Below the pieces are notes generated by a model that was not told the origin of the DNA, ran no database searches, and saw only the letters and a program-made list of their open reading frames with translations. This document shows, piece after piece, positions 1-57,670 of a stretch of 57,670 nt of DNA (within the stretch, counting starts at the first letter, position 1; each line of letters begins with the position of its first letter). This DNA is from Pelotomaculum sp. (GTDB taxonomy: Bacteria; Bacillota; Desulfotomaculia; Desulfotomaculales; Pelotomaculaceae). The stretch lies in the NCBI GenBank assembly GCA_018435055.1, contig JAHDOA010000005.1, positions 1 through 57,670 on the forward strand, written 5' to 3'. The translations under genes and the position numbers were made by a program.

Positions 1-1
1 C

Positions 2-55
2 AAAGACTTTTCAATGCGTGAGGTATACGGATTAGATAAAACACTTAGTGAATAG
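2..55 (+). CDS. C-terminal tail of an upstream gene (partial)
   Basis: Frame 2 is open from the window edge and ends at TAG 53–55, giving a 17-residue tail ending in YGLDKTLSE. The composition looks like a genuine protein end and the next gene follows on the same strand. It is too short to name. A Wzm-type permease would be expected somewhere upstream of the wzt gene at 746, but nothing in these residues identifies one. Confidence 0.35.
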   Translation, partial: KDFSMREVYGLDKTLSE

Positions 56-89
56 TTAACAATTAGGGTGGATCAGTGGTTCCGGACGG

Positions 90-653
90 GTGGCTCACGC
101 TACACCGGAACTACGGCTCCACCACACCGGAATATCCATATCTCCTTATAGCTTAAATATAGGTGACGATACCCGAATTTTGGGAATCGCTGTAGGCTCG
201 ATTATAATATCCGAACCGAATGTTTATGAATATGGAAGTCAAATTAAATTTGGGAATGAGGGAAATGCTAAACAGTATCAAGGGCAAGGGTGGAGCGCTC
301 CTGAAAACAATTTAACATGGACTGATGGTAAAAGTGCTTCTCTTGTAATACCTGTTAGCCAACCTCAATCAGATCTTATTTTAAATACTACTGTTTTGTT
401 CCCATTTGTAGTAGGAGATTTAGTTAACCAAAAAGTCAATGTCTATACTAGTGGAAATAAATTAGGAGAATGGGATATTAGTTCTGGTGGTAACTATATG
501 ATTAAGATACCAAAGAATTATATTACAAATAATTTATTAGAGATAATGTTTGAGTTGCCAAATGCTGTATCTCCAATGGAGTTAAACGTAAGTAATGATA
601 AACGTACCCTTGGGATCGCAGTGCAATCCATTTCATTGTCAGAAAAGAATTAA
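90..653 (+). CDS. Beta-rich polysaccharide-cluster protein, probably 5'-truncated
   Basis: A 187-residue protein of unknown function without signal peptide or membrane segment; alternating hydrophobic residues suggest beta strands. It carries a GWSAPE...WTDGKSASL stretch that resembles beta-sandwich domains appended to surface-glycan glycosyltransferases (weak, by eye). The same motif occurs near both ends: SPYSLNIGDDTRILGIAV at residues 18–35 and SPMELNVSNDKRTLGIAV near 159–176, so the N-terminal 42 residues look like the tail of a preceding domain copy. The only start in frame after the stop at 57–59 is GTG 90, without a convincing ribosome site. This suggests that the gene lost its 5' part or that a frameshift lies upstream. 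It sits directly before wzt in an AT-rich glycan cluster. Confidence 0.5.
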   Translation: MAHATPELRLHHTGISISPYSLNIGDDTRILGIAVGSIIISEPNVYEYGSQIKFGNEGNAKQYQGQGWSAPENNLTWTDGKSASLVIPVSQPQSDLILNTTVLFPFVVGDLVNQKVNVYTSGNKLGEWDISSGGNYMIKIPKNYITNNLLEIMFELPNAVSPMELNVSNDKRTLGIAVQSISLSEKN

Positions 654-745
654 ACTAGTATCAAATCTTTTTAATGGAAATAAATGTGTGCATGAATTAA
701 TGCAAAATGAAGATTTGATCTTATGAAGTTGGTGAATGAGTAGCT

Positions 746-2197
746 ATGGGAAAGGAAAATATTAATAATTTAACTAATTACCAAAAAGAGCTTGAAGATA
801 GCGATGTTTTAATTTCGGTTAAAGATGTTGGTAAGCGTTATTACCTATATGAACGACCTCAGGACCGTTTAAAGGACCACTTGTTTTGGCGTTTTGGAAA
901 AAGTTTTGGCCGGGAATTTTGGGCATTAAATGATATATCATTTAATGTGTCCCGTGGGGAAACGGTAGGTATTATTGGACGTAATGGGAGCGGAAAGAGC
1001 ACACTCCTGCAAATTATTGCAGGTGTTTTAAAACCAACCAAAGGTGATGTAAGAATTAACGGTCGGGTAGCAGCGCTTTTGGAGTTGGGTAGTGGGTTTA
1101 ATCCAGATTTTACTGGCCGTGAGAATGTATTCCTTAATGGTGCTATATTAGGCATTCCGCATGAGGAAATGGAAAAGCGGTTTGATGATATCGTTGCTTT
1201 TGCAGATATAGGGGAGTTTGTAGAACAACCTGTAAAATTATATTCAAGCGGTATGTTTGTACGGCTTGCCTTTGCAGTTACCACCAGTATTGATGCAGAA
1301 GTGATATTAATTGATGAGGCTCTAGCAGTTGGTGATGTTTTTTTTCAGCAGAAATGCTATAAGCGTCTGGAAGAGTTGCGTAAACGTGGTGTTGCTATAG
1401 TTCTTGTCTCACATTCCATGATAGATGTTGAGCAGTTTTGTCAAAGGACGTTGTTGCTTGACGGGGGTAGTGTAGTATTTGAAGGAAATTCGCCTGAAGC
1501 TGTAAAGCGATATTACCTAATCCAGCAAGTAGGTCGGGCTAAAGAATTAGATTGTCCATCTAATGTAGAACTTGGTATAGAACAGAATGGCAATTCTGAT
1601 ATACAGCATCTATATTTTACTAATGATGATTTTTGGCCAAGCCCCGAAGCATTTTTTGATATTACTCAAACATCAGTAGTATCGAATGGATGGGCTCGCT
1701 GTACTGGTGTAGCACTATGTAATAATAAAGGAGAACCATGTCAAGCTTTTCAACAGGGTGAATGGGCTAGCTTTTTTTATGAATTTGAGATGCTTCACGA
1801 TATAGAAGTGCCTAATGCAGGGTTAGTAATTTATAATGATAGAAATATTATCGTACACGGTAAGAGTACCATTGAATATGGTTCAGAAGTTCCATCCTTT
1901 GTAACTAAAGGTAGTAAATTGCGTTATCGTCAGAATATTTGTCTTGAAGTTACTATTGGAGAATATACTTTTGAGGTGGGCATATCAAATTTCCGGAAAT
2001 CGGACTTTGAAGAAAGGTCCCTTTTATTACACCATGAGCTTAATGAAAAGGAAGTTAGGTTGTGCCATTTGCCAACAGCCGGTAAGTTTACGGTTATTTT
2101 CAGAAAAAGTGGGATCCCGGTCCAGTTGCTTCACCATGGTTTATGCAATCTTCCCGGTAACAGCCAAGTTTTTGTAATTCCATCACCAATTCTTTAG
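746..2197 (+). CDS. wzt: Wzt-type polysaccharide ABC exporter ATPase with C-terminal glycan-binding domain
   Basis: ATP-binding subunit of an ABC-2 exporter that moves lipid-linked polysaccharide across the membrane; the partner permease (Wzm) is not in the window. The ABC domain (about residues 20–255) shows Walker A GRNGSGKST near 78–86, the YSSGM signature, Walker B VILIDEALAVGD and the H-loop SHS. A further 200 residues (about 290–483) match the place and length of the Wzt C-terminal beta-sandwich, which in Gram-negative O-antigen systems binds the modified end of the finished chain. The family length with this tail is 400–480, so the gene is complete. The tail implies that export depends on a terminal modification, and a methyltransferase gene follows 13 bp downstream. 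Confidence 0.9.
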   Translation: MGKENINNLTNYQKELEDSDVLISVKDVGKRYYLYERPQDRLKDHLFWRFGKSFGREFWALNDISFNVSRGETVGIIGRNGSGKSTLLQIIAGVLKPTKGDVRINGRVAALLELGSGFNPDFTGRENVFLNGAILGIPHEEMEKRFDDIVAFADIGEFVEQPVKLYSSGMFVRLAFAVTTSIDAEVILIDEALAVGDVFFQQKCYKRLEELRKRGVAIVLVSHSMIDVEQFCQRTLLLDGGSVVFEGNSPEAVKRYYLIQQVGRAKELDCPSNVELGIEQNGNSDIQHLYFTNDDFWPSPEAFFDITQTSVVSNGWARCTGVALCNNKGEPCQAFQQGEWASFFYEFEMLHDIEVPNAGLVIYNDRNIIVHGKSTIEYGSEVPSFVTKGSKLRYRQNICLEVTIGEYTFEVGISNFRKSDFEERSLLLHHELNEKEVRLCHLPTAGKFTVIFRKSGIPVQLLHHGLCNLPGNSQVFVIPSPIL

Positions 2198-2210
2198 GAG
2201 TTATATATTG

Positions 2211-3461
2211 ATGATTAAGGTAATTGATGTAACTAAATGCTGGTGTGGTTCTAAAATACTAACAAAATTTTCTCAACATTATTTAATATGTTCTAGCTGT
2301 CATACTTTGATTGCCAGTCCACGGTTTTCTGATGAGTTCTATAATTCAGGGGATGATAAGCAAAATTTTTATGGAAAAAATTATTGGATCGATCATGTAA
2401 AAGTGGATTATAATTTCCCAGATATTTTTGAAAGATCTAGATTAGACATCACTGAAAGATGCTTATACTGGCTTAAAATAATTTTAAGATATAAAATTCC
2501 CCCAGTAAAAACACTTGAACTTGGATGTGCTCATGGCGGATTAGTTTATTTGATGAAATTAGCGGGATATGATTCTTGTGGGGTGGAAATGAGCCCTTGG
2601 CTATGCAATTATGCGAAGACAATTTTTAATATTCCTATGGAATGCGGCCGTATTGAAGATTTGTCAGTAGAAAATAATAGTTTTGATATGATAATTTTAA
2701 TGGATGTTTTAGAACACATGACTGATCCATTAAATAGTCTAAAAGTAATTGCTAGAGGCTTAAAAGATGATGGAATAATTGTTATACAAACCCCTTGTTT
2801 TAGAGATCCTAAAAAATCATATAAATTATTAAAAGAAGAAAAAAATATTTTCCTTGAACAGCTAAAAGAGAAAGAGCATCTTTGTATATTTAATACTGAT
2901 TCTATAGAAATGATCCTGAAAAAAGCCGGATTTAAATATGTTTCTTTTGAACCGGAATATTTTCCCTATGATATGTTTGTATTTGCTAGTAAATCTACTC
3001 TTACTAAACATTCAGAGGATAATATTGAAGAAATCTTATTAAAGACAACAAAAGGAAGAACGGTCTTAGCACTTATAGATCTTTTTAAGCAAAAAGAAAA
3101 ACAAAAAAGGTATCTTGAGGAGTTGGAACCTGAACGAAATAAATTGCGAGCAGAGTTATGTGATTTAAAAAAGCACTTTAAGAATTGTGAAGAAGATAGG
3201 GAAGCTCGATTGACAGTAATCGAGGAACAGGGGCTTCGTTTGGGAGAAATAGAAGCAGAGCGAAATAAAATAAATTACGAATTTATGGAGTTTAAAAGAC
3301 ACTACAAAAATATAGAGGCCGACTGGGCGGCAAGACTGACAGTAATTGAGGAACAGGGCCGACGATTAGGAGAATTAGAAGCACAGCGAAATAAGCTTAA
3401 AGCCGAACTGGCTGATATAAGTAAAAAATTAGAAAAAACAAGCACAACCAGGAAGAAATGA
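2211..3461 (+). CDS. SAM methyltransferase with zinc ribbon and repeated coiled-coil tail
   Basis: A class I SAM-dependent methyltransferase, presumably modifying a glycan or lipid-linked sugar. Residues 10–30 hold a CxC...CxxC zinc-ribbon-like motif. Motif I TLELGCAHGG is at 101–110, followed by a DMIILMDVLEHM motif typical of Methyltransf_11/23 enzymes. After about residue 290 the protein is charged coiled coil, with two copies of a unit of about 40 residues centred on ARLTVIEEQG and ending LGEIEAERNK / LGELEAQRNK. ATG 2211 is preferred over TTG 2208 because TTAGGAG lies at 2194–2200. The frame stops at 3461, but the usual C-terminal end of such proteins is found in the next frame (3458–3559), so the native protein was probably longer. 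Confidence 0.8.
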   Translation: MIKVIDVTKCWCGSKILTKFSQHYLICSSCHTLIASPRFSDEFYNSGDDKQNFYGKNYWIDHVKVDYNFPDIFERSRLDITERCLYWLKIILRYKIPPVKTLELGCAHGGLVYLMKLAGYDSCGVEMSPWLCNYAKTIFNIPMECGRIEDLSVENNSFDMIILMDVLEHMTDPLNSLKVIARGLKDDGIIVIQTPCFRDPKKSYKLLKEEKNIFLEQLKEKEHLCIFNTDSIEMILKKAGFKYVSFEPEYFPYDMFVFASKSTLTKHSEDNIEEILLKTTKGRTVLALIDLFKQKEKQKRYLEELEPERNKLRAELCDLKKHFKNCEEDREARLTVIEEQGLRLGEIEAERNKINYEFMEFKRHYKNIEADWAARLTVIEEQGRRLGELEAQRNKLKAELADISKKLEKTSTTRKK

Positions 3462-3559
3462 AACATGTTATTGAGATTATTCAAAATGCGAGTACCTATC
3501 GGATTTTACGTAAACTTGGTTGTTGTAAAAAGATAGAGCATATGCTTTCTCAGTTTTAA
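3458..3559 (+). pseudogene. Out-of-frame C-terminal end of the coiled-coil methyltransferase
   Basis: A 33-residue frame opens with ATG overlapping the stop codon at 3459–3461. It reads MKHVIEIIQNASTYRILRK and ends at TAA 3557–3559. The same frame is open upstream to an A6 run at 3433–3438, where reading back one base joins it smoothly to the methyltransferase coiled coil. A basic YRILRKLG ending is common at the end of coiled-coil glycan enzymes, so this looks like the original C-terminus. Slippage in the A-run (mutation, expression control or sequencing error) is the simplest cause. It could alternatively be a translationally coupled micro-ORF. Confidence 0.5.
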
Positions 3560-3650
3560 AGAAAATCTTTTTTTCTTTTATTTGTCTTTAGTTGGCGCCG
3601 TTTAAGTGAATGGATAACAACCGATATTGTTATTTTGAGGGGGTTTCTGG

Positions 3651-4814
3651 TTGAACAAAGTACCAATAATTAGCATCGTGACTCCTTCATATAATCAGGC
3701 AAAGTTTATTGCCGAAACTATTGAGAGTGTTATTTCTCAGGAAGGAAACTTTGAAATAGAATATTTCATAATGGATGGTGGCTCAACAGATGAATCAGTT
3801 GATATAATTAAGAAGTATGCCGATCAATTGAAATCGGGAAATTGGCGTAAAAAATGTTCTAATATCTCCATGAAGTGGGTTAGCCAAAAAGATAAAGGAC
3901 AATCTGATGCTATTAACCAGGGCTTTCGATTGGCTACAGGCGATGTAGTTAGCTGGATTAATTCTGATGATGTTTACGTGCCTGGCGCTTTTGCTTGTGT
4001 ACTAGAAGGTTTTTTTAGGCACCCGGAAGCCGATTTCATTTATGGAGACGGAGATGTTATTAACGAAAAGGGAGAGCTGCAGTGGGAATGGCTGTCTAGA
4101 CCGTATAATCTACGTTTATTAATGTCTTATCATTTCCTCTGGAATGAGTTTACAAATTACATTATGCAGCAAGCTACATTTTGGCGGCGATTGGTTTTTG
4201 ATAGGATTGGATATTTAAATGAATCATTTCATTATGGTATGGATATTGAATACTGGATAAGGGCGGGAGTGAAAGATCTTAGACTTTGCCATATACCTCA
4301 AAAACTTGGGCAGTTCCGATTTATTGCCGGCACGAAATCGCTCTCCAGTCCGACCATTTTTTGGGAGGACCACATTGAGATTGTTCGTAAATATCGGGGA
4401 AGTACCCATTTGGCAAAATATTTTGCCTATTATTATTTTAACCTAGCAAAAGAATATGATTTTGATTTAAGTAATCTTGAGAAATTAAAAAATGATATCT
4501 TAAAACGATGGCATGAATTACCTCGGGAGGAGTGTCAATTAATACAATATAAAGCTAGCTTAGGATATAAATTAGGTTGTTTTTTAGCGGCTAATGAACT
4601 GTATAAAAATGGCCGTTTTGAGCAGGCAAGTCATTTTTTTAAAACAGGATTATCAGATAATATTTCAGTGATATTTCACCCTATTGCATGGCCCTATATA
4701 ATAAGAAATTTGGTAGGTTTAAAGTTTACAAATAATATAGACTTGTACTGGCAAAAGTTGCTCAAGGCTTACCGGCAAAGGCGATACGATTATCGTTATT
4801 TTAAAAATAATTGA
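3651..4814 (+). CDS. GT2 family glycosyltransferase
   Basis: Inverting GT-A fold glycosyltransferase that adds a sugar from a nucleotide donor during assembly of the surface polysaccharide at the cytoplasmic membrane face. The N-terminus IISIVTPSYNQAKFIAETIE, the IMDGGSTDES nucleotide loop and WINSDDVY (metal-binding DxD equivalent) are classical for family 2. A QQATFWRR/MDIEYWIRAG region follows and matches the acceptor half of this subgroup. The last 110 residues are helical and variable. TTG 3651 is used, preceded by TTGAGGGGG at 3635–3643. Its closest relative by eye in the window is the GT2 at 13198; the sugar specificity cannot be read from sequence. Confidence 0.88.
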   Translation: MNKVPIISIVTPSYNQAKFIAETIESVISQEGNFEIEYFIMDGGSTDESVDIIKKYADQLKSGNWRKKCSNISMKWVSQKDKGQSDAINQGFRLATGDVVSWINSDDVYVPGAFACVLEGFFRHPEADFIYGDGDVINEKGELQWEWLSRPYNLRLLMSYHFLWNEFTNYIMQQATFWRRLVFDRIGYLNESFHYGMDIEYWIRAGVKDLRLCHIPQKLGQFRFIAGTKSLSSPTIFWEDHIEIVRKYRGSTHLAKYFAYYYFNLAKEYDFDLSNLEKLKNDILKRWHELPREECQLIQYKASLGYKLGCFLAANELYKNGRFEQASHFFKTGLSDNISVIFHPIAWPYIIRNLVGLKFTNNIDLYWQKLLKAYRQRRYDYRYFKNN

Positions 4815-4833
4815 TAAGCGCGAAGGGTAGGGA

Positions 4834-5838
4834 ATGTCTTTAATGGTTTCTGTTGTACTTGCTACTTGTGGTCGTCAGGCGATGGCATTGGAATGCATTG
4901 AAAGTATTTTAGCGAATGATTATTCTGAATTTGAAATTTTGGTGGTGGATCAAGATACTAATCAAGCACTAAAAAATGAATTAGTCGCACGTTATGGAGC
5001 AACAAAAAAAATCCGTTATTTTTTTCTTGATAGAAAAGGACTGAGCCGTGCACGGAATTTAGGTGTGCGAGAAGCCAAGGGGGAAATTGTGGCCTTTATA
5101 GATGATGATGCTATCGCTGACAAAGGTTGGCTGAAAGGTATCGCTCAGATATTTAATGGCACTGATCGTAGGCCAGCTTTTATTGGGGGAAAAATCTTAC
5201 CTATCTGGTCCTGTCTTAAACCCCGTTGGTATCCAGCAGAAAAGGAATTTTTATTGGGTTTATATGATATTGGTGATGACGCCAAACCGTTTCCTGATAG
5301 CGAATTGCCAATTGGGGCCAATATGGCTGGATTACGGCAAGTAATTATTGATATGGGGAGTTTTGATGAGAGACTGGGGTTTGATTATTCCAGGAAACAA
5401 TCAATGATCGCTGGTGAAGACAGCATGCTGGCAGAACGTATTAAAGAGGCTGGCTACCAGATTTACTATCAACCGGAAGCAACAGTTCGGCATAGAGTTG
5501 CACAGTCTAAATTAAATATGAGGTACTTCCTGCGTAGGCATTTCTGGGAGGGCGTAACTATTGTAAATAGATTGATGCTAATGGGAAAGATTATCAAGGG
5601 TAATGAAAATTCTATAATCTCATGTCATTTACGTATCATTGGCAAATCTATAGGTCGTATTGTATTAGTGCCCTATAACTACGTTTATAATTATTTAATA
5701 CCATCAAAAAAGAAGAAAAAGAAAGAAAGATCATTTTCTGCCCAGGTAATGTTATTTTTATCTGAAATTTTTAATAGTTTAGGAGTAATATGGGCAACAA
5801 TTGGTATAAAAAAAAAGCGACGGAGTAAGTTGTCGTAA
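4834..5838 (+). CDS. GT2 family glycosyltransferase (rhamnosyltransferase-like)
   Basis: A second GT-A glycosyltransferase, 334 residues. MVSVVLATCGRQAMALECIE begins the Rossmann-like fold, LSRARNLGV and AFIDDDA give the donor-binding loop and metal site, and the GEDSMLAERI region supplies the catalytic acidic residues expected of inverting enzymes. The C-terminus is very basic (KKKKKKERS near residue 290), which may help it bind membrane. It starts 19 bp after the preceding gene with AAGGGTAGGG upstream and is clearly in the same operon. Donor and acceptor are unknown; the adjacent GDP-6-deoxyhexose genes make a rhamnose or fucose donor plausible, but that is inference. Confidence 0.85.
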   Translation: MSLMVSVVLATCGRQAMALECIESILANDYSEFEILVVDQDTNQALKNELVARYGATKKIRYFFLDRKGLSRARNLGVREAKGEIVAFIDDDAIADKGWLKGIAQIFNGTDRRPAFIGGKILPIWSCLKPRWYPAEKEFLLGLYDIGDDAKPFPDSELPIGANMAGLRQVIIDMGSFDERLGFDYSRKQSMIAGEDSMLAERIKEAGYQIYYQPEATVRHRVAQSKLNMRYFLRRHFWEGVTIVNRLMLMGKIIKGNENSIISCHLRIIGKSIGRIVLVPYNYVYNYLIPSKKKKKKERSFSAQVMLFLSEIFNSLGVIWATIGIKKKRRSKLS

Positions 5839-5873
5839 GACATATGTTCTATTTTTTACTTGGAGTGAATTTA

Positions 5874-7052
5874 ATGCGAATTGGTGTTAATTGTTTTTTA
5901 CTTCGCCCTGATATCGGAGGCATGAAACAATATTTTCATACACTTTTAAGAGAATTACTGACGAACGATCTGGGAAATAAATATATCTTATTTCATTACC
6001 CCTGTAATGAGGAGGAACTAGCTAACATAGGAACCGATCGCTGGAAAGCAGACGCAATTGCACTTAATAATCAATTAGAGGTTAAGCAACATCTAGATAA
6101 AATTGATTTGTATTTTTGTCCGTTCAGTGCAATTTGGCCTCGACCTGTTATGAAACCTACAGTGATGACAATACCAGATATACAGGAAGTCCATTATCCT
6201 GAATTTTTTACAACTATAGATAAGTTTAACCGTGATTGGCATTATCTTGGGTCAACACGTATGGCAGATAGGGTAATTACAATTTCAGAGTTTTCAAAGA
6301 GTACAATTGTTAAGTTTCATTCTATTTCACCAGATAAAGTTGTAGCAGTACACCTTGCTGCTGATCAGAGGTATTACAATAATTCTAAAACTGCAAATCC
6401 ACAATACCCTCTACCTGATAATTTTATTCTTTATCCTGCAAACCGATGGAAGCATAAAAACCATGAAAATCTACTCAAGGCGTTACATATTCTTAGATAT
6501 CAGCGGGACATATCGATCCATGCGGTATTCACGGGTTATGATGTGCCAAATGGTTATCAATTAGCTGAAATGGCTTCTAAATATGGTGTGGGAGACCTTG
6601 TACATCAAGTTGGTTATTTATTGGTGGACGAGATGGCCTATTTATATAGTAAAGCGCGGGCACTTGTTTTCCCTTCCCTGTATGAAGGTTTTGGTATACC
6701 GCTGGTTGAGGCGATGGCTGTAGGTTGCCCGATTGTATGTTCAAATCAAACTAGTCTACCGGAAATTGCCGAAAATGCAGCAATATATTTTGATCCAACT
6801 GCACCAGAGGATATTGCAGAGTCGATTTTAAAGGTATGGAACGATAACATCCTTCGTGATAAATTAGTGGAAAATGGGAAATGTCGCTCTCTTAATTTCT
6901 CTGCAGCTAAGATGGCTGAGATACATAAAGCAGTTTTCGAAGAGGCTATTAGGGCATATTCACCTTATCGTTATTGGTGGAACTACATATTCTATCAGCA
7001 TTATCATCAAATACTTGTTAACTTAAAACTGAAATTGGGTTTATATTCTTAG
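5874..7052 (+). CDS. GT4 family glycosyltransferase
   Basis: Retaining GT-B glycosyltransferase. The start is placed at ATG 5874 because GGAG lies at 5862–5865 and MRIGVNCFLLRPDIGGMKQY begins directly with the first beta strand; an in-frame ATG at 5844 would add ten hydrophobic residues without a ribosome site. The C-terminal half carries the GT4 signature region [20 protein letters not shown] (donor phosphate and ribose contacts), preceded by YPANRWKHKNHENLLKAL. 392 residues is a normal length. It is the last gene before a gap holding a remnant on the opposite strand, so the transcription unit that starts upstream of the window probably ends here. Confidence 0.86.
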   Translation: MRIGVNCFLLRPDIGGMKQYFHTLLRELLTNDLGNKYILFHYPCNEEELANIGTDRWKADAIALNNQLEVKQHLDKIDLYFCPFSAIWPRPVMKPTVMTIPDIQEVHYPEFFTTIDKFNRDWHYLGSTRMADRVITISEFSKSTIVKFHSISPDKVVAVHLAADQRYYNNSKTANPQYPLPDNFILYPANRWKHKNHENLLKALHILRYQRDISIHAVFTGYDVPNGYQLAEMASKYGVGDLVHQVGYLLVDEMAYLYSKARALVFPSLYEGFGIPLVEAMAVGCPIVCSNQTSLPEIAENAAIYFDPTAPEDIAESILKVWNDNILRDKLVENGKCRSLNFSAAKMAEIHKAVFEEAIRAYSPYRYWWNYIFYQHYHQILVNLKLKLGLYS

Positions 7053-7138
7053 TTAAACAAAGGATCCCTTGCATCGAAGCACAGGACATGATTGGAAGTG
7101 TTGCTGCTTAACTAGTTATTCAAAGTTATTTAAATATT

Positions 7139-7476
7139 TTATAGATTTTTGTTATGCGAATATTGAGCAGATATCTCTTTTAACCTGGTCGCTTCATCCA
7201 TAAAATTAGTATTTTCCCTTATGTTAGTTGAGCTATTTATAGAGTTTTTATTGGTAAAGACAGAAAAACAATCATTTAATATTGCTCCGCCCCAGTTTAC
7301 AATTTCTTGGGAAATACAACTCATGCCCGACTTGATGCAAAGGTTGTTAAATAATTCTGCACTGACTGATAACCCGCGCCAATGTGGATTTTCAACTGAT
7401 AATTTATCATTTAAAACATAAGATCCAATATTTGAATGATGTATAAATCCAAAGCCATTAGGTTTTAGGATCCTAG
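7139..7476 (-). pseudogene. 3' half of a SAM methyltransferase gene split by the IS element
   Basis: Read on the minus strand the frame is open from the IS junction to the stop at 7139 and encodes the C-terminal half of a Methyltransf_11/25-type enzyme. It includes RILKPNGFGFIHHSNIG, then VENPHWRGLSVSAELF and an ending SAQYSHNKNL. Joined to the N-terminal half at 9528–9943 with one copy of CTAG, it restores exactly 250 codons including stop, without any other lesion. The half has no start of its own and is not expected to be expressed. The gene faces the opposite way to its neighbours. Confidence 0.82.
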
Positions 7477-7648
7477 CGGGAGTTTACGAAATAAATAATT
7501 TTAGCACCATTTTTCATCAAATCGAGCCCCCGAAGCATTAAAAATACCGGATTCTTAAAATTAAAAACGTAGTACACAAGAATAAAATAGCTTGTAAACG
7601 CAATTATCGAAGAGCTATACCAACTATGCAGTACCTAATTTATTGCAA

Positions 7649-7755
7649 TGATCGTAAATGATCCTATTTGATCCAAAATGATCCAAAATGGACTTTGCTA
7701 TTAGACACATTTCGCGATATTGTTATATATATTTGTCCAAATCGCGAGGAGGGAG
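7649..7755 (+). promoter_or_regulatory. Transposase leader with four phased TGATC sites and a hairpin at the ribosome site
   Basis: TGATC occurs at 7649, 7659, 7669 and 7679, exactly one helical turn (10 bp) apart, ahead of the transposase gene. Further down, CGCGAT near 7713 and ATCGCG at 7741–7746 form an inverted repeat that ends against the AGGAGGGAG ribosome site (7747–7755). The phased sites look like a binding array for a repressor, or Dam-type methylation control; the hairpin could limit translation from read-through transcripts. No function is demonstrated. Confidence 0.4.
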
Positions 7756-7758
7756 CTA

Positions 7759-9450
7759 ATGGCAGGCCTCATAAAGCAAATGGTTAACGGTAAGCCATAT
7801 TACTATGCTATTGAAACAAAGCGGGTAAACGGCCAACCAAGAATTGTATCCAAGAAATATCTTGGCAAACTTGAAGACATTGTCCGCAAAGTAACCGAAC
7901 CGCCCCAGCCCAGCGCGGTGAAAAGTCGTGAGTTTGGGTTAACAGCCGCTCTTTTGACCATTGCCGATAAACTTGGTTTTTTTAAGCTGGTGGACGATGT
8001 AGTGATCAAGCGTAATCAGGGCGTCACCGTTGGTCAATACATGCTGGTTGCCGCCTGCAACCGGTGTTCGGCGCCCACCAGCAAGAGCAAGATCGGCGAA
8101 TGGTACGAATGGACCATCTTACCGCGCATTCAAAAGATCGACCCGAAACAGCTCACCAGCCAGCGGTTCTGGGACAACATGGACCTGATTACGGAAGATG
8201 AAGTAGTAGAGCTCCAAGTAGCATTGGCTAAAAAAGTGGTGGAGCTTTACCAGGTCGACTTAAGAGTGTTACTTTATGACGCGACCAACTTTTTCACTTA
8301 CATCGATACCAATAACAGCTGCACCCTGCCCCAGCGCGGGCACAACAAGCAAAAACGAAACGATTTGCGCCAGATCGGTCTGGGCCTTTTAGTCAGCCGG
8401 GACAGCGGCATTCCCCTTTTCTTCGATGTTTACCAGGGGAATGATTCCGACCCGGTAGAGTTTGACCGGTTCATACGAGAATTGATTAAGCGGTTTAACG
8501 ATCTCTTTGCCGCTTGCGATGATCTAACCATCGTATGCGATAAAGGCAACAATTCAAAGAAAAATCTAATGCTGGTTGATGAAAGCCCTTTTCACTTTGT
8601 AGCTTCGTTGTCACCGTCCCATCTTAAAAAAATCATGGTCATACCGCTGGATGAGTATCAGGTCTGCCATCATGAACGCCTAAAAAATCAGAAGTATTAT
8701 ATTACCAAAGAAAAGGTGTTTGCTACAGAAAGAACAGTTGTGTCCGTATACAACCCAGCTCTTTTGGAAGGACAGCTCCAGGGCATTTACAGCAACCTGG
8801 CCAAGACAGATAAAATACTAAAACTACTGCAAGAAAAGCTTAAGGCCTGGCAAGGCGCGAATAAAAAGGGCAAAAGACCTACTGCCGCTTCCGTAGAAAA
8901 ACAGGTTAAAAGAATCCTTACCAGACAGCATATGAAAACATTAGTTCGCTACACTGTAGAAGATGTCGATGACAAATGGGTTGACCTACAGTATAGCGTG
9001 GACGAACAGGCTTTTAACGAGCTTAAAAATAATAACCTCGGTAAAACCATTCTCTTTACCGACAGGGACGACTGGGAGGCGGAGGAAATTATCCTGACCT
9101 ACCGCGACCAATCTAAAATCGAACATTCTTTCCGGCAGATGAAAGACCCATCCTGGGTTAGTTGGGACCCGCTTTTGCATTGGACAGACCAAAAAATTCG
9201 CGTGCATGCGTTTTACTGTTTTACCGCACTGTTAATGTCGGTGCTATTAAAGAAGGAACTGCAAAACAATCATATATCGTTGTCCTTGACCCGGGCTTTT
9301 GAAAAGTTGTCCAAGATTCAGGAAGTTACGATTGAGTATCCAGCTAAAAAGCGTACTCAAGAGCCCGCCCGGGTTACGATGTTAACTGATATGGACAAGG
9401 AGCAGAAGGTACTTTTTGAGGCTTTGGGCTTGCGCAGTTATACTGTTTAG
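7759..9450 (+). CDS. IS1634-family DDE transposase
   Basis: Catalyses cut-and-paste or copying of the surrounding element. The true start is ATG 7759, 3 bp after AGGAGGGAG at 7747–7755; an upstream TTG at 7720 lacks a ribosome site. The 563-residue protein shows the DDE triad context of the IS4/IS1634 group: the first Asp in LLYDATNFFTYIDTNN, the second in TIVCDKGNNSKKN, and the Glu in SKIEHSFRQMKDPS, close to the C-terminus. The phrase RNDLRQIGLGLLVSRDSGIP is typical of IS1634 transposases. No frameshift or premature stop is seen, so the enzyme may be active. Confidence 0.92.
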   Translation: MAGLIKQMVNGKPYYYAIETKRVNGQPRIVSKKYLGKLEDIVRKVTEPPQPSAVKSREFGLTAALLTIADKLGFFKLVDDVVIKRNQGVTVGQYMLVAACNRCSAPTSKSKIGEWYEWTILPRIQKIDPKQLTSQRFWDNMDLITEDEVVELQVALAKKVVELYQVDLRVLLYDATNFFTYIDTNNSCTLPQRGHNKQKRNDLRQIGLGLLVSRDSGIPLFFDVYQGNDSDPVEFDRFIRELIKRFNDLFAACDDLTIVCDKGNNSKKNLMLVDESPFHFVASLSPSHLKKIMVIPLDEYQVCHHERLKNQKYYITKEKVFATERTVVSVYNPALLEGQLQGIYSNLAKTDKILKLLQEKLKAWQGANKKGKRPTAASVEKQVKRILTRQHMKTLVRYTVEDVDDKWVDLQYSVDEQAFNELKNNNLGKTILFTDRDDWEAEEIILTYRDQSKIEHSFRQMKDPSWVSWDPLLHWTDQKIRVHAFYCFTALLMSVLLKKELQNNHISLSLTRAFEKLSKIQEVTIEYPAKKRTQEPARVTMLTDMDKEQKVLFEALGLRSYTV

Positions 9451-9527
9451 TGACTACGTTTTTGGCCTTCAAAGCCTTGATATATAAGGACTCGCGAAAA
9501 TAAAAACTAATATTTCGTAAAGTCATG

Positions 9528-9943
9528 CTAGGAAATTCATTAATATATCCTTCTATAGCATCTGCTTCTGCATGTACGAGAGAATCCCAACTGAAGATAA
9601 AATCAATAGATTTATCTGGTATCATGGAAAGTGACTTACCGTCATTAACATGATAATGAATATGTGTATCTGTGGCAAAACGTTCTTTGCAGGCATTAAT
9701 ACATTTTTCGGTTAAGTCAACAACAATTAGCTTTTCACAGTATTTTCGGAGGTAATTGGTCATTCGCCCAAACCCAGGTGCAATTTCCAATATATAACTC
9801 GTCGGTAAAAAATATTGTAAACGGGGAAAAATTGTGCCGTACCAAAGATAATCAGTACCACCCCAGGCTTGTGACCACTCGTCACCGCCATCAGGCCAAT
9901 TGTATTGAGACCAAGCATTTAAATTCTCTTCGATGGTTGGCAT
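9528..9943 (-). pseudogene. 5' half of the IS-split SAM methyltransferase gene
   Basis: The gene starts at ATG 9943 on the minus strand with an AAAGGAGG site just upstream (9951–9958 region). It encodes MPTIEENLNAWSQYNW, then the SAM-binding motif ILEIAPGFGRMTNYL, an acidic strand LIVVDLTEK and the FIFSWDSLVH motif of small glycan or sugar methyltransferases. The natural frame runs into the CTAG target duplication; beyond it the frame continues 150 bp into the IS and stops at 9374, which would make a chimeric 189-residue product. The intact enzyme would be 249 residues. It probably methylated a sugar in the same polymer. Confidence 0.85.
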
Positions 9944-10284
9944 ATTTCAATCCTCCTTTAATATATAAGTAGTTATTATGCAAAATTTAAAAAAATCCTT
10001 CACATAAAAATTTTTTATTTAGTATGCATATATGGAATAATAATATTAATTAGTATATAGTAACTACTAAATTTATATGTGTTACCGATTTTGTTATTAT
10101 TTATTGGTAACTTATGACTGTTAAAGAAACAGCTCTAGTTTGTTTTAGTTAACCAGAAGGATATATGGGAATATATTTAATTATAATAATTATTAAGCAG
10201 CTTTGGATTTTATTTAAAAGTGAATGGTTATATTCTTATTGCAATAGGGTAAGATCAAAATTTATATATTAGGGGGATTAATAA
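9944..10284. other. AT-rich divergent intergenic region
   Basis: About 340 bp without a credible gene, separating the minus-strand methyltransferase from the plus-strand sugar-nucleotide operon. It is very AT-rich and must contain divergent promoters, but no -35/-10 pair is clear enough to fix. AGGGGGAT at 10271–10278 is the ribosome site for the next gene. No terminator or structured RNA is apparent. Confidence 0.5.
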
Positions 10285-13174
<2,890 letters not shown>

Positions 13175-13197
13175 ACACTATTAAGGAATATAAATAT

Positions 13198-14124
13198 ATG
13201 GTTATAAAAAAGTTGGACTATATGCCCATTGTTACAATTGTAACTCCTTCTCTAAACCAGGGTGTGTTTATTAAAGAAACTATCGATAGTGTTCTGACAC
13301 AGGATTATCCTTACATAGAATATATAATAATAGACGGTGGCTCTACTGATGAAACTCTTGATATACTAAAACAATACGGTGAAAGAATAAGATGGATATC
13401 TGAAAAAGATAATGGCCAAACCGAAGCAATAAACAAGGGTTGGAAAATGAGCAAAGGGGAAATTATTGCATGGCTTAACTCAGATGATACATACCAACCA
13501 GGTGCCGTTAGCAAAGCAGTGAATCATTTGTGTAACTATAAAGAGCATATTATGGTTTATGGCGAGGGACGGCATATTGATGAAAGCGGAAATGTTATAG
13601 ATCGGTATCCAACTGAACCATTTAATTATAATAGGCTGGCAGAGACCTGCTTTATTTGTCAGCCAACGGTGTTTATCCGTAAAGAGGCTTTAAAAAAGGT
13701 GGGCTTTCTTAATGAAGGCCTTAATTACTGCATGGACTATGATTACTGGATAAGATTAGGCAAGAGGTATAGTGTAGGATATATAAATGATTTATTAGCA
13801 AATAGCAGACTTTATGCTGAAACAAAAACCCTAGCTCAGAGGGCGAAAGTACATAAAGAGGTAATACAAACATTGTGCAGGCATTTTGGTTTTGTTAATT
13901 CAAATTGGGTATATAGTTATTGCGATGCTTTGTTGGGTAACCAGTCTAATGTAAATAGGAGTAAATCTAGTATAAAATATATTATTTTATTATCATTCTT
14001 GTTCTTAATTAATTCATTAAAATATAATAAAAAAATAAGTTTTAATGATATAAAGCTATATTTCAAATGGATGAAAAAGATTGCTAGAATAAAGATAGAT
14101 AGTAATAGGTCTTTATTTGGATGA
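13198..14124 (+). CDS. GT2 family glycosyltransferase
   Basis: GT-A glycosyltransferase of 308 residues. MPIVTIVTPSLNQGVFIKET, IIIDGGSTDETLDIL, KDNGQTEAINKGW and WLNSDDTYQPGA are the complete donor-site motifs of the WfgS/WcaA-type family 2 enzymes. FICQPTVFIRKEAL and NYCMDYDYWIRLG follow in the acceptor half. The N-terminus matches the enzyme at 3651, suggesting an ancient duplication. ATG 13198 has TTAAGGA at 13180–13186; ATG 13222 is a possible shorter start. It follows rmd by 23 bp in the same operon. Specificity is unknown. Confidence 0.87.
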   Translation: MVIKKLDYMPIVTIVTPSLNQGVFIKETIDSVLTQDYPYIEYIIIDGGSTDETLDILKQYGERIRWISEKDNGQTEAINKGWKMSKGEIIAWLNSDDTYQPGAVSKAVNHLCNYKEHIMVYGEGRHIDESGNVIDRYPTEPFNYNRLAETCFICQPTVFIRKEALKKVGFLNEGLNYCMDYDYWIRLGKRYSVGYINDLLANSRLYAETKTLAQRAKVHKEVIQTLCRHFGFVNSNWVYSYCDALLGNQSNVNRSKSSIKYIILLSFLFLINSLKYNKKISFNDIKLYFKWMKKIARIKIDSNRSLFG

Positions 14125-14143
14125 TATAAAAGGATGAATATTT

Positions 14144-15289
14144 ATGCATATAGCTTACGACGCGCGACCTCTATCAAAAAATAAGGCTGGGATAGGACAA
14201 TATGTTAAATATTTACTAGGGCATATCGCAATTAATGACCCTGCTATAAACCTTATTCTTTGTTCTAATAAAGAAATAGATTTTGAAAAAAGTCAAAAAA
14301 CTAAGCTCATTGAAAATTGTGGTTTCATATGGGGACAAAATTCTAACTTATGGTTCCAATCATTACTTCCATTGATCCTGAAAAAAAATAGGGTTGATTT
14401 ATTTCACGGGACATTGTTTTTAAATCCCATATTATCTAAAGTGCCTTCTATCATTACTATCTACGACATGGTTTTGGATGTTTTCCCGAAAACCATGTAT
14501 TGGAAGAATAGACTGCCCCTCAAGTTGTTAATAAAAATTTCCGCAAAAAAAGCATCCCGTATTATAGCTATTTCAGAAAGTACAAAAAAAGATATTATTA
14601 AATATATAGGAATAGAGCAAAAAAAAATCAGAGTTATTTATCCGGGTGTTAGTGATCAGTTTTCTCCCCAGATAAGTGAGAGCGACATTATAATATTAAA
14701 TAACTTAAAACTTTCACCCGGTTATATATTGACTGTTTGCACACTGGAGCCAAGGAAAAACCTGATCAGGCTTCTTCACGCATACAAAATGGTAGTGACC
14801 GGCAATGGAAATGTGCCACAGTTGGTAATAGCCGGCGGTCACGGTTGGCTTAAAGAAGATATCAATAAAATTGTATATTCACTAGGATTAAGAGAGAAAG
14901 TACTCTTTACCGGGTATGTTCCCGATGCCGATTTACCTGCCTTATATAGAAATGCAGGTGTGTTTGTTTACCCATCATTATATGAGGGTTTTGGTCTCCC
15001 CCCTTTGGAAGCGATGGCTTGTGGGGCGCCTGTCATATCATCAAATAATTCTTCAATACCAGAAGTAGTAGGAGATGCCGGGCTGCTGGTAGATCCTTAT
15101 AGTGCTAATGAAATAGCACGGGCAATTGCATTAGTTTTAAGTGATAGTGATTTAAACACCCGCATGAAACGGGCTGGAATTATTCGTTCCAGGTTATTCA
15201 GCTGGGATAAAACAGCGCGAGAGACATTAAAACTATATCAAGAAGTAATTGAAGAACATAACCCCAGCGGAAAACGTAAAAAAACCTAA
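14144..15289 (+). CDS. GT4 family glycosyltransferase (mannosyltransferase-like)
   Basis: GT-B retaining glycosyltransferase of 381 residues. MHIAYDARPLSKNKAGIGQY is the typical start of the WbaZ/MtfB-like mannosyl- and rhamnosyltransferases that use GDP-sugars. TVCTLEPRKNLIRLLHAY and [20 protein letters not shown] form the donor-binding C-terminal domain. It lies 19 bp after the previous gene and is followed by a paralogue of the same type, so the two probably add successive sugars. GDP-rhamnose or GDP-mannose donors are inferred from the operon. Confidence 0.87.
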   Translation: MHIAYDARPLSKNKAGIGQYVKYLLGHIAINDPAINLILCSNKEIDFEKSQKTKLIENCGFIWGQNSNLWFQSLLPLILKKNRVDLFHGTLFLNPILSKVPSIITIYDMVLDVFPKTMYWKNRLPLKLLIKISAKKASRIIAISESTKKDIIKYIGIEQKKIRVIYPGVSDQFSPQISESDIIILNNLKLSPGYILTVCTLEPRKNLIRLLHAYKMVVTGNGNVPQLVIAGGHGWLKEDINKIVYSLGLREKVLFTGYVPDADLPALYRNAGVFVYPSLYEGFGLPPLEAMACGAPVISSNNSSIPEVVGDAGLLVDPYSANEIARAIALVLSDSDLNTRMKRAGIIRSRLFSWDKTARETLKLYQEVIEEHNPSGKRKKT

Positions 15290-15317
15290 ACCTTTAGAAA
15301 ATTTTCGGGGTGAAATC

Positions 15318-16442
15318 TTGCGTATTGGTGTTAATGCTTTGCAACTAACTGCCAGGAATTCAGGTGTAGGACAGTATATCTATCAAATGGTTTCCTCCAT
15401 GCTTTCTATTAGCACGGATCAATTTAATATCTATTTAAGCCGGGGGAATACACGCTCTGAATGGTTAGGCGCGCATGGTGCAAAAATAAATGAAATTCCT
15501 TTTCGCAAAGAGCAGGTTATCTTTAGAAATTTATATGAACTATTATATTACGGAGTTGCTCTGAGGAAGGAAGGCCTGACTCATTTCTGGTCACCGGATA
15601 CAAAGATACCGCTTTTAGCGCCAAATATCCCCACCATTATCACGTCACATGATTTGGCTATCTTTAGGGAGCCGGAAACTTACCAGTATTCCAGAGTTTT
15701 TTACTGGCGCAAACTTTTTAAGCATGCAATTCAAAGGTCTTCCATTGTAGTAGCCATATCCAATACCACCCGGAATGATTTAATCGAATTAATGGACGTC
15801 TCTCCATCTAAAATAAAGGTGATTTATAACGGGGTAGACCCGCGTTTTAAAACGATAAAAGATAGCAATTTATTAGAACAGGTCAAAAATAAATACTCTC
15901 TTCCTAGCAACTTCTTGCTTTTTGTAGGTCTTTTTTCTCCCCGCAAAAATATTGCCGGTATTTTAAAGGCTTTTGCCATTCTTAAAAAAAAGTTTAATAT
16001 TCCTCATTATCTTGTAATGGTTGGAGAGAAAGGTTGGCGGTATCAGTCAGATCTTGAGCTTGTAAATTCACTGGGGCTGGGAAATGTCGTCGTTTTTCCG
16101 GGTTATATTGAACATGAAGATTTACCCGCTGTTTATAACGCGGCCGAAATTTTTGTTTTCCCATCACTGTATGAGGGATTCGGGTTGCCTGTTTTAGAAG
16201 CTATGGCATGTGGCACTCCGGTTGTTACATCAAATGTTTCCGCGCTACCGGAGGTCGTGGGGGAGGCAGGTATTATGGTAAATCCATACGACTATGAGGA
16301 AATAGCCAACGGAGTATACAAACTATTATCAGATAAAAAATTATCATCAGGGCTGGTTAAGGCTGGGTTAGAAAGAGCCAGGTATTTTACCTGGGAAAAT
16401 GCGGCCAGGGAAATGTTATCGTTGTTTCGCGAATTAATTTAG
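15318..16442 (+). CDS. GT4 family glycosyltransferase (mannosyltransferase-like)
   Basis: Paralogue of the preceding GT4. The start is set at TTG 15318 because GGGGTG lies at 15307–15312 and [20 protein letters not shown] begins at the first beta strand, as in its neighbour. An ATG at 15249 in frame would overlap the preceding gene by 41 bp and add 23 residues of low-complexity, lysine-rich sequence. Donor-domain motifs are [18 protein letters not shown] and [19 protein letters not shown]. 374 residues from the preferred start. It is the last gene of the AT-rich cluster; base composition changes after it. Confidence 0.85.
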
Positions 16443-16517
16443 ATTTTAACAAAAGCCAATCAAATATTTGAGAATAAGCTCTTTTTATATATGTTATTGA
16501 TAATGGCAGGGGGAGCT

Positions 16518-17666
16518 ATGGATCCGGTTAAAGTGTTGTTGATTATAACCTTATCCGAAATGGGCGGGGCCCAGAAGGTGGTTTACTATATTGCAGCCGG
16601 ACTTGAGTCCGGTCTTTTTGACGTGACCCTGGCCTGTGCGCCAGGTGGAGAATTGATAAGCTGGTTAAAGGTTTTGCCCCAAGAGATAAAAATAGTTGAA
16701 ATTCCGGAACTCAAACGTAATATTGCCCCCATCTATGACTTACAGGCTTTTTACAGGCTTTACAGGTTAATCAGGCGGGAAAGGTTTGACATTGTCCACT
16801 GCCACAGTTCCAAGGCCGGCGTTCTCGGCCGCCTGGCCGCCCGGCTGGCCGGCGCGCCGAAGATATTTTTCACCGTGCACGGGTGGGGGATTAATGAATA
16901 CCAAGACCCGCCGGCCCGTTTTTTTTATACTTGGATGGAGCGTTTAGCCGGCTCTGTCAGCACAAAGGTTATCTGTGTATCTAAGAGTGACAGGTTAAAG
17001 GGCCAGGGTTTAAAACTAGTAAATGACAATAAATTAAATGTTATTTACAACGGCCTACCGGAATTTGAAGCTAGAAAAGGCTCTCTGCGTAAAGAACTTG
17101 GTCTCGGCGGGAAAGACATTATTATCGGCACTGTGGCCCGCCTGTCACAGCAAAAAGACCCGTTATTTTTACTGGAGATAGCCGCAAAAATGACAAAACG
17201 TCATAATAACGGTCCGGGCAGGGGACGCCTTTATTTTGTCTTGATTGGAGACGGGCCGTTAAGGCTGGAATGTGAAAAATTTGTAAATGACAAAAATCTA
17301 AAGGGGCATGTGTTTTTGCTTGGCACAAGGGAAGAAGCGGCGGAACTTATGCAGGATTTTGACATTTTTGTCCTGTTTTCACGCTGGGAGGGCCTGCCTT
17401 TAACCATTATCGAGGCAATGATGGCGGGGCGTCCGGTAGCGGCCAACTCGGTTGGCGGTGTTAGCGAACTGGTAGTGCACGGACAGACAGGGTTGTTGAT
17501 AAACGCTCTTGACATTAATGAGGCGGAAAAAGCACTCCTGGAGCTTATCAACGATCGTGAAAAGCGTCTCTCCATGGGGCATTCCGGCCGGCAGAGGGCC
17601 CGAAATTTGTTTAACATAGATCAAATGGTGGAGAAATACAAGGAACTTTATTTGACCAACATTTAA
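16518..17666 (+). CDS. GT4 family glycosyltransferase
   Basis: GT-B glycosyltransferase beginning VKVLLIITLSEMGGAQKVVY, with HCHSSKAGVLGRLAARLAG and FTVHGWG in the N-terminal domain and FSRWEGLPLTIIEAMMAGRP in the donor domain. This pattern is that of the EpsD/EpsF/WcaL-type enzymes of exopolysaccharide clusters. Several starts are possible (ATG 16491, 16503, 16518); 16518 is favoured by AGGGGGAG at 16508–16515, although the 2-bp spacing is tight. GC content rises within this gene, marking the border between the AT-rich cluster and the rest of the window. The sugar phosphate transferase follows 112 bp downstream. Confidence 0.86.
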   Translation: MDPVKVLLIITLSEMGGAQKVVYYIAAGLESGLFDVTLACAPGGELISWLKVLPQEIKIVEIPELKRNIAPIYDLQAFYRLYRLIRRERFDIVHCHSSKAGVLGRLAARLAGAPKIFFTVHGWGINEYQDPPARFFYTWMERLAGSVSTKVICVSKSDRLKGQGLKLVNDNKLNVIYNGLPEFEARKGSLRKELGLGGKDIIIGTVARLSQQKDPLFLLEIAAKMTKRHNNGPGRGRLYFVLIGDGPLRLECEKFVNDKNLKGHVFLLGTREEAAELMQDFDIFVLFSRWEGLPLTIIEAMMAGRPVAANSVGGVSELVVHGQTGLLINALDINEAEKALLELINDREKRLSMGHSGRQRARNLFNIDQMVEKYKELYLTNI

Positions 17667-17778
17667 GCCACATGTATTTGGTTTAAATTGATATATTGCA
17701 TCATAAAGGTAAATCCATGTTAAATGCCGAAATAAGTAAAACGGTAGTTACCCTATTTAGCTGAATTGGGTGTCTCTC

Positions 17779-19203
17779 ATGGAAATTCAAAAAAATAAAA
17801 TACCATTTAGAATAACGCTTATAATTATCGATCTGGCGCTGATCAACCTGGGCTACCTCCTGGCCTTTTTGCTTAAGTTCGGGTGGAATATCCCTATATA
17901 TAACTTTGCCTCTTACCATTCCTCGTGGCTATGGCTGACCCTGTCCGCCCTGGCGCTGTTTTATTTCTACCGGCTGTACGGCAGCTACCGCTGGCGCTGG
18001 GCGGAGGTATTTGCCTCGCTAATCTGTGTCGTATTTTTCCAGGCCTTGGTGGCCATGGCATTATCGTTTTTCCTGCGCGGCTTCTCTTTCCCGCGTACGG
18101 TGCTGTTAACCGCTCCGTTTATTCACATAGTTTTGCTGGCAATCTGGAGAAGAGCGGCCTGGCATATAGACAGGAGCCTGCAGTGCGCCAGGAAAATTAT
18201 TGTGGTAGGGCAACCGCTGGAGGCGGTTGCACTGGCCGAAAAGCTGGAATCTGCCATAGGGGGAAAAATAAAGGTATCCGCTTTGGTGGTTAAGGATCTT
18301 GACGACCCGGAACTGTACGAAACGGAATTCTATAAAGGACCGGGCGGAGGTGGCGGACCGCTTTATAATACTCTGGGCCGCTGGCCGGTGCTGGGCGAGG
18401 TTTCACAAATATCTAAATGCCTTGAAGCTGTTATGCCGGATCAGGTTTTTATCTGCTCCAACCTGCCGCAGGAATACAAGGCCGAGGTGGTTTACGCCTG
18501 CGTGGCCAATGATACAAAGGTTTTTCTTGTACCGGATTTATATGAGATTATGCTGGCTCAATCCAGGCTGGACCAGGTTGACGACGTGCCGGTTTTCACG
18601 GTGGGGCGTCTCGGCATACCGGAGGAATCACAGGTTGTAAAGAGGCTGACCGATATCCTGCTTTCCCTTTTGGCGATTATAGTCACAGCTCCCGTGGGCA
18701 TCCTGGTGGGCGCCGCCATCAAGCTTGACTCCCGGGGGCCGGTTTTATACAGGCAAAAGCGCCTTACCCTGCAGGGAAAGCCCTTCTTTCTTTATAAGTT
18801 TCGCACCATGGTGGAGGATGCGGAGCAGGAGAGCGGGCCGGTGCTGGCGTCTGAAAATGATTCCAGGGTTACCAGGGTGGGACGCTTTTTGCGGGCAACC
18901 CGGATCGACGAGATCCCGCAGCTGCTGAATGTTTTGAAGGGTGATATGAGCATTGTCGGGCCGCGCCCGGAAAGGCCTTTTTTCGTCAGTAAACTGGTTA
19001 AGGAAACGCCTGAGTATGCCTTCCGCATGAACGTTAAGTCGGGCATGACCGGCCTGGCCCAAATTGCCGGGCGTTACAGCACCAGCGCCGAGAATAAGCT
19101 TAAGTACGACCTGCTGTACACAAAGTCATACTCGCCTGCCAGGGACCTGGCTATTTTACTGCAGACCGTAAAGGTTATTTTAATGAAAGACAAGGCCTCC
19201 TAA
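17779..19203 (+). CDS. Polyprenyl glycosylphosphotransferase (initiating sugar-phosphate transferase)
   Basis: Integral membrane enzyme that transfers a sugar-1-phosphate from a UDP-sugar to undecaprenyl phosphate and starts a repeat unit (WcaJ/CpsE family). The first 130 residues hold four to five membrane helices, followed by a CoA-binding-like Rossmann domain ([17 protein letters not shown]). From about residue 285 comes the catalytic bacterial sugar-transferase domain: [14 protein letters not shown] helix, [38 protein letters not shown] and [13 protein letters not shown]. All core residues appear present. ATG 17779 or GTG 17770 could be the start. A second initiating enzyme of a different family is at 36464. 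Confidence 0.92.
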
Positions 19204-19273
19204 TAGGGGATTGGCCATCTCTTCTTCCGGAGGGACCCAAATAAAATGATATTTCCTGGAGAAGGAGTGTTTT

Positions 19274-19430
19274 CTAACCGGGGGCGGGTTCAGAGAGAAA
19301 CCTTAAGACAATTGCTCCAATAAATGCTTTGAAGTCACCCAGACCGGTTTGTAGAATTTTATAAATTTCTTTGTCGTCCACCTCGTGATAGAGATGGACA
19401 ACCCTGTTGCGAAACCTGGAGATGTGTGTT
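19274..19430 (-). pseudogene. Remnant of a HepT-like (DUF86) toxin gene
   Basis: On the minus strand a frame ending at TAG (plus 19274–19276) reads THISRFRNRVVHLYHEVDDK, then EIYKILQTGLGDFKAFIG. RNRVVH fits the RX4H active-site motif of HepT ribonuclease toxins, and the following YxEVDD and EIYKIL segments match the usual C-terminal half. No start or N-terminal half can be found upstream and no MNT nucleotidyltransferase partner is nearby, so this is a 3' relic. Confidence 0.6.
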
Positions 19431-19475
19431 TGACATTTTATTCCCATGAAAGTGGGAATAAAAATTATTTTGCAA

Positions 19476-19503
19476 AAAGCCCATCCGGGGCTTTCATTTT
19501 TTT
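19476..19503 (+). terminator. Rho-independent terminator
   Basis: AAAGCCC (19476–19482) and GGGCTTT (19488–19494) form a 7-bp stem with a 5-base loop, followed by CA and a run of eight T. It lies between the sugar-phosphate transferase and the SGNH gene. A smaller hairpin TTCCCA/TGGGAA precedes it at about 19441–19458. Confidence 0.6.
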
Positions 19504-19524
19504 AAAAAAGGGTATGCCCCTGTT

Positions 19525-19533
19525 TTTGTCGAA
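19525..19533 (+). promoter_or_regulatory. Candidate Spo0A box
   Basis: TTTGTCGAA matches the core of the Spo0A binding site (TTTTGTCGAAAA) and lies 45 bp upstream of the SGNH gene start. The same 9-mer occurs at 37584 and 49245. It is only a sequence match; binding is unproven. Confidence 0.35.
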
Positions 19534-19577
19534 GAAACAGTTTTGGATGCGTAGTATTTATTTTCGGGGTATAAAAC

Positions 19578-20786
19578 ATGCGGCGGCAGAAGACTGAGGG
19601 GAGCATTATTTTCCTGGTTTCCCTGGTTCTATTTTTTTTCATAACCAATTCACTGGCCTTGTGGTATGTCTTTCACCAGATGGGTTTTGACAACAATTTT
19701 CGCTTTGAGGACGGCGCCCATGTAAAGAGCGACGTCCTTGACCTGTACATGGAATACGTGGCCGGGCAGGGCGGGTATAAAATCGCCGTGGTCGGCGACT
19801 CGGTGATCCAGGGGGCCGGTGTGGCGGAAAGGGAGCAGACTATTACCGCCCACCTGCAGGAAGAGCTGCGCGGCAGCTATTTAAAACCGGCCAGGGTGTT
19901 TAATTTCGGGCTGCCCGGCGGGCGGCCCGCCGACCTATACATGACTGTCAAGAGACTGCATGAGGCCGGCGCGGCGCAGATGATCGTGGTCAACATATCC
20001 TACCCCTTTTTTTCCTTTGAAATGACCAAAACCCCCCTCCTCTATTTCAAGGTCTGGTCGCCTGGTTTATCCGCAGAAGAGAAGAAAGAGCTCAAGGTCC
20101 CCGCCGGCGCGACCGCGTCGCCTAATTTACAAACAACGGCCGGCGAGGCGGACGCCACAGACTCTGATCTGGAAAAAGACATACAAAAGACAGTCAGCCG
20201 CTACTGGGCTGTTTACCGTTTCAGGCAGGAACTGAACCGCTACCTGTTTGGCGGGTCGCCGGCAGTCCGGGGAAAGGCTTATCTGGATCTGGCCCTGCAC
20301 GGCATCGCGCCTGACGCGGCGCAGCCGGCTGAGGAATTCCCGGAGGAGGAGCCCCTTTCTGAAAAGGATAAGCCGGAAAACAAGTACAAGGTCTGGACCG
20401 GCTTCCCCTGGAGCGACCAGGACCGGGAGCACTTGAAAAGCGTCTTTAGTGTCACTGAAAATGACAACGTCAATTTCAAATATTACCGCATGTTGTGCCG
20501 GTATCTGGCGGAAAACAACATCCCCGCCGTAATTTTTATGAGCCCGGTGAACCACGGCCTGCTGCAGCGCTACGGGCTGCTGGACTATGGTTCTTATATT
20601 GACAACACCGCCCTGATCAAACAGGTGGCGGACGACAGTGGTATCCCGTTTTTAGATTACCAGGAGGCTGTATCGCCGGACCTTTTCCATGATTCCATGC
20701 ATATGCTCGATGGGGGCAACGCCCTCACCGCTGGGCTGCTGCGCCGGGACCTGCGGCCTTTGCTTGAGGGGGCGGGGAACCGATGA
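19578..20786 (+). CDS. Membrane-anchored SGNH-hydrolase-type acyl transferase (DltD/AlgX-like role)
   Basis: A 402-residue protein with one N-terminal membrane helix (residues about 10–32) and an extracellular SGNH domain. IAVVGDSVIQGAG is block I with the nucleophilic Ser, FNFGLPGG gives the Gly block and DSMHMLDGGN near residue 375 supplies the Asp-x-x-His pair. In alginate, Dlt and related pathways such proteins accept an acyl group from an MBOAT partner and place it on a polymer. The gene overlaps the MBOAT gene by ATGA (20783–20786), strong support for a joint function. A region with low conservation (about 190–270) is rich in Glu and Pro. It could alternatively be an esterase. Confidence 0.82.
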   Translation: MRRQKTEGSIIFLVSLVLFFFITNSLALWYVFHQMGFDNNFRFEDGAHVKSDVLDLYMEYVAGQGGYKIAVVGDSVIQGAGVAEREQTITAHLQEELRGSYLKPARVFNFGLPGGRPADLYMTVKRLHEAGAAQMIVVNISYPFFSFEMTKTPLLYFKVWSPGLSAEEKKELKVPAGATASPNLQTTAGEADATDSDLEKDIQKTVSRYWAVYRFRQELNRYLFGGSPAVRGKAYLDLALHGIAPDAAQPAEEFPEEEPLSEKDKPENKYKVWTGFPWSDQDREHLKSVFSVTENDNVNFKYYRMLCRYLAENNIPAVIFMSPVNHGLLQRYGLLDYGSYIDNTALIKQVADDSGIPFLDYQEAVSPDLFHDSMHMLDGGNALTAGLLRRDLRPLLEGAGNR

Positions 20787-22003
20787 TCTTTAATACGTGG
20801 GTGTACGGCGTTTTTCTGGCGGGTTTCTTCATTTTGTACTGGCTTGTCCCCCGCAGGGGCCGCACGGCGGCGCTGCTGGTGGGGGGACTGGTCTTCTACA
20901 CTTATTATTTGCCCGCGCATACACTGCTGATCGCCGCGCTGATCCTGGCCACATACGGCCTCGGCGCGGTCATGGACTGGTTGAAAACCCGGCAGGAGGA
21001 TGCGCCGTTAAAAGGTTTTTTAAGTATGAAAACTGTCCTGGCGCTGTCGCTGGTCCTCTGCCTGGGGGTCCTGGCTTACTTTAAATACCTCAAGCTGCTG
21101 GCGGCGACCTTTGACGGCCTGATCCTCTTGCTGCGGTTCGGCGCTCCCTACCAGCTCCCGGATATTGTCATCCCGCTCGGCCTTTCGTTTTTTATTTTTG
21201 AATTCGTCCACTACCTGGCCGAAGTCTATAAAGGGTCTGTTCCCCGGGGCAGCCTGCTCGAATATGCCTCTTTCGGGCTTTTCTTCCCGACCCTGGTGGC
21301 CGGCCCGATTAAAAGGTTCCAGCCGTTTCTGGAGCAGCTGCGCAACCCGGCCGGTTTCAGGCTGGAATTCGTCAGCGAGGGCCTGTACCGCATCCTGCTC
21401 GGGCTGGGCAAAAAAATGATCGTCGCCGACAGCATGACGTATTTCACCGGGCCGCTGGTAAACCCGCTAAGCGCCGCCGGGGCCGATTGCTGGGTAGCCA
21501 TGTATGCTTTCGCGATCAAGATATATTTTGATTTTTCCGGCTACTCCGATATTGCTATCGGCAGCGCGAAGCTCCTGGGCTTCAGGGTGCCGGAAAACTT
21601 CGACCGGCCTTACTTCCAGCAGAATATATCGGTCTTCTGGAACAAATGGCACATGTCGCTCAGCAGTTGGATCAGGGACTACTTGTATATCCCGCTGGGC
21701 GGCAACAGGGGGACGTTCCTTTTTACGCTGAGAAACCTGATCGTTGCCATGGCCCTGTGCGGGCTCTGGCACGGCGCCGCCTGGAACTTCGTTGTGTGGG
21801 GCCTTTACCACGGGTTGGGCATGAGCTTGTACAGGGTATACAGGAAAAAGGGTGCCCCGCTGATAAAAAATATCGAAAGGCTGCCGGCGCCGCTGATTAG
21901 AGTGCTTTCCATATTAATTACATTTCATTTCGTTTGTTTCGGTTGGGTTTTCTTTGCCACGGACCTGGGCACAGCTTTTCAGTTTCTTGCCTTACTATTT
22001 TAG
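20783..22003 (+). CDS. MBOAT O-acyltransferase (AlgI/DltB family)
   Basis: Polytopic membrane protein of 406 residues that moves acyl groups from a cytoplasmic donor across the membrane for polymer O-acylation. Family motifs include PLGLSFFIFEFVHYLAEVYK, the FPTLVAGPIKRF region, IKIYFDFSGYSDIAIG, FWNKWHMSLSSWIRDYLYIP and LCGLWHGAAWNFVVWGLYHG with the catalytic His. The length resembles DltB rather than the longer AlgI (about 500). It ends directly after a hydrophobic helix without the C-terminal tail that some MBOAT proteins use for acyl relay; a microprotein 61 bp downstream can supply it. The acyl donor and target polymer are unknown. Confidence 0.93.
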   Translation: MIFNTWVYGVFLAGFFILYWLVPRRGRTAALLVGGLVFYTYYLPAHTLLIAALILATYGLGAVMDWLKTRQEDAPLKGFLSMKTVLALSLVLCLGVLAYFKYLKLLAATFDGLILLLRFGAPYQLPDIVIPLGLSFFIFEFVHYLAEVYKGSVPRGSLLEYASFGLFFPTLVAGPIKRFQPFLEQLRNPAGFRLEFVSEGLYRILLGLGKKMIVADSMTYFTGPLVNPLSAAGADCWVAMYAFAIKIYFDFSGYSDIAIGSAKLLGFRVPENFDRPYFQQNISVFWNKWHMSLSSWIRDYLYIPLGGNRGTFLFTLRNLIVAMALCGLWHGAAWNFVVWGLYHGLGMSLYRVYRKKGAPLIKNIERLPAPLIRVLSILITFHFVCFGWVFFATDLGTAFQFLALLF

Positions 22004-22064
22004 GCCGGTCGCGTCTACAGTTTATGGCAGGGGACGTTTTTTAGGATAAAAGGGGTGAATTAGT

Positions 22065-22181
22065 TTGGCCCGGAACATCATATTTAATGTCTTGAAAGCA
22101 TTCTTTATCGTCCTGGTAGTAGTATTGGTCGTACTGTTCAGCACCGGCCAGGAATCGAGGTTTATTTATACCGATTTTTAG
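22065..22181 (+). CDS. DltX-like membrane microprotein ending in FIYTDF
   Basis: A 38-residue ORF with TTG start and AAAAGGGGTG site (22048–22055). It has a short basic N-terminus (MARNIIFNVLK), one strongly hydrophobic helix (residues about 10–27) and the extracytoplasmic tail QESRFIYTDF. Small DltX proteins of teichoic acid D-alanylation end in the same F-x-Y-x-x-F pattern, and the tyrosine relays the acyl group from the MBOAT protein DltB to the SGNH protein DltD. Position after MBOAT and SGNH genes fits that role here. It is below usual gene-length cut-offs. Function is inferred from motif and context, not shown. Confidence 0.78.
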   Translation: MARNIIFNVLKAFFIVLVVVLVVLFSTGQESRFIYTDF

Positions 22182-22307
22182 GCGCAAGGTGGTTTTTCGG
22201 GCAATATAATAAACATCAGACAATCCTTGACAAACCCCAAAATGCAAACATATACTTAAACCAGTGAACAATTAATACGCATAAGGATCGTTGGCAGGAG
22301 GTATACC

Positions 22308-22760
22308 GTGGATAGCCCGGATAGAAAAGAGTTTTTTACCCGTTTGGAAGGGGTCCTGATGGAAATAGGCCGCCGGATGCACGCTGAGTTTGACGCGCAC
22401 ATGGTTTCCGGCATAACCGGCAGTCAGTTTTTTGTCCTGCAAAAGATCAACGGCAAAGGCAGGCTGACAGTTTCCGAGGTGGCCGAAGGGTTGGGGGTTT
22501 CCTTAAGCGCCATTACCGCCCTGGTGGACAGGCTGGCGAGAGCCGGCCTGGTGGTCAGGAGCCGTGATGAGAAGGACCGGCGCCTGGTCTGGCTGCAGGC
22601 CACAGACAAAGGAAAGGAAATCCTGGCCGGGTGTATCGAGAGTAGAAGGCAGGTGTACGCAAAATATTTTGGCCAGCTGCCGGAAAAGGACCTGAAAAAG
22701 CTGCTGGAGATTTACGAAAAAGTCCTGGACATGTTAAAAACTGCGGAAAAAGAAGGGTAG
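22308..22760 (+). CDS. MarR family transcriptional regulator
   Basis: A 150-residue winged-helix repressor-type protein. The helix-turn-helix lies in LTVSEVAEGLGVSLSAITAL, followed by DRLARAGLVVRSRDEKDRR, the wing and recognition region that defines MarR proteins. Long N- and C-terminal helices form the dimer interface. GTG 22308 has GGCAGGAGG just upstream (22294–22302). It is the first full gene after the acylation module and may regulate it or itself; a matching operator could not be picked out. An imperfect GC-rich hairpin follows the stop (about 22758–22799) and may end the transcript. Confidence 0.9.
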   Translation: MDSPDRKEFFTRLEGVLMEIGRRMHAEFDAHMVSGITGSQFFVLQKINGKGRLTVSEVAEGLGVSLSAITALVDRLARAGLVVRSRDEKDRRLVWLQATDKGKEILAGCIESRRQVYAKYFGQLPEKDLKKLLEIYEKVLDMLKTAEKEG

Positions 22761-22860
22761 GGGCGCCTTTTCAAAATAGTCCCAATAAGGCGTGCCCCCC
22801 AGCCGTTAATTTATCAAGGTCCTCCGTGATTCCGTTTTTATGTTCAGGCTAAATACGGAT

Positions 22861-23090
22861 TCATACTGACAAAACCCGCAATGAACCAGTAAAAACCGCC
22901 TCGTTGGCCAGGGCTGTTGCGGCAATAAGGGCGTCCAAAGGGTCCATGCCATGTAAGGCGCGGTGCGCTGACAACAACCTGCCTGCGATAATTGCGACTT
23001 TCTTATTTCACGGTATATGTTCGAAGGCTTCGAGCAAATTACTAATTGCCTCATCAGGGCGATTTTGAGTTATGGACTGCGGATGAAAGA
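22861..23090 (-). pseudogene. Remnant of a VapC-like PIN-domain toxin gene
   Basis: On the minus strand a frame ending at TGA (plus 22861–22863) reads SNLLEAFEHIP, then a stop, then KKVAIIAGRLLSAHRALHG and MDPLDALIAATALANEAVF. The DALIAATA segment with its acidic residue and the final TGSLRVL are typical of the C-terminal half of PIN ribonucleases. One internal TGA and the lack of an N-terminal half make it a relic. No VapB antitoxin gene is visible. Confidence 0.6.
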
Positions 23091-23165
23091 AAGGTTGTTC
23101 AACGCCCTGGACGATAAGAAGAAATACGTCATGCTGTTGCGGGAAATGCGTTGAGCCTTGGAATT

Positions 23166-23188
23166 AAACCGGACACCATGTCCGGTTT
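23166..23188. terminator. Short perfect hairpin
   Basis: AAACCGGACA (23166–23175) pairs perfectly with TGTCCGGTTT (23179–23188) around a 3-base loop. The following bases (CATCATTATT) are only moderately T-rich, so it may be a weak terminator. The 570 bp between the MarR gene and the next CDS otherwise hold only the VapC relic. Confidence 0.4.
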
Positions 23189-23330
23189 CATCATTATTAG
23201 GGATGATTCAATTATTTTGTTTCAAAGAGCTTGAAACGCGGTATTGCCACCGGGTTGTAGAGAAATGTCAAAAACTGTGGTAGAATAGTGCATGGCGAAA
23301 AATTGAGATAACAAGAGGTTTTTTTATAGG

Positions 23331-24062
23331 ATGAGAGTTAATCTCCTCGGTGTGGAAATTGACGCCCTGAGCATGGAAGATACAGTGACACGTGTGGCAG
23401 GCCTGATTAGAGATAACCGGCCTGCCCGGGTGATGACCCTCAATCCCGAATACCTTTATCAGGCCCAGTTTGACAGAGGATTGCTGGACCAGGCCCGGCG
23501 GGCTGATCTGGTAACTGCGGACGGGGAGGGGATCGTCTGGGCCTGCCGGGTGGCCGGCTGCCCTGTTCCCGAACGGGTGACCGGGATTGACCTGATGATG
23601 CGGCTGTTGGAAAAGGCCTCCTTATCCGGCTGGAGCGTCTACCTCTTCGGCGCCGCCCCCGGCGTGGCTGACGCGGCGGCGGAAAGGATCCTGCGGGATT
23701 ATCCGGGCCTGAAGATAGCCGGCAGCAGGCACGGTTATTTTCAGGCGGATGAAGAAAGCGGAATTGCCCGGGAAATCCAAAAAACCGGGCCGGACCTGCT
23801 ATTCGTAGCGCTGGGCGCGCCCAAACAGGAGATCTGGATAGACCGGTACCTGGAGAAAACGGGGGCCGGCGTCGCCATCGGGGTGGGAGGCAGTTTTGAT
23901 GTCCTGGCCGGCAGGGTGCGGCGCGCGCCGCGCTGGGTCCGCCGCCTGCGCCTGGAATGGCTGGCCCGCCTTTTAAGGCAGCCTACGCGCTGGAGACGCC
24001 AGGTTGTCCTGCCCCTTTTCGCCTGGACGGTGATCAAGAGATATAAACTGAAAAGGAAATAA
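23331..24062 (+). CDS. tagA: WecB/TagA/CpsF family glycosyltransferase (GT26)
   Basis: Adds N-acetylmannosaminyl (or related) residue to undecaprenyl-PP-GlcNAc, the second step of wall teichoic acid or secondary cell-wall polymer linkage-unit synthesis. Motifs: VMTLNPEYLYQAQ with the family's Asn/Thr region, ADLVTADGEGIVWA with the catalytic Asp, ERVTGIDLMMRLLEKA and VALGAPKQEIWI, followed by GVGGSFDVLAGRVRRAP. The C-terminus is rich in Arg and Trp (RRLRLEWLARLLRQPTRW) and is the membrane-binding appendage. 243 residues is full length. The lipid substrate would come from the WecA/TagO-like enzyme at 36464. Confidence 0.92.
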   Translation: MRVNLLGVEIDALSMEDTVTRVAGLIRDNRPARVMTLNPEYLYQAQFDRGLLDQARRADLVTADGEGIVWACRVAGCPVPERVTGIDLMMRLLEKASLSGWSVYLFGAAPGVADAAAERILRDYPGLKIAGSRHGYFQADEESGIAREIQKTGPDLLFVALGAPKQEIWIDRYLEKTGAGVAIGVGGSFDVLAGRVRRAPRWVRRLRLEWLARLLRQPTRWRRQVVLPLFAWTVIKRYKLKRK

Positions 24063-24069
24063 AAACACA

Positions 24070-24142
24070 CTGATATGATTAGCAGGAAGAAAAAACAAAT
24101 TGACAGGATTAACAGGATTTAAGATGATTAACAGGATTTAAA
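24070..24142. repeat. ACAGGATT-type short tandem repeat
   Basis: Irregular head-to-tail copies of a GATTAACAGGATTT unit follow the tagA stop codon. The inverted form (TTAATCTTG/CTGTTAATC) is found at 24236–24276 and a third, related copy at 56271–56312. No gene is in the interval to csaB. Confidence 0.6.
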
Positions 24143-24235
24143 ATAAAAATTTTGACACCCTTTTTTTAAAAATATTGTAGTAAAAATTATGTTAATATCA
24201 AACTTATCATGTTCAGCATGGTAAATAATTGTTTT

Positions 24236-24276
24236 AATCATGTTAATCTTAATAATTCTGTTAATCTTGTTAAATG
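24236..24276. repeat. Inverted copy of the ACAGGATT-type repeat
   Basis: Reads AATCATGTTAATCTT and TCTGTTAATCTTG, the reverse complement of the unit at 24070–24142. The two copies bracket about 95 bp of AT-rich DNA and could pair in RNA. It lies in the leader of csaB. Confidence 0.5.
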
Positions 24277-24305
24277 ATTTTCAAGTCTTTCTATGGAGAA
24301 TGATT

Positions 24306-25400
24306 ATGCCTAAAGTGGTGATCTCGGGGTACTACGGTTTTCACAACAGCGGCGACGAGGCAATACTTTTTGCCATGCTTATGGCGTTGCGTGACGTGGC
24401 GCCGGACCTGGAGGCCATTGTGCTGTCCGGGGACCCGGCTTACACAGCCCGGGAATTCGGCGTTCGTTCCATACCCAGGGATAATCCTTCCCAGGTAATA
24501 AAAGCGCTGGCGGGCTGCGACCTTTTAATAAGCGGCGCCGGCGGGCTTTTACAAGATATCAACGGCCCCAGGAGTATAATTTATTACCTCGGTGTGGTTT
24601 TGATGGCCAGGCTGTTGGGCAAACCCGTTTTCTTCTACGCGCAGGGATTCGGTCCCGTCAGTTCCGCTATCGGGAAAGCACTGGTACGACAGGTGGCAAA
24701 CCGTGTTAACGCCATTACGGTAAGGGACCCCGATTCCAGGGATGAGCTCAGCGCCCTGGGAGTAACAAGGCCCCTGCTAAAAGTTACCGCCGATCCTGTG
24801 CTCGGGCTGGACCCGTCCCTGGTGGATATAAGCAAAGGGCGGGAAATCCTGACCCTGCTGGGGGCCGACAACCGCCCCCTGGCAGGGATATCAGTAAGGC
24901 CCTGGAAGGGACTGGACGGTTATAAGGAAGCAATCGCAAAGGCGGCCGACGACCTGTTGGAAGAGGGTTGGCAGGTTGTGTTCGTCCCGATGCACTGTCC
25001 CGGCGATGTAATAACAGGCCGGGAGGTCGCTGCCCGGATGCGGGGGAGGGCTTTACTTTTTGAGGAACAAGCCGATTATATGAATATACTGTCAGTAACC
25101 GCTAACCTGGATCTGGCCGTCGGTATGAGGCTGCATTTCCTTATCTTCAGTGTGATTTTCGGGGTGCCGGTGGTCGGTATTCCCTACGACCCCAAGGTAA
25201 ACCGCTTTTTGCAGTCGGTCGGCCTGCCTGACGGATTCAACGCGGAAAGACTGGACTATTATGAGCTTTCAGCAGGAATAAGGAATGCCCTGGATCAACT
25301 AGACGAAATCAGCGGCAGCCTGAAAGCCAGGGTAGCGCCCTTGCGCGCCGAGGCTCTAAAAAATGCTGTAATGGCGGCAGAACTTTTAAGGCCTGTCTAG
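24306..25400 (+). CDS. csaB: Polysaccharide pyruvyl transferase CsaB
   Basis: Transfers pyruvate from phosphoenolpyruvate to a sugar of the secondary cell-wall polymer; pyruvylated ManNAc is what SLH-domain S-layer proteins bind. The start is ATG 24306 with GGAGA at 24295–24299; the longer reading from 24240 is hydrophobic low-complexity sequence inside the repeat. Motifs are VVISGYYGFHNSGDEAIL, FFYAQGFGPV, ITVRDPDSRDEL and ISVRPWKGLDGY, ending with VGMRLHFLIF and GVPVVGIPYDPKV with the conserved His. 364 residues is normal. It follows tagA, supporting one pathway. Confidence 0.93.
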   Translation: MPKVVISGYYGFHNSGDEAILFAMLMALRDVAPDLEAIVLSGDPAYTAREFGVRSIPRDNPSQVIKALAGCDLLISGAGGLLQDINGPRSIIYYLGVVLMARLLGKPVFFYAQGFGPVSSAIGKALVRQVANRVNAITVRDPDSRDELSALGVTRPLLKVTADPVLGLDPSLVDISKGREILTLLGADNRPLAGISVRPWKGLDGYKEAIAKAADDLLEEGWQVVFVPMHCPGDVITGREVAARMRGRALLFEEQADYMNILSVTANLDLAVGMRLHFLIFSVIFGVPVVGIPYDPKVNRFLQSVGLPDGFNAERLDYYELSAGIRNALDQLDEISGSLKARVAPLRAEALKNAVMAAELLRPV

Positions 25401-25596
25401 CGTCTAAAATATTAGGAATGGGGTCGGTAGAATTTCACCGGACGAAATGGCGGGATAAATACCGCCTGCAAAAATCTAAGAATGACAACAGGTATTGTAG
25501 GTGAGGCATCAGCCGCACACTGGGATAGACGGTGCATCCAATAGGAATAATCGTAGCATCAACCCCGCTTCCGGATGGTTTGTTACAATGTACGTC

Positions 25597-25625
25597 TTGT
25601 CAGGCGCCAAAACATGTTATAGAAT
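25597..25625 (+). promoter_or_regulatory. Sigma-A-type promoter
   Basis: TTGTCA (25597–25602) and TAGAAT (25620–25625) with a 17-bp spacer lie 55 bp upstream of the secreted-protein gene. A TGTCGAAAT sequence at about 25646 follows. The rest of the 280-bp gap holds a degenerate GCxTCAGCCGC repeat near 25505. Confidence 0.55.
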
Positions 25626-25679
25626 TTTGTCAAAAGGGCGGCGTGTCGAAATTTTTGGTCAAGGGGGAGTTATATCATA

Positions 25680-26090
25680 ATGGGACTGAATAGAAATAGG
25701 ATAATCATCCTGGTTTTGCTTGCTGCGGCGAGCCTGTTCGTGGTTTATAGCGCCTTTGCCGGGGCGGATAGCGATCCGGGCAGCAGCGGCGACCCTCTGG
25801 TGACCCAGAGTTACGTTGACCGGTATGTCCAGTGGGAAGTGGTTGAATTAGAAAAGGGGCAGGTTTTAAAAGGTGACGCGGGGACGGAGATAATTGTCAG
25901 GCGCGGGGAGACGGTTGTTATTGACCCGGTCGGCAATGGTATTCCTGATTTAACTGCGGGGGCGGATATTTTCGCAGGCAGCTCTGTACCAAACAACCAT
26001 CTGTTGCTGATACCGCGGGATGACGGGCGCGCCATTGGCGCCAAATCCGCCGCTGTGGTAATGCACAGGGGAGGGGCCACGGTACGCTAG
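25680..26090 (+). CDS. Secreted protein of unknown function
   Basis: A 136-residue protein with a clear signal sequence (basic NRNR, hydrophobic IIILVLLAAASLFVV, likely cleavage after SAFA). The mature part contains VDRYVQWEVVELEKG, then EIIVRRGETVVIDP and NHLLLIPRDDGRA, predicting a small beta domain. No family is recognised. GGGGGAG at 25663–25669 is the ribosome site. It directly precedes the LCP gene, so a role in envelope assembly is possible but unproven. Confidence 0.75.
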   Translation: MGLNRNRIIILVLLAAASLFVVYSAFAGADSDPGSSGDPLVTQSYVDRYVQWEVVELEKGQVLKGDAGTEIIVRRGETVVIDPVGNGIPDLTAGADIFAGSSVPNNHLLLIPRDDGRAIGAKSAAVVMHRGGATVR

Positions 26091-26141
26091 TCAGTTGAAT
26101 TCATCATTGAAATCGACTGTATTTAAATGAGGTGGAATGAA

Positions 26142-27407
26142 ATGAATAAACCGAAGCGCAGGCTAAAAAGGAAAGCACCTTTTATTATCTGTATTTTACT
26201 GTTGATTGCTTTGTTTGCCGCGGGCTATTATGAGGTGAACAAGATACTGAATCCCAATATTGAGGATATGAGCGGCATTACCACGCCCGCGCCCGGCAAA
26301 CGCACCAACGTGCTCCTCCTGGGCGTCGACGCCCGTGACGGTGAATCTATGGCGCGGACTGATTCGATTATCATGGCCAGCATTGATCCCAGGAGCAAAC
26401 AGATAGCCCTGCTGTCCATCCCGCGGGATACCAGGGTGAAAATACCCGGGCACGGCTGGGATAAAGTAAATAGCGCCAGCGTTTACGGCGGGCCGGAAAT
26501 GACCACAAAGGTTGTTTCCGATCTCCTGGGAGTGCCGCTAAAATATTATGTGCTGACCGACTTTGGCGGTTTTAAGGATATTGTGGACATACTCGGCGGC
26601 GTCACCATTGATGTGGAGCAGGACATGTACCACCTGGACGATCCGGGTTACACTATTAATTTGAAGGAGGGGCTGCAACGTCTGGACGGAGATAAGGCGA
26701 TCCAGTATGTCAGGTACCGCGGCTATGTGGAGGCCGACATTGAACGTACCAGGCACCAGCAGACGTTTTTAATGGCGCTGGCCAAAGAAATTTTGCAGCC
26801 CGCCACCATACCCAAACTGCCGAAGTTGGCGCCTGAAATCAACAAATACGTGAAGACTAATTTAGGCGTCAGCGACATGGTTAAATTGGCCTCAACTTTA
26901 AGGAGCATCGACGATTACAGCATGGTTGCCCAGACCCTGCCGGGAAGAAATATCGACATTGCCGAAGGTAGTTACTGGGGGGTTGATCCGGCGGAAGCCC
27001 GGCAGATGGTGGCGAAGCTTTTTAACGGGGAGGTTACGACTGACATTGTGCTGAATACGCCGCTTACCGGCCAGTACGCCCCTCCTCCTGAAAGGATAAT
27101 AGAAGAGGTGGAAGAGCAGGCTGACGACATAAAACAGCAGGGCGAGTCTGATGACGAAAAGAGCCCAATCAAGCCGGCCAGGCCGGATGCGACTAGGCCG
27201 GATACGGATGGTGGCGCGGACAGCCCGGACTCGGAGGATGGCTCAGAGACGTCAGACAGCCCGGAATACAGACCGGGCGACAATACATTGCCCGACCCCG
27301 CAGACTCCCCGGAGACACCAGACAGTCCAGGGACCCAGGTAATCATCACGCCCGCAGATGATTACGACGATCTGAAACAAGGGGACGGTCCTTTTGTCTC
27401 ACCCTGA
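26142..27407 (+). CDS. LytR-CpsA-Psr (LCP) family glycopolymer ligase
   Basis: Membrane-anchored phosphotransferase that attaches undecaprenyl-linked glycopolymers to peptidoglycan. The start is ATG 26142 with GAGGTGG at 26129–26135. A helix (about residues 15–35) precedes the LCP domain (about 55–215): TNVLLLGVDARDGESMARTD, IALLSIPRDTRVKIPG and the QYVRYRG...DIERTRHQQ arginine motifs. After about residue 310 comes an acidic Ser/Pro/Asp-rich tail (repeated SPDS, DSPE). The last dozen residues, LKQGDGPFVSP, are encoded by a GGGGACGGT repeat at 27373–27401, so the original stop was probably upstream. It may anchor the polymer made by TagA/WecA. Confidence 0.9.
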   Translation: MNKPKRRLKRKAPFIICILLLIALFAAGYYEVNKILNPNIEDMSGITTPAPGKRTNVLLLGVDARDGESMARTDSIIMASIDPRSKQIALLSIPRDTRVKIPGHGWDKVNSASVYGGPEMTTKVVSDLLGVPLKYYVLTDFGGFKDIVDILGGVTIDVEQDMYHLDDPGYTINLKEGLQRLDGDKAIQYVRYRGYVEADIERTRHQQTFLMALAKEILQPATIPKLPKLAPEINKYVKTNLGVSDMVKLASTLRSIDDYSMVAQTLPGRNIDIAEGSYWGVDPAEARQMVAKLFNGEVTTDIVLNTPLTGQYAPPPERIIEEVEEQADDIKQQGESDDEKSPIKPARPDATRPDTDGGADSPDSEDGSETSDSPEYRPGDNTLPDPADSPETPDSPGTQVIITPADDYDDLKQGDGPFVSP

Positions 27408-27457
27408 TCTCGTTGAGACAGGGAGAGACGAGACAAGGGGACGGTCCTTTTGTCTCA
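27373..27457. repeat. Two copies of the TTGTCTC-bordered GGGGACGGTCC repeat
   Basis: Copies at 27373–27401 (inside the 3' end of the LCP gene) and 27430–27457. Each has GAGACAA (or GAAACAA) and TTGTCTC as inverted ends around GGGGACGGTCCTT. Further copies are near 28258–28512. Confidence 0.8.
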
Positions 27458-27582
27458 CTCCTGGTAAAAATGATACGTATCACAACATGCAAGAAAGAAC
27501 CCCAGCAAAATAATAAGAGGGGCGTCACGATGATGCCCCTTGGTTGCATATGTGGGGCGGGTTTCAAACCGCCAATCCCAAT

Positions 27583-28224
27583 TTACAGCGGCACGAAATA
27601 TTGCAGCATCATAATGAAATGTATGATGCTGCCTGCCATCACAAATAGGTGAAAAATCTCATGGAAGCCAAAGCGGTTGGGAAAGAAATTAAAGCATCTG
27701 GTGGCATATATTAAAGCCCCGATGGTGTAGACCACCCCGCCGACAACCATTAAATAAACCGCCCCGGCAGGCAGGTTTTTAAAAAGCTGCAGGAAGGGAA
27801 CCAGGGCAATCCAACCCAGGGTTACATAGAAGGCCGTAGAAACATAGCGTGGGATCTGCATAATACATATCTTGAGGAGCGCTCCAATCAAAGCCAGGGC
27901 CCAGACTGCGGCAAGCATCGTCCATTTCCATGCGCCAGTCAGGCCATAGTAGAACACGGGGGTATATGAACCGGCGATAAACAGGTAAATAGCCACGTGA
28001 TCAAGTTTTCTTAAAAGCAGGGCTTTTTGCGGCGCTGCTATTAGCCAGTGGTATAAAGAGCTGGCCCCATATAAAAAAATAATGCTGAGGCCATAAATTG
28101 TCATGGTGACTAGTTTGGACACATTATTCTTTGACAATATAATCAAGAAAACCAGGCCCACTATTGACGCGATAAAGGTTACAAAATGGGTCAGGGCGTT
28201 TACCGGCTCTTTTATCTTTAACAT
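27583..28224 (-). CDS. Hemolysin III / PAQR family membrane protein (YqfA/TrhA-like)
   Basis: A 213-residue protein with seven hydrophobic segments. EPVNALTHFVTFIASIVGLV at the N-terminus, LYGASSLYHW (Ser/His motif), LDHVAIYLFIAGSYTPVF and EIFHLFVMAGSIIHF are the HlyIII motifs that place His and Asp ligands of a metal centre. Bacterial members affect membrane energetics or lipid homeostasis; haemolytic activity is not implied. It stands alone on the minus strand between repeat clusters, with GGGAGGAT as ribosome site (minus, about 28231–28238). Confidence 0.92.
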   Translation of the reverse strand: MLKIKEPVNALTHFVTFIASIVGLVFLIILSKNNVSKLVTMTIYGLSIIFLYGASSLYHWLIAAPQKALLLRKLDHVAIYLFIAGSYTPVFYYGLTGAWKWTMLAAVWALALIGALLKICIMQIPRYVSTAFYVTLGWIALVPFLQLFKNLPAGAVYLMVVGGVVYTIGALIYATRCFNFFPNRFGFHEIFHLFVMAGSIIHFIMMLQYFVPL

Positions 28225-28257
28225 GGATCAAATCCTCCCAAGGAATTGAGACAAGGT

Positions 28258-28322
28258 GAGACAAGGGGACGGTCCTTTTGTTTCACCACAATTTGAGACA
28301 ACGGGACGGTCCTTTTGTCTCA
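28258..28322. repeat. Two copies of the GGGGACGGTCC repeat
   Basis: Copies at 28258–28285 and 28294–28322 in the same orientation as those at 27.4 kb, immediately upstream of the hemolysin III gene. The second has ACGGGACGG in place of AGGGGACGG. Confidence 0.8.
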
Positions 28323-28387
28323 ATCCCGCAAGTTCAACTGGATTTATAGGTAAGCAGCCGTCCTGTACTTCCCTTTGCAAAAATAGT

Positions 28388-28512
28388 ACAGAAGGACTGT
28401 CCCCCTTGTCTCCCCTTGTCTTCAAGTGGCTGCCCCGAATGAGACAAAAGGACCGTCCCCTTGTTTCAGGTGGTTGCCCCGAATGAGACAAAAGGACCGT
28501 CCCCTTGTCTCA
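28388..28512. repeat. Three copies of the GGGGACGGTCC repeat in opposite orientation
   Basis: A degenerate copy at 28388–28413 and good copies at 28440–28468 and 28484–28512, reading GGACCGTCCCC on the plus strand. The last two share an additional upstream stretch (TGCCCCGAA), so they arose by duplication of a longer unit. They abut the 3' end of the ligase gene. Confidence 0.8.
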
Positions 28513-28527
28513 CCTTTGTATTACGGA

Positions 28528-30045
28528 TCAAAGGGGGGGTGTTTCCTGGCCGTCCAGGTGAGGCAGGGCGGCGGCGACGCCGAGCAGAAGCCAGAAGTAG
28601 ATGGCCATGGAGGGCACCTCAAAGATGTTTTCTACCCCATTATGCAGCAGTATGCCCATAAGGCCGGCGAACAGACCACCGGCAAGTCCTTTCAAGTAGG
28701 GGTCGGTCAGTCTTCTGTACGAATTCAAAACACAGCGCATACCGCTGATTAACAGCCAGACAAATGCGGCCAATCCGATGATGCCCGATTCGGCGGCTGT
28801 CTTTAAGTAAAAATTGTCGACATAGTTGCTGCTCGGGATATAACGGTCGGCCACCGCCCCGCCGTATCTGCCGAACCCTTCGCCAAACAGCGGGTTGTTC
28901 TGCAGTTTTTCTATAGCCTTGTTCCAGCGGGCCACCCGCCCGGCTCTGGCGCTGCTCAGCAGGTAGGCCGGAGAAAGCATATAGCCGATGCGTGAAGATA
29001 TGCCCGGTATGAGCTTTGGCGCGGTATAAATGGCCGCCCCCAGCGCTAGTAAAATGCGCCAGTTGTAAATCAAGCCGTAGACCACGAAAGCGCCGGCCAT
29101 GGCCAGCCAGGCCCCTCTGGAGTAGGTGAAAACCAGACTCAGGGCCATCGGCGCCAGGCAGGCAATGTAGTAGTAGCGTTGCAGCCTTGTCCCGGCGGAA
29201 AGAAACTGGCTGACAGTAACCGGTATTAACAGCACCAGGAAGCTGCCCAGGACGTTGGGGCTGGTCAGGATGGAAAACACCCTGGTCCTGACGCCTCCTT
29301 CCGCAGCGTCAAGCCAGGTGGACGGGATTTCCACCCCGATAATATACTGGTACACCCCGTGCAACGCTATCAGCGCTCCCAGGGCAACCAGCAGGTTAAC
29401 CAGCACCCGCGCCTGCCTTTTGTTCAGCAGCAGGTTGCTGGCCACAAAGAACCACAACATATACTCCACATATACCCGTACCCCTTCCACAGCGACGCCC
29501 AGCTGGGGCGAACGGACCAGGAATAGAAAGACGACCACCGCCAGGAAAAGCAGTATCGGCACGTCCACCGGGGTAATGCGGTAGGTGAGCCTGCCCCGCA
29601 GCGCCATCTGTACCGGCCAGGCCAGGACAAGCAGGAGCAGCAACAGCTCGTCCCAGTTGCTGGCCAGCAACATAAATCTGGAATTGCGCAGCAGGTAGTC
29701 CACAGCAGGATAACAGATAATAAGCAAAAGGACCGTTTCTACCCTGACCTCCGCTAAACTGGTGAAGATTAAGCTGTTTTGCCAGACAGGGCGCGATTTC
29801 AAGTTCAGCAAGAAACTGCCCGGCAAGCCGCGCCTGACTGCTGTTCCAGCCGGCAACAACGGTCGCAGCAGCAAGCCGGCCAGGAAGGCGAGCATCCGGG
29901 CAAACAGCGAGCAGCGGATGGCATACTGGCGGCCAGGCCAGGCGGTGTCTGTAAGCCACCGGCAAAAGGCGCTATGCCGGCAAGTCCTGTACAGGGCGGC
30001 CGCCAGGCGGCCAATCAGGCTTTCCTGCCATGCCGGTAAAATCAT
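28528..30045 (-). CDS. O-antigen ligase / Wzy-type polymerase family membrane protein
   Basis: A 505-residue polytopic protein (about 11–12 helices) of the Wzy_C/WaaL superfamily, which polymerises or transfers lipid-linked glycans outside the membrane. The start is minus ATG at 30045 with TGGAGGAAC upstream; the open frame extends to 30525 but that part runs antisense to the neighbouring gene. Diagnostic is the large loop: GVEIPSTWLDA, VFSILTSPNVLGSFLVLLIP, FTYSRGAWLA, then NPLFGEGFGRYGG and a NYVDNFYLKTAAESG segment. Polymerase and ligase cannot be told apart by sequence. It diverges from the GT4 gene at 30191. Confidence 0.88.
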   Translation of the reverse strand: MILPAWQESLIGRLAAALYRTCRHSAFCRWLTDTAWPGRQYAIRCSLFARMLAFLAGLLLRPLLPAGTAVRRGLPGSFLLNLKSRPVWQNSLIFTSLAEVRVETVLLLIICYPAVDYLLRNSRFMLLASNWDELLLLLLVLAWPVQMALRGRLTYRITPVDVPILLFLAVVVFLFLVRSPQLGVAVEGVRVYVEYMLWFFVASNLLLNKRQARVLVNLLVALGALIALHGVYQYIIGVEIPSTWLDAAEGGVRTRVFSILTSPNVLGSFLVLLIPVTVSQFLSAGTRLQRYYYIACLAPMALSLVFTYSRGAWLAMAGAFVVYGLIYNWRILLALGAAIYTAPKLIPGISSRIGYMLSPAYLLSSARAGRVARWNKAIEKLQNNPLFGEGFGRYGGAVADRYIPSSNYVDNFYLKTAAESGIIGLAAFVWLLISGMRCVLNSYRRLTDPYLKGLAGGLFAGLMGILLHNGVENIFEVPSMAIYFWLLLGVAAALPHLDGQETPPL

Positions 30046-30190
30046 AAGAGTTCCTCCATGTTGATTCGAGTTGATTAATGAATATATTATAAATGAAAGC
30101 AACGCGAAAATCCATGATATCGTTTTCCTTACCTTGTGGAATGAATAGTAAATTGGTAAAATGAGAAAAGCAAAGCAGGAGGGCGCGTTT

Positions 30191-31324
30191 GTGAGATCCA
30201 TAAAGGTTTTGCATATCATTGGCGGCGGAGAATTCGGCGGGGCGGAAAAACATATTTTAAACCTGGCCGGGGCGGTTGACCCCATGGCGGTAGAGCTTAC
30301 AGTCTGCTGCCTTTTTAGCGCTCCCTTTGTTGAAATTGCCGCCGGCGCCGGGATCAACGCGCTGACTATACCCATGCGCAGCAAGGTTGACTTTGCCGTG
30401 GCTAGGAAATTGTCCGCCCTGATCCAGAGCGGGGAATTTGATCTTGTCCATACCCACGGGGTCAGGGCTAACCTGCTCGGAAGGCTGGCCGCCCGCCGGG
30501 CCGGTAAAAAGAAAGTAATTACCACGGTGCACAGCCTCCTGGAGAAAGATTACCAGGGAATGGCGCTCCGTTATGCCAATAACCTGGCTGAACGGGCCAC
30601 GAGGTCCTTAACCGGCCACTTTATCGCTGTTTCACAAGGGCTTAAAGACCGCCTCGTTGCCGGCGGTATCCCGGCCAAAAATATTACTGTAATTTATAAC
30701 GGGATATTACTGGACGAGCTCAGGCCTGCCGGCGCCGCAGGAGCTGCCTTAAAAGAAAAATATGCCGGCGGGGGAGCGCCGCTGGTCGGTATAGTGGCGC
30801 GGCTGCACGAGGTAAAAGGGCACCGTTACTTTATTGAGGCGGCCCGGGAGATACTGCGGCAGCGCCCGGCCACCCGTTTTTTAATTATTGGGGATGGTCC
30901 GCACCGCCCGGTCCTGGAAAAGTTGGCCGGCAGCATGGGACTGAGCGATCGGGTCGTCTTTACCGGCTTTGTGGAAGATGTCTATTCATTAATGGCCGGG
31001 CTGGACCTGCTGGTGATTTCCTCGTTGTGGGAAGGCTTCGGGCTGACAGCGATAGAGGCGATGGTCCTGGGGACACCGGTAGTAGCCACCGAGGTCGGCG
31101 GTTTGCCCGAGGTGGTTCAACACGGAGAGACTGGATTGCTGGCGCCGCCCGCCAACGCCGCCGCCCTGGCCAAAAGCATTGTCTGGATGCTGGATCACCC
31201 GCGGGAAGCCAGGGAAATGGCCGCAAAAGGCGGGGATATGGTGCGGCGCAAGTTTACCGCCGGGGAAATGGCCCGCCGGACTGTAGACCTGTATCGAAAG
31301 GTGTTGGCTGGCGACGGTGTTTAA
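30191..31324 (+). CDS. GT4 family glycosyltransferase
   Basis: GT-B glycosyltransferase, 377 residues from GTG 30191, chosen because AGGAGGG lies at 30177–30183; ATG 30161 in frame has no such site. KVLHIIGGGEFGGAEKHILN is the first strand and glycine loop, HTHGVRANLLGRLAARR the N-domain helix and LVISSLWEGFGLTAIEAMVL the donor site. GT4 relatives make exopolysaccharides and teichuronic acids. The gene overlaps the next one by 8 bp (31317–31324), so the two are coupled. Confidence 0.88.
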   Translation: MRSIKVLHIIGGGEFGGAEKHILNLAGAVDPMAVELTVCCLFSAPFVEIAAGAGINALTIPMRSKVDFAVARKLSALIQSGEFDLVHTHGVRANLLGRLAARRAGKKKVITTVHSLLEKDYQGMALRYANNLAERATRSLTGHFIAVSQGLKDRLVAGGIPAKNITVIYNGILLDELRPAGAAGAALKEKYAGGGAPLVGIVARLHEVKGHRYFIEAAREILRQRPATRFLIIGDGPHRPVLEKLAGSMGLSDRVVFTGFVEDVYSLMAGLDLLVISSLWEGFGLTAIEAMVLGTPVVATEVGGLPEVVQHGETGLLAPPANAAALAKSIVWMLDHPREAREMAAKGGDMVRRKFTAGEMARRTVDLYRKVLAGDGV

Positions 31325-32468
31325 AGGAGAGAATATTATCTGCCTGGCGGCCGCCGCCTGGCAGGGAATGTGGGCGCGCGCGCAGCAGTTCATGACCATA
31401 TTTGCCCGCTCAGGAAACCGCATATTATATGTCGATCCTCCCCTTACCTTAATTTCCCCCCTGAAAAATCCTGCCCTGTGGAGCGTACCGAAAGACCTCC
31501 GGCAGTGCGGGGGAGAGAATATTGACCTTTACAACCCGCCGGTTATACTGCCCTTCGGGAATATGTACCGGCCTATCAACCGTATCAACCAGCGGATCAT
31601 CGCCGGCGGCCTGAAAAAGCTCTGCCGGGAACTGGCTTTCAAGCCCACTATCTGCTGGACCTACCTGCCCAACACGGTTGACCTGCGCCTGCCGGACGGC
31701 GTCACGCTTGTTTACGACTGCGCTGACGAGCATACCGCTTTTCCTGGTTTAATTAACAAAGAAACAGTTTCACAGATGGAAAAGGAGCTTTTTGCCCGCG
31801 CCGGCGTATCGCTGGCCAGCGCCCGGGTGCTCTGGGAGCGCAAGAAGGAATTAGCGCCTGCGATCGAGCTGGCGCCAAACGGCGCCGACGTGGAGCATTT
31901 TAGCAGGGCTATGCAGCCCGGTTTGCCGCCGCCGCCGGAATTGAAAGCCTTACCCCGGCCGGTCATCGGTTATGTCGGGGCGGTTAGCGCCTGGTTCGAC
32001 CAGGAGATGGTGGCGGCCGCCGCCCATGCCTACCCGGAATGGTCTTTTGTCCTGGTTGGTCCCGTGGACACGGATGTGTCGCTGCTTAGCTCCCTGCCCA
32101 ACGTTTGCCTGCCCGGGCGCAAGCCCTATTCCGCCCTGCCGGCCTACCTGAAATGTTTTGACATTGCTGTGATTCCTTTCAAAATAAACGAGCTGACCAC
32201 GGGTGTGAACCCGGTGAAACTCTATGAATATCTCGCCGCCGGCCTTCCGGTTGTTTCTTCGGATCTTCCCGAAGTCAGGGCATTCCGGCCTCATGTGGCG
32301 ATAGCCGGAAATGCGGCGGAGTTCGTCAGCAAACTGGAGAAGGAATTGGCCGCGGATTCAGCGGGAAAGAGAGCGGAGCGGCGGGAGATTGCCGGGCGGC
32401 ATTCCTGGGAAGCCAGGGCGAAATCCGTTGTGGCGGCTGTCCAGCGGAACAGAAAAAGAAAAAAATAA
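31317..32468 (+). CDS. TuaH-like glycosyltransferase (GT-B fold)
   Basis: A 383-residue glycosyltransferase resembling TuaH of teichuronic acid synthesis. Features: WQGMWARAQQFMTIFARSGN at the start, the ILYVDPPLTLISP segment, TLVYDCADEHTAFPG in mid-protein and TTGVNPVKLYEYLAAGLPVV, a donor-binding glutamate region. The start GTG 31317 overlaps the previous gene and has no own ribosome site, indicating translational coupling. Specificity unknown. After it comes a 130-bp gap with GGGGGGTG just past the stop and a possible Spo0A box at 32497. Confidence 0.82.
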   Translation: MFKGENIICLAAAAWQGMWARAQQFMTIFARSGNRILYVDPPLTLISPLKNPALWSVPKDLRQCGGENIDLYNPPVILPFGNMYRPINRINQRIIAGGLKKLCRELAFKPTICWTYLPNTVDLRLPDGVTLVYDCADEHTAFPGLINKETVSQMEKELFARAGVSLASARVLWERKKELAPAIELAPNGADVEHFSRAMQPGLPPPPELKALPRPVIGYVGAVSAWFDQEMVAAAAHAYPEWSFVLVGPVDTDVSLLSSLPNVCLPGRKPYSALPAYLKCFDIAVIPFKINELTTGVNPVKLYEYLAAGLPVVSSDLPEVRAFRPHVAIAGNAAEFVSKLEKELAADSAGKRAERREIAGRHSWEARAKSVVAAVQRNRKRKK

Positions 32469-32496
32469 GGGGGGGTGTAAAGTTTAAGCAAAAATA

Positions 32497-32504
32497 TTGT
32501 CGAA
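32497..32504 (+). promoter_or_regulatory. Possible Spo0A box upstream of the agr unit
   Basis: TTGTCGAA, a near match to the Spo0A box core, 98 bp upstream of the first gene of the agr-like operon. An AT-rich stretch with TTGTCA at about 32562 follows and may hold the promoter. Confidence 0.25.
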
Positions 32505-32601
32505 TTATAATGGATAATAGTAGAAATTTATGGGGTTATTTAGCAGGTTTTTGGAGTAACCTTGTCAAATATATTATTTTGGTAGAAGTTGGTGAGCATA
32601 A

Positions 32602-33069
32602 GTGGAAAAATGCCTATTGTTTCTTTTGCAGGGGATACCGGAATCAGCGGGTTATTTTGCTTTGAGTTTGGCCTTGTTAGGCGTTCCCCTGCGCTGGAAG
32701 CGCATCATAGCGGCGGGAACGTTATTGGCCCTGGTTTTTTTCGTGGTGAGATCCCTCCCTTTTACCTTCGGTTTTCACATGGCGGTAGGGTTATTCATAA
32801 TTGTTATCGCTATCAACAGAGCTACTCATTTGCCGGTAACTAAAATTTTTATAGCCGTGCTTGCTAGTTTTCTAACCCTTATCTTGCTTGAACTGGTAAT
32901 GATGAAAATTTTCTTTGCCGCTACGGGGCTTGATCCGAACGCGACCATTGTGGGGAACAGCAACGTCTTATGGAAATTAGCAGGCCTGCCGCAGGCTTTG
33001 TTGCTGAATATATTTGCCCTGTTAGCCGCCAGGTTTAAAAAACCGAGAGAGGAGGCCTGGAAAATGTGA
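32602..33069 (+). CDS. Small integral membrane protein of the agr-like operon
   Basis: A 155-residue protein with about four to five membrane helices (for example residues 15–35, 38–55, 60–75, 80–105 and 130–145). No family is recognised from the sequence. GTG 32602 is used with TTGGTGAG at 32589–32596. The stop overlaps the AgrB start (33066–33069), so it belongs to the peptide-signalling operon. A role in export, sensing or immunity for the peptide is possible; AgrC-like kinase domains are absent. Confidence 0.75.
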   Translation: MEKCLLFLLQGIPESAGYFALSLALLGVPLRWKRIIAAGTLLALVFFVVRSLPFTFGFHMAVGLFIIVIAINRATHLPVTKIFIAVLASFLTLILLELVMMKIFFAATGLDPNATIVGNSNVLWKLAGLPQALLLNIFALLAARFKKPREEAWKM

Positions 33070-33704
33070 GCTACTTTGCCATTAGTAAAAACCTGGCCGG
33101 GTTCTTAACTGAAAAAGCCGGCCTTGCCCATGAGAAGGAATCCATCCTGGCTTACGCTATCGAGATGACCGTTATCACCCTGGGCAACACCCTCTTCACC
33201 CTGCTGCTGGCCGCCCTGCTCGGCGTGCTGCCCGGCGTCCTGTCCTGCCTTGTCGTGGTTTTCCTGTTCAGGCACACGGCCGGCGGCGCCCATTCCAACT
33301 CCCCCTGGCGCTGCGCCGCGGTCACCGTAACCATTTATCCGGCAATGGCCTTGTCGGCGGTGTATCTCGCGGGGCTCGGCGCGGCATTTATCGACGCCCT
33401 GTCAGCCGTCGCCCTCCTGCTCGGGTTGAGCGCGATTGTTGTTTTAGCCCCGGTCGACTCGCCGTCCGCCCCCATTATTTCACCGTACCGGAGAAAGAAA
33501 TTGAAGGTCCTTTCGCTGGCGGTGTTTACGCTGACAGCGGCAGCCGTGGTTTGCCTCCGCCAAAGCGACTGGGTTTACGCTTCCCAAATCCGGGTCTGTT
33601 TAATATTAACCGTCCTGTGGATCAGCTTCATGCTCGGTAAACCGGGGCACCGGCTGATGTGCCTTGTGGATAGAATAAAATTTAAGGAGGTGCGAGATTC
33701 ATGA
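33066..33704 (+). CDS. agrB: AgrB-like accessory gene regulator (peptide-processing membrane protease)
   Basis: Cysteine endopeptidase of the membrane that trims the C-terminus of AgrD-type propeptides and forms the thiolactone ring. Six hydrophobic segments are visible. The active-site region is VVFLFRHTAGGAHSNSPWRC, with the catalytic His in GGAHS and the catalytic Cys seven residues later, as in AgrB. SPYRRKKLK corresponds to the conserved basic loop. 212 residues is normal. GTG 33066 overlaps the upstream gene by 4 bp and the stop overlaps the agrD start (ATGA 33701–33704). Confidence 0.93.
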   Translation: MSYFAISKNLAGFLTEKAGLAHEKESILAYAIEMTVITLGNTLFTLLLAALLGVLPGVLSCLVVVFLFRHTAGGAHSNSPWRCAAVTVTIYPAMALSAVYLAGLGAAFIDALSAVALLLGLSAIVVLAPVDSPSAPIISPYRRKKLKVLSLAVFTLTAAAVVCLRQSDWVYASQIRVCLILTVLWISFMLGKPGHRLMCLVDRIKFKEVRDS

Positions 33705-33832
33705 GAAAAATAGCAGTACGGCTGATTGTTTTTGCGACAACCACGCTACTTTTACTTGCAAACGTATTCGCGGCGTCCGCATGCGGCTCATATCAGTATC
33801 AGCCGGAAGTGCCACAATCGCTGAGGAGGTAA
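33701..33832 (+). CDS. agrD: AgrD-like cyclic lactone autoinducer propeptide
   Basis: A 43-residue ORF below usual cut-offs. TTAAGGAGGTG at 33682–33692 is a strong ribosome site and the ATG overlaps the agrB stop. The N-terminal 24 residues form a basic, amphipathic/hydrophobic leader (MRKIAVRLIVFATTTLLLL). The core ASACGSYQYQ contains the only Cys (residue 28), expected to form the thiolactone ring. The C-terminal PEVPQSLRR matches the PxxPxxL recognition tail of clostridial AgrD peptides. The exact ring size and N-terminal cut are unknown. A terminator follows immediately. Confidence 0.88.
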   Translation: MRKIAVRLIVFATTTLLLLANVFAASACGSYQYQPEVPQSLRR

Positions 33833-33834
33833 TC

Positions 33835-33862
33835 AAAGAGGTGGTCTTCCACCTCTTTTTTA
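33835..33862 (+). terminator. Rho-independent terminator after agrD
   Basis: AAAGAGGTGG (33835–33844) pairs with CCACCTCTTT (33849–33858) around TCTT, followed by a T run. It separates the agr operon from the kinase gene. Confidence 0.88.
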
Positions 33863-33883
33863 ACATGCTCGTTTGAGGGGTGA

Positions 33884-35212
33884 ATGTTTTTGCATATGGA
33901 GAATAATAACATAGACAGACAAAACACTCTTTACGAGCATTTGTCGACCATGCAGACGTTATGCATATTCATATTGATGCTGGGCTTTGTCATATATAAA
34001 CAGGTCATTATCTTTTACCCTCCAAATGGCATGCATATTTTTTTTGTTTTATTGTGCCTAATCGGGCTGGGAACTGTTTTATTTTATAATTCTACTTCTT
34101 TTCGCAATATTAATATTCTGGAGAGTCAACCTCTCGATGATTACAATCATAGAACATTAGTCAAATATATATATATAACAATCCCGTTTCTAGTTGCTTT
34201 AGCTTTAATTTTCATCAGTGAAAAAGGTTTTTTAGTGGAGACGGTATTTATACTGCCCGTCTTGTTTGCCGCTACTGTGTTGGGTGCGAAAGCCAGTTTT
34301 CTAATGTCCACGGTCTATACCCTTATTTTGATTTTATACCGGTCCGACTTAAAACTTGAGTCCCTGGCAGAGGCGCTGGAAGATAATATATTTCTTATCT
34401 GCACCATGTTTGCGGTCAGCTGGTTTGTCAGCGGCCTGATGGAAATTGAAGCGCGGCACCGCCGGCAGTTGAAAGACAACATGCTGTCCCTGAAAGAAGA
34501 GATGGCCCGGCGGGAGGAGATGGAGAAGGAGATGGCCCGCCTGGACAGGATGAATTTAATCGGGGAAATGGCGGCGGGCATCGGTCACGAAATCAGAAAC
34601 CCGATGACAACCGTAAGAGGTTTTTTGCAGTTGATGGAGGGGAAAGAAAGGTATGCTCAGGACAGAAGGTTTCTTACACTGATGATCGGTGAACTGGACA
34701 GGGCGAATGCCATTATTACCGAGTTCCTGTCCCTGGCCAGAAACAAAGCCGCGGACTTAAAGGAACGGGATCTCAACTCTATAATAGAGAGCCTTTTCCC
34801 TTTAATCCAGGCGGACGCGCTGATTGCTGAAAAGAATATTGAAAAAGACCTGGTGGAGCTCCCAGTCTTATTATTAGATGAGAAAGAGATCCGCCAGCTA
34901 ATTTTAAACCTGGTAAGAAATGGGCTTGAGGCCATGGCCGCCGGCGGTAAATTGACGATCAGGACCGCGCTGATCGGGGAAGAGGCGGTGCTGGCCATCC
35001 AGGACGAAGGCGCTGGCATTGAAGGCGAGGTGCTGGATAAAATCGGCGCCCCCTTTTTTACGACAAAAGATACCGGGACCGGCCTTGGTCTGGCGGTGTG
35101 CTATAGTATCGCCAACAGGCATAAAGCTGAAATAAACGTGGAGACTTCACCGGCAGGCACCACCTTTTATGTCAGGTTCAAACCGCCTGACGCGGCCAGG
35201 GTTTCCGCCTGA
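33884..35212 (+). CDS. Membrane sensor histidine kinase (sporulation-kinase-like)
   Basis: A 442-residue kinase. The N-terminal half has about six hydrophobic segments (residues 25–180) with little extracellular loop. A coiled-coil linker (ARREEMEKEMARLDRM) leads to a HisKA domain with the phospho-accepting His in GIGHEIRNPMTTVRGFLQLM and a HATPase_c domain (NLVRNGLEAM N-box, DEGAGIEG G1, GTGLGLAVC G2). HEIRNPMT...FLQLM closely resembles Bacillus KinA–E. No response regulator is adjacent, so it probably feeds a remote regulator or a Spo0 phosphorelay. Beside agrBD it may be the peptide receptor. GAGGGGTG at 33875–33882 fits TTG 33890 better than ATG 33884. Confidence 0.9.
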   Translation: MFLHMENNNIDRQNTLYEHLSTMQTLCIFILMLGFVIYKQVIIFYPPNGMHIFFVLLCLIGLGTVLFYNSTSFRNINILESQPLDDYNHRTLVKYIYITIPFLVALALIFISEKGFLVETVFILPVLFAATVLGAKASFLMSTVYTLILILYRSDLKLESLAEALEDNIFLICTMFAVSWFVSGLMEIEARHRRQLKDNMLSLKEEMARREEMEKEMARLDRMNLIGEMAAGIGHEIRNPMTTVRGFLQLMEGKERYAQDRRFLTLMIGELDRANAIITEFLSLARNKAADLKERDLNSIIESLFPLIQADALIAEKNIEKDLVELPVLLLDEKEIRQLILNLVRNGLEAMAAGGKLTIRTALIGEEAVLAIQDEGAGIEGEVLDKIGAPFFTTKDTGTGLGLAVCYSIANRHKAEINVETSPAGTTFYVRFKPPDAARVSA

Positions 35213-35226
35213 GGGCCAGTTGCTTT

Positions 35227-35712
35227 TTATTCAATAATCTCCACGTTCATTACTTGACCCTTGAACTCGTAAAGGAGGGATTTGACATAGTACTCCTTGT
35301 TGCTCCTGATATCCTGTCCGCCTAAGTTGATCGTGCCGGACGAAATAATGGTTGTTCCCTCCAGGGTAAAAATCACATCCTTTAAAAACGGGTCGACTGC
35401 CTCCACACGCCGGCCCTCGCTGTCTGAAATGACCATAAAGGCGGGCTGAATTTCAAAATCTTTTATTACCACGTTGGTAAAACTGGACCCTGAAACCATC
35501 TTATCTCCCACCTGGACATTCGTCAGCATCTCCGGCCGGATAGCGGGGGCCAGTACTGTTATCTTTACAGTTTTAGGCGCGTTCTGGACGTTGTCATGTC
35601 CCTTGATTTTATAGACCGCTCCCCCGATTACCAGCAAAACCGCTGCCAGTACCAGCAGGTCAATAATATTTACCAGCCCCAGAAATTTCCCTTTTTCATC
35701 AATAATTCTCAT
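35227..35712 (-). CDS. DUF4330 domain protein
   Basis: A 161-residue protein whose start is minus ATG at 35712 with GAGGAGAAATG upstream; the longer open frame to 35904 covers the divergent promoter region. MRIIDEKGKFLGLVNIIDLL and the following single membrane helix (LVLAAVLLVIGGAVY) are diagnostic of DUF4330. The outer part is predicted beta-rich (VQVGDKMVSGSSFTNVVIKD). Function is not known; DUF4330 proteins occur in Firmicutes and Cyanobacteria. It is divergent from fabZ with 150 bp between. Confidence 0.85.
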   Translation of the reverse strand: MRIIDEKGKFLGLVNIIDLLVLAAVLLVIGGAVYKIKGHDNVQNAPKTVKITVLAPAIRPEMLTNVQVGDKMVSGSSFTNVVIKDFEIQPAFMVISDSEGRRVEAVDPFLKDVIFTLEGTTIISSGTINLGGQDIRSNKEYYVKSLLYEFKGQVMNVEIIE

Positions 35713-35862
35713 GTCATTTCTCCTCGTAAAATCTCTCATTACAATATAAATCAATTTCTTGCATAGATCAACTTCAAGATTGAGCCTAAATACAGGTTTA
35801 TACACGATAGATTTGGGTTTATAATGGTATGTAAAGTTGTATTGTGTGCCGGAGGTGAATTT

Positions 35863-36291
35863 TTGTTGTTGGATATAAAACAGATCCAGGAAATACTGCC
35901 CCACCGCTACCCCTTTTTGCTGGTGGACAGAATCATATCATTGGAAGAGGGCAAAAAGGCCGTGGGTATAAAAAATGTCAGTGTCAACGAGCCTTTTTTT
36001 CAGGGTCATTTTCCCGGACACCCGGTTATGCCGGGGGTGCTGATCCTCGAGGCCATGGCGCAGGTCGGCGCTGTCGTCGTTTTGAAGATGCCTGAATTCG
36101 CCGGTAAAATAGCGTTATTTGCCGGTATGGACAAGGTCCGTTTCCGGCGGCAGGTGGTTCCGGGTGACGTGCTCAGGATTGAGGTCCAGGTGCAAAAACT
36201 GCGCGGGACTTTCGGTAAAAGCTATGCCGCCGCCTACGTCGGCGATGAAATGGCCGCCGAGGCGGAAATGATGTTTGGCCTGCAAAAATAG
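35863..36291 (+). CDS. fabZ: 3-hydroxyacyl-[ACP] dehydratase FabZ
   Basis: Dehydrates 3-hydroxyacyl-ACP in fatty acid elongation. The hot-dog fold motifs are [14 protein letters not shown], then [20 protein letters not shown] with the catalytic His and Glu, and [13 protein letters not shown]. The start is one of three adjacent TTG codons (35863, 35866, 35869) after GGAGGTG at 35851–35857; 142 residues is the usual length. It stands apart from other fab genes, in a cell-envelope neighbourhood. In Gram-negatives fabZ sits with lipid A genes, but no lpx gene is seen here. Confidence 0.95.
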
Positions 36292-36391
36292 TGAGGATTG
36301 GAATCGGTTGATATGCGGAGCATTATTAAGAAGACAGGCCTCCAGGGCTTATTAACCAGGCAAATGACGTTTTTGGGTTGCATTTTAAATA

Positions 36392-36421
36392 TTGTCACAT
36401 CCTGTCCCAATGCGATAGAAT
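36392..36421 (+). promoter_or_regulatory. Sigma-A-type promoter
   Basis: TTGTCA (36392–36397) and TAGAAT (36416–36421) with an 18-bp spacer, 43 bp before the WecA/TagO start. Confidence 0.55.
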
Positions 36422-36463
36422 AAGTAGGATCAGTGTCTTTGTCCGATAATTGGGGGGATGCTC

Positions 36464-37552
36464 GTGCAGGTACCGGTAACGGCTATCGTATTGGCTTTGG
36501 CTCTGGCCTTGCTGGTTACTCCAATGGTCAAAAAATATGCCTTTAAGATTGGCGCACTGGACCGTCCCGACCAGAGAAAAGTACATAAGCGGGTTATGCC
36601 GAGGCTGGGCGGCCTGGCTGTTTATTTCAGTTTTATCGCAGCAGTGCTGCTGACGATGGATATGGGCCCGCAGGTATACGGACTCCTGCTGGGCGGTACC
36701 TTGATTATCATACTGGGGTTTATTGATGACACTAAAGGGCTATCGCCGAGGCTGAAGCTGGCGGGGCAGATAGCGGCGGCCGCGGCTGTAGCCGCCATCC
36801 CTTTCGGACTAAGAGTGGAGTTTCTAACTAACCCGTTTTCTGACAAGTTGATAACTCTAGGTATTCTGGCAATCCCCGTAACGGTACTCTGGATAGTATC
36901 GGTCACCAACGCGGTAAACCTCATTGACGGCCTGGACGGCCTGGCCGGCGGCACAGTCTTTATCTCTGCCCTGACTCTTGCCGCGGTGGTCTGGATTGAG
37001 ACTGCGAAGGCGGGTGTCTTCCCCGGCCAGAGTGAAGCTTTTGTGCTGGCACTAATCCTGGCGGCCGCCATAGCCGGATTTTTACGTTACAATTTTCACC
37101 CGGCAAAAATCTTTCTCGGTGATTCCGGGTCAATGTTTCTCGGTTTCAGCATTGCTGCCCTGTCCATTATGGGAGTGGCCAAAAGCGCCACCTTTATTTC
37201 GGTAATCATACCGGTGGTTATTCTGGGTATTCCCCTGCTTGACACCATATTTGCCATCGTCAGGCGCTACTGCGGCCGCAGGCCTATCTTTCAACCGGAC
37301 AAGGAGCACCTGCACCACCGGCTGATTCAGATGGGATTGAGCCACCGCCAGGCGGTTCTGTCGATTTACGGGGTCAATGTGGTCCTGGGCCTGAGCGCTA
37401 TCGTCCTGACTTTGATCTCACCCAAGCAGGCGGTCATATTCCTGGTAATCCTTTCCACGCTAATCCTGCTGGCTGCAAACAAGTTAGGAGTGGCCGGCGT
37501 CGGGGGACAGTCCCCAATTGCGCCTCAACCGAATAAACAGCAGCGGTCCTGA
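36464..37552 (+). CDS. tagO: Undecaprenyl-phosphate GlcNAc-1-phosphate transferase (WecA/TagO/MraY family)
   Basis: Transfers GlcNAc-1-P from UDP-GlcNAc to undecaprenyl phosphate, starting wall polymer synthesis. About ten membrane helices. Motifs: GFIDDTKGLSP (metal-binding Asp pair), NLIDGLDGLAGG, KIFLGDSGSMFLGF and EHLHHRLIQMG (HIH-type loop). GTG 36464 is preferred because the G6 ribosome tract at 36452–36457 touches the alternative ATG 36458. 362 residues is normal. Its product is the substrate of the TagA-like enzyme at 23331. A short low-complexity tail ends the protein. Confidence 0.93.
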   Translation: MQVPVTAIVLALALALLVTPMVKKYAFKIGALDRPDQRKVHKRVMPRLGGLAVYFSFIAAVLLTMDMGPQVYGLLLGGTLIIILGFIDDTKGLSPRLKLAGQIAAAAAVAAIPFGLRVEFLTNPFSDKLITLGILAIPVTVLWIVSVTNAVNLIDGLDGLAGGTVFISALTLAAVVWIETAKAGVFPGQSEAFVLALILAAAIAGFLRYNFHPAKIFLGDSGSMFLGFSIAALSIMGVAKSATFISVIIPVVILGIPLLDTIFAIVRRYCGRRPIFQPDKEHLHHRLIQMGLSHRQAVLSIYGVNVVLGLSAIVLTLISPKQAVIFLVILSTLILLAANKLGVAGVGGQSPIAPQPNKQQRS

Positions 37553-37570
37553 CATAAGGGCCGCTGTTTT
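37541..37570 (+). terminator. Rho-independent terminator
   Basis: CAGCGGTCC (37541–37549) pairs with GGGCCGCTG (37558–37566, one G-U pair) and is followed by TTTT. The stem begins inside the last codons of the upstream gene. Confidence 0.7.
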
Positions 37571-37583
37571 ACATAGTGATTAT

Positions 37584-37592
37584 TTTGTCGAA
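37584..37592 (+). promoter_or_regulatory. Candidate Spo0A box upstream of galU
   Basis: TTTGTCGAA, 28 bp before the galU start and 13 bp before its AGGAGG site. At this position binding would overlap the transcript start or leader. Confidence 0.35.
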
Positions 37593-37619
37593 CTTAGTTA
37601 GAATAGGAGGAATTTTTCT

Positions 37620-38495
37620 ATGAAAAGAATAAAAAAAGCGGTTATACCCGCTGCCGGTTTGGGGGTGCGTTTTTTACCCGCCACCAAGGCGCAGCCCAAG
37701 GAGATGCTGCCAATTGTAGACAAGCCGGCGATCCAGTACATAGTTGAGGAAGTTATCGAATCAGGCATCGATGAAATACTGATAATCACAGGCAGAAACA
37801 AGCAGTCTATAGAAGACCATTTTGACAAGTCTCTCGAGCTGGAGGTGCGGCTTAAGGAAACCGGGAAAACCCCCCTGCTGGAAATGGTCCAGAGCATCAG
37901 CCGGCTCGCCCACGTCTGCTTTGTCAGGCAGAAGGAACCGCTGGGCCTTGGCCATGCCGTGCATTGCGCCCGCAGGTTCGTCGGCAATGAGCCCTTCGCG
38001 GTGCTGCTGGGTGACGATATCGTGGTGAGCGAGAAACCCTGCCTCAGGCAGATGATCGATATGTATAATGAGGTGCAGTCCTCTGTGATCGCCGTTATGG
38101 AGGTGCCTGAGAAAGATGTATCCAAGTACGGCATCCTGGACTCAGTTGTAGAAAGCCCGGGTTTATACAGGGTCCGTGATCTAGTGGAGAAACCCGCGCC
38201 GGAGAAGGCGCCTTCCCGCCTGGCGATAATGGGCAGGTATATTATCGAGCCGCGTATTTTTTCCTTGCTGGCGGAAGTTAGCCCGGGCGCCGGGGGAGAA
38301 ATTCAGCTGACCGACGCCCTCAAGGCGCTGTGTGCGGAACAGCCTGTTTTTGGCATGACCTTTCAGGGCAAACGATATGATGTTGGTGACAAGCTGGGCT
38401 ACCTGCAGGCCACTGTGGAATTTGCCCTGGCGCGACTGGATTTGCAGGAAGGGTTCCGGCGTTACCTTAAATCCATCTGCAAGGAGCTCAGTTGA
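37620..38495 (+). CDS. galU: UTP-glucose-1-phosphate uridylyltransferase
   Basis: Makes UDP-glucose from UTP and glucose-1-phosphate for glycan synthesis. IKKAVIPAAGLGVRFLPATK is the nucleotide-binding signature with the catalytic Arg/Lys, followed by PKEMLPIVDKPAIQYIVEE, ALLGDDI-like VLLGDDIV metal site and VEKP. GGEIQLTDAL and FQGKRYDVGDKLGYLQA are C-terminal signature segments. 291 residues is standard. ATG 37620 has AGGAGG at 37605–37610. It is coupled to the epimerase downstream (stop and start overlap) and draws on the hexose-phosphate mutase at 40222. Confidence 0.96.
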   Translation: MKRIKKAVIPAAGLGVRFLPATKAQPKEMLPIVDKPAIQYIVEEVIESGIDEILIITGRNKQSIEDHFDKSLELEVRLKETGKTPLLEMVQSISRLAHVCFVRQKEPLGLGHAVHCARRFVGNEPFAVLLGDDIVVSEKPCLRQMIDMYNEVQSSVIAVMEVPEKDVSKYGILDSVVESPGLYRVRDLVEKPAPEKAPSRLAIMGRYIIEPRIFSLLAEVSPGAGGEIQLTDALKALCAEQPVFGMTFQGKRYDVGDKLGYLQATVEFALARLDLQEGFRRYLKSICKELS

Positions 38496-39442
38496 TGAGG
38501 ATACTGGTAACGGGGGGAGCCGGTTTTATCGGCTCACATATTGTTGATTTGCTTGTGGAAACAGGATGCCGGGTTTCGGTGGCAGACAATTTATCATCTG
38601 GACTGTTTGAAAATATTAATCCCAGGGTAAATTTTTATAAAATCGACATACGCGACCAGGCCCTGGCGGAAGCAATTGCCAGGGAGAAGCCAGAGGCGGT
38701 AATACACCTTGCCGCCCAGGCGGATGTGCAGCGATCGCTCAATGACCCGCCGGCCGACGCGTCAATTAACATCCTTGGGACGATCAATCTTTTAAACGCC
38801 TGCGCCGGCTACGGCGTGGGCAAGGTTGTTTATGCATCTACCGCAGCGGTTTACGGCAACCCCACTTACCTGCCTGTGGACGAAGACCACCCGGCAAAGC
38901 CGCAGTCCCCTTATGGCGTTTCTAAATACACTGCGGAACACTACCTCCGGATTTACGGGGAGTTTAGCGCAGTTAATTACACGGTACTGCGCTTTGCCAA
39001 TGTCTATGGGGACCGCCAGGACTCCTCCGCGGAAGGCGGGGTGGTGGCCATATTTGCCGCTAAACTTTTAAGAGGTGAGAGTCCGTGTATTTTCGGCGAC
39101 GGGGAACAAACCCGTGATTTTATTTATGTCAAGGATGTCGCCGCCGCCTGTAGAGCCGCGCTGCGCAGGGGAGACAGCGGAACCTTTAATGTCAGCACCG
39201 GGGCGGGCCTGTCCGTTAACCATTTGTTCCGGGAGCTCAAAAAGATCACCGGCAGCAATCTGGAACCGGTATACCTGCCTCCCCGCCCGGGTGATATTAC
39301 CCACAGCTTCCTGGCCAACGAAAGCGCCTGCGCCTCGCTGGGCTGGCGGCCTCGCTACAGCCTGGCGGAAGGCTTGCGTGAAACCGTAGCAAGGATGTCA
39401 GGGGTGTTGTCAGGGGTGTTGTCAGGGGGACGGGGTTGTTGA
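38495..39442 (+). CDS. NAD-dependent sugar epimerase (UDP-glucose 4-epimerase-like)
   Basis: Extended short-chain dehydrogenase acting on nucleotide sugars, most likely UDP-Glc/UDP-Gal or their GlcNAc forms. Motifs are ILVTGGAGFIGSHIVDLLVE, LAAQADVQRSLNDP, STAAVYG (Ser) and SPYGVSKYTAE (Tyr/Lys). ATG 38495 has AAGGAG at 38481–38486. The C-terminal residues MSGVLSGVLSGGRGC are encoded by a repeat (39396–39446), so the ancestral protein probably ended about 15 residues earlier. 4-epimerase is the best guess; 4,6-dehydratase or UDP-GlcA enzymes are less likely. Confidence 0.85.
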   Translation: MRILVTGGAGFIGSHIVDLLVETGCRVSVADNLSSGLFENINPRVNFYKIDIRDQALAEAIAREKPEAVIHLAAQADVQRSLNDPPADASINILGTINLLNACAGYGVGKVVYASTAAVYGNPTYLPVDEDHPAKPQSPYGVSKYTAEHYLRIYGEFSAVNYTVLRFANVYGDRQDSSAEGGVVAIFAAKLLRGESPCIFGDGEQTRDFIYVKDVAAACRAALRRGDSGTFNVSTGAGLSVNHLFRELKKITGSNLEPVYLPPRPGDITHSFLANESACASLGWRPRYSLAEGLRETVARMSGVLSGVLSGGRGC

Positions 39443-39446
39443 CACC
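39396..39446. repeat. GTGTCAACAACCCCGTCCCC repeat, inverted copy
   Basis: Three TGTCAGGGG steps followed by GGACGGGGTTGTTGACACC. It is the reverse complement of the elements at 43588–43730 and 51318–51396 and covers the 3' end of the epimerase gene. Confidence 0.85.
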
Positions 39447-40221
39447 TTTTGTTTGGGTCCGGACTCGCCGTTCCAATTTTGACATACCTCTATCCCCTTA
39501 CCATTTCCGATTAGTGATATTTCCCCTGCCCTAAAGGGATACCGGTAGAGGACATTTTTCCGCAACCGTTCTTGCACATAGTCATAAATAGACTTATGTC
39601 TAAGATGACCACAGACGCAAGGCGAACAGCTTTCCGTGCGGTTCGTGCCGGGGAATCCCGCCCCGGAACCGGAATACGTTAATCCACATGGCCCGGATTA
39701 CTCACAGTCCAGGTCCCCAAACAGAGGGTGTACCCCCATTCGCTCTAGCTCCCGGTGTGTCCCCGTTCCATTATTGGGCGGGCATCAACCCCCAAAATTG
39801 CGCCCATGTAAATTATTCATCCAACCCGCCCTCATCTCCTCTCTCGCCACTGCCCCCGGGCTGGATTCACCGCTGGCCTGTTTCCCTACCAGGACAATAT
39901 AATCCTCAAACATTTTCCTGCGTTTGCTGAGCTTTCTTAAAATTTTAACCTTATGTTCTCCCATGGCCAAGCCCTCCTTTTCCCATTCAGGACGTACTAA
40001 CAGTGCATAAATACCATTCCTGCCGGCAAACTAATACCTGTAGATTATACGGAGGGAAATGGAAAGATATGAATCTTTACATGGAATTTTGATCAGGGCG
40101 CAAGGCGCCTGTGCCGCAATATTTCCCAGAAAAAGAGGTTGCGGGTAGAATTTGGTCTCCTGTTGCGCGTGGGTGCGTGGTGAAGTAAAGCCAGGGCGTT
40201 TAACTGCTAAGAGGTGGTATA
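39447..40221. other. 775-bp region without an assured gene
   Basis: The region holds one plausible small minus-strand ORF (39785–39964). A second minus-strand stretch around 39480–39640 reads CSPCVCGHLRHKSIYDYVQE and RLRKNVLYRYPFRAGEISL without a start, which looks like the residue of a decayed coding sequence. Base composition is mixed. No terminator, tRNA or riboswitch could be recognised. Confidence 0.4.
39785..39964 (-). CDS. Small hypothetical protein
   Basis: A 59-residue minus-strand ORF with AGGAGG about 8 bp upstream of ATG 39964. It starts MGEHKVKILRKLSKRRKMF, very basic and helical, then loses any clear pattern after EDYIVLVGKQASGESSPG. No family is recognised. The good ribosome site supports translation, but the lack of conserved-looking sequence keeps this doubtful; it could be a leader or a relic. 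Confidence 0.35.
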   Translation of the reverse strand: MGEHKVKILRKLSKRRKMFEDYIVLVGKQASGESSPGAVAREEMRAGWMNNLHGRNFGG

Positions 40222-41634
40222 TTGAAACAAATATCTTTCGGAACAGATGGATGGCGCGGCATCCTGGCCGAGGATTTTAATTTTACCAATGTACGACTGG
40301 TAGCGCGGTCTATAGGTATGTATATCCTCAAACACGGCCTGGCTGCCAGAGGTATTGTGATTGGTTACGACAACCGCTTTTTTTCTGATCGCTTTGCCGC
40401 GGAAATAGCGGGGGTGTTGTCCGGACAGGGCATTCCCGTTTGGATCACGGAACGCGCTACGCCCACGCCCGTGGTGGCCTATGCGATAAAATTATACGGC
40501 GCCGGCGGCGGGATTATGCTGACAGCCAGCCATAACCCGCCTGAGTACAACGGAATTAAATTTATCCCGGAATACGCCGGCCCGGCTCTGCCGCATATCA
40601 CAGGTGAAATTGAGGACAACATCAGGAAGCTGGCAGATGCCTCTATCGTGGGAAAAAATAGCGGGGATGACAAAGCGCCTGTAAAAAAGGTGAATCCTTA
40701 CGCGGATTATGCTCGCCATATTACTGCGCTGGTAGATGTAAACGCTATCCGGAAAGCATGGTTGAAGGTGGTTGTCGACCCGATGCACGGCGCCGGGGTT
40801 GGTTACCTGGAGAACCTGTTAATGCATGCGGGGGCCTCGGTTGCCGCAATTCGCGATTACAGCGATCCTCTTTTCGGGGGTAGCCTGCCCGAACCTGCCG
40901 CCAAATCCCTCGGCCGGTTGAGAGAAAAGGTTATAAACAGCGGGGCACACCTGGGTTTGGCCCTGGATGGTGACGCCGACCGTTTCGGCATAATCGACAG
41001 CAACGGTGAATTTATCACCCCAAACCAGTTTCTGCCCATTTTGCTCTATCACCTTTACAGCGTCAAAAGGTTGCGGGGCCCGGTGGCGCGTACTGTCGCC
41101 ACCACCCACCTGCTGGACAGAATAGCTGACAGATACAGCCAACGGGCTATTGAAACACCAGTTGGTTTTAAATATATCTCCCAATGTCTTACTGAAGAAA
41201 GCGCCGTTCTGGGAGGCGAGGAAAGCGGCGGGTTGTCCGTGCAGGGTCATGTGCCGGAAAAAGACGGTATCCTGGCGGGTCTGCTGGCGGCGGAAATTGT
41301 TGTGGTGCACGGCCTAAGCCTTACTGCGCTAATGGAACAAATAGGCGGGGAATTTGGCCGCCTGTACAGCGAGCGGCTGGATCTCCGCACCTCTACGCAA
41401 GAAAAGGAACGGGTCCTGAGAATTTTACAAGATCTGAAACCAGCAGCACTGGGGAAACGGCGGATAACCGGTGGCACTAAGGCAGACGGGGTTAAATTCT
41501 TGCTGGAAGGCGGGGCGTGGGTTCTGGTACGGGCATCCGGTACCGAACCACTGTTTAGAATCTATGTTGAGGCCGGCGCCCTGGAAGAAGTGAAGGAGAT
41601 ACAAGGGGACATGAAAGCTCTGCTGGCCCTCTAA
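40222..41634 (+). CDS. Phosphoglucomutase/phosphomannomutase family enzyme
   Basis: Alpha-D-phosphohexomutase of 470 residues interconverting hexose 6- and 1-phosphates for sugar-nucleotide supply. Four family sites are present: FGTDGWRGI at the N-terminus, the phosphoserine loop IMLTASHNPPEYNG, the metal loop LALDGDADRFG and the sugar-binding GGEESGGLS, plus the phosphate-binding RASGTEPLFRIYVEA near the end. TTG 40222 follows AAGAGGTGG (40209–40217). It can make Glc-1-P for GalU and possibly Man-1-P for the GDP-mannose route; sequence does not decide. Confidence 0.92.
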   Translation: MKQISFGTDGWRGILAEDFNFTNVRLVARSIGMYILKHGLAARGIVIGYDNRFFSDRFAAEIAGVLSGQGIPVWITERATPTPVVAYAIKLYGAGGGIMLTASHNPPEYNGIKFIPEYAGPALPHITGEIEDNIRKLADASIVGKNSGDDKAPVKKVNPYADYARHITALVDVNAIRKAWLKVVVDPMHGAGVGYLENLLMHAGASVAAIRDYSDPLFGGSLPEPAAKSLGRLREKVINSGAHLGLALDGDADRFGIIDSNGEFITPNQFLPILLYHLYSVKRLRGPVARTVATTHLLDRIADRYSQRAIETPVGFKYISQCLTEESAVLGGEESGGLSVQGHVPEKDGILAGLLAAEIVVVHGLSLTALMEQIGGEFGRLYSERLDLRTSTQEKERVLRILQDLKPAALGKRRITGGTKADGVKFLLEGGAWVLVRASGTEPLFRIYVEAGALEEVKEIQGDMKALLAL

Positions 41635-41649
41635 GCAGAGCGGGGTCGC

Positions 41650-41680
41650 GCGTGTCAAGAGAACCGTCCCCCTGACACGC
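41650..41680. repeat. GTGTCAAGAGAACCGTCCCC repeat with inverted ends
   Basis: GCGTGTCA (41650–41657) and TGACACGC (41673–41680) are perfect inverted ends around AGAGAACCGTCCCCC. It follows the mutase stop codon by 15 bp. Confidence 0.85.
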
Positions 41681-41748
41681 TTAAGAAAAAAACTCTACGG
41701 GGAGGATTTAGACACTTGGGGTAGAAATAAAGTAAACGGTGTTGAAAT

Positions 41749-43323
41749 ATGGCGAATGGTAAATTTATCTTCAAGGCGACGCTTCTGATCGCCTTTTTTA
41801 TCTTGATGTCCAGGGTCCTTGGTTTGGTACGGGAGTCTGTTATAGCGAGCCTGCTGGGGACTACCTACCTGGCAGACGCTTACCAGATGTCCTTGAAGGC
41901 GCCGAATATGTTATTTACCGTTGTCTGCGGGGCGTTGGCCACAGTGATAGTGCCTGTTTTTACCGAGTATGTCTCCAGGGGTGAAAAGCGTGAAGCCTGG
42001 AAATTGTTCAATACAGTTATTGCTCTGGTTATTCTTTTCTTCCTGTTCACCTCCGTTATCGGTATCATCGGGGCTCCCCTTCTGGTCAAGCTTGTGGCGC
42101 CGGGCTTTACAGGCGCAACAAGGGAACTGACCGTTGAACTTTGGCGAATCATTCTGCCGTGGATGATCTTCGCCAGCCTTGCTTCCCTGTACACCCAGCT
42201 TTTAAATGCAAATAACATTTTTGGCCTGCCGGCCTTCAGCAGTTCTGTTAACAATATCTTTATTATTATTTTCGCCCTGACCCTCGGTAGGCTATATGGA
42301 GTGCAAGGTCTAACCCTGGGCACTATGCTGGCTATGGCCGCCATGGCCCTGGTGCAGTTACCCGCTCTGTATAAGGCAGGCTTTCGTTTAAATTGGCGGC
42401 TGGATCTGCGCCACCCCGGCCTGAGAAAGATATGGCGCCTCGCTATTCCTTCTTTTTTCAGCTTGTCGGTCACCCAGGCTAATGTATTTGTTACCTTTGT
42501 ACTGGCTTCCTGGCTTACAGTGGGCAGTGTCGCATCACTTGGTTATTCTGACAAGTTAATTCAGTTTTCTATCGGCTTACTAGTAACCGCCCTGACAACG
42601 GCTGTTTTCCCCACTATCTCCCGGCTGGCCGCCGAAAAGAAAATGGAGGCCTTTGCCGCCACCCTACTTGGTGCGCTGAAGATTGTTTTCGCGGGAATTA
42701 TAGCGGCTAGCGTGGGATTAGTCACTCTAAGTCATCCTATTGTACACTTTGTTTACGGGTCAGGAGCTTTTGACCAAAAATCAGTAGAAATGACCACGAC
42801 CGCACTAATATGCTATGCTGTCGGTACAGTAGGTTTTGCCGCCGGCCTTCTTTTGACTCGTGGTTTTTACTCCCTGCAGGATACCCGCACCCCGCTTAAA
42901 ATAAGTATTGTCCAGGTACTGATAAATCTGGGTCTTAGCCTGCTGCTAATCGGCGTTCTCCAGCATGCCGGCCTGGCGCTGGCCAGCTCTCTGGCTAACC
43001 TCGCTTATATGGGTTTGCTGATGTGGTACCTGGAGAAAAAAATACCCGGCCTGTACCGGGACGGCCTGTGGAAATTTATACTGGCTGTTCTTATAGCCGC
43101 TGGCCTGATGGCCGCAGTATGTTACATGGCAGGCGGCGCCCTGGCTGGATTGGCGCAGGGGAAAATCGGCCTGGCAATTCAGGTTGTCCTGGCCGGCAGC
43201 GCCGGCCTGGCAGTTTTTGTGGCGGCATTTTTTGTCATGCGGGTGGAAGAAGCTTACGTACTCTGGCGTTCCATCAGAAATGCGCTGAGGGAACGCCGGC
43301 GTGATTGGGGCACGGGAAGGTAG
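41749..43323 (+). CDS. murJ: Lipid II flippase MurJ (MviN family)
   Basis: A 524-residue protein with about 14 membrane helices, member of the MOP superfamily, which flips lipid-linked peptidoglycan precursor. Signature segments: MSRVLGLVRESVIASLLGTT with the conserved arginines, DAYQMSLKAPNMLFTVVCGA, PWMIFASLASLYTQLLNA and QDTRTPLKISIVQVLINL. Cells may carry further paralogues, so a role as flippase for the polysaccharide made by the neighbouring genes is also possible. A hairpin with T run follows at about 43398–43420. Confidence 0.92.
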   Translation: MANGKFIFKATLLIAFFILMSRVLGLVRESVIASLLGTTYLADAYQMSLKAPNMLFTVVCGALATVIVPVFTEYVSRGEKREAWKLFNTVIALVILFFLFTSVIGIIGAPLLVKLVAPGFTGATRELTVELWRIILPWMIFASLASLYTQLLNANNIFGLPAFSSSVNNIFIIIFALTLGRLYGVQGLTLGTMLAMAAMALVQLPALYKAGFRLNWRLDLRHPGLRKIWRLAIPSFFSLSVTQANVFVTFVLASWLTVGSVASLGYSDKLIQFSIGLLVTALTTAVFPTISRLAAEKKMEAFAATLLGALKIVFAGIIAASVGLVTLSHPIVHFVYGSGAFDQKSVEMTTTALICYAVGTVGFAAGLLLTRGFYSLQDTRTPLKISIVQVLINLGLSLLLIGVLQHAGLALASSLANLAYMGLLMWYLEKKIPGLYRDGLWKFILAVLIAAGLMAAVCYMAGGALAGLAQGKIGLAIQVVLAGSAGLAVFVAAFFVMRVEEAYVLWRSIRNALRERRRDWGTGR

Positions 43324-43332
43324 GTATGGTTT

Positions 43333-43430
43333 AAGCCGCACGTTTTTGGCGGGTTGAAAACCCGCCTTACAGTGAAACGTACACGACTCGGTTGTAGGTG
43401 CGGCTTCAGCCGCACGTTTTTTGCAGCAGG
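43333..43430. repeat. GCGGCTTCAGCCGC-type repeats and hairpins
   Basis: Contains AAGCCGCACGTTTTT, a GGCGGGTT/AACCCGCC hairpin at 43348–43366, and GTGCGGCT/AGCCGCAC at 43398–43415 followed by GTTTTTT. A relative is at 51278–51300. The second hairpin can serve as terminator for murJ. Confidence 0.65.
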
Positions 43431-43503
43431 ATAAATCCCGCTAAAAAGCGGAATGACACACCTGAAGCGAAACGGGGACATAACAAAGCGAATTTAGGAC
43501 AAA

Positions 43504-43533
43504 CGTGTCAAGAGAACCGTCCCCTTGGCTCGC
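43504..43533. repeat. GTGTCAAGAGAACCGTCCCC repeat, decayed right end
   Basis: The left half is identical to the copy at 41650, but the right end reads TTGGCTCGC instead of TGACACGC, so the inverted pairing is partly lost. Confidence 0.75.
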
Positions 43534-43587
43534 TTTGATGCGGAGGAATTTCCCCGATCTGATGGTGGGTTCAGGCCTAGCTAAAAA

Positions 43588-43730
43588 GTGTCAACAACCC
43601 CGTCCCCCTGACATCAAAAGTGTCAACAACCCCGTCCCCCTGACATCACCCCTGACATCACCCCTGACATCAAAAAGTGTCAACAACCCCGTCCCCCTGA
43701 CATCCCCCTGACACCCCCTGACACCCCTGA
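43588..43730. repeat. Tandem GTGTCAACAACCCCGTCCCC repeat cluster
   Basis: Three full copies of the unit at about 43588, 43619 and 43677, interleaved with shorter CCCCTGACATCA steps. Not a CRISPR: unit lengths and spacing are irregular and the spacers are themselves repeat. Confidence 0.88.
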
Positions 43731-43783
43731 ATTGTAACCCTTCCGCCGGTGGTCGCATACGCTGGTGGGGGAGGTGTGGAGCA

Positions 43784-44026
43784 GTGCTGTTCAAAATTTC
43801 CGATCTCGGTCTGCGGGATATAGTAAACCTGGTTGACGGGGCGAAACTTGGGCCGGTCAGCGATGTTTATATTGATCTGGAAACCGGAAAGGTTACTTCT
43901 CTGGTGCTTTCAGGCGGCAGGAAGTATTTCGGGCTACTGGCCGCCGGCAGGGATGTGGTTGTGCCCTGGGAGAAAATAAAGAAAATCGGCGTGGATACGG
44001 TTTTGGTGGAAATAGAGAATACATAA
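43784..44026 (+). CDS. YlmC/YmxH family PRC-barrel protein
   Basis: An 80-residue small beta-barrel protein. LFKISDLGLRDIVNLVDGAK, then LGPVSDVYIDLETGKVTSLV and RDVVVPWEKIKKIGVDTVLV, is the standard order of the YlmC/YmxH sporulation-associated group. Members are conserved in endospore formers; a molecular activity is not established. GTG 43784 follows GGGGGAGGTG (43767–43776). It stands between the repeat cluster and metK as a single gene. Confidence 0.88.
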   Translation: MLFKISDLGLRDIVNLVDGAKLGPVSDVYIDLETGKVTSLVLSGGRKYFGLLAAGRDVVVPWEKIKKIGVDTVLVEIENT

Positions 44027-44046
44027 GAACGGGGCAATATAAAAAT

Positions 44047-44076
44047 TTGACACAGATGCAGGCATTTTGTTAGAAT
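44047..44076 (+). promoter_or_regulatory. Sigma-A promoter of metK
   Basis: TTGACA (44047–44052) and TAGAAT (44071–44076), 18-bp spacer, 126 bp before the metK start. The -35 box is a perfect consensus. Confidence 0.75.
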
Positions 44077-44135
44077 ATATTGACTTTAACATTAATTGTT
44101 GCCACATTATAGGAAGGGACTAGCTGCTAATTTTT

Positions 44136-44165
44136 CCGAACCTCTGCCCCGGAGGTTTGGTTTTA
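44136..44165 (+). terminator. Hairpin in the metK leader, possible attenuator
   Basis: CCGAACCTC (44136–44144) pairs with GAGGTTTGG (44152–44160) with one G-U pair, followed by TTTTA. It lies between the metK promoter and the gene, so it would stop leader transcripts. No S-box, SAM-II or SAM-IV pattern was recognised around it. Confidence 0.5.
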
Positions 44166-44201
44166 TGTTTGGGCCTTTTCCCAAATTAAGGAGGGAATGC
44201 A

Positions 44202-45392
44202 ATGTGCAGGCAGTTATTTACATCTGAGTCTGTAACAGAGGGACATCCCGATAAGGTTGCCGATCAGATATCAGACGCAGTGCTGGACGCCATATTTGGA
44301 GAGGATCCTTTTGCCCGCGTGGCCTGCGAAACTATGGTTACAACCGGCCTGGTCCTGGTGGCCGGTGAGATTACCACAAAATGTTATGTTGATATCCCCA
44401 GGGTTGTCCGGCAGACAATCTGCGACATAGGCTACACCAGGGCGAAATACGGTTTTGACTGCGATACCTGCGCGGTCCTCACCTCTATTGACGAACAATC
44501 CTGCGATATTGCTCTGGGAGTGGACAGGTCACTGGAAACCCGGGATAGCGAAGCAGGTTTTGATTCCTACGACCTGATCGGAGCTGGTGACCAGGGCATG
44601 ATGTTCGGGTATGCCACAAACGAAACGCCTGAATTGATGCCGCTGCCTGTTGCGACGGCCCACCGCCTGGCCAGGCGGCTGGCCGACGTGCGCAAGAGCG
44701 GCGCCATTCCCTATTTGAGACCGGATGGAAAAACACAGGTAACCGTTGAATATGAGGATGGACGCCCCCTGCGTATGGATGCTATTGTGGTATCGACCCA
44801 GCACCACCCCGAAGTGGAACTGGCGGATATCAGGGATGATGTGATTAACAAAGTAATCAAGGAGATCGTCCCGCCGCAATTTATAGATAAAGACACGCGG
44901 TTTTTTGTCAACCCGACAGGCCGTTTTGTCATCGGCGGACCCCAGGGAGACACCGGTCTTACTGGCAGGAAGATTATTGTTGATACATACGGCGGTATGG
45001 CCAGACACGGCGGAGGCGCTTTTTCGGGCAAGGACCCGACCAAGGTTGACCGTTCGGCCAGCTATGCCGCCCGCCATGTGGCAAAAAATATCGTTGCCGC
45101 CGGCCTGGCTGACAAGTGCGAGTTTCAGGTCGCTTACGCCATTGGGGTAGCGCATCCCGTTTCAATCGCGGTCGACACGTTCGGCACTGGCAGAATCGAC
45201 GAAAAGCTGTTGAGCAAGCTGGTGAGAGAGCATTTTGACCTGCGGCCCGCCGCCATAATTGAAAAATTGAACCTGCGCCGGCCGATATACAAGCAGGTAG
45301 CGGCATACGGGCATTTTGGCAGGATTGATCTGGACCTGCCCTGGGAAGCGACCGATAAGGCTGATCAGCTCAGGCGCGCAGCGGGACTGTAG
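44202..45392 (+). CDS. metK: S-adenosylmethionine synthetase
   Basis: Makes S-adenosylmethionine from ATP and methionine. The 396-residue protein has [20 protein letters not shown] (methionine and Mg site), [15 protein letters not shown], the flexible loop and metal site [37 protein letters not shown] (P-loop-like) and the C-terminal HFGR. All catalytic regions are intact. AAGGAGGG at 44188–44195 is the ribosome site. SAM is the donor for the glycan methyltransferases at the start of the window. A hairpin in the leader (44136) suggests attenuation. Confidence 0.98.
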
Positions 45393-45454
45393 CCGGCCAC
45401 AAAAAAAAGTCAACATGGCGCAAACTCTATGGCCGGGACAATGAACCAAAACGC

Positions 45455-45488
45455 AAGCCGGACCCCTTTAAGGGAGCCCGGCTTTTTG
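45455..45488 (+). terminator. Terminator after metK
   Basis: AAGCCGG (45455–45461) pairs with CCGGCTT (45478–45484), with an inner CCCTTTAAGGG stem in the loop, followed by TTTTG. It may act for both strands between convergent genes. Confidence 0.75.
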
Positions 45489-45608
45489 TTATTTTAAGGA
45501 GTTTGTGTTTTTCGACTGACCCCGAGGGGGAATGAACCCCGGAAATTTTAAGGGGCGAACCTTAAGCTGCGTTGTAGGCTAAAGGTCGCTGCCGGCGAAT
45601 TTGCCCCC

Positions 45609-46487
45609 TTATTTTCCCGTCCATTCTTTTACTTTCTCCTGATTATCATCAACCCACTTGGCAGCTGCCGCAGCAGGCTCCATGCCGTTTTCAATATCAA
45701 GCATGACTGTCTCCATGTCGGCGGCGCTCCAGTTGAATTTGTCCAGTATGTCGTAAACCGCCGGGTTGTCCTCTTTCAACCCTTTGCGTACAATAGTGTG
45801 GATGAATTCCTCAGTGCCGTAAATCTCTTTCGGATCCGCCAAATATTTGAGATCCCACTTGGCAAATTTCCAATGGGGAGTCCAGCCGGTGACTACAATC
45901 CAATCTTCTTTGTCTTCGGCCTTTTTCAGGGCTGCCGCCATGCCGGCGCTGCTGCTGCTCTGCAATTGTAAATCAAGGTTGTAATCTTTGATTGCTTGTT
46001 CAGTCGCCATCATAATACCGGCGCCCGGCTCAATTCCGGTTATTTTCCCCTGGAATTTATCCTTAACGCTATTTAATTCTTCAACTGAATTAATAGTTAC
46101 ATATTCCGGGACCACCAGACCGATTTTAGCGCCCTGCAAATTGGGGCCCAGGTCTTCTACCTTGTCCTTTACCTCCGCGTAGTAATCCTTGTGGGTCGCG
46201 GGCAGCCAGGCGGCGACAATGCCGTCAAAGTTTCCCTCGCTCACGCCCAGCCACATGGGAGAAGCGTCTACTGCAGTAATCGTAACTTCATAACCTTCGT
46301 TTTCCAATACCTTTTTAATGACGTTGGTGCTGGCAATTTCTGAATCCCACTGTACATAGCCAAGTTTTACCGGTCCTTTTGCATCCCCGCCTTGTTGCTG
46401 GGCCTGCTGCCCGCAACCAGCCATCACCCCGGCAAACAGCGCCGAGACAATTAGCAATACCACCAGTTTTGACGTTTTTTTAAACAT
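45609..46487 (-). CDS. opuAC: Glycine betaine/proline ABC transporter substrate-binding lipoprotein
   Basis: Extracytoplasmic OpuAC-type binding protein for compatible solutes. The signal peptide ends in a lipobox (FAGVMAGCG, Cys at residue 25), so it is lipid-anchored. The mature domain begins VKLGYVQWDSEIASTNVIK, and WLPATHKDYY, VVTGWTPHWKFAKWDLKYL supply the aromatic residues that cage the quaternary amine. 292 residues. Gene order on the minus strand is ATPase, permease, binding protein, with 16 bp between permease and this gene. Specificity among betaine, proline betaine and carnitine cannot be read. Confidence 0.94.
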   Translation of the reverse strand: MFKKTSKLVVLLIVSALFAGVMAGCGQQAQQQGGDAKGPVKLGYVQWDSEIASTNVIKKVLENEGYEVTITAVDASPMWLGVSEGNFDGIVAAWLPATHKDYYAEVKDKVEDLGPNLQGAKIGLVVPEYVTINSVEELNSVKDKFQGKITGIEPGAGIMMATEQAIKDYNLDLQLQSSSSAGMAAALKKAEDKEDWIVVTGWTPHWKFAKWDLKYLADPKEIYGTEEFIHTIVRKGLKEDNPAVYDILDKFNWSAADMETVMLDIENGMEPAAAAAKWVDDNQEKVKEWTGK

Positions 46488-46503
46488 TTAACAACCCCCT
46501 TTT

Positions 46504-47340
46504 TTATTTAAAATTTATTTTACGTTTTTCACTCAGGCTTTGCGTTACCCGGTCCAGGATGACGGCCATGATTACTATGGCCAGGCCTCCTTCAAACCCC
46601 TTGGCAATATCGAGCCTGGAAATGCCTGTCAACACCTCAAAGCCAAGGCCGCCGGCTCCAATCATGGCGGCGATAACGACCATGGAAAGGGAAAGCATAA
46701 TACACTGGTTGACGCCGGCCATAATAGTGGGCAGCGCTAGAGGTACCTGCACCCTGGTCAGTTTTTGCCACTCGGTGGATCCAAAGGCGTCAGAGGCTTC
46801 TACTAACTCAACCGGCACCTGCCTGATGCCCAATCCGGTGAGGCGTATCGTCGGCGGCATGGCAAACACCACTGTGGCAAAAAGTCCCGGCGCCTGGCCC
46901 AGTCCAAAGAACAACACTGCTGGAATCAGGTAGACAAAGGCAGGCATTGTCTGCATAAAGTCCAGCAAAGGCATTATTAATTTGTGAGCGAGGTCGCTCC
47001 TTGCTGTGAGAATGCCCAGCGGTATACCCAGTAGAAGCGCCAAAGCGGTAGAGGCCAGGACCAGGGCCAGGGTTTCGACAGAAGATTCCCATAGCCGCAT
47101 ATTATAGATCAGGTACAGGCCGATAGCCGTACCAATAGCTATCTTGCGGTTGGCAATAAACCAAACCAGAATAAACATTATAATAATAATAATCAGCGGG
47201 GATACAGTTAAAAAAGCTGTTTCAATGCCGGTAACTAATATTTCAATAGCTCTGGAGATAAAATCAAATAGCCATTCTAGATGGACCTGCGCCCATGAAA
47301 CTACTTGATCCACCCATAGACCAATCGGCAGTTTAGGCAT
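46504..47340 (-). CDS. opuAB: Glycine betaine ABC transporter permease
   Basis: A 278-residue membrane permease with about six to seven helices. The start is minus ATG 47340 with AAAGGAG just upstream, inside the end of the ATPase gene (8-bp overlap); the longer frame to 47412 is not used. MPKLPIGLWVDQVVSWAQVH precedes the first helix. LLGIPLGILTARSD and VELVEASDAFGSTEWQKLTR form the EAA loop that contacts the ATPase. Length and motifs match OpuAB/ProW core permeases. Confidence 0.94.
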   Translation of the reverse strand: MPKLPIGLWVDQVVSWAQVHLEWLFDFISRAIEILVTGIETAFLTVSPLIIIIIMFILVWFIANRKIAIGTAIGLYLIYNMRLWESSVETLALVLASTALALLLGIPLGILTARSDLAHKLIMPLLDFMQTMPAFVYLIPAVLFFGLGQAPGLFATVVFAMPPTIRLTGLGIRQVPVELVEASDAFGSTEWQKLTRVQVPLALPTIMAGVNQCIMLSLSMVVIAAMIGAGGLGFEVLTGISRLDIAKGFEGGLAIVIMAVILDRVTQSLSEKRKINFK

Positions 47341-48526
47341 TGTTATCTCCTTTCCTGACCATTCCGGCCAGTACCGAACCCTTAACCAGTATGCCTGCCA
47401 GTTTGCCGTCATCTTGGGTTACAGCGACGGGGAACTTTGTATCCGCTATTACCGGGATGATATCTATCACAGGAGTGTCAACACTGACTCTGGGCACATC
47501 TTCAATAATGATGTTCTTAAGTTCCTCTCTGTGTTCTTTAACAGCCTGGAGGGCATCTTCAGCCTGGACGATACCGGCCAGCCTGCGCTCCCTGGTAACT
47601 GCGAAAATGCTCGAGATGCCGTGTTCCCTCATCAGGCGCAGAGCCACACGCGGCCCGTCCTTAAAAAATACAACCGGATCCGGCGGCTTCATTACCCCTT
47701 CCGCTGTCAGCACCTTTGTCCGGTCTACATCTTCAACAAATTTCTCTACGTAGCCGTTCACCGGGTTAGTGAGGATATCCTCAGCTGTACCGATTTGCAC
47801 AATTGTGCCGTTATTCATCAGCGCGATATGATCGCCGATTTTCAACGCTTCATCCAGGTCATGGGTAACAAAGATGATGGTTTTGTTAAGAGCGTTATGC
47901 AGGGAAAGGAGCTCGTCCTGCATACTTTTACGGATAAGCGGGTCCAGGGCGCTGAAGGCTTCATCCATTAGGAGGATGTCCGGATTGTTGGTCAGGGCCC
48001 TGGCCAGTCCCACCCGCTGCTGCATACCGCCGCTGAGCTGCTGCGGCATGCTGTTTTCCCAGCCCTTTAAACCTACCGTTTCCAAAACCTGCGCTGCCCT
48101 CTCCCGGCGCTGCGCCGTGGGGACACCCTGTATCTCCAGGCCATAAGCTGCGTTATCCAATACCGTCCGGTGAGGAAATAAGGCAAAACACTGAAATACC
48201 ATGCTGATCTTTTTCCTGCGCATTTCCCTTATAACCTGCGGCGCAGCTGAAGTTATATCCTCACCGTCTATGGTAATGGCGCCGCTGGTGGGTTCAATCA
48301 ACCGGTTAATACATCTCAGCAAGGTCGACTTGCCGCATCCGGACAACCCCATTAGTACAAAAATTTCACCCTCACTTACTGAAAAATTTATGTCATATAT
48401 CCCCACAGTCTGATTGACCTTTTTCAGTATTTCACCCTTGGCGCAACCTTTTTTCAATAGCTTGACGGCCTTTTCGGGGTGGTCCCCAAAAATTTTTACC
48501 AGGTCTTTGACGATTATTTTGTCCAT
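47333..48526 (-). CDS. opuAA: Glycine betaine ABC transporter ATPase with CBS domains
   Basis: Energises betaine uptake. The start is minus ATG 48526 with GGAGGT upstream (48531–48536); ATG 48538 is an alternative. Motifs are GLSGCGKSTLLRCINRL (Walker A), LSGGMQQRVGLARAL (signature), DILLMDEAFSALDP (Walker B) and FVTHDLDEALKIGD (H-loop). Two CBS domains follow (about residues 275–395: FKDGPRVALRLMREHGISSI and VSVDTPVIDIIPVIADTKFP). In OpuA-type transporters such domains sense ionic strength or cyclic di-AMP. It is first gene of the minus-strand operon. Confidence 0.95.
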   Translation of the reverse strand: MDKIIVKDLVKIFGDHPEKAVKLLKKGCAKGEILKKVNQTVGIYDINFSVSEGEIFVLMGLSGCGKSTLLRCINRLIEPTSGAITIDGEDITSAAPQVIREMRRKKISMVFQCFALFPHRTVLDNAAYGLEIQGVPTAQRRERAAQVLETVGLKGWENSMPQQLSGGMQQRVGLARALTNNPDILLMDEAFSALDPLIRKSMQDELLSLHNALNKTIIFVTHDLDEALKIGDHIALMNNGTIVQIGTAEDILTNPVNGYVEKFVEDVDRTKVLTAEGVMKPPDPVVFFKDGPRVALRLMREHGISSIFAVTRERRLAGIVQAEDALQAVKEHREELKNIIIEDVPRVSVDTPVIDIIPVIADTKFPVAVTQDDGKLAGILVKGSVLAGMVRKGDNNA

Positions 48527-48804
48527 GTAGACCTCCATGTTGTAAACTATAGCACAACTCTATCCACGAAAGGCAGCTATTGTAAAACAACCCCATGCGA
48601 ATTGGTAAGTTGTCACATATAAAATATTATAACAAAGAAATATTTATTATGTCTAGTAAATGAGTTTTATAAATTTTTATCTGATTTGTTATTATGCCTA
48701 TTAAGAATCGTTAAATTCAGTCGGTCAAAAATAATTTTTTCCTATATCTACCGCCAATAACCCCCTGACGACTACCCGCATAATTTGCATGAGGGGGTGA
48801 AATC
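48527..48804. other. Divergent intergenic region upstream of the betaine operon
   Basis: About 280 bp, AT-rich, containing promoters for the minus-strand opu operon and for the small plus-strand gene at 48805. No convincing promoter pair or operator could be fixed. GAGGGGGTGA at 48791–48800 is the ribosome site of the plus-strand gene. Confidence 0.4.
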
Positions 48805-49257
48805 ATGCAACCATTTTTTTTACTGCCGTTTTTTGTCGCTGCGGCTGTCCTGTTATGGAGGGTATGGCGCATATGTAAAAAAGAGCGGCTGTCGGGTCCG
48901 TCCGGTATAAAAGTATGGATCATTGTAAAAAACCAGGAGCCATGGATTGAAGGATTCGTGCGCAAACTATTCAGGATAATAAGGGGTTCCGTCTGTCTAA
49001 AGGTGTATATAGCGGATGACTGCTCCGGCGACAGCACGGCTGAAATCCTTTACCGGCTGGGCTGGATATACCCTTTGCAGACACTATCCGCAGGCGGGGA
49101 GCGGCTGGAAAATGGCAGTCCTGCCGCTGAATCCGGGCCTGGCCGCGCCCTGCGCTTTGATGTCAGGGGTCTGGCCGGCAGGGAACTCCTAAATGCGCCC
49201 TTGTTTAGTCATCTCTCCTGCCTGAACAAAGGTAAACCACAAATTTTGTCGAATTAA
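48805..49257 (+). CDS. Small membrane-anchored protein with a GT-A-like motif
   Basis: A 150-residue protein of unknown function. An N-terminal helix (FFLLPFFVAAAVLLWRVWRI) is followed by WIIVKNQEPWIEGFVRKLF and VYIADDCSGDSTAEILYRLG. The latter resembles the nucleotide-binding DDxSxDxT loop of family 2 glycosyltransferases, but the remainder (acceptor half, DxD) is missing. It may be a truncated glycosyltransferase or an independent small family. ATG 48805 has GAGGGGGTGA upstream. The downstream diguanylate cyclase starts 31 bp after its stop, so they are probably co-transcribed. Confidence 0.7.
   Translation: MQPFFLLPFFVAAAVLLWRVWRICKKERLSGPSGIKVWIIVKNQEPWIEGFVRKLFRIIRGSVCLKVYIADDCSGDSTAEILYRLGWIYPLQTLSAGGERLENGSPAAESGPGRALRFDVRGLAGRELLNAPLFSHLSCLNKGKPQILSN
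49245..49253 (+). promoter_or_regulatory. Candidate Spo0A box before the diguanylate cyclase gene
   Basis: TTTGTCGAA, overlapping the last codons of the small gene and 36 bp before the cyclase start codon. Confidence 0.3.
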
Positions 49258-49288
49258 ACTTTACCTGTTATTTTGAGGTGGGGTTGTC

Positions 49289-50983
49289 TTGCGGGCTAAG
49301 CAGGGAACGTTTTATTTTATCTTTACCTGGCTTGTTGTCGGACTGGCTGTCTGGCGATTGGCCTTTTTGCTGCCTGCCCTGGAACTTGACAGTGTGCGGG
49401 AGTTGCTGCTGCTCGTCTTCCTGGGCGTGCTGGCCGAGTGCCTGTCCGTCCCTTTTGCTTACGGCAGGCTTTCGGGTGCATTTGTGTTGGTCCTGTCCAC
49501 TTTCTTGATTTATGGACCGGCTGCCGCAGTCTGGGTAAGCGGACTTTCCGCTCTGTTTGGGCAGGGGATCGCCAATCGGGGCAATCCAATCCGCACAGTG
49601 TTTTTCAACGCCGGCCAGTACGTGCTGGCGGTGGCGGCGGCTGACGGGCTGTTCCGCTTGAGCGGCGGCGCGCAGGTATTGCCCCTGTCTGCGAATATGT
49701 TTCCGCTGCTGGTTTTCACAATAGCTTATATTGCGGTTAATCATATCCTGGTGCACCTGTACATGGCGCCGATCAGACATGGTATTGCCGGGCATGTTTC
49801 CTGGGTTGACAGCATCAAGTGGGATATGCTGACCTATTTTTTTACCGTCCCTCTCGGTATCCTCATCGCCATGATGTACGGCTACACCGGGATTTCCGGG
49901 ACGTTCCTCCTGTTTTTTTCCATCCTTGCTGTTCAGTTGATACTCCGTTTCTATGTGCGTCTTCAGGTAACCAATATGGAATTGACCGCTTTTTACCGGG
50001 TTGCCAAAACCCTTGAGGGCAAGCCGAATTCGACAGAAATCATGGAGCAGATATTAGCAAACGCCAAAAGAGCAGTTCCTTTTCGCACAGGGGTGGCTTA
50101 TCTTCGCCCGGAGGAAGGGGCGCCCTACCTTCCCGTGGCAGTGACCGGGCTATATGCCGGGCAGCTGCTGTCAACAGCTGTTTACCAGGGAGAGGGCGTA
50201 ATCGGCCTGGCTGTGGAAAACAGGGAGCCGGAAATTATATATGACACCAGGACACACCCGCTGGCTAAAAATGAGCCGGGCTTATGCCGGACCATGCGCT
50301 CGCTGATCATTGTACCGCTCTTTTCGGGAAATGATTCGCTGGGGGTAATTGTGCTGGGCGAAAAAAGGCCCCAGGTTTTTGACGACAAGAGCCTGCATAT
50401 TATGACAGTCCTGGCCGGGCAGGCGGCGGTGGCCCTGGAGAATTACCTTCTCAACAACAGGCTGAGCCAGGTCCTGTCCAGGGATACCCTGACAGGGTTA
50501 TTGAGTTTTGACACACTGTGGGGTATTGTTTCTGAACACTGTGCGAGTCCTCAGGCGGCGGATTATACAATGGGACTAATTTTGCTTGATATAGATCGTT
50601 TTAAAATATTCAACAGGCATTACGGCCGGGAGACGGGGGAAATGTTGCTGGCACAGCTGGCGACACTGCTTGGCAGCTATTTGCGCAAAGACGACGCAGC
50701 GTCGCGCTACGGTGGCGATGAGTTCGCCCTGTTGCTCCCCTGGGCCGGCGGTATGCAGTTGGTTGACCTGGCGGAAACCCTGTTGAAAAGAATCCGCGTT
50801 TATTCTTTTCTGCGTGGAGAGGGCCGGTCGGCAAAAATTACTGTCAGTATCGGTATTGCTGAATTTCCGCGGGATGCCGGAGATCCGGCCGGCCTGTTCA
50901 ACGCGGCGCAGCGAGCACTGGACAAGGCCAAAGCAAGCGGCGGAGACAAGGTTGTGCCCGCCGCGGCGCCGCTGGTGGATTAA
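49289..50983 (+). CDS. Membrane GAF-GGDEF diguanylate cyclase
   Basis: Makes cyclic di-GMP. The 564-residue protein has eight or so membrane helices in the first 210 residues (for example TWLVVGLAVWRLAFLLPALE), a GAF-like domain (about 225–385: ILANAKRAVPFRTGVAYLRP, RSLIIVPLFSGNDSLGVIVL) and a GGDEF domain (about 395–560). The latter is intact: DTLTGLLSFDTLWG, LILLDIDRFKIFN, SRYGGDEFALLLP, with an allosteric RxxD not evident. TTG 49289 has GAGGTGGGG at 49274–49282. Cyclic di-GMP commonly controls exopolysaccharide and biofilm, fitting the window. Confidence 0.9.
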   Translation: MRAKQGTFYFIFTWLVVGLAVWRLAFLLPALELDSVRELLLLVFLGVLAECLSVPFAYGRLSGAFVLVLSTFLIYGPAAAVWVSGLSALFGQGIANRGNPIRTVFFNAGQYVLAVAAADGLFRLSGGAQVLPLSANMFPLLVFTIAYIAVNHILVHLYMAPIRHGIAGHVSWVDSIKWDMLTYFFTVPLGILIAMMYGYTGISGTFLLFFSILAVQLILRFYVRLQVTNMELTAFYRVAKTLEGKPNSTEIMEQILANAKRAVPFRTGVAYLRPEEGAPYLPVAVTGLYAGQLLSTAVYQGEGVIGLAVENREPEIIYDTRTHPLAKNEPGLCRTMRSLIIVPLFSGNDSLGVIVLGEKRPQVFDDKSLHIMTVLAGQAAVALENYLLNNRLSQVLSRDTLTGLLSFDTLWGIVSEHCASPQAADYTMGLILLDIDRFKIFNRHYGRETGEMLLAQLATLLGSYLRKDDAASRYGGDEFALLLPWAGGMQLVDLAETLLKRIRVYSFLRGEGRSAKITVSIGIAEFPRDAGDPAGLFNAAQRALDKAKASGGDKVVPAAAPLVD

Positions 50984-51317
50984 AGGGCTGTAGAATGGGG
51001 GCTTCTGTTTGGGGCCTATCTTTGACGTCGAGGAATGTCTTGAGTGGAACGGGGTAACACCCCCCTAACGGGTATTCCTCCGGGGGTTGATGGATGAATG
51101 TCCCCAATTTGGGCGCCGGGGGTGTTTTCCAAACCGGCAGGCGCAAAAAGCCCGCCCTGCAAGGTGGGAGGTATGTCACCGCTTGGAATGGCGACCTGCT
51201 GGGTACTGCATACAACAGACGGGAATGCGGAGATTTCGATGTCGGACATCCGGCATCTGACGACTGACCCCTGAATTTGTAGGCGCCGCTTCAGCCGCAC
51301 ATCTTGCGGATTAAAAG
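50984..51317. other. GC-rich intergenic region with possible structure
   Basis: 330 bp between the cyclase and comF. Several C- and G-runs (for example ACGGGTATTCCTCCGGGGG near 51068 and GGGCGCCGGGGGTG near 51109) could fold. The minus strand is open in two frames here but shows no family or ribosome site. A GCGGCTTCAGCCGC-type repeat is at 51278–51300. Confidence 0.4.
51278..51300. repeat. GCGGCTTCAGCCGC-type repeat
   Basis: TGTAGGCGCCGCTTCAGCCGCAC, the same family as the hairpin at 43393–43415 (TGTAGGTGCGGCTTCAGCCGCAC). Confidence 0.65.
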
Positions 51318-51396
51318 GTGTCAACAACCCCGTCCCCCCGACAGACCCCTGACAGAAAAGGTGTCAACAACCCCGTCCCCCTGACACCCCTGACAC
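51318..51396. repeat. Two GTGTCAACAACCCCGTCCCC repeats
   Basis: Copies start at 51318 and 51361, each followed by short GACA-CCCCT steps. They immediately precede the comF ribosome site (GGGAGG 51408–51413) and would be in the comF leader. Confidence 0.85.
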
Positions 51397-51419
51397 TCCA
51401 TATTTTAGGGAGGCCTGTC

Positions 51420-52160
51420 ATGCTTTCACTCTGGAAAGACCTGCTAAACCTGATCTACCCTTCCCCTGTTGAATGTCCTTTATGCGGCGGGACAAGGCAG
51501 GGAAAAGACCTTTGCGACAACTGCCGTTCCATCATCAGCGGCTATAAACAGGAACTATACTGCGAACGGTGCGGACGCTTTACCGGGAAAGGCTCGCATA
51601 TCCCCAGTGTTTCCAGCCACTTTTGTTATACCTGCCGGAAACAGCAGTGGCCCTTTGAGCTGGTCCGGGCGGCCGGCCCTTATGAGGGCGTATTGAAGGA
51701 AGCGATCCATCGCTTCAAGTACCTCGGCCGCCGGGGTCTGGCTTGCAGTCTGGCTGGCCTGATGGTGGAAACTGCCCGTGCGGAACCTTTGCTAACCTCG
51801 GTTGACCTGATACTGCCGGTGCCGCTTTCTGATGAAAAGCTGCGCCTGCGGGGTTTTAACCAGGCTGTCCTGCTGGCGGAAGAAGCCGGTTACAGGCTGC
51901 AAATGCCTGTGAACACCAAGCTGCTGGTCAAAGATTTTGAAACCCACCCCCAGGCCGGCTTGAACAGGACGGCCAGAGAGCAAAACCTCAGAGGCGCCTT
52001 CAGGGTGACAAATGCCGGGGCGATTCACGGCAAGAACATCATGATTATCGATGATGTTTTTACAACCGGCAGCACTATGTCGTCAGCAGCCCTTGTTATT
52101 CGCTCCGCCGGAGCAAAACATGTATTTGGTCTTACGGCGGCTGCCGGCCGGTATTTTTAA
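51420..52160 (+). CDS. comF: ComF family phosphoribosyltransferase-like protein
   Basis: A 246-residue protein of the ComFC group, needed for DNA uptake in competent relatives. The start is ATG 51420 after GGGAGG (51408–51413); the open frame upstream to 51318 is repeat sequence. CPLCGGTRQGKDLCDNCRS and CERCGRF...CYTC are zinc ribbons. The PRTase part has DLILPVPLSDEKLRLRGFNQ and the PRPP loop IMIIDDVFTTGSTM. No other com gene is nearby. Length is normal for the family. Confidence 0.93.
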   Translation: MLSLWKDLLNLIYPSPVECPLCGGTRQGKDLCDNCRSIISGYKQELYCERCGRFTGKGSHIPSVSSHFCYTCRKQQWPFELVRAAGPYEGVLKEAIHRFKYLGRRGLACSLAGLMVETARAEPLLTSVDLILPVPLSDEKLRLRGFNQAVLLAEEAGYRLQMPVNTKLLVKDFETHPQAGLNRTAREQNLRGAFRVTNAGAIHGKNIMIIDDVFTTGSTMSSAALVIRSAGAKHVFGLTAAAGRYF

Positions 52161-52266
52161 ATTTCTACAAAATTCATGCCAGCGTTTTACAAAAAATGAC
52201 ATGATATTTGGCGTGATAATATTTTACCCACATTAAAAAGGCCGATATTATAAGTTATTAACAGCG

Positions 52267-52284
52267 TTATCCACATTATCCACA
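52267..52284 (+). promoter_or_regulatory. Two adjacent perfect DnaA boxes
   Basis: TTATCCACA occurs twice head to tail without a gap (52267–52275 and 52276–52284), preceded by a TTATTAACA near-match at 52255. It lies 140 bp upstream of the cold-shock promoter. This is not next to dnaA or an origin-type region, so a role in regulation or DnaA titration is more likely. Confidence 0.6.
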
Positions 52285-52420
52285 GGTTTTTCTTCGAGCA
52301 CGCCTTTTCCGCAAGGAATTTTTCGACATTAGTGGCTTTAACAAAGACTTCTTATCGAACTGAAATTATAAGCAGAATCTATAGAATAAAAAGTCAAAGC
52401 AGGACAAAAATATGGAAGGC

Positions 52421-52450
52421 TTGACAATCTTATCCCCCCTGTGTTACTAT
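52421..52450 (+). promoter_or_regulatory. Sigma-A promoter of the cold-shock gene
   Basis: TTGACA (52421–52426) and TACTAT (52445–52450) with an 18-bp spacer, giving a leader of about 45 bases before the start codon. Confidence 0.65.
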
Positions 52451-52499
52451 TCAAATGGAGCTTCTATATTCAGAGATCAAGTTTTTAGGAGGTATGTTT

Positions 52500-52697
52500 G
52501 TGGTTGGCACGGTTAAATGGTTTAACCAGGAAAAGGGTTACGGTTTTATCGAGAGGGAGGATGGTGGAGACGTATTTGTCCACTTCTCGGCGATTCAGGA
52601 AGAAGGCTTTAAGACCCTAGCCGAGGGTCAGAAGGTTGAATTCGATATCGTCGAAGGCGCCCGGGGGCCTCAGGCGGCCAACGTGATAAAAATATAA
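52500..52697 (+). CDS. csp: Cold-shock protein
   Basis: A 65-residue single CSD domain that binds single-stranded RNA and DNA. The start is GTG 52500, seven bases after AGGAGG (52487–52492), giving the canonical [21 protein letters not shown] 52494 would be too close to the ribosome site. RNP1 (KGYGFIE) and RNP2 (VFVHFSAI) are intact. It has its own promoter and a terminator at 52706, so it is monocistronic. Confidence 0.96.
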
Positions 52698-52705
52698 AGA
52701 TGAAG

Positions 52706-52730
52706 TACCCCAGCCCAGCCTGGGGTATTT
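52706..52730 (+). terminator. Rho-independent terminator after csp
   Basis: TACCCCAG (52706–52713) pairs with CTGGGGTA (52720–52727) around CCCAGC, followed by TTTAAAT. Confidence 0.75.
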
Positions 52731-52822
52731 AAATCTAATGCGTGATTTAAGAAAAAAATTATTCCATAAAGGGAATAATAAACATGGGATAAAAATACTG
52801 CTATTATGGAAGGAGTGTGCAT

Positions 52823-53347
52823 ATGGGAGTACAGATTCGCGGCAGAAACATCGAAGTAACGGACGCCTTGAAGGAATATGTAAACAAACGTCTGCGAAAA
52901 CTGGAAAAATATATTGACAACTTGGGTGAAGCCCAGGTTACCCTGTCTGTGGTAAGGGGATTTCACCGGATTGAAGTGACCACTCCCATCAACGGGATGA
53001 TCTTGAGGGGGGAAGAAAGCACTGGTGATATGTACGCCTCCATCGACCTGGTGGTGGATAAGCTGGAAAAACAAATTGAAAAGTATAAAGGCAAGTTGCA
53101 GAAAAGAGGGGCCAGGTTCGTCAATAACCTGAAGACGCCTGCCGCTGTAAATACTGAAGAAGACGGGCCGCGCCTGGTGCGGACAAAACGTTTTGCTATT
53201 AAACCGATGCCGGTCGATGAAGCCGTTTTGCAGATGAACCTGCTGGGACACAATTTCTTTGTGTTTTCCAATGCCGAAACCGAACAGGTTAATGTGGTAT
53301 ACAAGCGCAAGGACGGCAATTATGGTTTGATCGAACCTGAGTCCTAG
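52823..53347 (+). CDS. hpf: Long-form ribosome hibernation promoting factor
   Basis: Binds the 30S subunit in stationary phase and dimerises 70S ribosomes to 100S. The N-terminal RaiA domain (MGVQIRGRNIEVTDALKEYV, then YKGKLQKRG) is followed by a linker and the C-terminal dimerisation domain (VRTKRFAIKPMPVDEAVLQM, NLLGHNFFVFSNAETEQVNV). 174 residues is typical of the long form. The start is ATG 52823, seven bases after AGGAG at 52811–52815. It precedes secA, as in many Firmicutes. Confidence 0.96.
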   Translation: MGVQIRGRNIEVTDALKEYVNKRLRKLEKYIDNLGEAQVTLSVVRGFHRIEVTTPINGMILRGEESTGDMYASIDLVVDKLEKQIEKYKGKLQKRGARFVNNLKTPAAVNTEEDGPRLVRTKRFAIKPMPVDEAVLQMNLLGHNFFVFSNAETEQVNVVYKRKDGNYGLIEPES

Positions 53348-53356
53348 GATACCAAT

Positions 53357-53395
53357 AAAAACAGGCGCCTCCTTGTGTAGGCGCCTGTTTTTTTT
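53357..53395 (+). terminator. Strong terminator after hpf
   Basis: AAACAGGCGCCT and AGGCGCCTGTTT form a 12-bp stem with a loop CCTTGTGT, followed by a T run to 53395. Confidence 0.92.
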
Positions 53396-53397
53396 AC

Positions 53398-53425
53398 CCG
53401 GTACCGGCGCCGGCGCCGGTACCGG
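53398..53425. repeat. 28-bp perfect GC-rich palindrome
   Basis: CCGGTACCGGCGCC followed by its exact reverse complement GGCGCCGGTACCGG, with no spacer. It starts two bases after the hpf terminator's T run and lies 20 bp before the secA -35 box. Confidence 0.85.
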
Positions 53426-53445
53426 CCTGGCAAATAGTGCCATAA

Positions 53446-53475
53446 TTGACTGCTTTATCGAATATCAAGTATAAT
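53446..53475 (+). promoter_or_regulatory. Sigma-A promoter of secA
   Basis: TTGACT (53446–53451) and TATAAT (53470–53475), 18-bp spacer, 43 bp before the start codon. Confidence 0.75.
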
Positions 53476-53518
53476 AGAGAGTGATGTTTTAGATGTTTGA
53501 TATTTGAGGTGTTATGAA

Positions 53519-56176
53519 ATGCTAGGGTTCATCAAGAACTGGCTTGACGACAACGCCCGCGAAGTAAAAAAACTGCAGCGCACGGTAGATCAGATTAACA
53601 ATTTGGAAACAAAGATGAAAGCCATGCCGGAAGCCGGGCTGAAGGGCATGACTGCTGTTTTTAAAGAGCGTCTGGCCGGGGGCGGGGAACTGGACGATAT
53701 CCTGCCGGAAGCCTTTGCGGTGGTGCGGGAAGCGTCCCGGCGCATCCTGGGCATGAGGCATTTTGACGTCCAGTTGATGGGCGGGATCATATTGCACCAG
53801 GGCCGCATTGCGGAAATGAAAACAGGTGAAGGCAAGACGCTGGTGGCCACACTGCCGGTTTACCTGAATGCGCTTACCGGCAAGGGAGTCCATGTGGTCA
53901 CAGTCAACGACTACCTGGCGCACCGGGACAGCGAGTGGATGGGTCAGATCTACAAATACCTTGGTTTAAGCGTCGGGCTAGTTGTACACGGCCTGGATTG
54001 GGACGAGAAAAAGCGCGCCTACGATTCTGATGTGACTTACGGCACCAACAATGAGTTTGGTTTTGACTACCTGCGGGACAACATGGCCCACCACCCCAGC
54101 CAGTTGGTGCAGCGCAAATTGAATTACGCTATAGTTGACGAGGTAGACAGTATCCTCATTGACGAGGCCAGGACGCCGCTGATTATCTCCGGACAGGCTG
54201 ACAAGTCCAACGAATTATACAATATATTTGCCAGGATCGTGCCCCGTCTGGCCCCGGAAACCGACTATACCGTTGACGAAAAGGCGCATACAGTGGCTAT
54301 CACCGAAGCAGGCGTGGCCAAGGTGGAAAAGGCGATCGGCGTGTCCAACCTTTATGATGACAAGAATATCGAGCTTACTCACCACCTGAACCAGGCTCTT
54401 AAGGCCAATGCCCTGATGAAAAGGGACCGCGATTATGTGGTGAAAGACGGCCAGGTGATCATCGTGGATGAGTTTACCGGCCGGCTGATGTTTGGCAGGC
54501 GGTATAGCGAAGGACTGCATCAGGCCATTGAGGCCAAGGAAAATGTTAAAATCGAAAGGGAGTCCCAGACTCTCGCTACGATTACATTCCAGAATTATTT
54601 CAGAATGTATGACAAGCTTGCCGGCATGACCGGCACAGCCGAGACAGAGGAGCAGGAATTTAAAAAGATTTATAACCTGGACGTGGTAGTGATACCCACC
54701 AACAAACAGCTGGTCCGTATAGACACGCCGGATGTCATTTACAAGACGGAGCAGGCCAAGTTCCGGGCAGTAGTGAATGAGATTGCGGCCAGGCACGCCA
54801 AGGGGCAGCCGGTACTGGTAGGCACTATCTCTATTGAAAAATCAGAATTGCTAAGCGGTTTGCTCAGGAAAAAAGGCGTGCCTCACCAGGTGCTCAACGC
54901 CAAGTACCATGACAAAGAAGCGGAAATAGTGGCCCAGGCCGGGCGTTACGGCGCGGTGACCATAGCTACCAACATGGCCGGGCGCGGCACGGACATCCTC
55001 CTGGGAGGCAATCCGGAATTTCTCGCCCGCCTGGAAATGAGGCGGGAGGCCCAGCAGTATGAGACGGCGGGTGACGATAACGGGTCCGCCGCAGAGGACG
55101 AAAGCCTGGCGCTGCAGCCCCTGCTGAAAAAATACCGCCGGCAGACAGAAGAAGAACATGCCAGGGTGGTGGAGTTGGGCGGGCTGCACATCATCGGTAC
55201 AGAGCGCCACGAGAGCCGCCGTATCGACAACCAGCTGCGCGGCCGTTGCGGGCGTCAGGGCGACCCCGGCTCCAGCCAGTTTTACAGCTCTTTAGAGGAC
55301 GACTTGATGCGCCTGTTCGGCTCCGACAATATCGCCGGGATTATGGAACGGCTGGGCATAGAGGAAGATATGCCCATCGAGCACCAAATGATTTCCAAGT
55401 CTATTGAGACCGCCCAGAAACGGGTGGAGAACCGTAACTTTGATATCCGCAAGCATGTGCTGCAGTACGATGACGTGATGAACCAGCAGCGGGAACTGAT
55501 CTACAAGCAGCGCCGCCAGGTGCTGACCGGTGAAAATTTGAAAGAAGACGTGCTGGAGATGATCGACGCCTCCGTGGAGCGGGCGATCGCTACCTACGCG
55601 CCGGAGGGTGTTCACCCCGAGGAGTGGGATTTTCCAAGTCTCCTGGAGCAGGCGGAACAGTTATTTTTGCCGGGCCACAAGCTCACGCCTGCGGACCTTG
55701 AGGATATGGGCCGTGGTGAGCTGGCGGCGTTTCTCACCGAAAAAGCCCGGGCGGCATATGAGGCCAGGGAGCAGGAACTGGGGCCGGAGACCATGCGGCA
55801 GGTGGAGCGGGCAGTCATGCTGCGCATAGTTGACGAAAAGTGGATGGACCACCTGGACGCCATGGACCAGCTGCGGGAAGGCATCGGCCTGCGCGCTTAC
55901 GGGCAGAAGGACCCCCTGATTGAATACAAATTTGAGGGGTACGAAATGTTCCAAAACATGATCAACACCATCCAGGACGATGTGGTGCGCTACATTTTCC
56001 GGGTAGACATAGTGCAGCCGCAGGAGCAGAAGCGCAGGGTGGTGGAAAACCGTTACGCTGATGAAAGCGCTAAAAAACCCGTGCGCAAGGCAAATAAGGT
56101 AGGCCGCAATGACCCCTGCCCGTGCAACAGCGGTAAAAAATATAAGAAATGCTGCGGCCGGTCGGAAGCGGTGTAG
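53519..56176 (+). CDS. secA: Preprotein translocase ATPase SecA
   Basis: Motor ATPase that drives proteins through SecYEG. The start is ATG 53519 with GAGGTG at 53507–53512; TTG 53504 contains that site. 885 residues. N-terminal [20 protein letters not shown], Walker [15 protein letters not shown], helicase motif [18 protein letters not shown], the preprotein cross-linking region, motif [13 protein letters not shown] and [20 protein letters not shown] are all present. The C-terminus carries a zinc site [19 protein letters not shown] for SecB/ribosome binding. It is followed by prfB after 170 bp, as in related genomes. Confidence 0.98.
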
Positions 56177-56270
56177 ATGGCAATTTTGTCATGTTTAACA
56201 GAAATGATTAAATTTAAAGGGTTTGCGGTACTGGCCCGGATGCCCTGTTTAGATGTTAGAAATGTGACGT

Positions 56271-56312
56271 TTAAAAAAATCCTGTAAATCTGAAAAATCT
56301 TGTAAATCATGT
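56271..56312. repeat. ATCCTGTAAATC-type short repeat
   Basis: AATCCTGTAAATCTG, then AATCTTGTAAATCATG, the inverted form of the ACAGGATT repeat near 24.1 kb. It lies between secA and prfB. Confidence 0.5.
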
Positions 56313-56346
56313 GAAATAGAAAATTCGCAAAAGGAATGGGATTAGG

Positions 56347-57454
56347 ATGTTCACCGAATTAAAAAAGGATCTTGAACCGCTTGGCAAAAGGATAGAAGAT
56401 TTGAGGGTTTCCCTTTGACATAGCCGGCAAAGAGGAAGAGATTAACATACTGGACGCCCAAATGCTCAACAACGGTTTTTGGGATAACCAGGTGACGGCT
56501 CAGAAAACTGTGCAGCGGGTGGCAAACCTGCGAGACAAAGTTTCTGCTTTCCAGGAGCTTGTAAAAAAATATGAGGAACTAGAAGTCTTAATAGAACTGG
56601 GCCAGGAGGAAGAGGACGAATCACTGGCCAAAGAAGCCGGAGTAGGCCTGGATTCTGTCTCCAGACTGGTGGGAGAAATGGAACTGGCGGTTCTGCTCAA
56701 AGGTCCTTACGACCGGGGCAACGCTATTATCGCTCTCCACGCCGGCGCCGGCGGCACTGAGGCCCAGGACTGGGTGGAAATGCTCCTGCGTATGTACGGG
56801 CGCTGGGCGGAGCGGCGCCGCTTTAAAATTGAGATTTTAGACATGCTGCCGGGTGATGAGGCCGGGATCAAGAGCGCTACCATCGAGGTTATCGGCGCCA
56901 ACGCTTACGGTTACCTGCTGGCGGAAAAGGGAGTGCACCGGCTGGTGCGTATTTCGCCTTTTGACACCGCCGGGCGGCGGCACACCTCTTTCGCATCTGT
57001 GGATGTCCTTCCAGAAGTAGAAGAAAGTGTGGACGTGCAGATCGACCCGGAGGACTTGAAAATTGACACTTTCCGCTCCGGCGGCGCCGGCGGGCAGCAC
57101 GTTAACAAAACAGATTCGGCGGTCAGGATGACCCACCTGCCTACCGGGATCGTGGTATCCTGCCAGAATGAACGCTCCCAGATAGCAAACCGGCTGGCGG
57201 CCATGAAAATGCTGAAGGCCAGGCTTATCGACCTGGAGATCCGCAAAAAAGAAGCCGAACTGTCGGCGTTGCGCAGCGACCAGCAGGAAATAGCCTGGGG
57301 CAGCCAGATCCGTTCCTATGTATTTCATCCCTACAGCATGGTCAAGGACCACCGCACCGGGTGGGAGACCGGGAATATAAACGCTGTGATGGACGGAGAT
57401 ATCGACCCTTTTATCGCGTCCTTCCTGAAAAAAAAGGCCCGGGGGAAGAATTAA
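56347..57454 (+). CDS. prfB: Peptide chain release factor 2, with programmed +1 frameshift
   Basis: Recognises UGA and UAA stop codons. The gene starts at ATG 56347 and reads 23 codons (MFTELKKDLEPLGKRIEDLR...) to an in-frame TGA at 56416–56418. A +1 shift at CTTTGAC continues with DIAGKEEEINILDAQ to 57454, giving 368 residues. The GGQ catalytic loop (RSGGAGGQHVNKTDSAVRMT) and the domain with the stop-codon recognition region are present. Coding parts are 56347–56415 joined to 56417–57454. A start at ATG 56462 would lose the N-terminal domain. Confidence 0.95.
56403..56419 (+). promoter_or_regulatory. RF2 programmed frameshift site
   Basis: GAGGG (SD-like, 56403–56407) then TTTCC and CTTTGAC (56413–56419). 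The internal SD-like element, the CUU codon and the UGA followed by C match the autoregulatory RF2 recoding signal: low RF2 slows UGA reading and favours the shift. Confidence 0.93.
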
Positions 57455-57455
57455 C

Positions 57456-57484
57456 CGTGTTAAGGGGACGGTTCTCTTGACACG
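57456..57484. repeat. GGGGACGGTTCTCTTGACACG repeat
   Basis: CGTGTTA and TTGACACG form imperfect inverted ends around AGGGGACGGTTCTC. It is the reverse orientation of the copies at 41650 and 43504. Confidence 0.8.
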
Positions 57485-57489
57485 CTGGT

Positions 57490-57520
57490 AAAAAAGAAGC
57501 GCGTTATGCGCTTCTTTTTT
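57490..57520 (+). terminator. Bidirectional terminator after prfB
   Basis: AAAAAAGAAGCGC (57490–57502) pairs perfectly with GCGCTTCTTTTTT (57508–57520) around GTTAT; A- and T-runs on both sides allow termination on both strands. Confidence 0.92.
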
Positions 57521-57530
57521 AATCCCCTTA

Positions 57531-57550
57531 CCGTGTCACGGGGACGGTTC
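57531..57550. repeat. Left half of a GGGGACGGTTC repeat, cut by the intron-like sequence
   Basis: CCGTGTCACGGGGACGGTTC is the first half of the same repeat as at 57456; the expected TCTTGACACG half is replaced at 57551 by GTGCGCC. Confidence 0.65.
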
Positions 57551-57670
57551 GTGCGCCACGAGGGGCGCATCATATAGCGGGTGGGAAGCCCGCTGAGCAA
57601 GATTTAGCAAATCACTCATAGTGAGTCTTGAGCATCACCGGGTAACTTGTGATGTTAAGCGTAGACAGCG
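57551..57670 (+). mobile_element. Probable 5' end of a group II intron (partial)
   Basis: GTGCGCC at 57551 starts a sequence resembling bacterial group II introns: a GTGCGCC/GGGCGCA first stem, then AGCGGGTGGGAAGCCCGCT and GAGCAAG, as in the domain I start of many such introns. The remaining 80 bases include CACTCATAGTGAGTC and GTAACTTGTGATGTTAAGCG, consistent with further helices. The reverse transcriptase gene and 3' end would be beyond the window. Assignment is by pattern memory only and not by a covariance search. Confidence 0.5.

What the first reader, a model, noticed from the sequence alone, without database searches (positions are those of the whole stretch)
32602..35212. AgrBD quorum-sensing unit linked to a sporulation-type orphan kinase
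A membrane protein, AgrB and a 43-residue AgrD overlap as one operon; 50 bp after its terminator lies a membrane histidine kinase with a KinA-like phosphorylation region and no response regulator. Classical agr has AgrC (HPK10 type) and AgrA beside it. Here the peptide may feed a Spo0-type phosphorelay, tying cell density to sporulation or biofilm. The possible Spo0A box at 32497 would close a loop.
Basis: partly seen in the sequence, partly recalled or inferred. Interest (0 to 1): 0.65.

Follow-up and report, generated by a model that had tools for sequence, protein, structure and literature searches.

The report
Agr peptide module wired to sporulation kinase
In these anaerobic spore-formers the genes that make a cyclic signal peptide sit, across a whole class of bacteria, next to a membrane sensor kinase of the type that starts sporulation (or to a c-di-GMP enzyme with the same sensor), so cell-to-cell signalling appears to feed straight into the decision to sporulate, without the usual AgrC/AgrA pair.

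Summary
32602-33832 is an overlapping operon of a five-helix membrane protein (TM155), AgrB and a 43-aa AgrD; a hairpin terminator and an orphan membrane histidine kinase follow. (1) TM155-AgrB-AgrD-sensor gene order recurs in 34 of 39 usable related loci and 39 of 40 further loci of the class; where AgrB lies elsewhere, AgrD still precedes the sensor gene. (2) The kinase carries Spo0F-recognition residues TTGFQL, as in Dtox_1918, shown by others to phosphorylate Spo0F; their catalytic regions form one fully supported clade apart from 19 other kinases, and the genome encodes Spo0F, Spo0B and Spo0A. (3) The Spo0A box TGTCGAA is strongly, strand-specifically enriched upstream of the module (13 of 38 loci; 9 of 38 new loci); the window has a tandem array at 32498-32525. 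(4) New: TM155 is homologous to the sensor domain of AgrC-like kinases in complete agr loci of the same order. (5) New: the kinase's sensor domain also occurs, after AgrD, fused to GGDEF-HD-GYP. No experiment ties peptide to kinase. Verdict: a new variant of agr with swappable outputs.

The parts
32498..32525 (+). tandem Spo0A-box-like array: TGTCGAA (32498-32504), TAATGGA (32508-32514), AGTAGAA (32519-32525)
   Evidence: TGTCGAA is the most enriched 7-mer upstream of the module (13/38 loci vs 0.3 expected, 1/38 on the reverse strand); array scores 18/21 here, null 99% = 14.6; 9/38 vs 0.55 expected in new loci, 0/38 reverse
32543..32570 (+). possible sigma-H-type promoter GCAGGTTTT-N12-GTCAAAT, 45 bp after the first box (spacing repeated in several relatives)
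   Evidence: pattern scan: 47% of loci score 12/13 or more vs 6% of shuffles; the window scores 11/13; consensus from own knowledge, weaker than the box evidence
32602..33069 (+). TM155: five-helix membrane protein, stand-alone homologue of the sensor domain of AgrC-like kinases
   Evidence: no Pfam/NCBIfam hit; HMM hits N-terminus of AgrB-linked GHKL kinases E 3e-16 and 2e-7 and many 440-570 aa ORFs beside AgrB; AlphaFold2 pLDDT 91.6
33066..33704 (+). AgrB peptidase (His76 and Cys83, spaced as the catalytic pair of AgrB)
   Evidence: PF04647 E 8.8e-36; only AgrB in the genome; residue spacing read from sequence
33701..33832 (+). AgrD precursor, 43 aa; Cys28-Gly-Ser-Tyr-Gln predicted ring, tail YQPEVPQSLRR
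   Evidence: TIGR04223 34.3 bits; C-x4-[YF]-Q-[PT]-x2-P conserved in relatives; exact ring end is inferred
33835..33861 (+). intrinsic terminator/attenuator hairpin between agrD and the kinase gene
   Evidence: 10-bp stem + T run; stem of 8 or more in 23/27 loci vs 4% of shuffles
33884..35212 (+). orphan membrane histidine kinase: N-terminal sensor domain (about residues 1-205), HisKA with His235 and hexad TTGFQL, HATPase_c
   Evidence: clade with Spo0F-type kinases 100/100

Best explanation
This is an agr-type peptide signalling module that lacks AgrC and AgrA and reports to the Spo0 phosphorelay. AgrB cuts and cyclises AgrD at Cys28 into a thiolactone peptide, which is released (inferred from the families). 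The peptide is sensed at the membrane by the kinase's N-terminal sensor domain, probably together with TM155, a stand-alone version of the AgrC sensor domain (homology shown, ligand binding inferred). The kinase phosphorylates itself on His235 and passes the phosphate to Spo0F, then Spo0B, then Spo0A (parts shown in the genome; specificity inferred from residues and phylogeny). Spo0A~P acts on boxes upstream of the operon, closing a feedback loop (box enrichment shown; sign of regulation unknown). In sister loci the same sensor drives a GGDEF-HD-GYP enzyme instead of a kinase.
For: Conserved gene order. AgrD stays directly upstream of the sensor gene even where AgrB is absent: L174-L178. Hexad TTGFQL identical to that of Dtox_1918, which phosphorylates Spo0F and not Spo0A in vitro (PMC6136694). 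Kinase clade 100/100 with Dtox_1918 and other Spo0F-type kinases, apart from 19 other HisKA kinases. Two of the six D. acetoxidans kinases predicted there to target Spo0F, Dtox_3081 and Dtox_3426, lie in such agr loci when mapped by gene order and hexad. Own genome has Spo0F beside pyrG/fba/rho, Spo0B beside obg, Spo0A beside spoIVB. TM155 and sensor HMMs hit only this locus in the genome. Spo0A-box enrichment in two sets of loci.
Against: No binding, phosphotransfer or phenotype data. The sensor domain occurs nine times of 66 without AgrB or TM155 nearby (counted by eye), so it is not used only with agr. Own Spo0F differs from the D. acetoxidans Spo0F at three of the seven inferred specificity positions (QGVFEAD against QGILEVD). 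A terminator separates agrD from the kinase, so the two may be expressed differently. The kinase N-terminus is modelled poorly (pLDDT 71 overall, lower at the N-terminus). Some TGTCGAA matches could be sigma-H -10 elements (L035).
Confidence: 0.66

Rival explanations
1. TM155 alone is the peptide receptor (or helps AgrB process or export AgrD), and the kinase's own membrane domain senses something else; the two inputs are merely encoded together.
For: TM155 is homologous to the sensor of AgrC-like kinases in complete agr loci; it carries an invariant Glu14 and near-invariant His59 and Glu97; TM155 is duplicated in many loci.
Against: L176 has AgrD directly before the sensor kinase with no TM155 or AgrB nearby; the sensor domain, not the output, is what is constant after AgrD.
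Confidence: 0.2
2. A classical AgrC/AgrA pair elsewhere in the genome (the LytTR/GHKL pairs on contigs C6 and C32) reads the peptide, and the neighbouring kinase is an independent sporulation kinase.
For: Two LytTR + GHKL pairs exist; in C. perfringens VirS/VirR, encoded away from agrBD, responds to the peptide (PMC4963840).
Against: Neither pair has TM155 or the sensor domain; no orthologue of their GHKL proteins in module-bearing relatives of the same genus; strong synteny of the kinase with AgrD.
Confidence: 0.1
3. The kinase is agr-responsive but its main output is stationary-phase or biofilm regulation through Spo0A, or a response regulator other than Spo0F, rather than sporulation.
For: Spo0A also controls biofilm in other firmicutes (cited in PMC10579422); in the window the locus lies in a surface-polysaccharide gene cluster; sister loci use a c-di-GMP output.
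Against: Hexad and clade match Spo0F-directed kinases; the second Spo0F-like regulator of the genome (C28, QGVLIVD) has different specificity residues; the polysaccharide neighbourhood is not kept in L032.
Confidence: 0.2
4. Chance neighbours: an ordinary agrBD pair that happens to sit before an unrelated orphan kinase.
For: A terminator separates them.
Against: Same order in most loci across the class.
Confidence: 0.02

Closest known systems
Classical agr (S. aureus agrBDCA) and its order-level relatives here (TM155-GHKL kinase, AgrB, AgrD, LytTR-type regulator; e.g. L125, L181-L185, L191, L192)
   Same: AgrB and AgrD families; TM155 is the same sensor domain as in the local AgrC-like kinases
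   Different: The sensor domain is a separate protein, there is no GHKL kinase and no LytTR regulator; the output is a HisKA Spo0F-type kinase or GGDEF-HD-GYP
agrBD-only loci of Clostridia (C. difficile agr1, C. perfringens agrBD)
   Same: AgrBD without adjacent AgrCA; influence on sporulation reported for C. difficile agr1 (PMC8534292; PMC11210211)
   Different: There the receptor is unknown or encoded elsewhere; here a conserved sensor gene follows AgrD
Spo0F-directed orphan kinases (B. subtilis KinA-E; D. acetoxidans Dtox_1918)
   Same: HisKA region, TTGFQL hexad, orphan status, clade
   Different: Linked to agrBD and fused to a membrane sensor domain shared with c-di-GMP enzymes; no PAS domain detected in the window protein, though the longer relatives that were scanned have one

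Membership tests
Agr peptide biosynthesis (AgrB/AgrD) | AgrB domain with His/Cys catalytic pair | tested here: met
   PF04647 123 bits; His76 and Cys83 seven residues apart, read from the sequence
Agr peptide biosynthesis (AgrB/AgrD) | AgrD with hydrophobic leader, Cys core and conserved C-terminal tail, next to agrB | tested here: met
   TIGR04223 34.3 bits over cut-off 19; Pfam AgrD 22.2, just under 22.7
Classical agr quorum-sensing system | AgrC (GHKL/HPK10 kinase) and AgrA (LytTR regulator) in the locus | tested here: not met
   neighbour is HisKA + HATPase_c; no LytTR nearby
Classical agr quorum-sensing system | released cyclic peptide that acts on a membrane receptor | not testable with these tools
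   needs peptide detection and a binding or activity assay
Spo0F-directed sporulation kinase | orphan status (no adjacent response regulator) | tested here: met
Spo0F-directed sporulation kinase | specificity residues as in verified kinases | tested here: met
   TTGFQL equals Dtox_1918 in PMC6136694 Table 1
Spo0F-directed sporulation kinase | phylogenetic grouping with a verified member | tested here: met
   33-row clade 100/100 with Dtox_1918, 19 other HisKA kinases outside
Spo0F-directed sporulation kinase | PAS domain (a predictive, not a strict, feature; not marked for KinB or KinD in the same table) | tested here: not met
   no PAS hit in the window kinase; PAS present in scanned relatives
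Spo0F-directed sporulation kinase | phosphotransfer to Spo0F in vitro | not testable with these tools
   shown only for Dtox_1918 (PMC6136694)
Spo0A regulon | Spo0A boxes in the promoter region | tested here: met
   binding itself not tested

The most novel reading that the evidence does not exclude
AgrD peptides in the class of Desulfotomaculum and Pelotomaculum are read by an undescribed two-part membrane receptor: TM155, a detached AgrC sensor domain, plus a second sensor domain whose output is swappable between a Spo0F-directed kinase and a GGDEF-HD-GYP enzyme. Agr signalling here would run directly into the sporulation phosphorelay or into c-di-GMP with no AgrC/AgrA, and Spo0A would feed back on peptide production.
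Probability: 0.45. Interest if true: 0.85.

Novelty: new variant of a known kind. Interest (0 to 1): 0.72.

Why it matters
How agrBD-only systems of Clostridia reach sporulation is open: a 2024 review calls the route of AgrD1 to early sporulation unknown (PMC11210211). Here a conserved gene offers a direct, testable route: peptide, Spo0F-type kinase, phosphorelay. It would also give a ligand to predicted sporulation kinases that have none (Dtox_3081, Dtox_3426), suggest an agr-to-c-di-GMP link, and show how a receptor can swap outputs. It matters ecologically too. The close relatives include propionate-oxidising syntrophs, and a study of such a community that discusses Ca. Syntrophopropionicum reported no clear complete quorum-sensing machinery by KEGG for its three species (PMC11201294), perhaps because a module without AgrC/AgrA does not match the reference pathway.

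Tried and rejected
Single-protein search for related loci with AgrB in genome contigs found nothing. Alignments A1 and A3 were too diverse for that tool; a tighter alignment worked. I first took the fourth gene of L061, L063-L065 and L068-L071 for a kinase; Pfam showed GGDEF + HD-GYP, and I corrected the reading. A catalytic (protease-like) role for the conserved Glu14/His59/Glu97 of TM155 was considered and set aside, because the same pattern occurs in the sensor domain of AgrC-like kinases and one of those has Gln at the Glu14 position. Foldseek gave no PDB match for TM155 with E below 1 and VIA-align gave nothing above Z 4.7: no conclusion. The kinase model was too poor at its N-terminus for a fold search. 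Rfam found no RNA in 31-37 kb. The generic terminator scan did not list the agrD hairpin; a direct stem search did. Literature searches for agr with Pelotomaculum, Desulfotomaculum or Peptococcaceae found no description of this module; the library lacks most subscription journals, so a prior report cannot be excluded.

Full report
What is there. The window carries, on the + strand, a 155-aa membrane protein (TM155, 32602-33069), AgrB (33066-33704) and AgrD (33701-33832) with 4-bp overlaps, a hairpin with a T run (33835-33861), and a 442-aa membrane histidine kinase (33884-35212). AgrB scores 123 bits in Pfam, AgrD passes the NCBIfam cut-off, the kinase has HisKA and HATPase_c, and TM155 has no family hit. 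It is the only AgrB in the 3.28-Mb draft genome. Upstream and downstream lie glycosyltransferase, DUF4330, FabZ and sugar-nucleotide genes, with no response regulator.

Does the kinase go with this agrBD? I searched 60 related genomes and read 40 AgrB loci. Of 39 with enough sequence, 34 have the gene that bears the same N-terminal sensor directly after AgrD, and almost all have TM155 before AgrB. The five exceptions are L041, L044, L045, L056 and L062. Two of these (L041 and L045, genomes G006 and G016) have TM155-TM155-AgrD-kinase on another contig, so their module is split. A second set of 40 loci found with the sensor profile has AgrB and the sensor gene in 39, nearly all with TM155 and AgrD. 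This set was selected by the sensor, so it tests the presence of AgrB, TM155 and AgrD beside the sensor rather than the reverse. Seen from the sensor, 52 of 66 strong matches lie beside AgrB, five more beside TM155 only, and nine have neither nearby (one search read, counted by eye; one of the nine, G016:C19, has AgrD directly upstream). Where AgrB is absent, AgrD still precedes the sensor gene (L174-L178), which argues that AgrD and the sensor are the functional pair.

What the fourth gene does. In 25 of the 34 loci it is a HisKA kinase. In nine it has the same sensor followed by other sequence, which Pfam identifies as GGDEF plus HD-GYP in the eight that were scanned. In L122 of D. acetoxidans both kinds follow one AgrD. 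GGDEF and most HD-GYP motifs are intact. The sensor is a membrane domain of about 200 residues that is only weakly like DUF4118.

Why Spo0F. Davidson et al. (PMC6136694) listed six specificity residues of sporulation kinases and showed that Dtox_1918 (TTGFQL) phosphorylates Spo0F and not Spo0A. The window kinase has TTGFQL, as do most linked kinases. Genome G047 has a single contig of 4,545,624 bp, the published length of D. acetoxidans. All seven orphan kinases of their table can be placed on it by order, and six of them also by hexad. Two of them, Dtox_3081 and Dtox_3426, are the agr-linked kinases of that genome; this identification is inferred, because the genome held here carries no locus tags. 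The catalytic regions of linked kinases and Spo0F-type kinases form one clade (100/100) apart from 19 other HisKA kinases of two genomes; within it the linked kinases are not a single group. The window's genome encodes Spo0F (C39, between pyrG and fba/rho), Spo0B (C57, beside obg) and Spo0A (C49, beside spoIVB) (neighbour names read from sequence by eye). Caveat: its Spo0F reads QGVFEAD at the positions where D. acetoxidans Spo0F reads QGILEVD (positions inferred and checked against the published string).

What TM155 is. A profile of TM155 hits the N-terminal membrane domain of GHKL kinases encoded beside AgrB and a LytTR-type regulator (E 3e-16 and 2e-7), and a stand-alone 158-aa protein beside a short GHKL kinase. 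Such fused kinases occur in many genomes of the order, in complete agr loci. TM155 is therefore a detached AgrC-type sensor domain (homology shown; function inferred). AlphaFold2 gives a confident five-helix bundle (pLDDT 91.6), without a clear match in the PDB.

Is there another AgrC/AgrA? The genome has two LytTR/GHKL pairs (C6, C32). Profiles of TM155 and of the sensor hit only the window locus in this genome. The GHKL proteins of the two pairs have no orthologue in the relatives searched, including module-bearing members of the same genus. They remain possible but unlikely partners.

Regulation. Upstream of the first gene, TGTCGAA is the most enriched 7-mer: 13 of 38 loci against 0.3 in dinucleotide shuffles, 1 of 38 on the other strand. 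Near-identical genomes are included, so the independent number is a little lower. It often continues as TGTTGGA at +10 and TGTAGAA at +21, a tandem array; the window scores 18 of 21, against a shuffled 99th percentile of 14.6. The array pattern was read from these same loci, so its score is descriptive; the 7-mer was then tested on new loci: 9 of 38 against 0.55, none in reverse. The sequence fits the Spo0A box (own knowledge). A sigma-H-like element follows 45 bp downstream in several loci; this is weaker. The hairpin between agrD and the fourth gene is conserved (23 of 27), so the kinase is probably expressed at a different level from agrBD.

Mechanism, with status. AgrB matures AgrD (inferred from family). 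The peptide is sensed by the sensor domain, perhaps with TM155 (inferred from gene pairing and homology). The kinase feeds Spo0F, Spo0B and Spo0A (strong inference). Spo0A binds the operon promoter (inferred from box enrichment). Whether the peptide activates or represses sporulation is unknown.

Known or new. Agr, agrBD-only loci and Spo0F-type kinases are known; peptide effects on sporulation are known in C. difficile, with the receptor unidentified. I found no description of this module in the papers held, but the library is incomplete. Named relatives include Pelotomaculum propionicicum, Sporotomaculum syntrophicum, Desulfocucumis palustris, Desulfoscipio geothermicus and Ca. Syntrophopropionicum ammoniitolerans. 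I file the finding as a new variant of agr.

Noticed in passing
window 27361-28516: Cluster of 29-44 nt palindromic repeats (TGAGACAAGGGGACGGTCCTTTTGTCTCA) in both orientations flanking a hemolysin III-like gene; looks like a dispersed repeat family.
   Followed up: partly
L122:5801-7462: GGDEF + HD-GYP protein with the same N-terminal sensor directly after the Dtox_3081-like kinase, in one agr locus.
   Followed up: yes
L181, L182, L184, L190, L192: AgrD of complete agr loci has Ser in place of the ring Cys (such as PASFILWYQP), suggesting a lactone rather than thiolactone peptide.
   Followed up: no
L179, L180, L188: Sensor-domain proteins without AgrD, AgrB or TM155 nearby (one kinase, two GGDEF-like): possible listeners without a signal gene.
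   Followed up: no
G000:C28:22730-23218 (L132): Second Spo0F-like single-domain regulator (QGVLIVD) beside tsaE/tsaB/rimI-like genes, with a counterpart in D. acetoxidans in a similar setting; function unclear.
   Followed up: partly
window 28528-43323: The agr module lies inside a surface-polysaccharide cluster (glycosyltransferases, O-antigen-ligase-like, GalU, epimerase, flippase-like genes); this neighbourhood is not kept in L032.
   Followed up: partly
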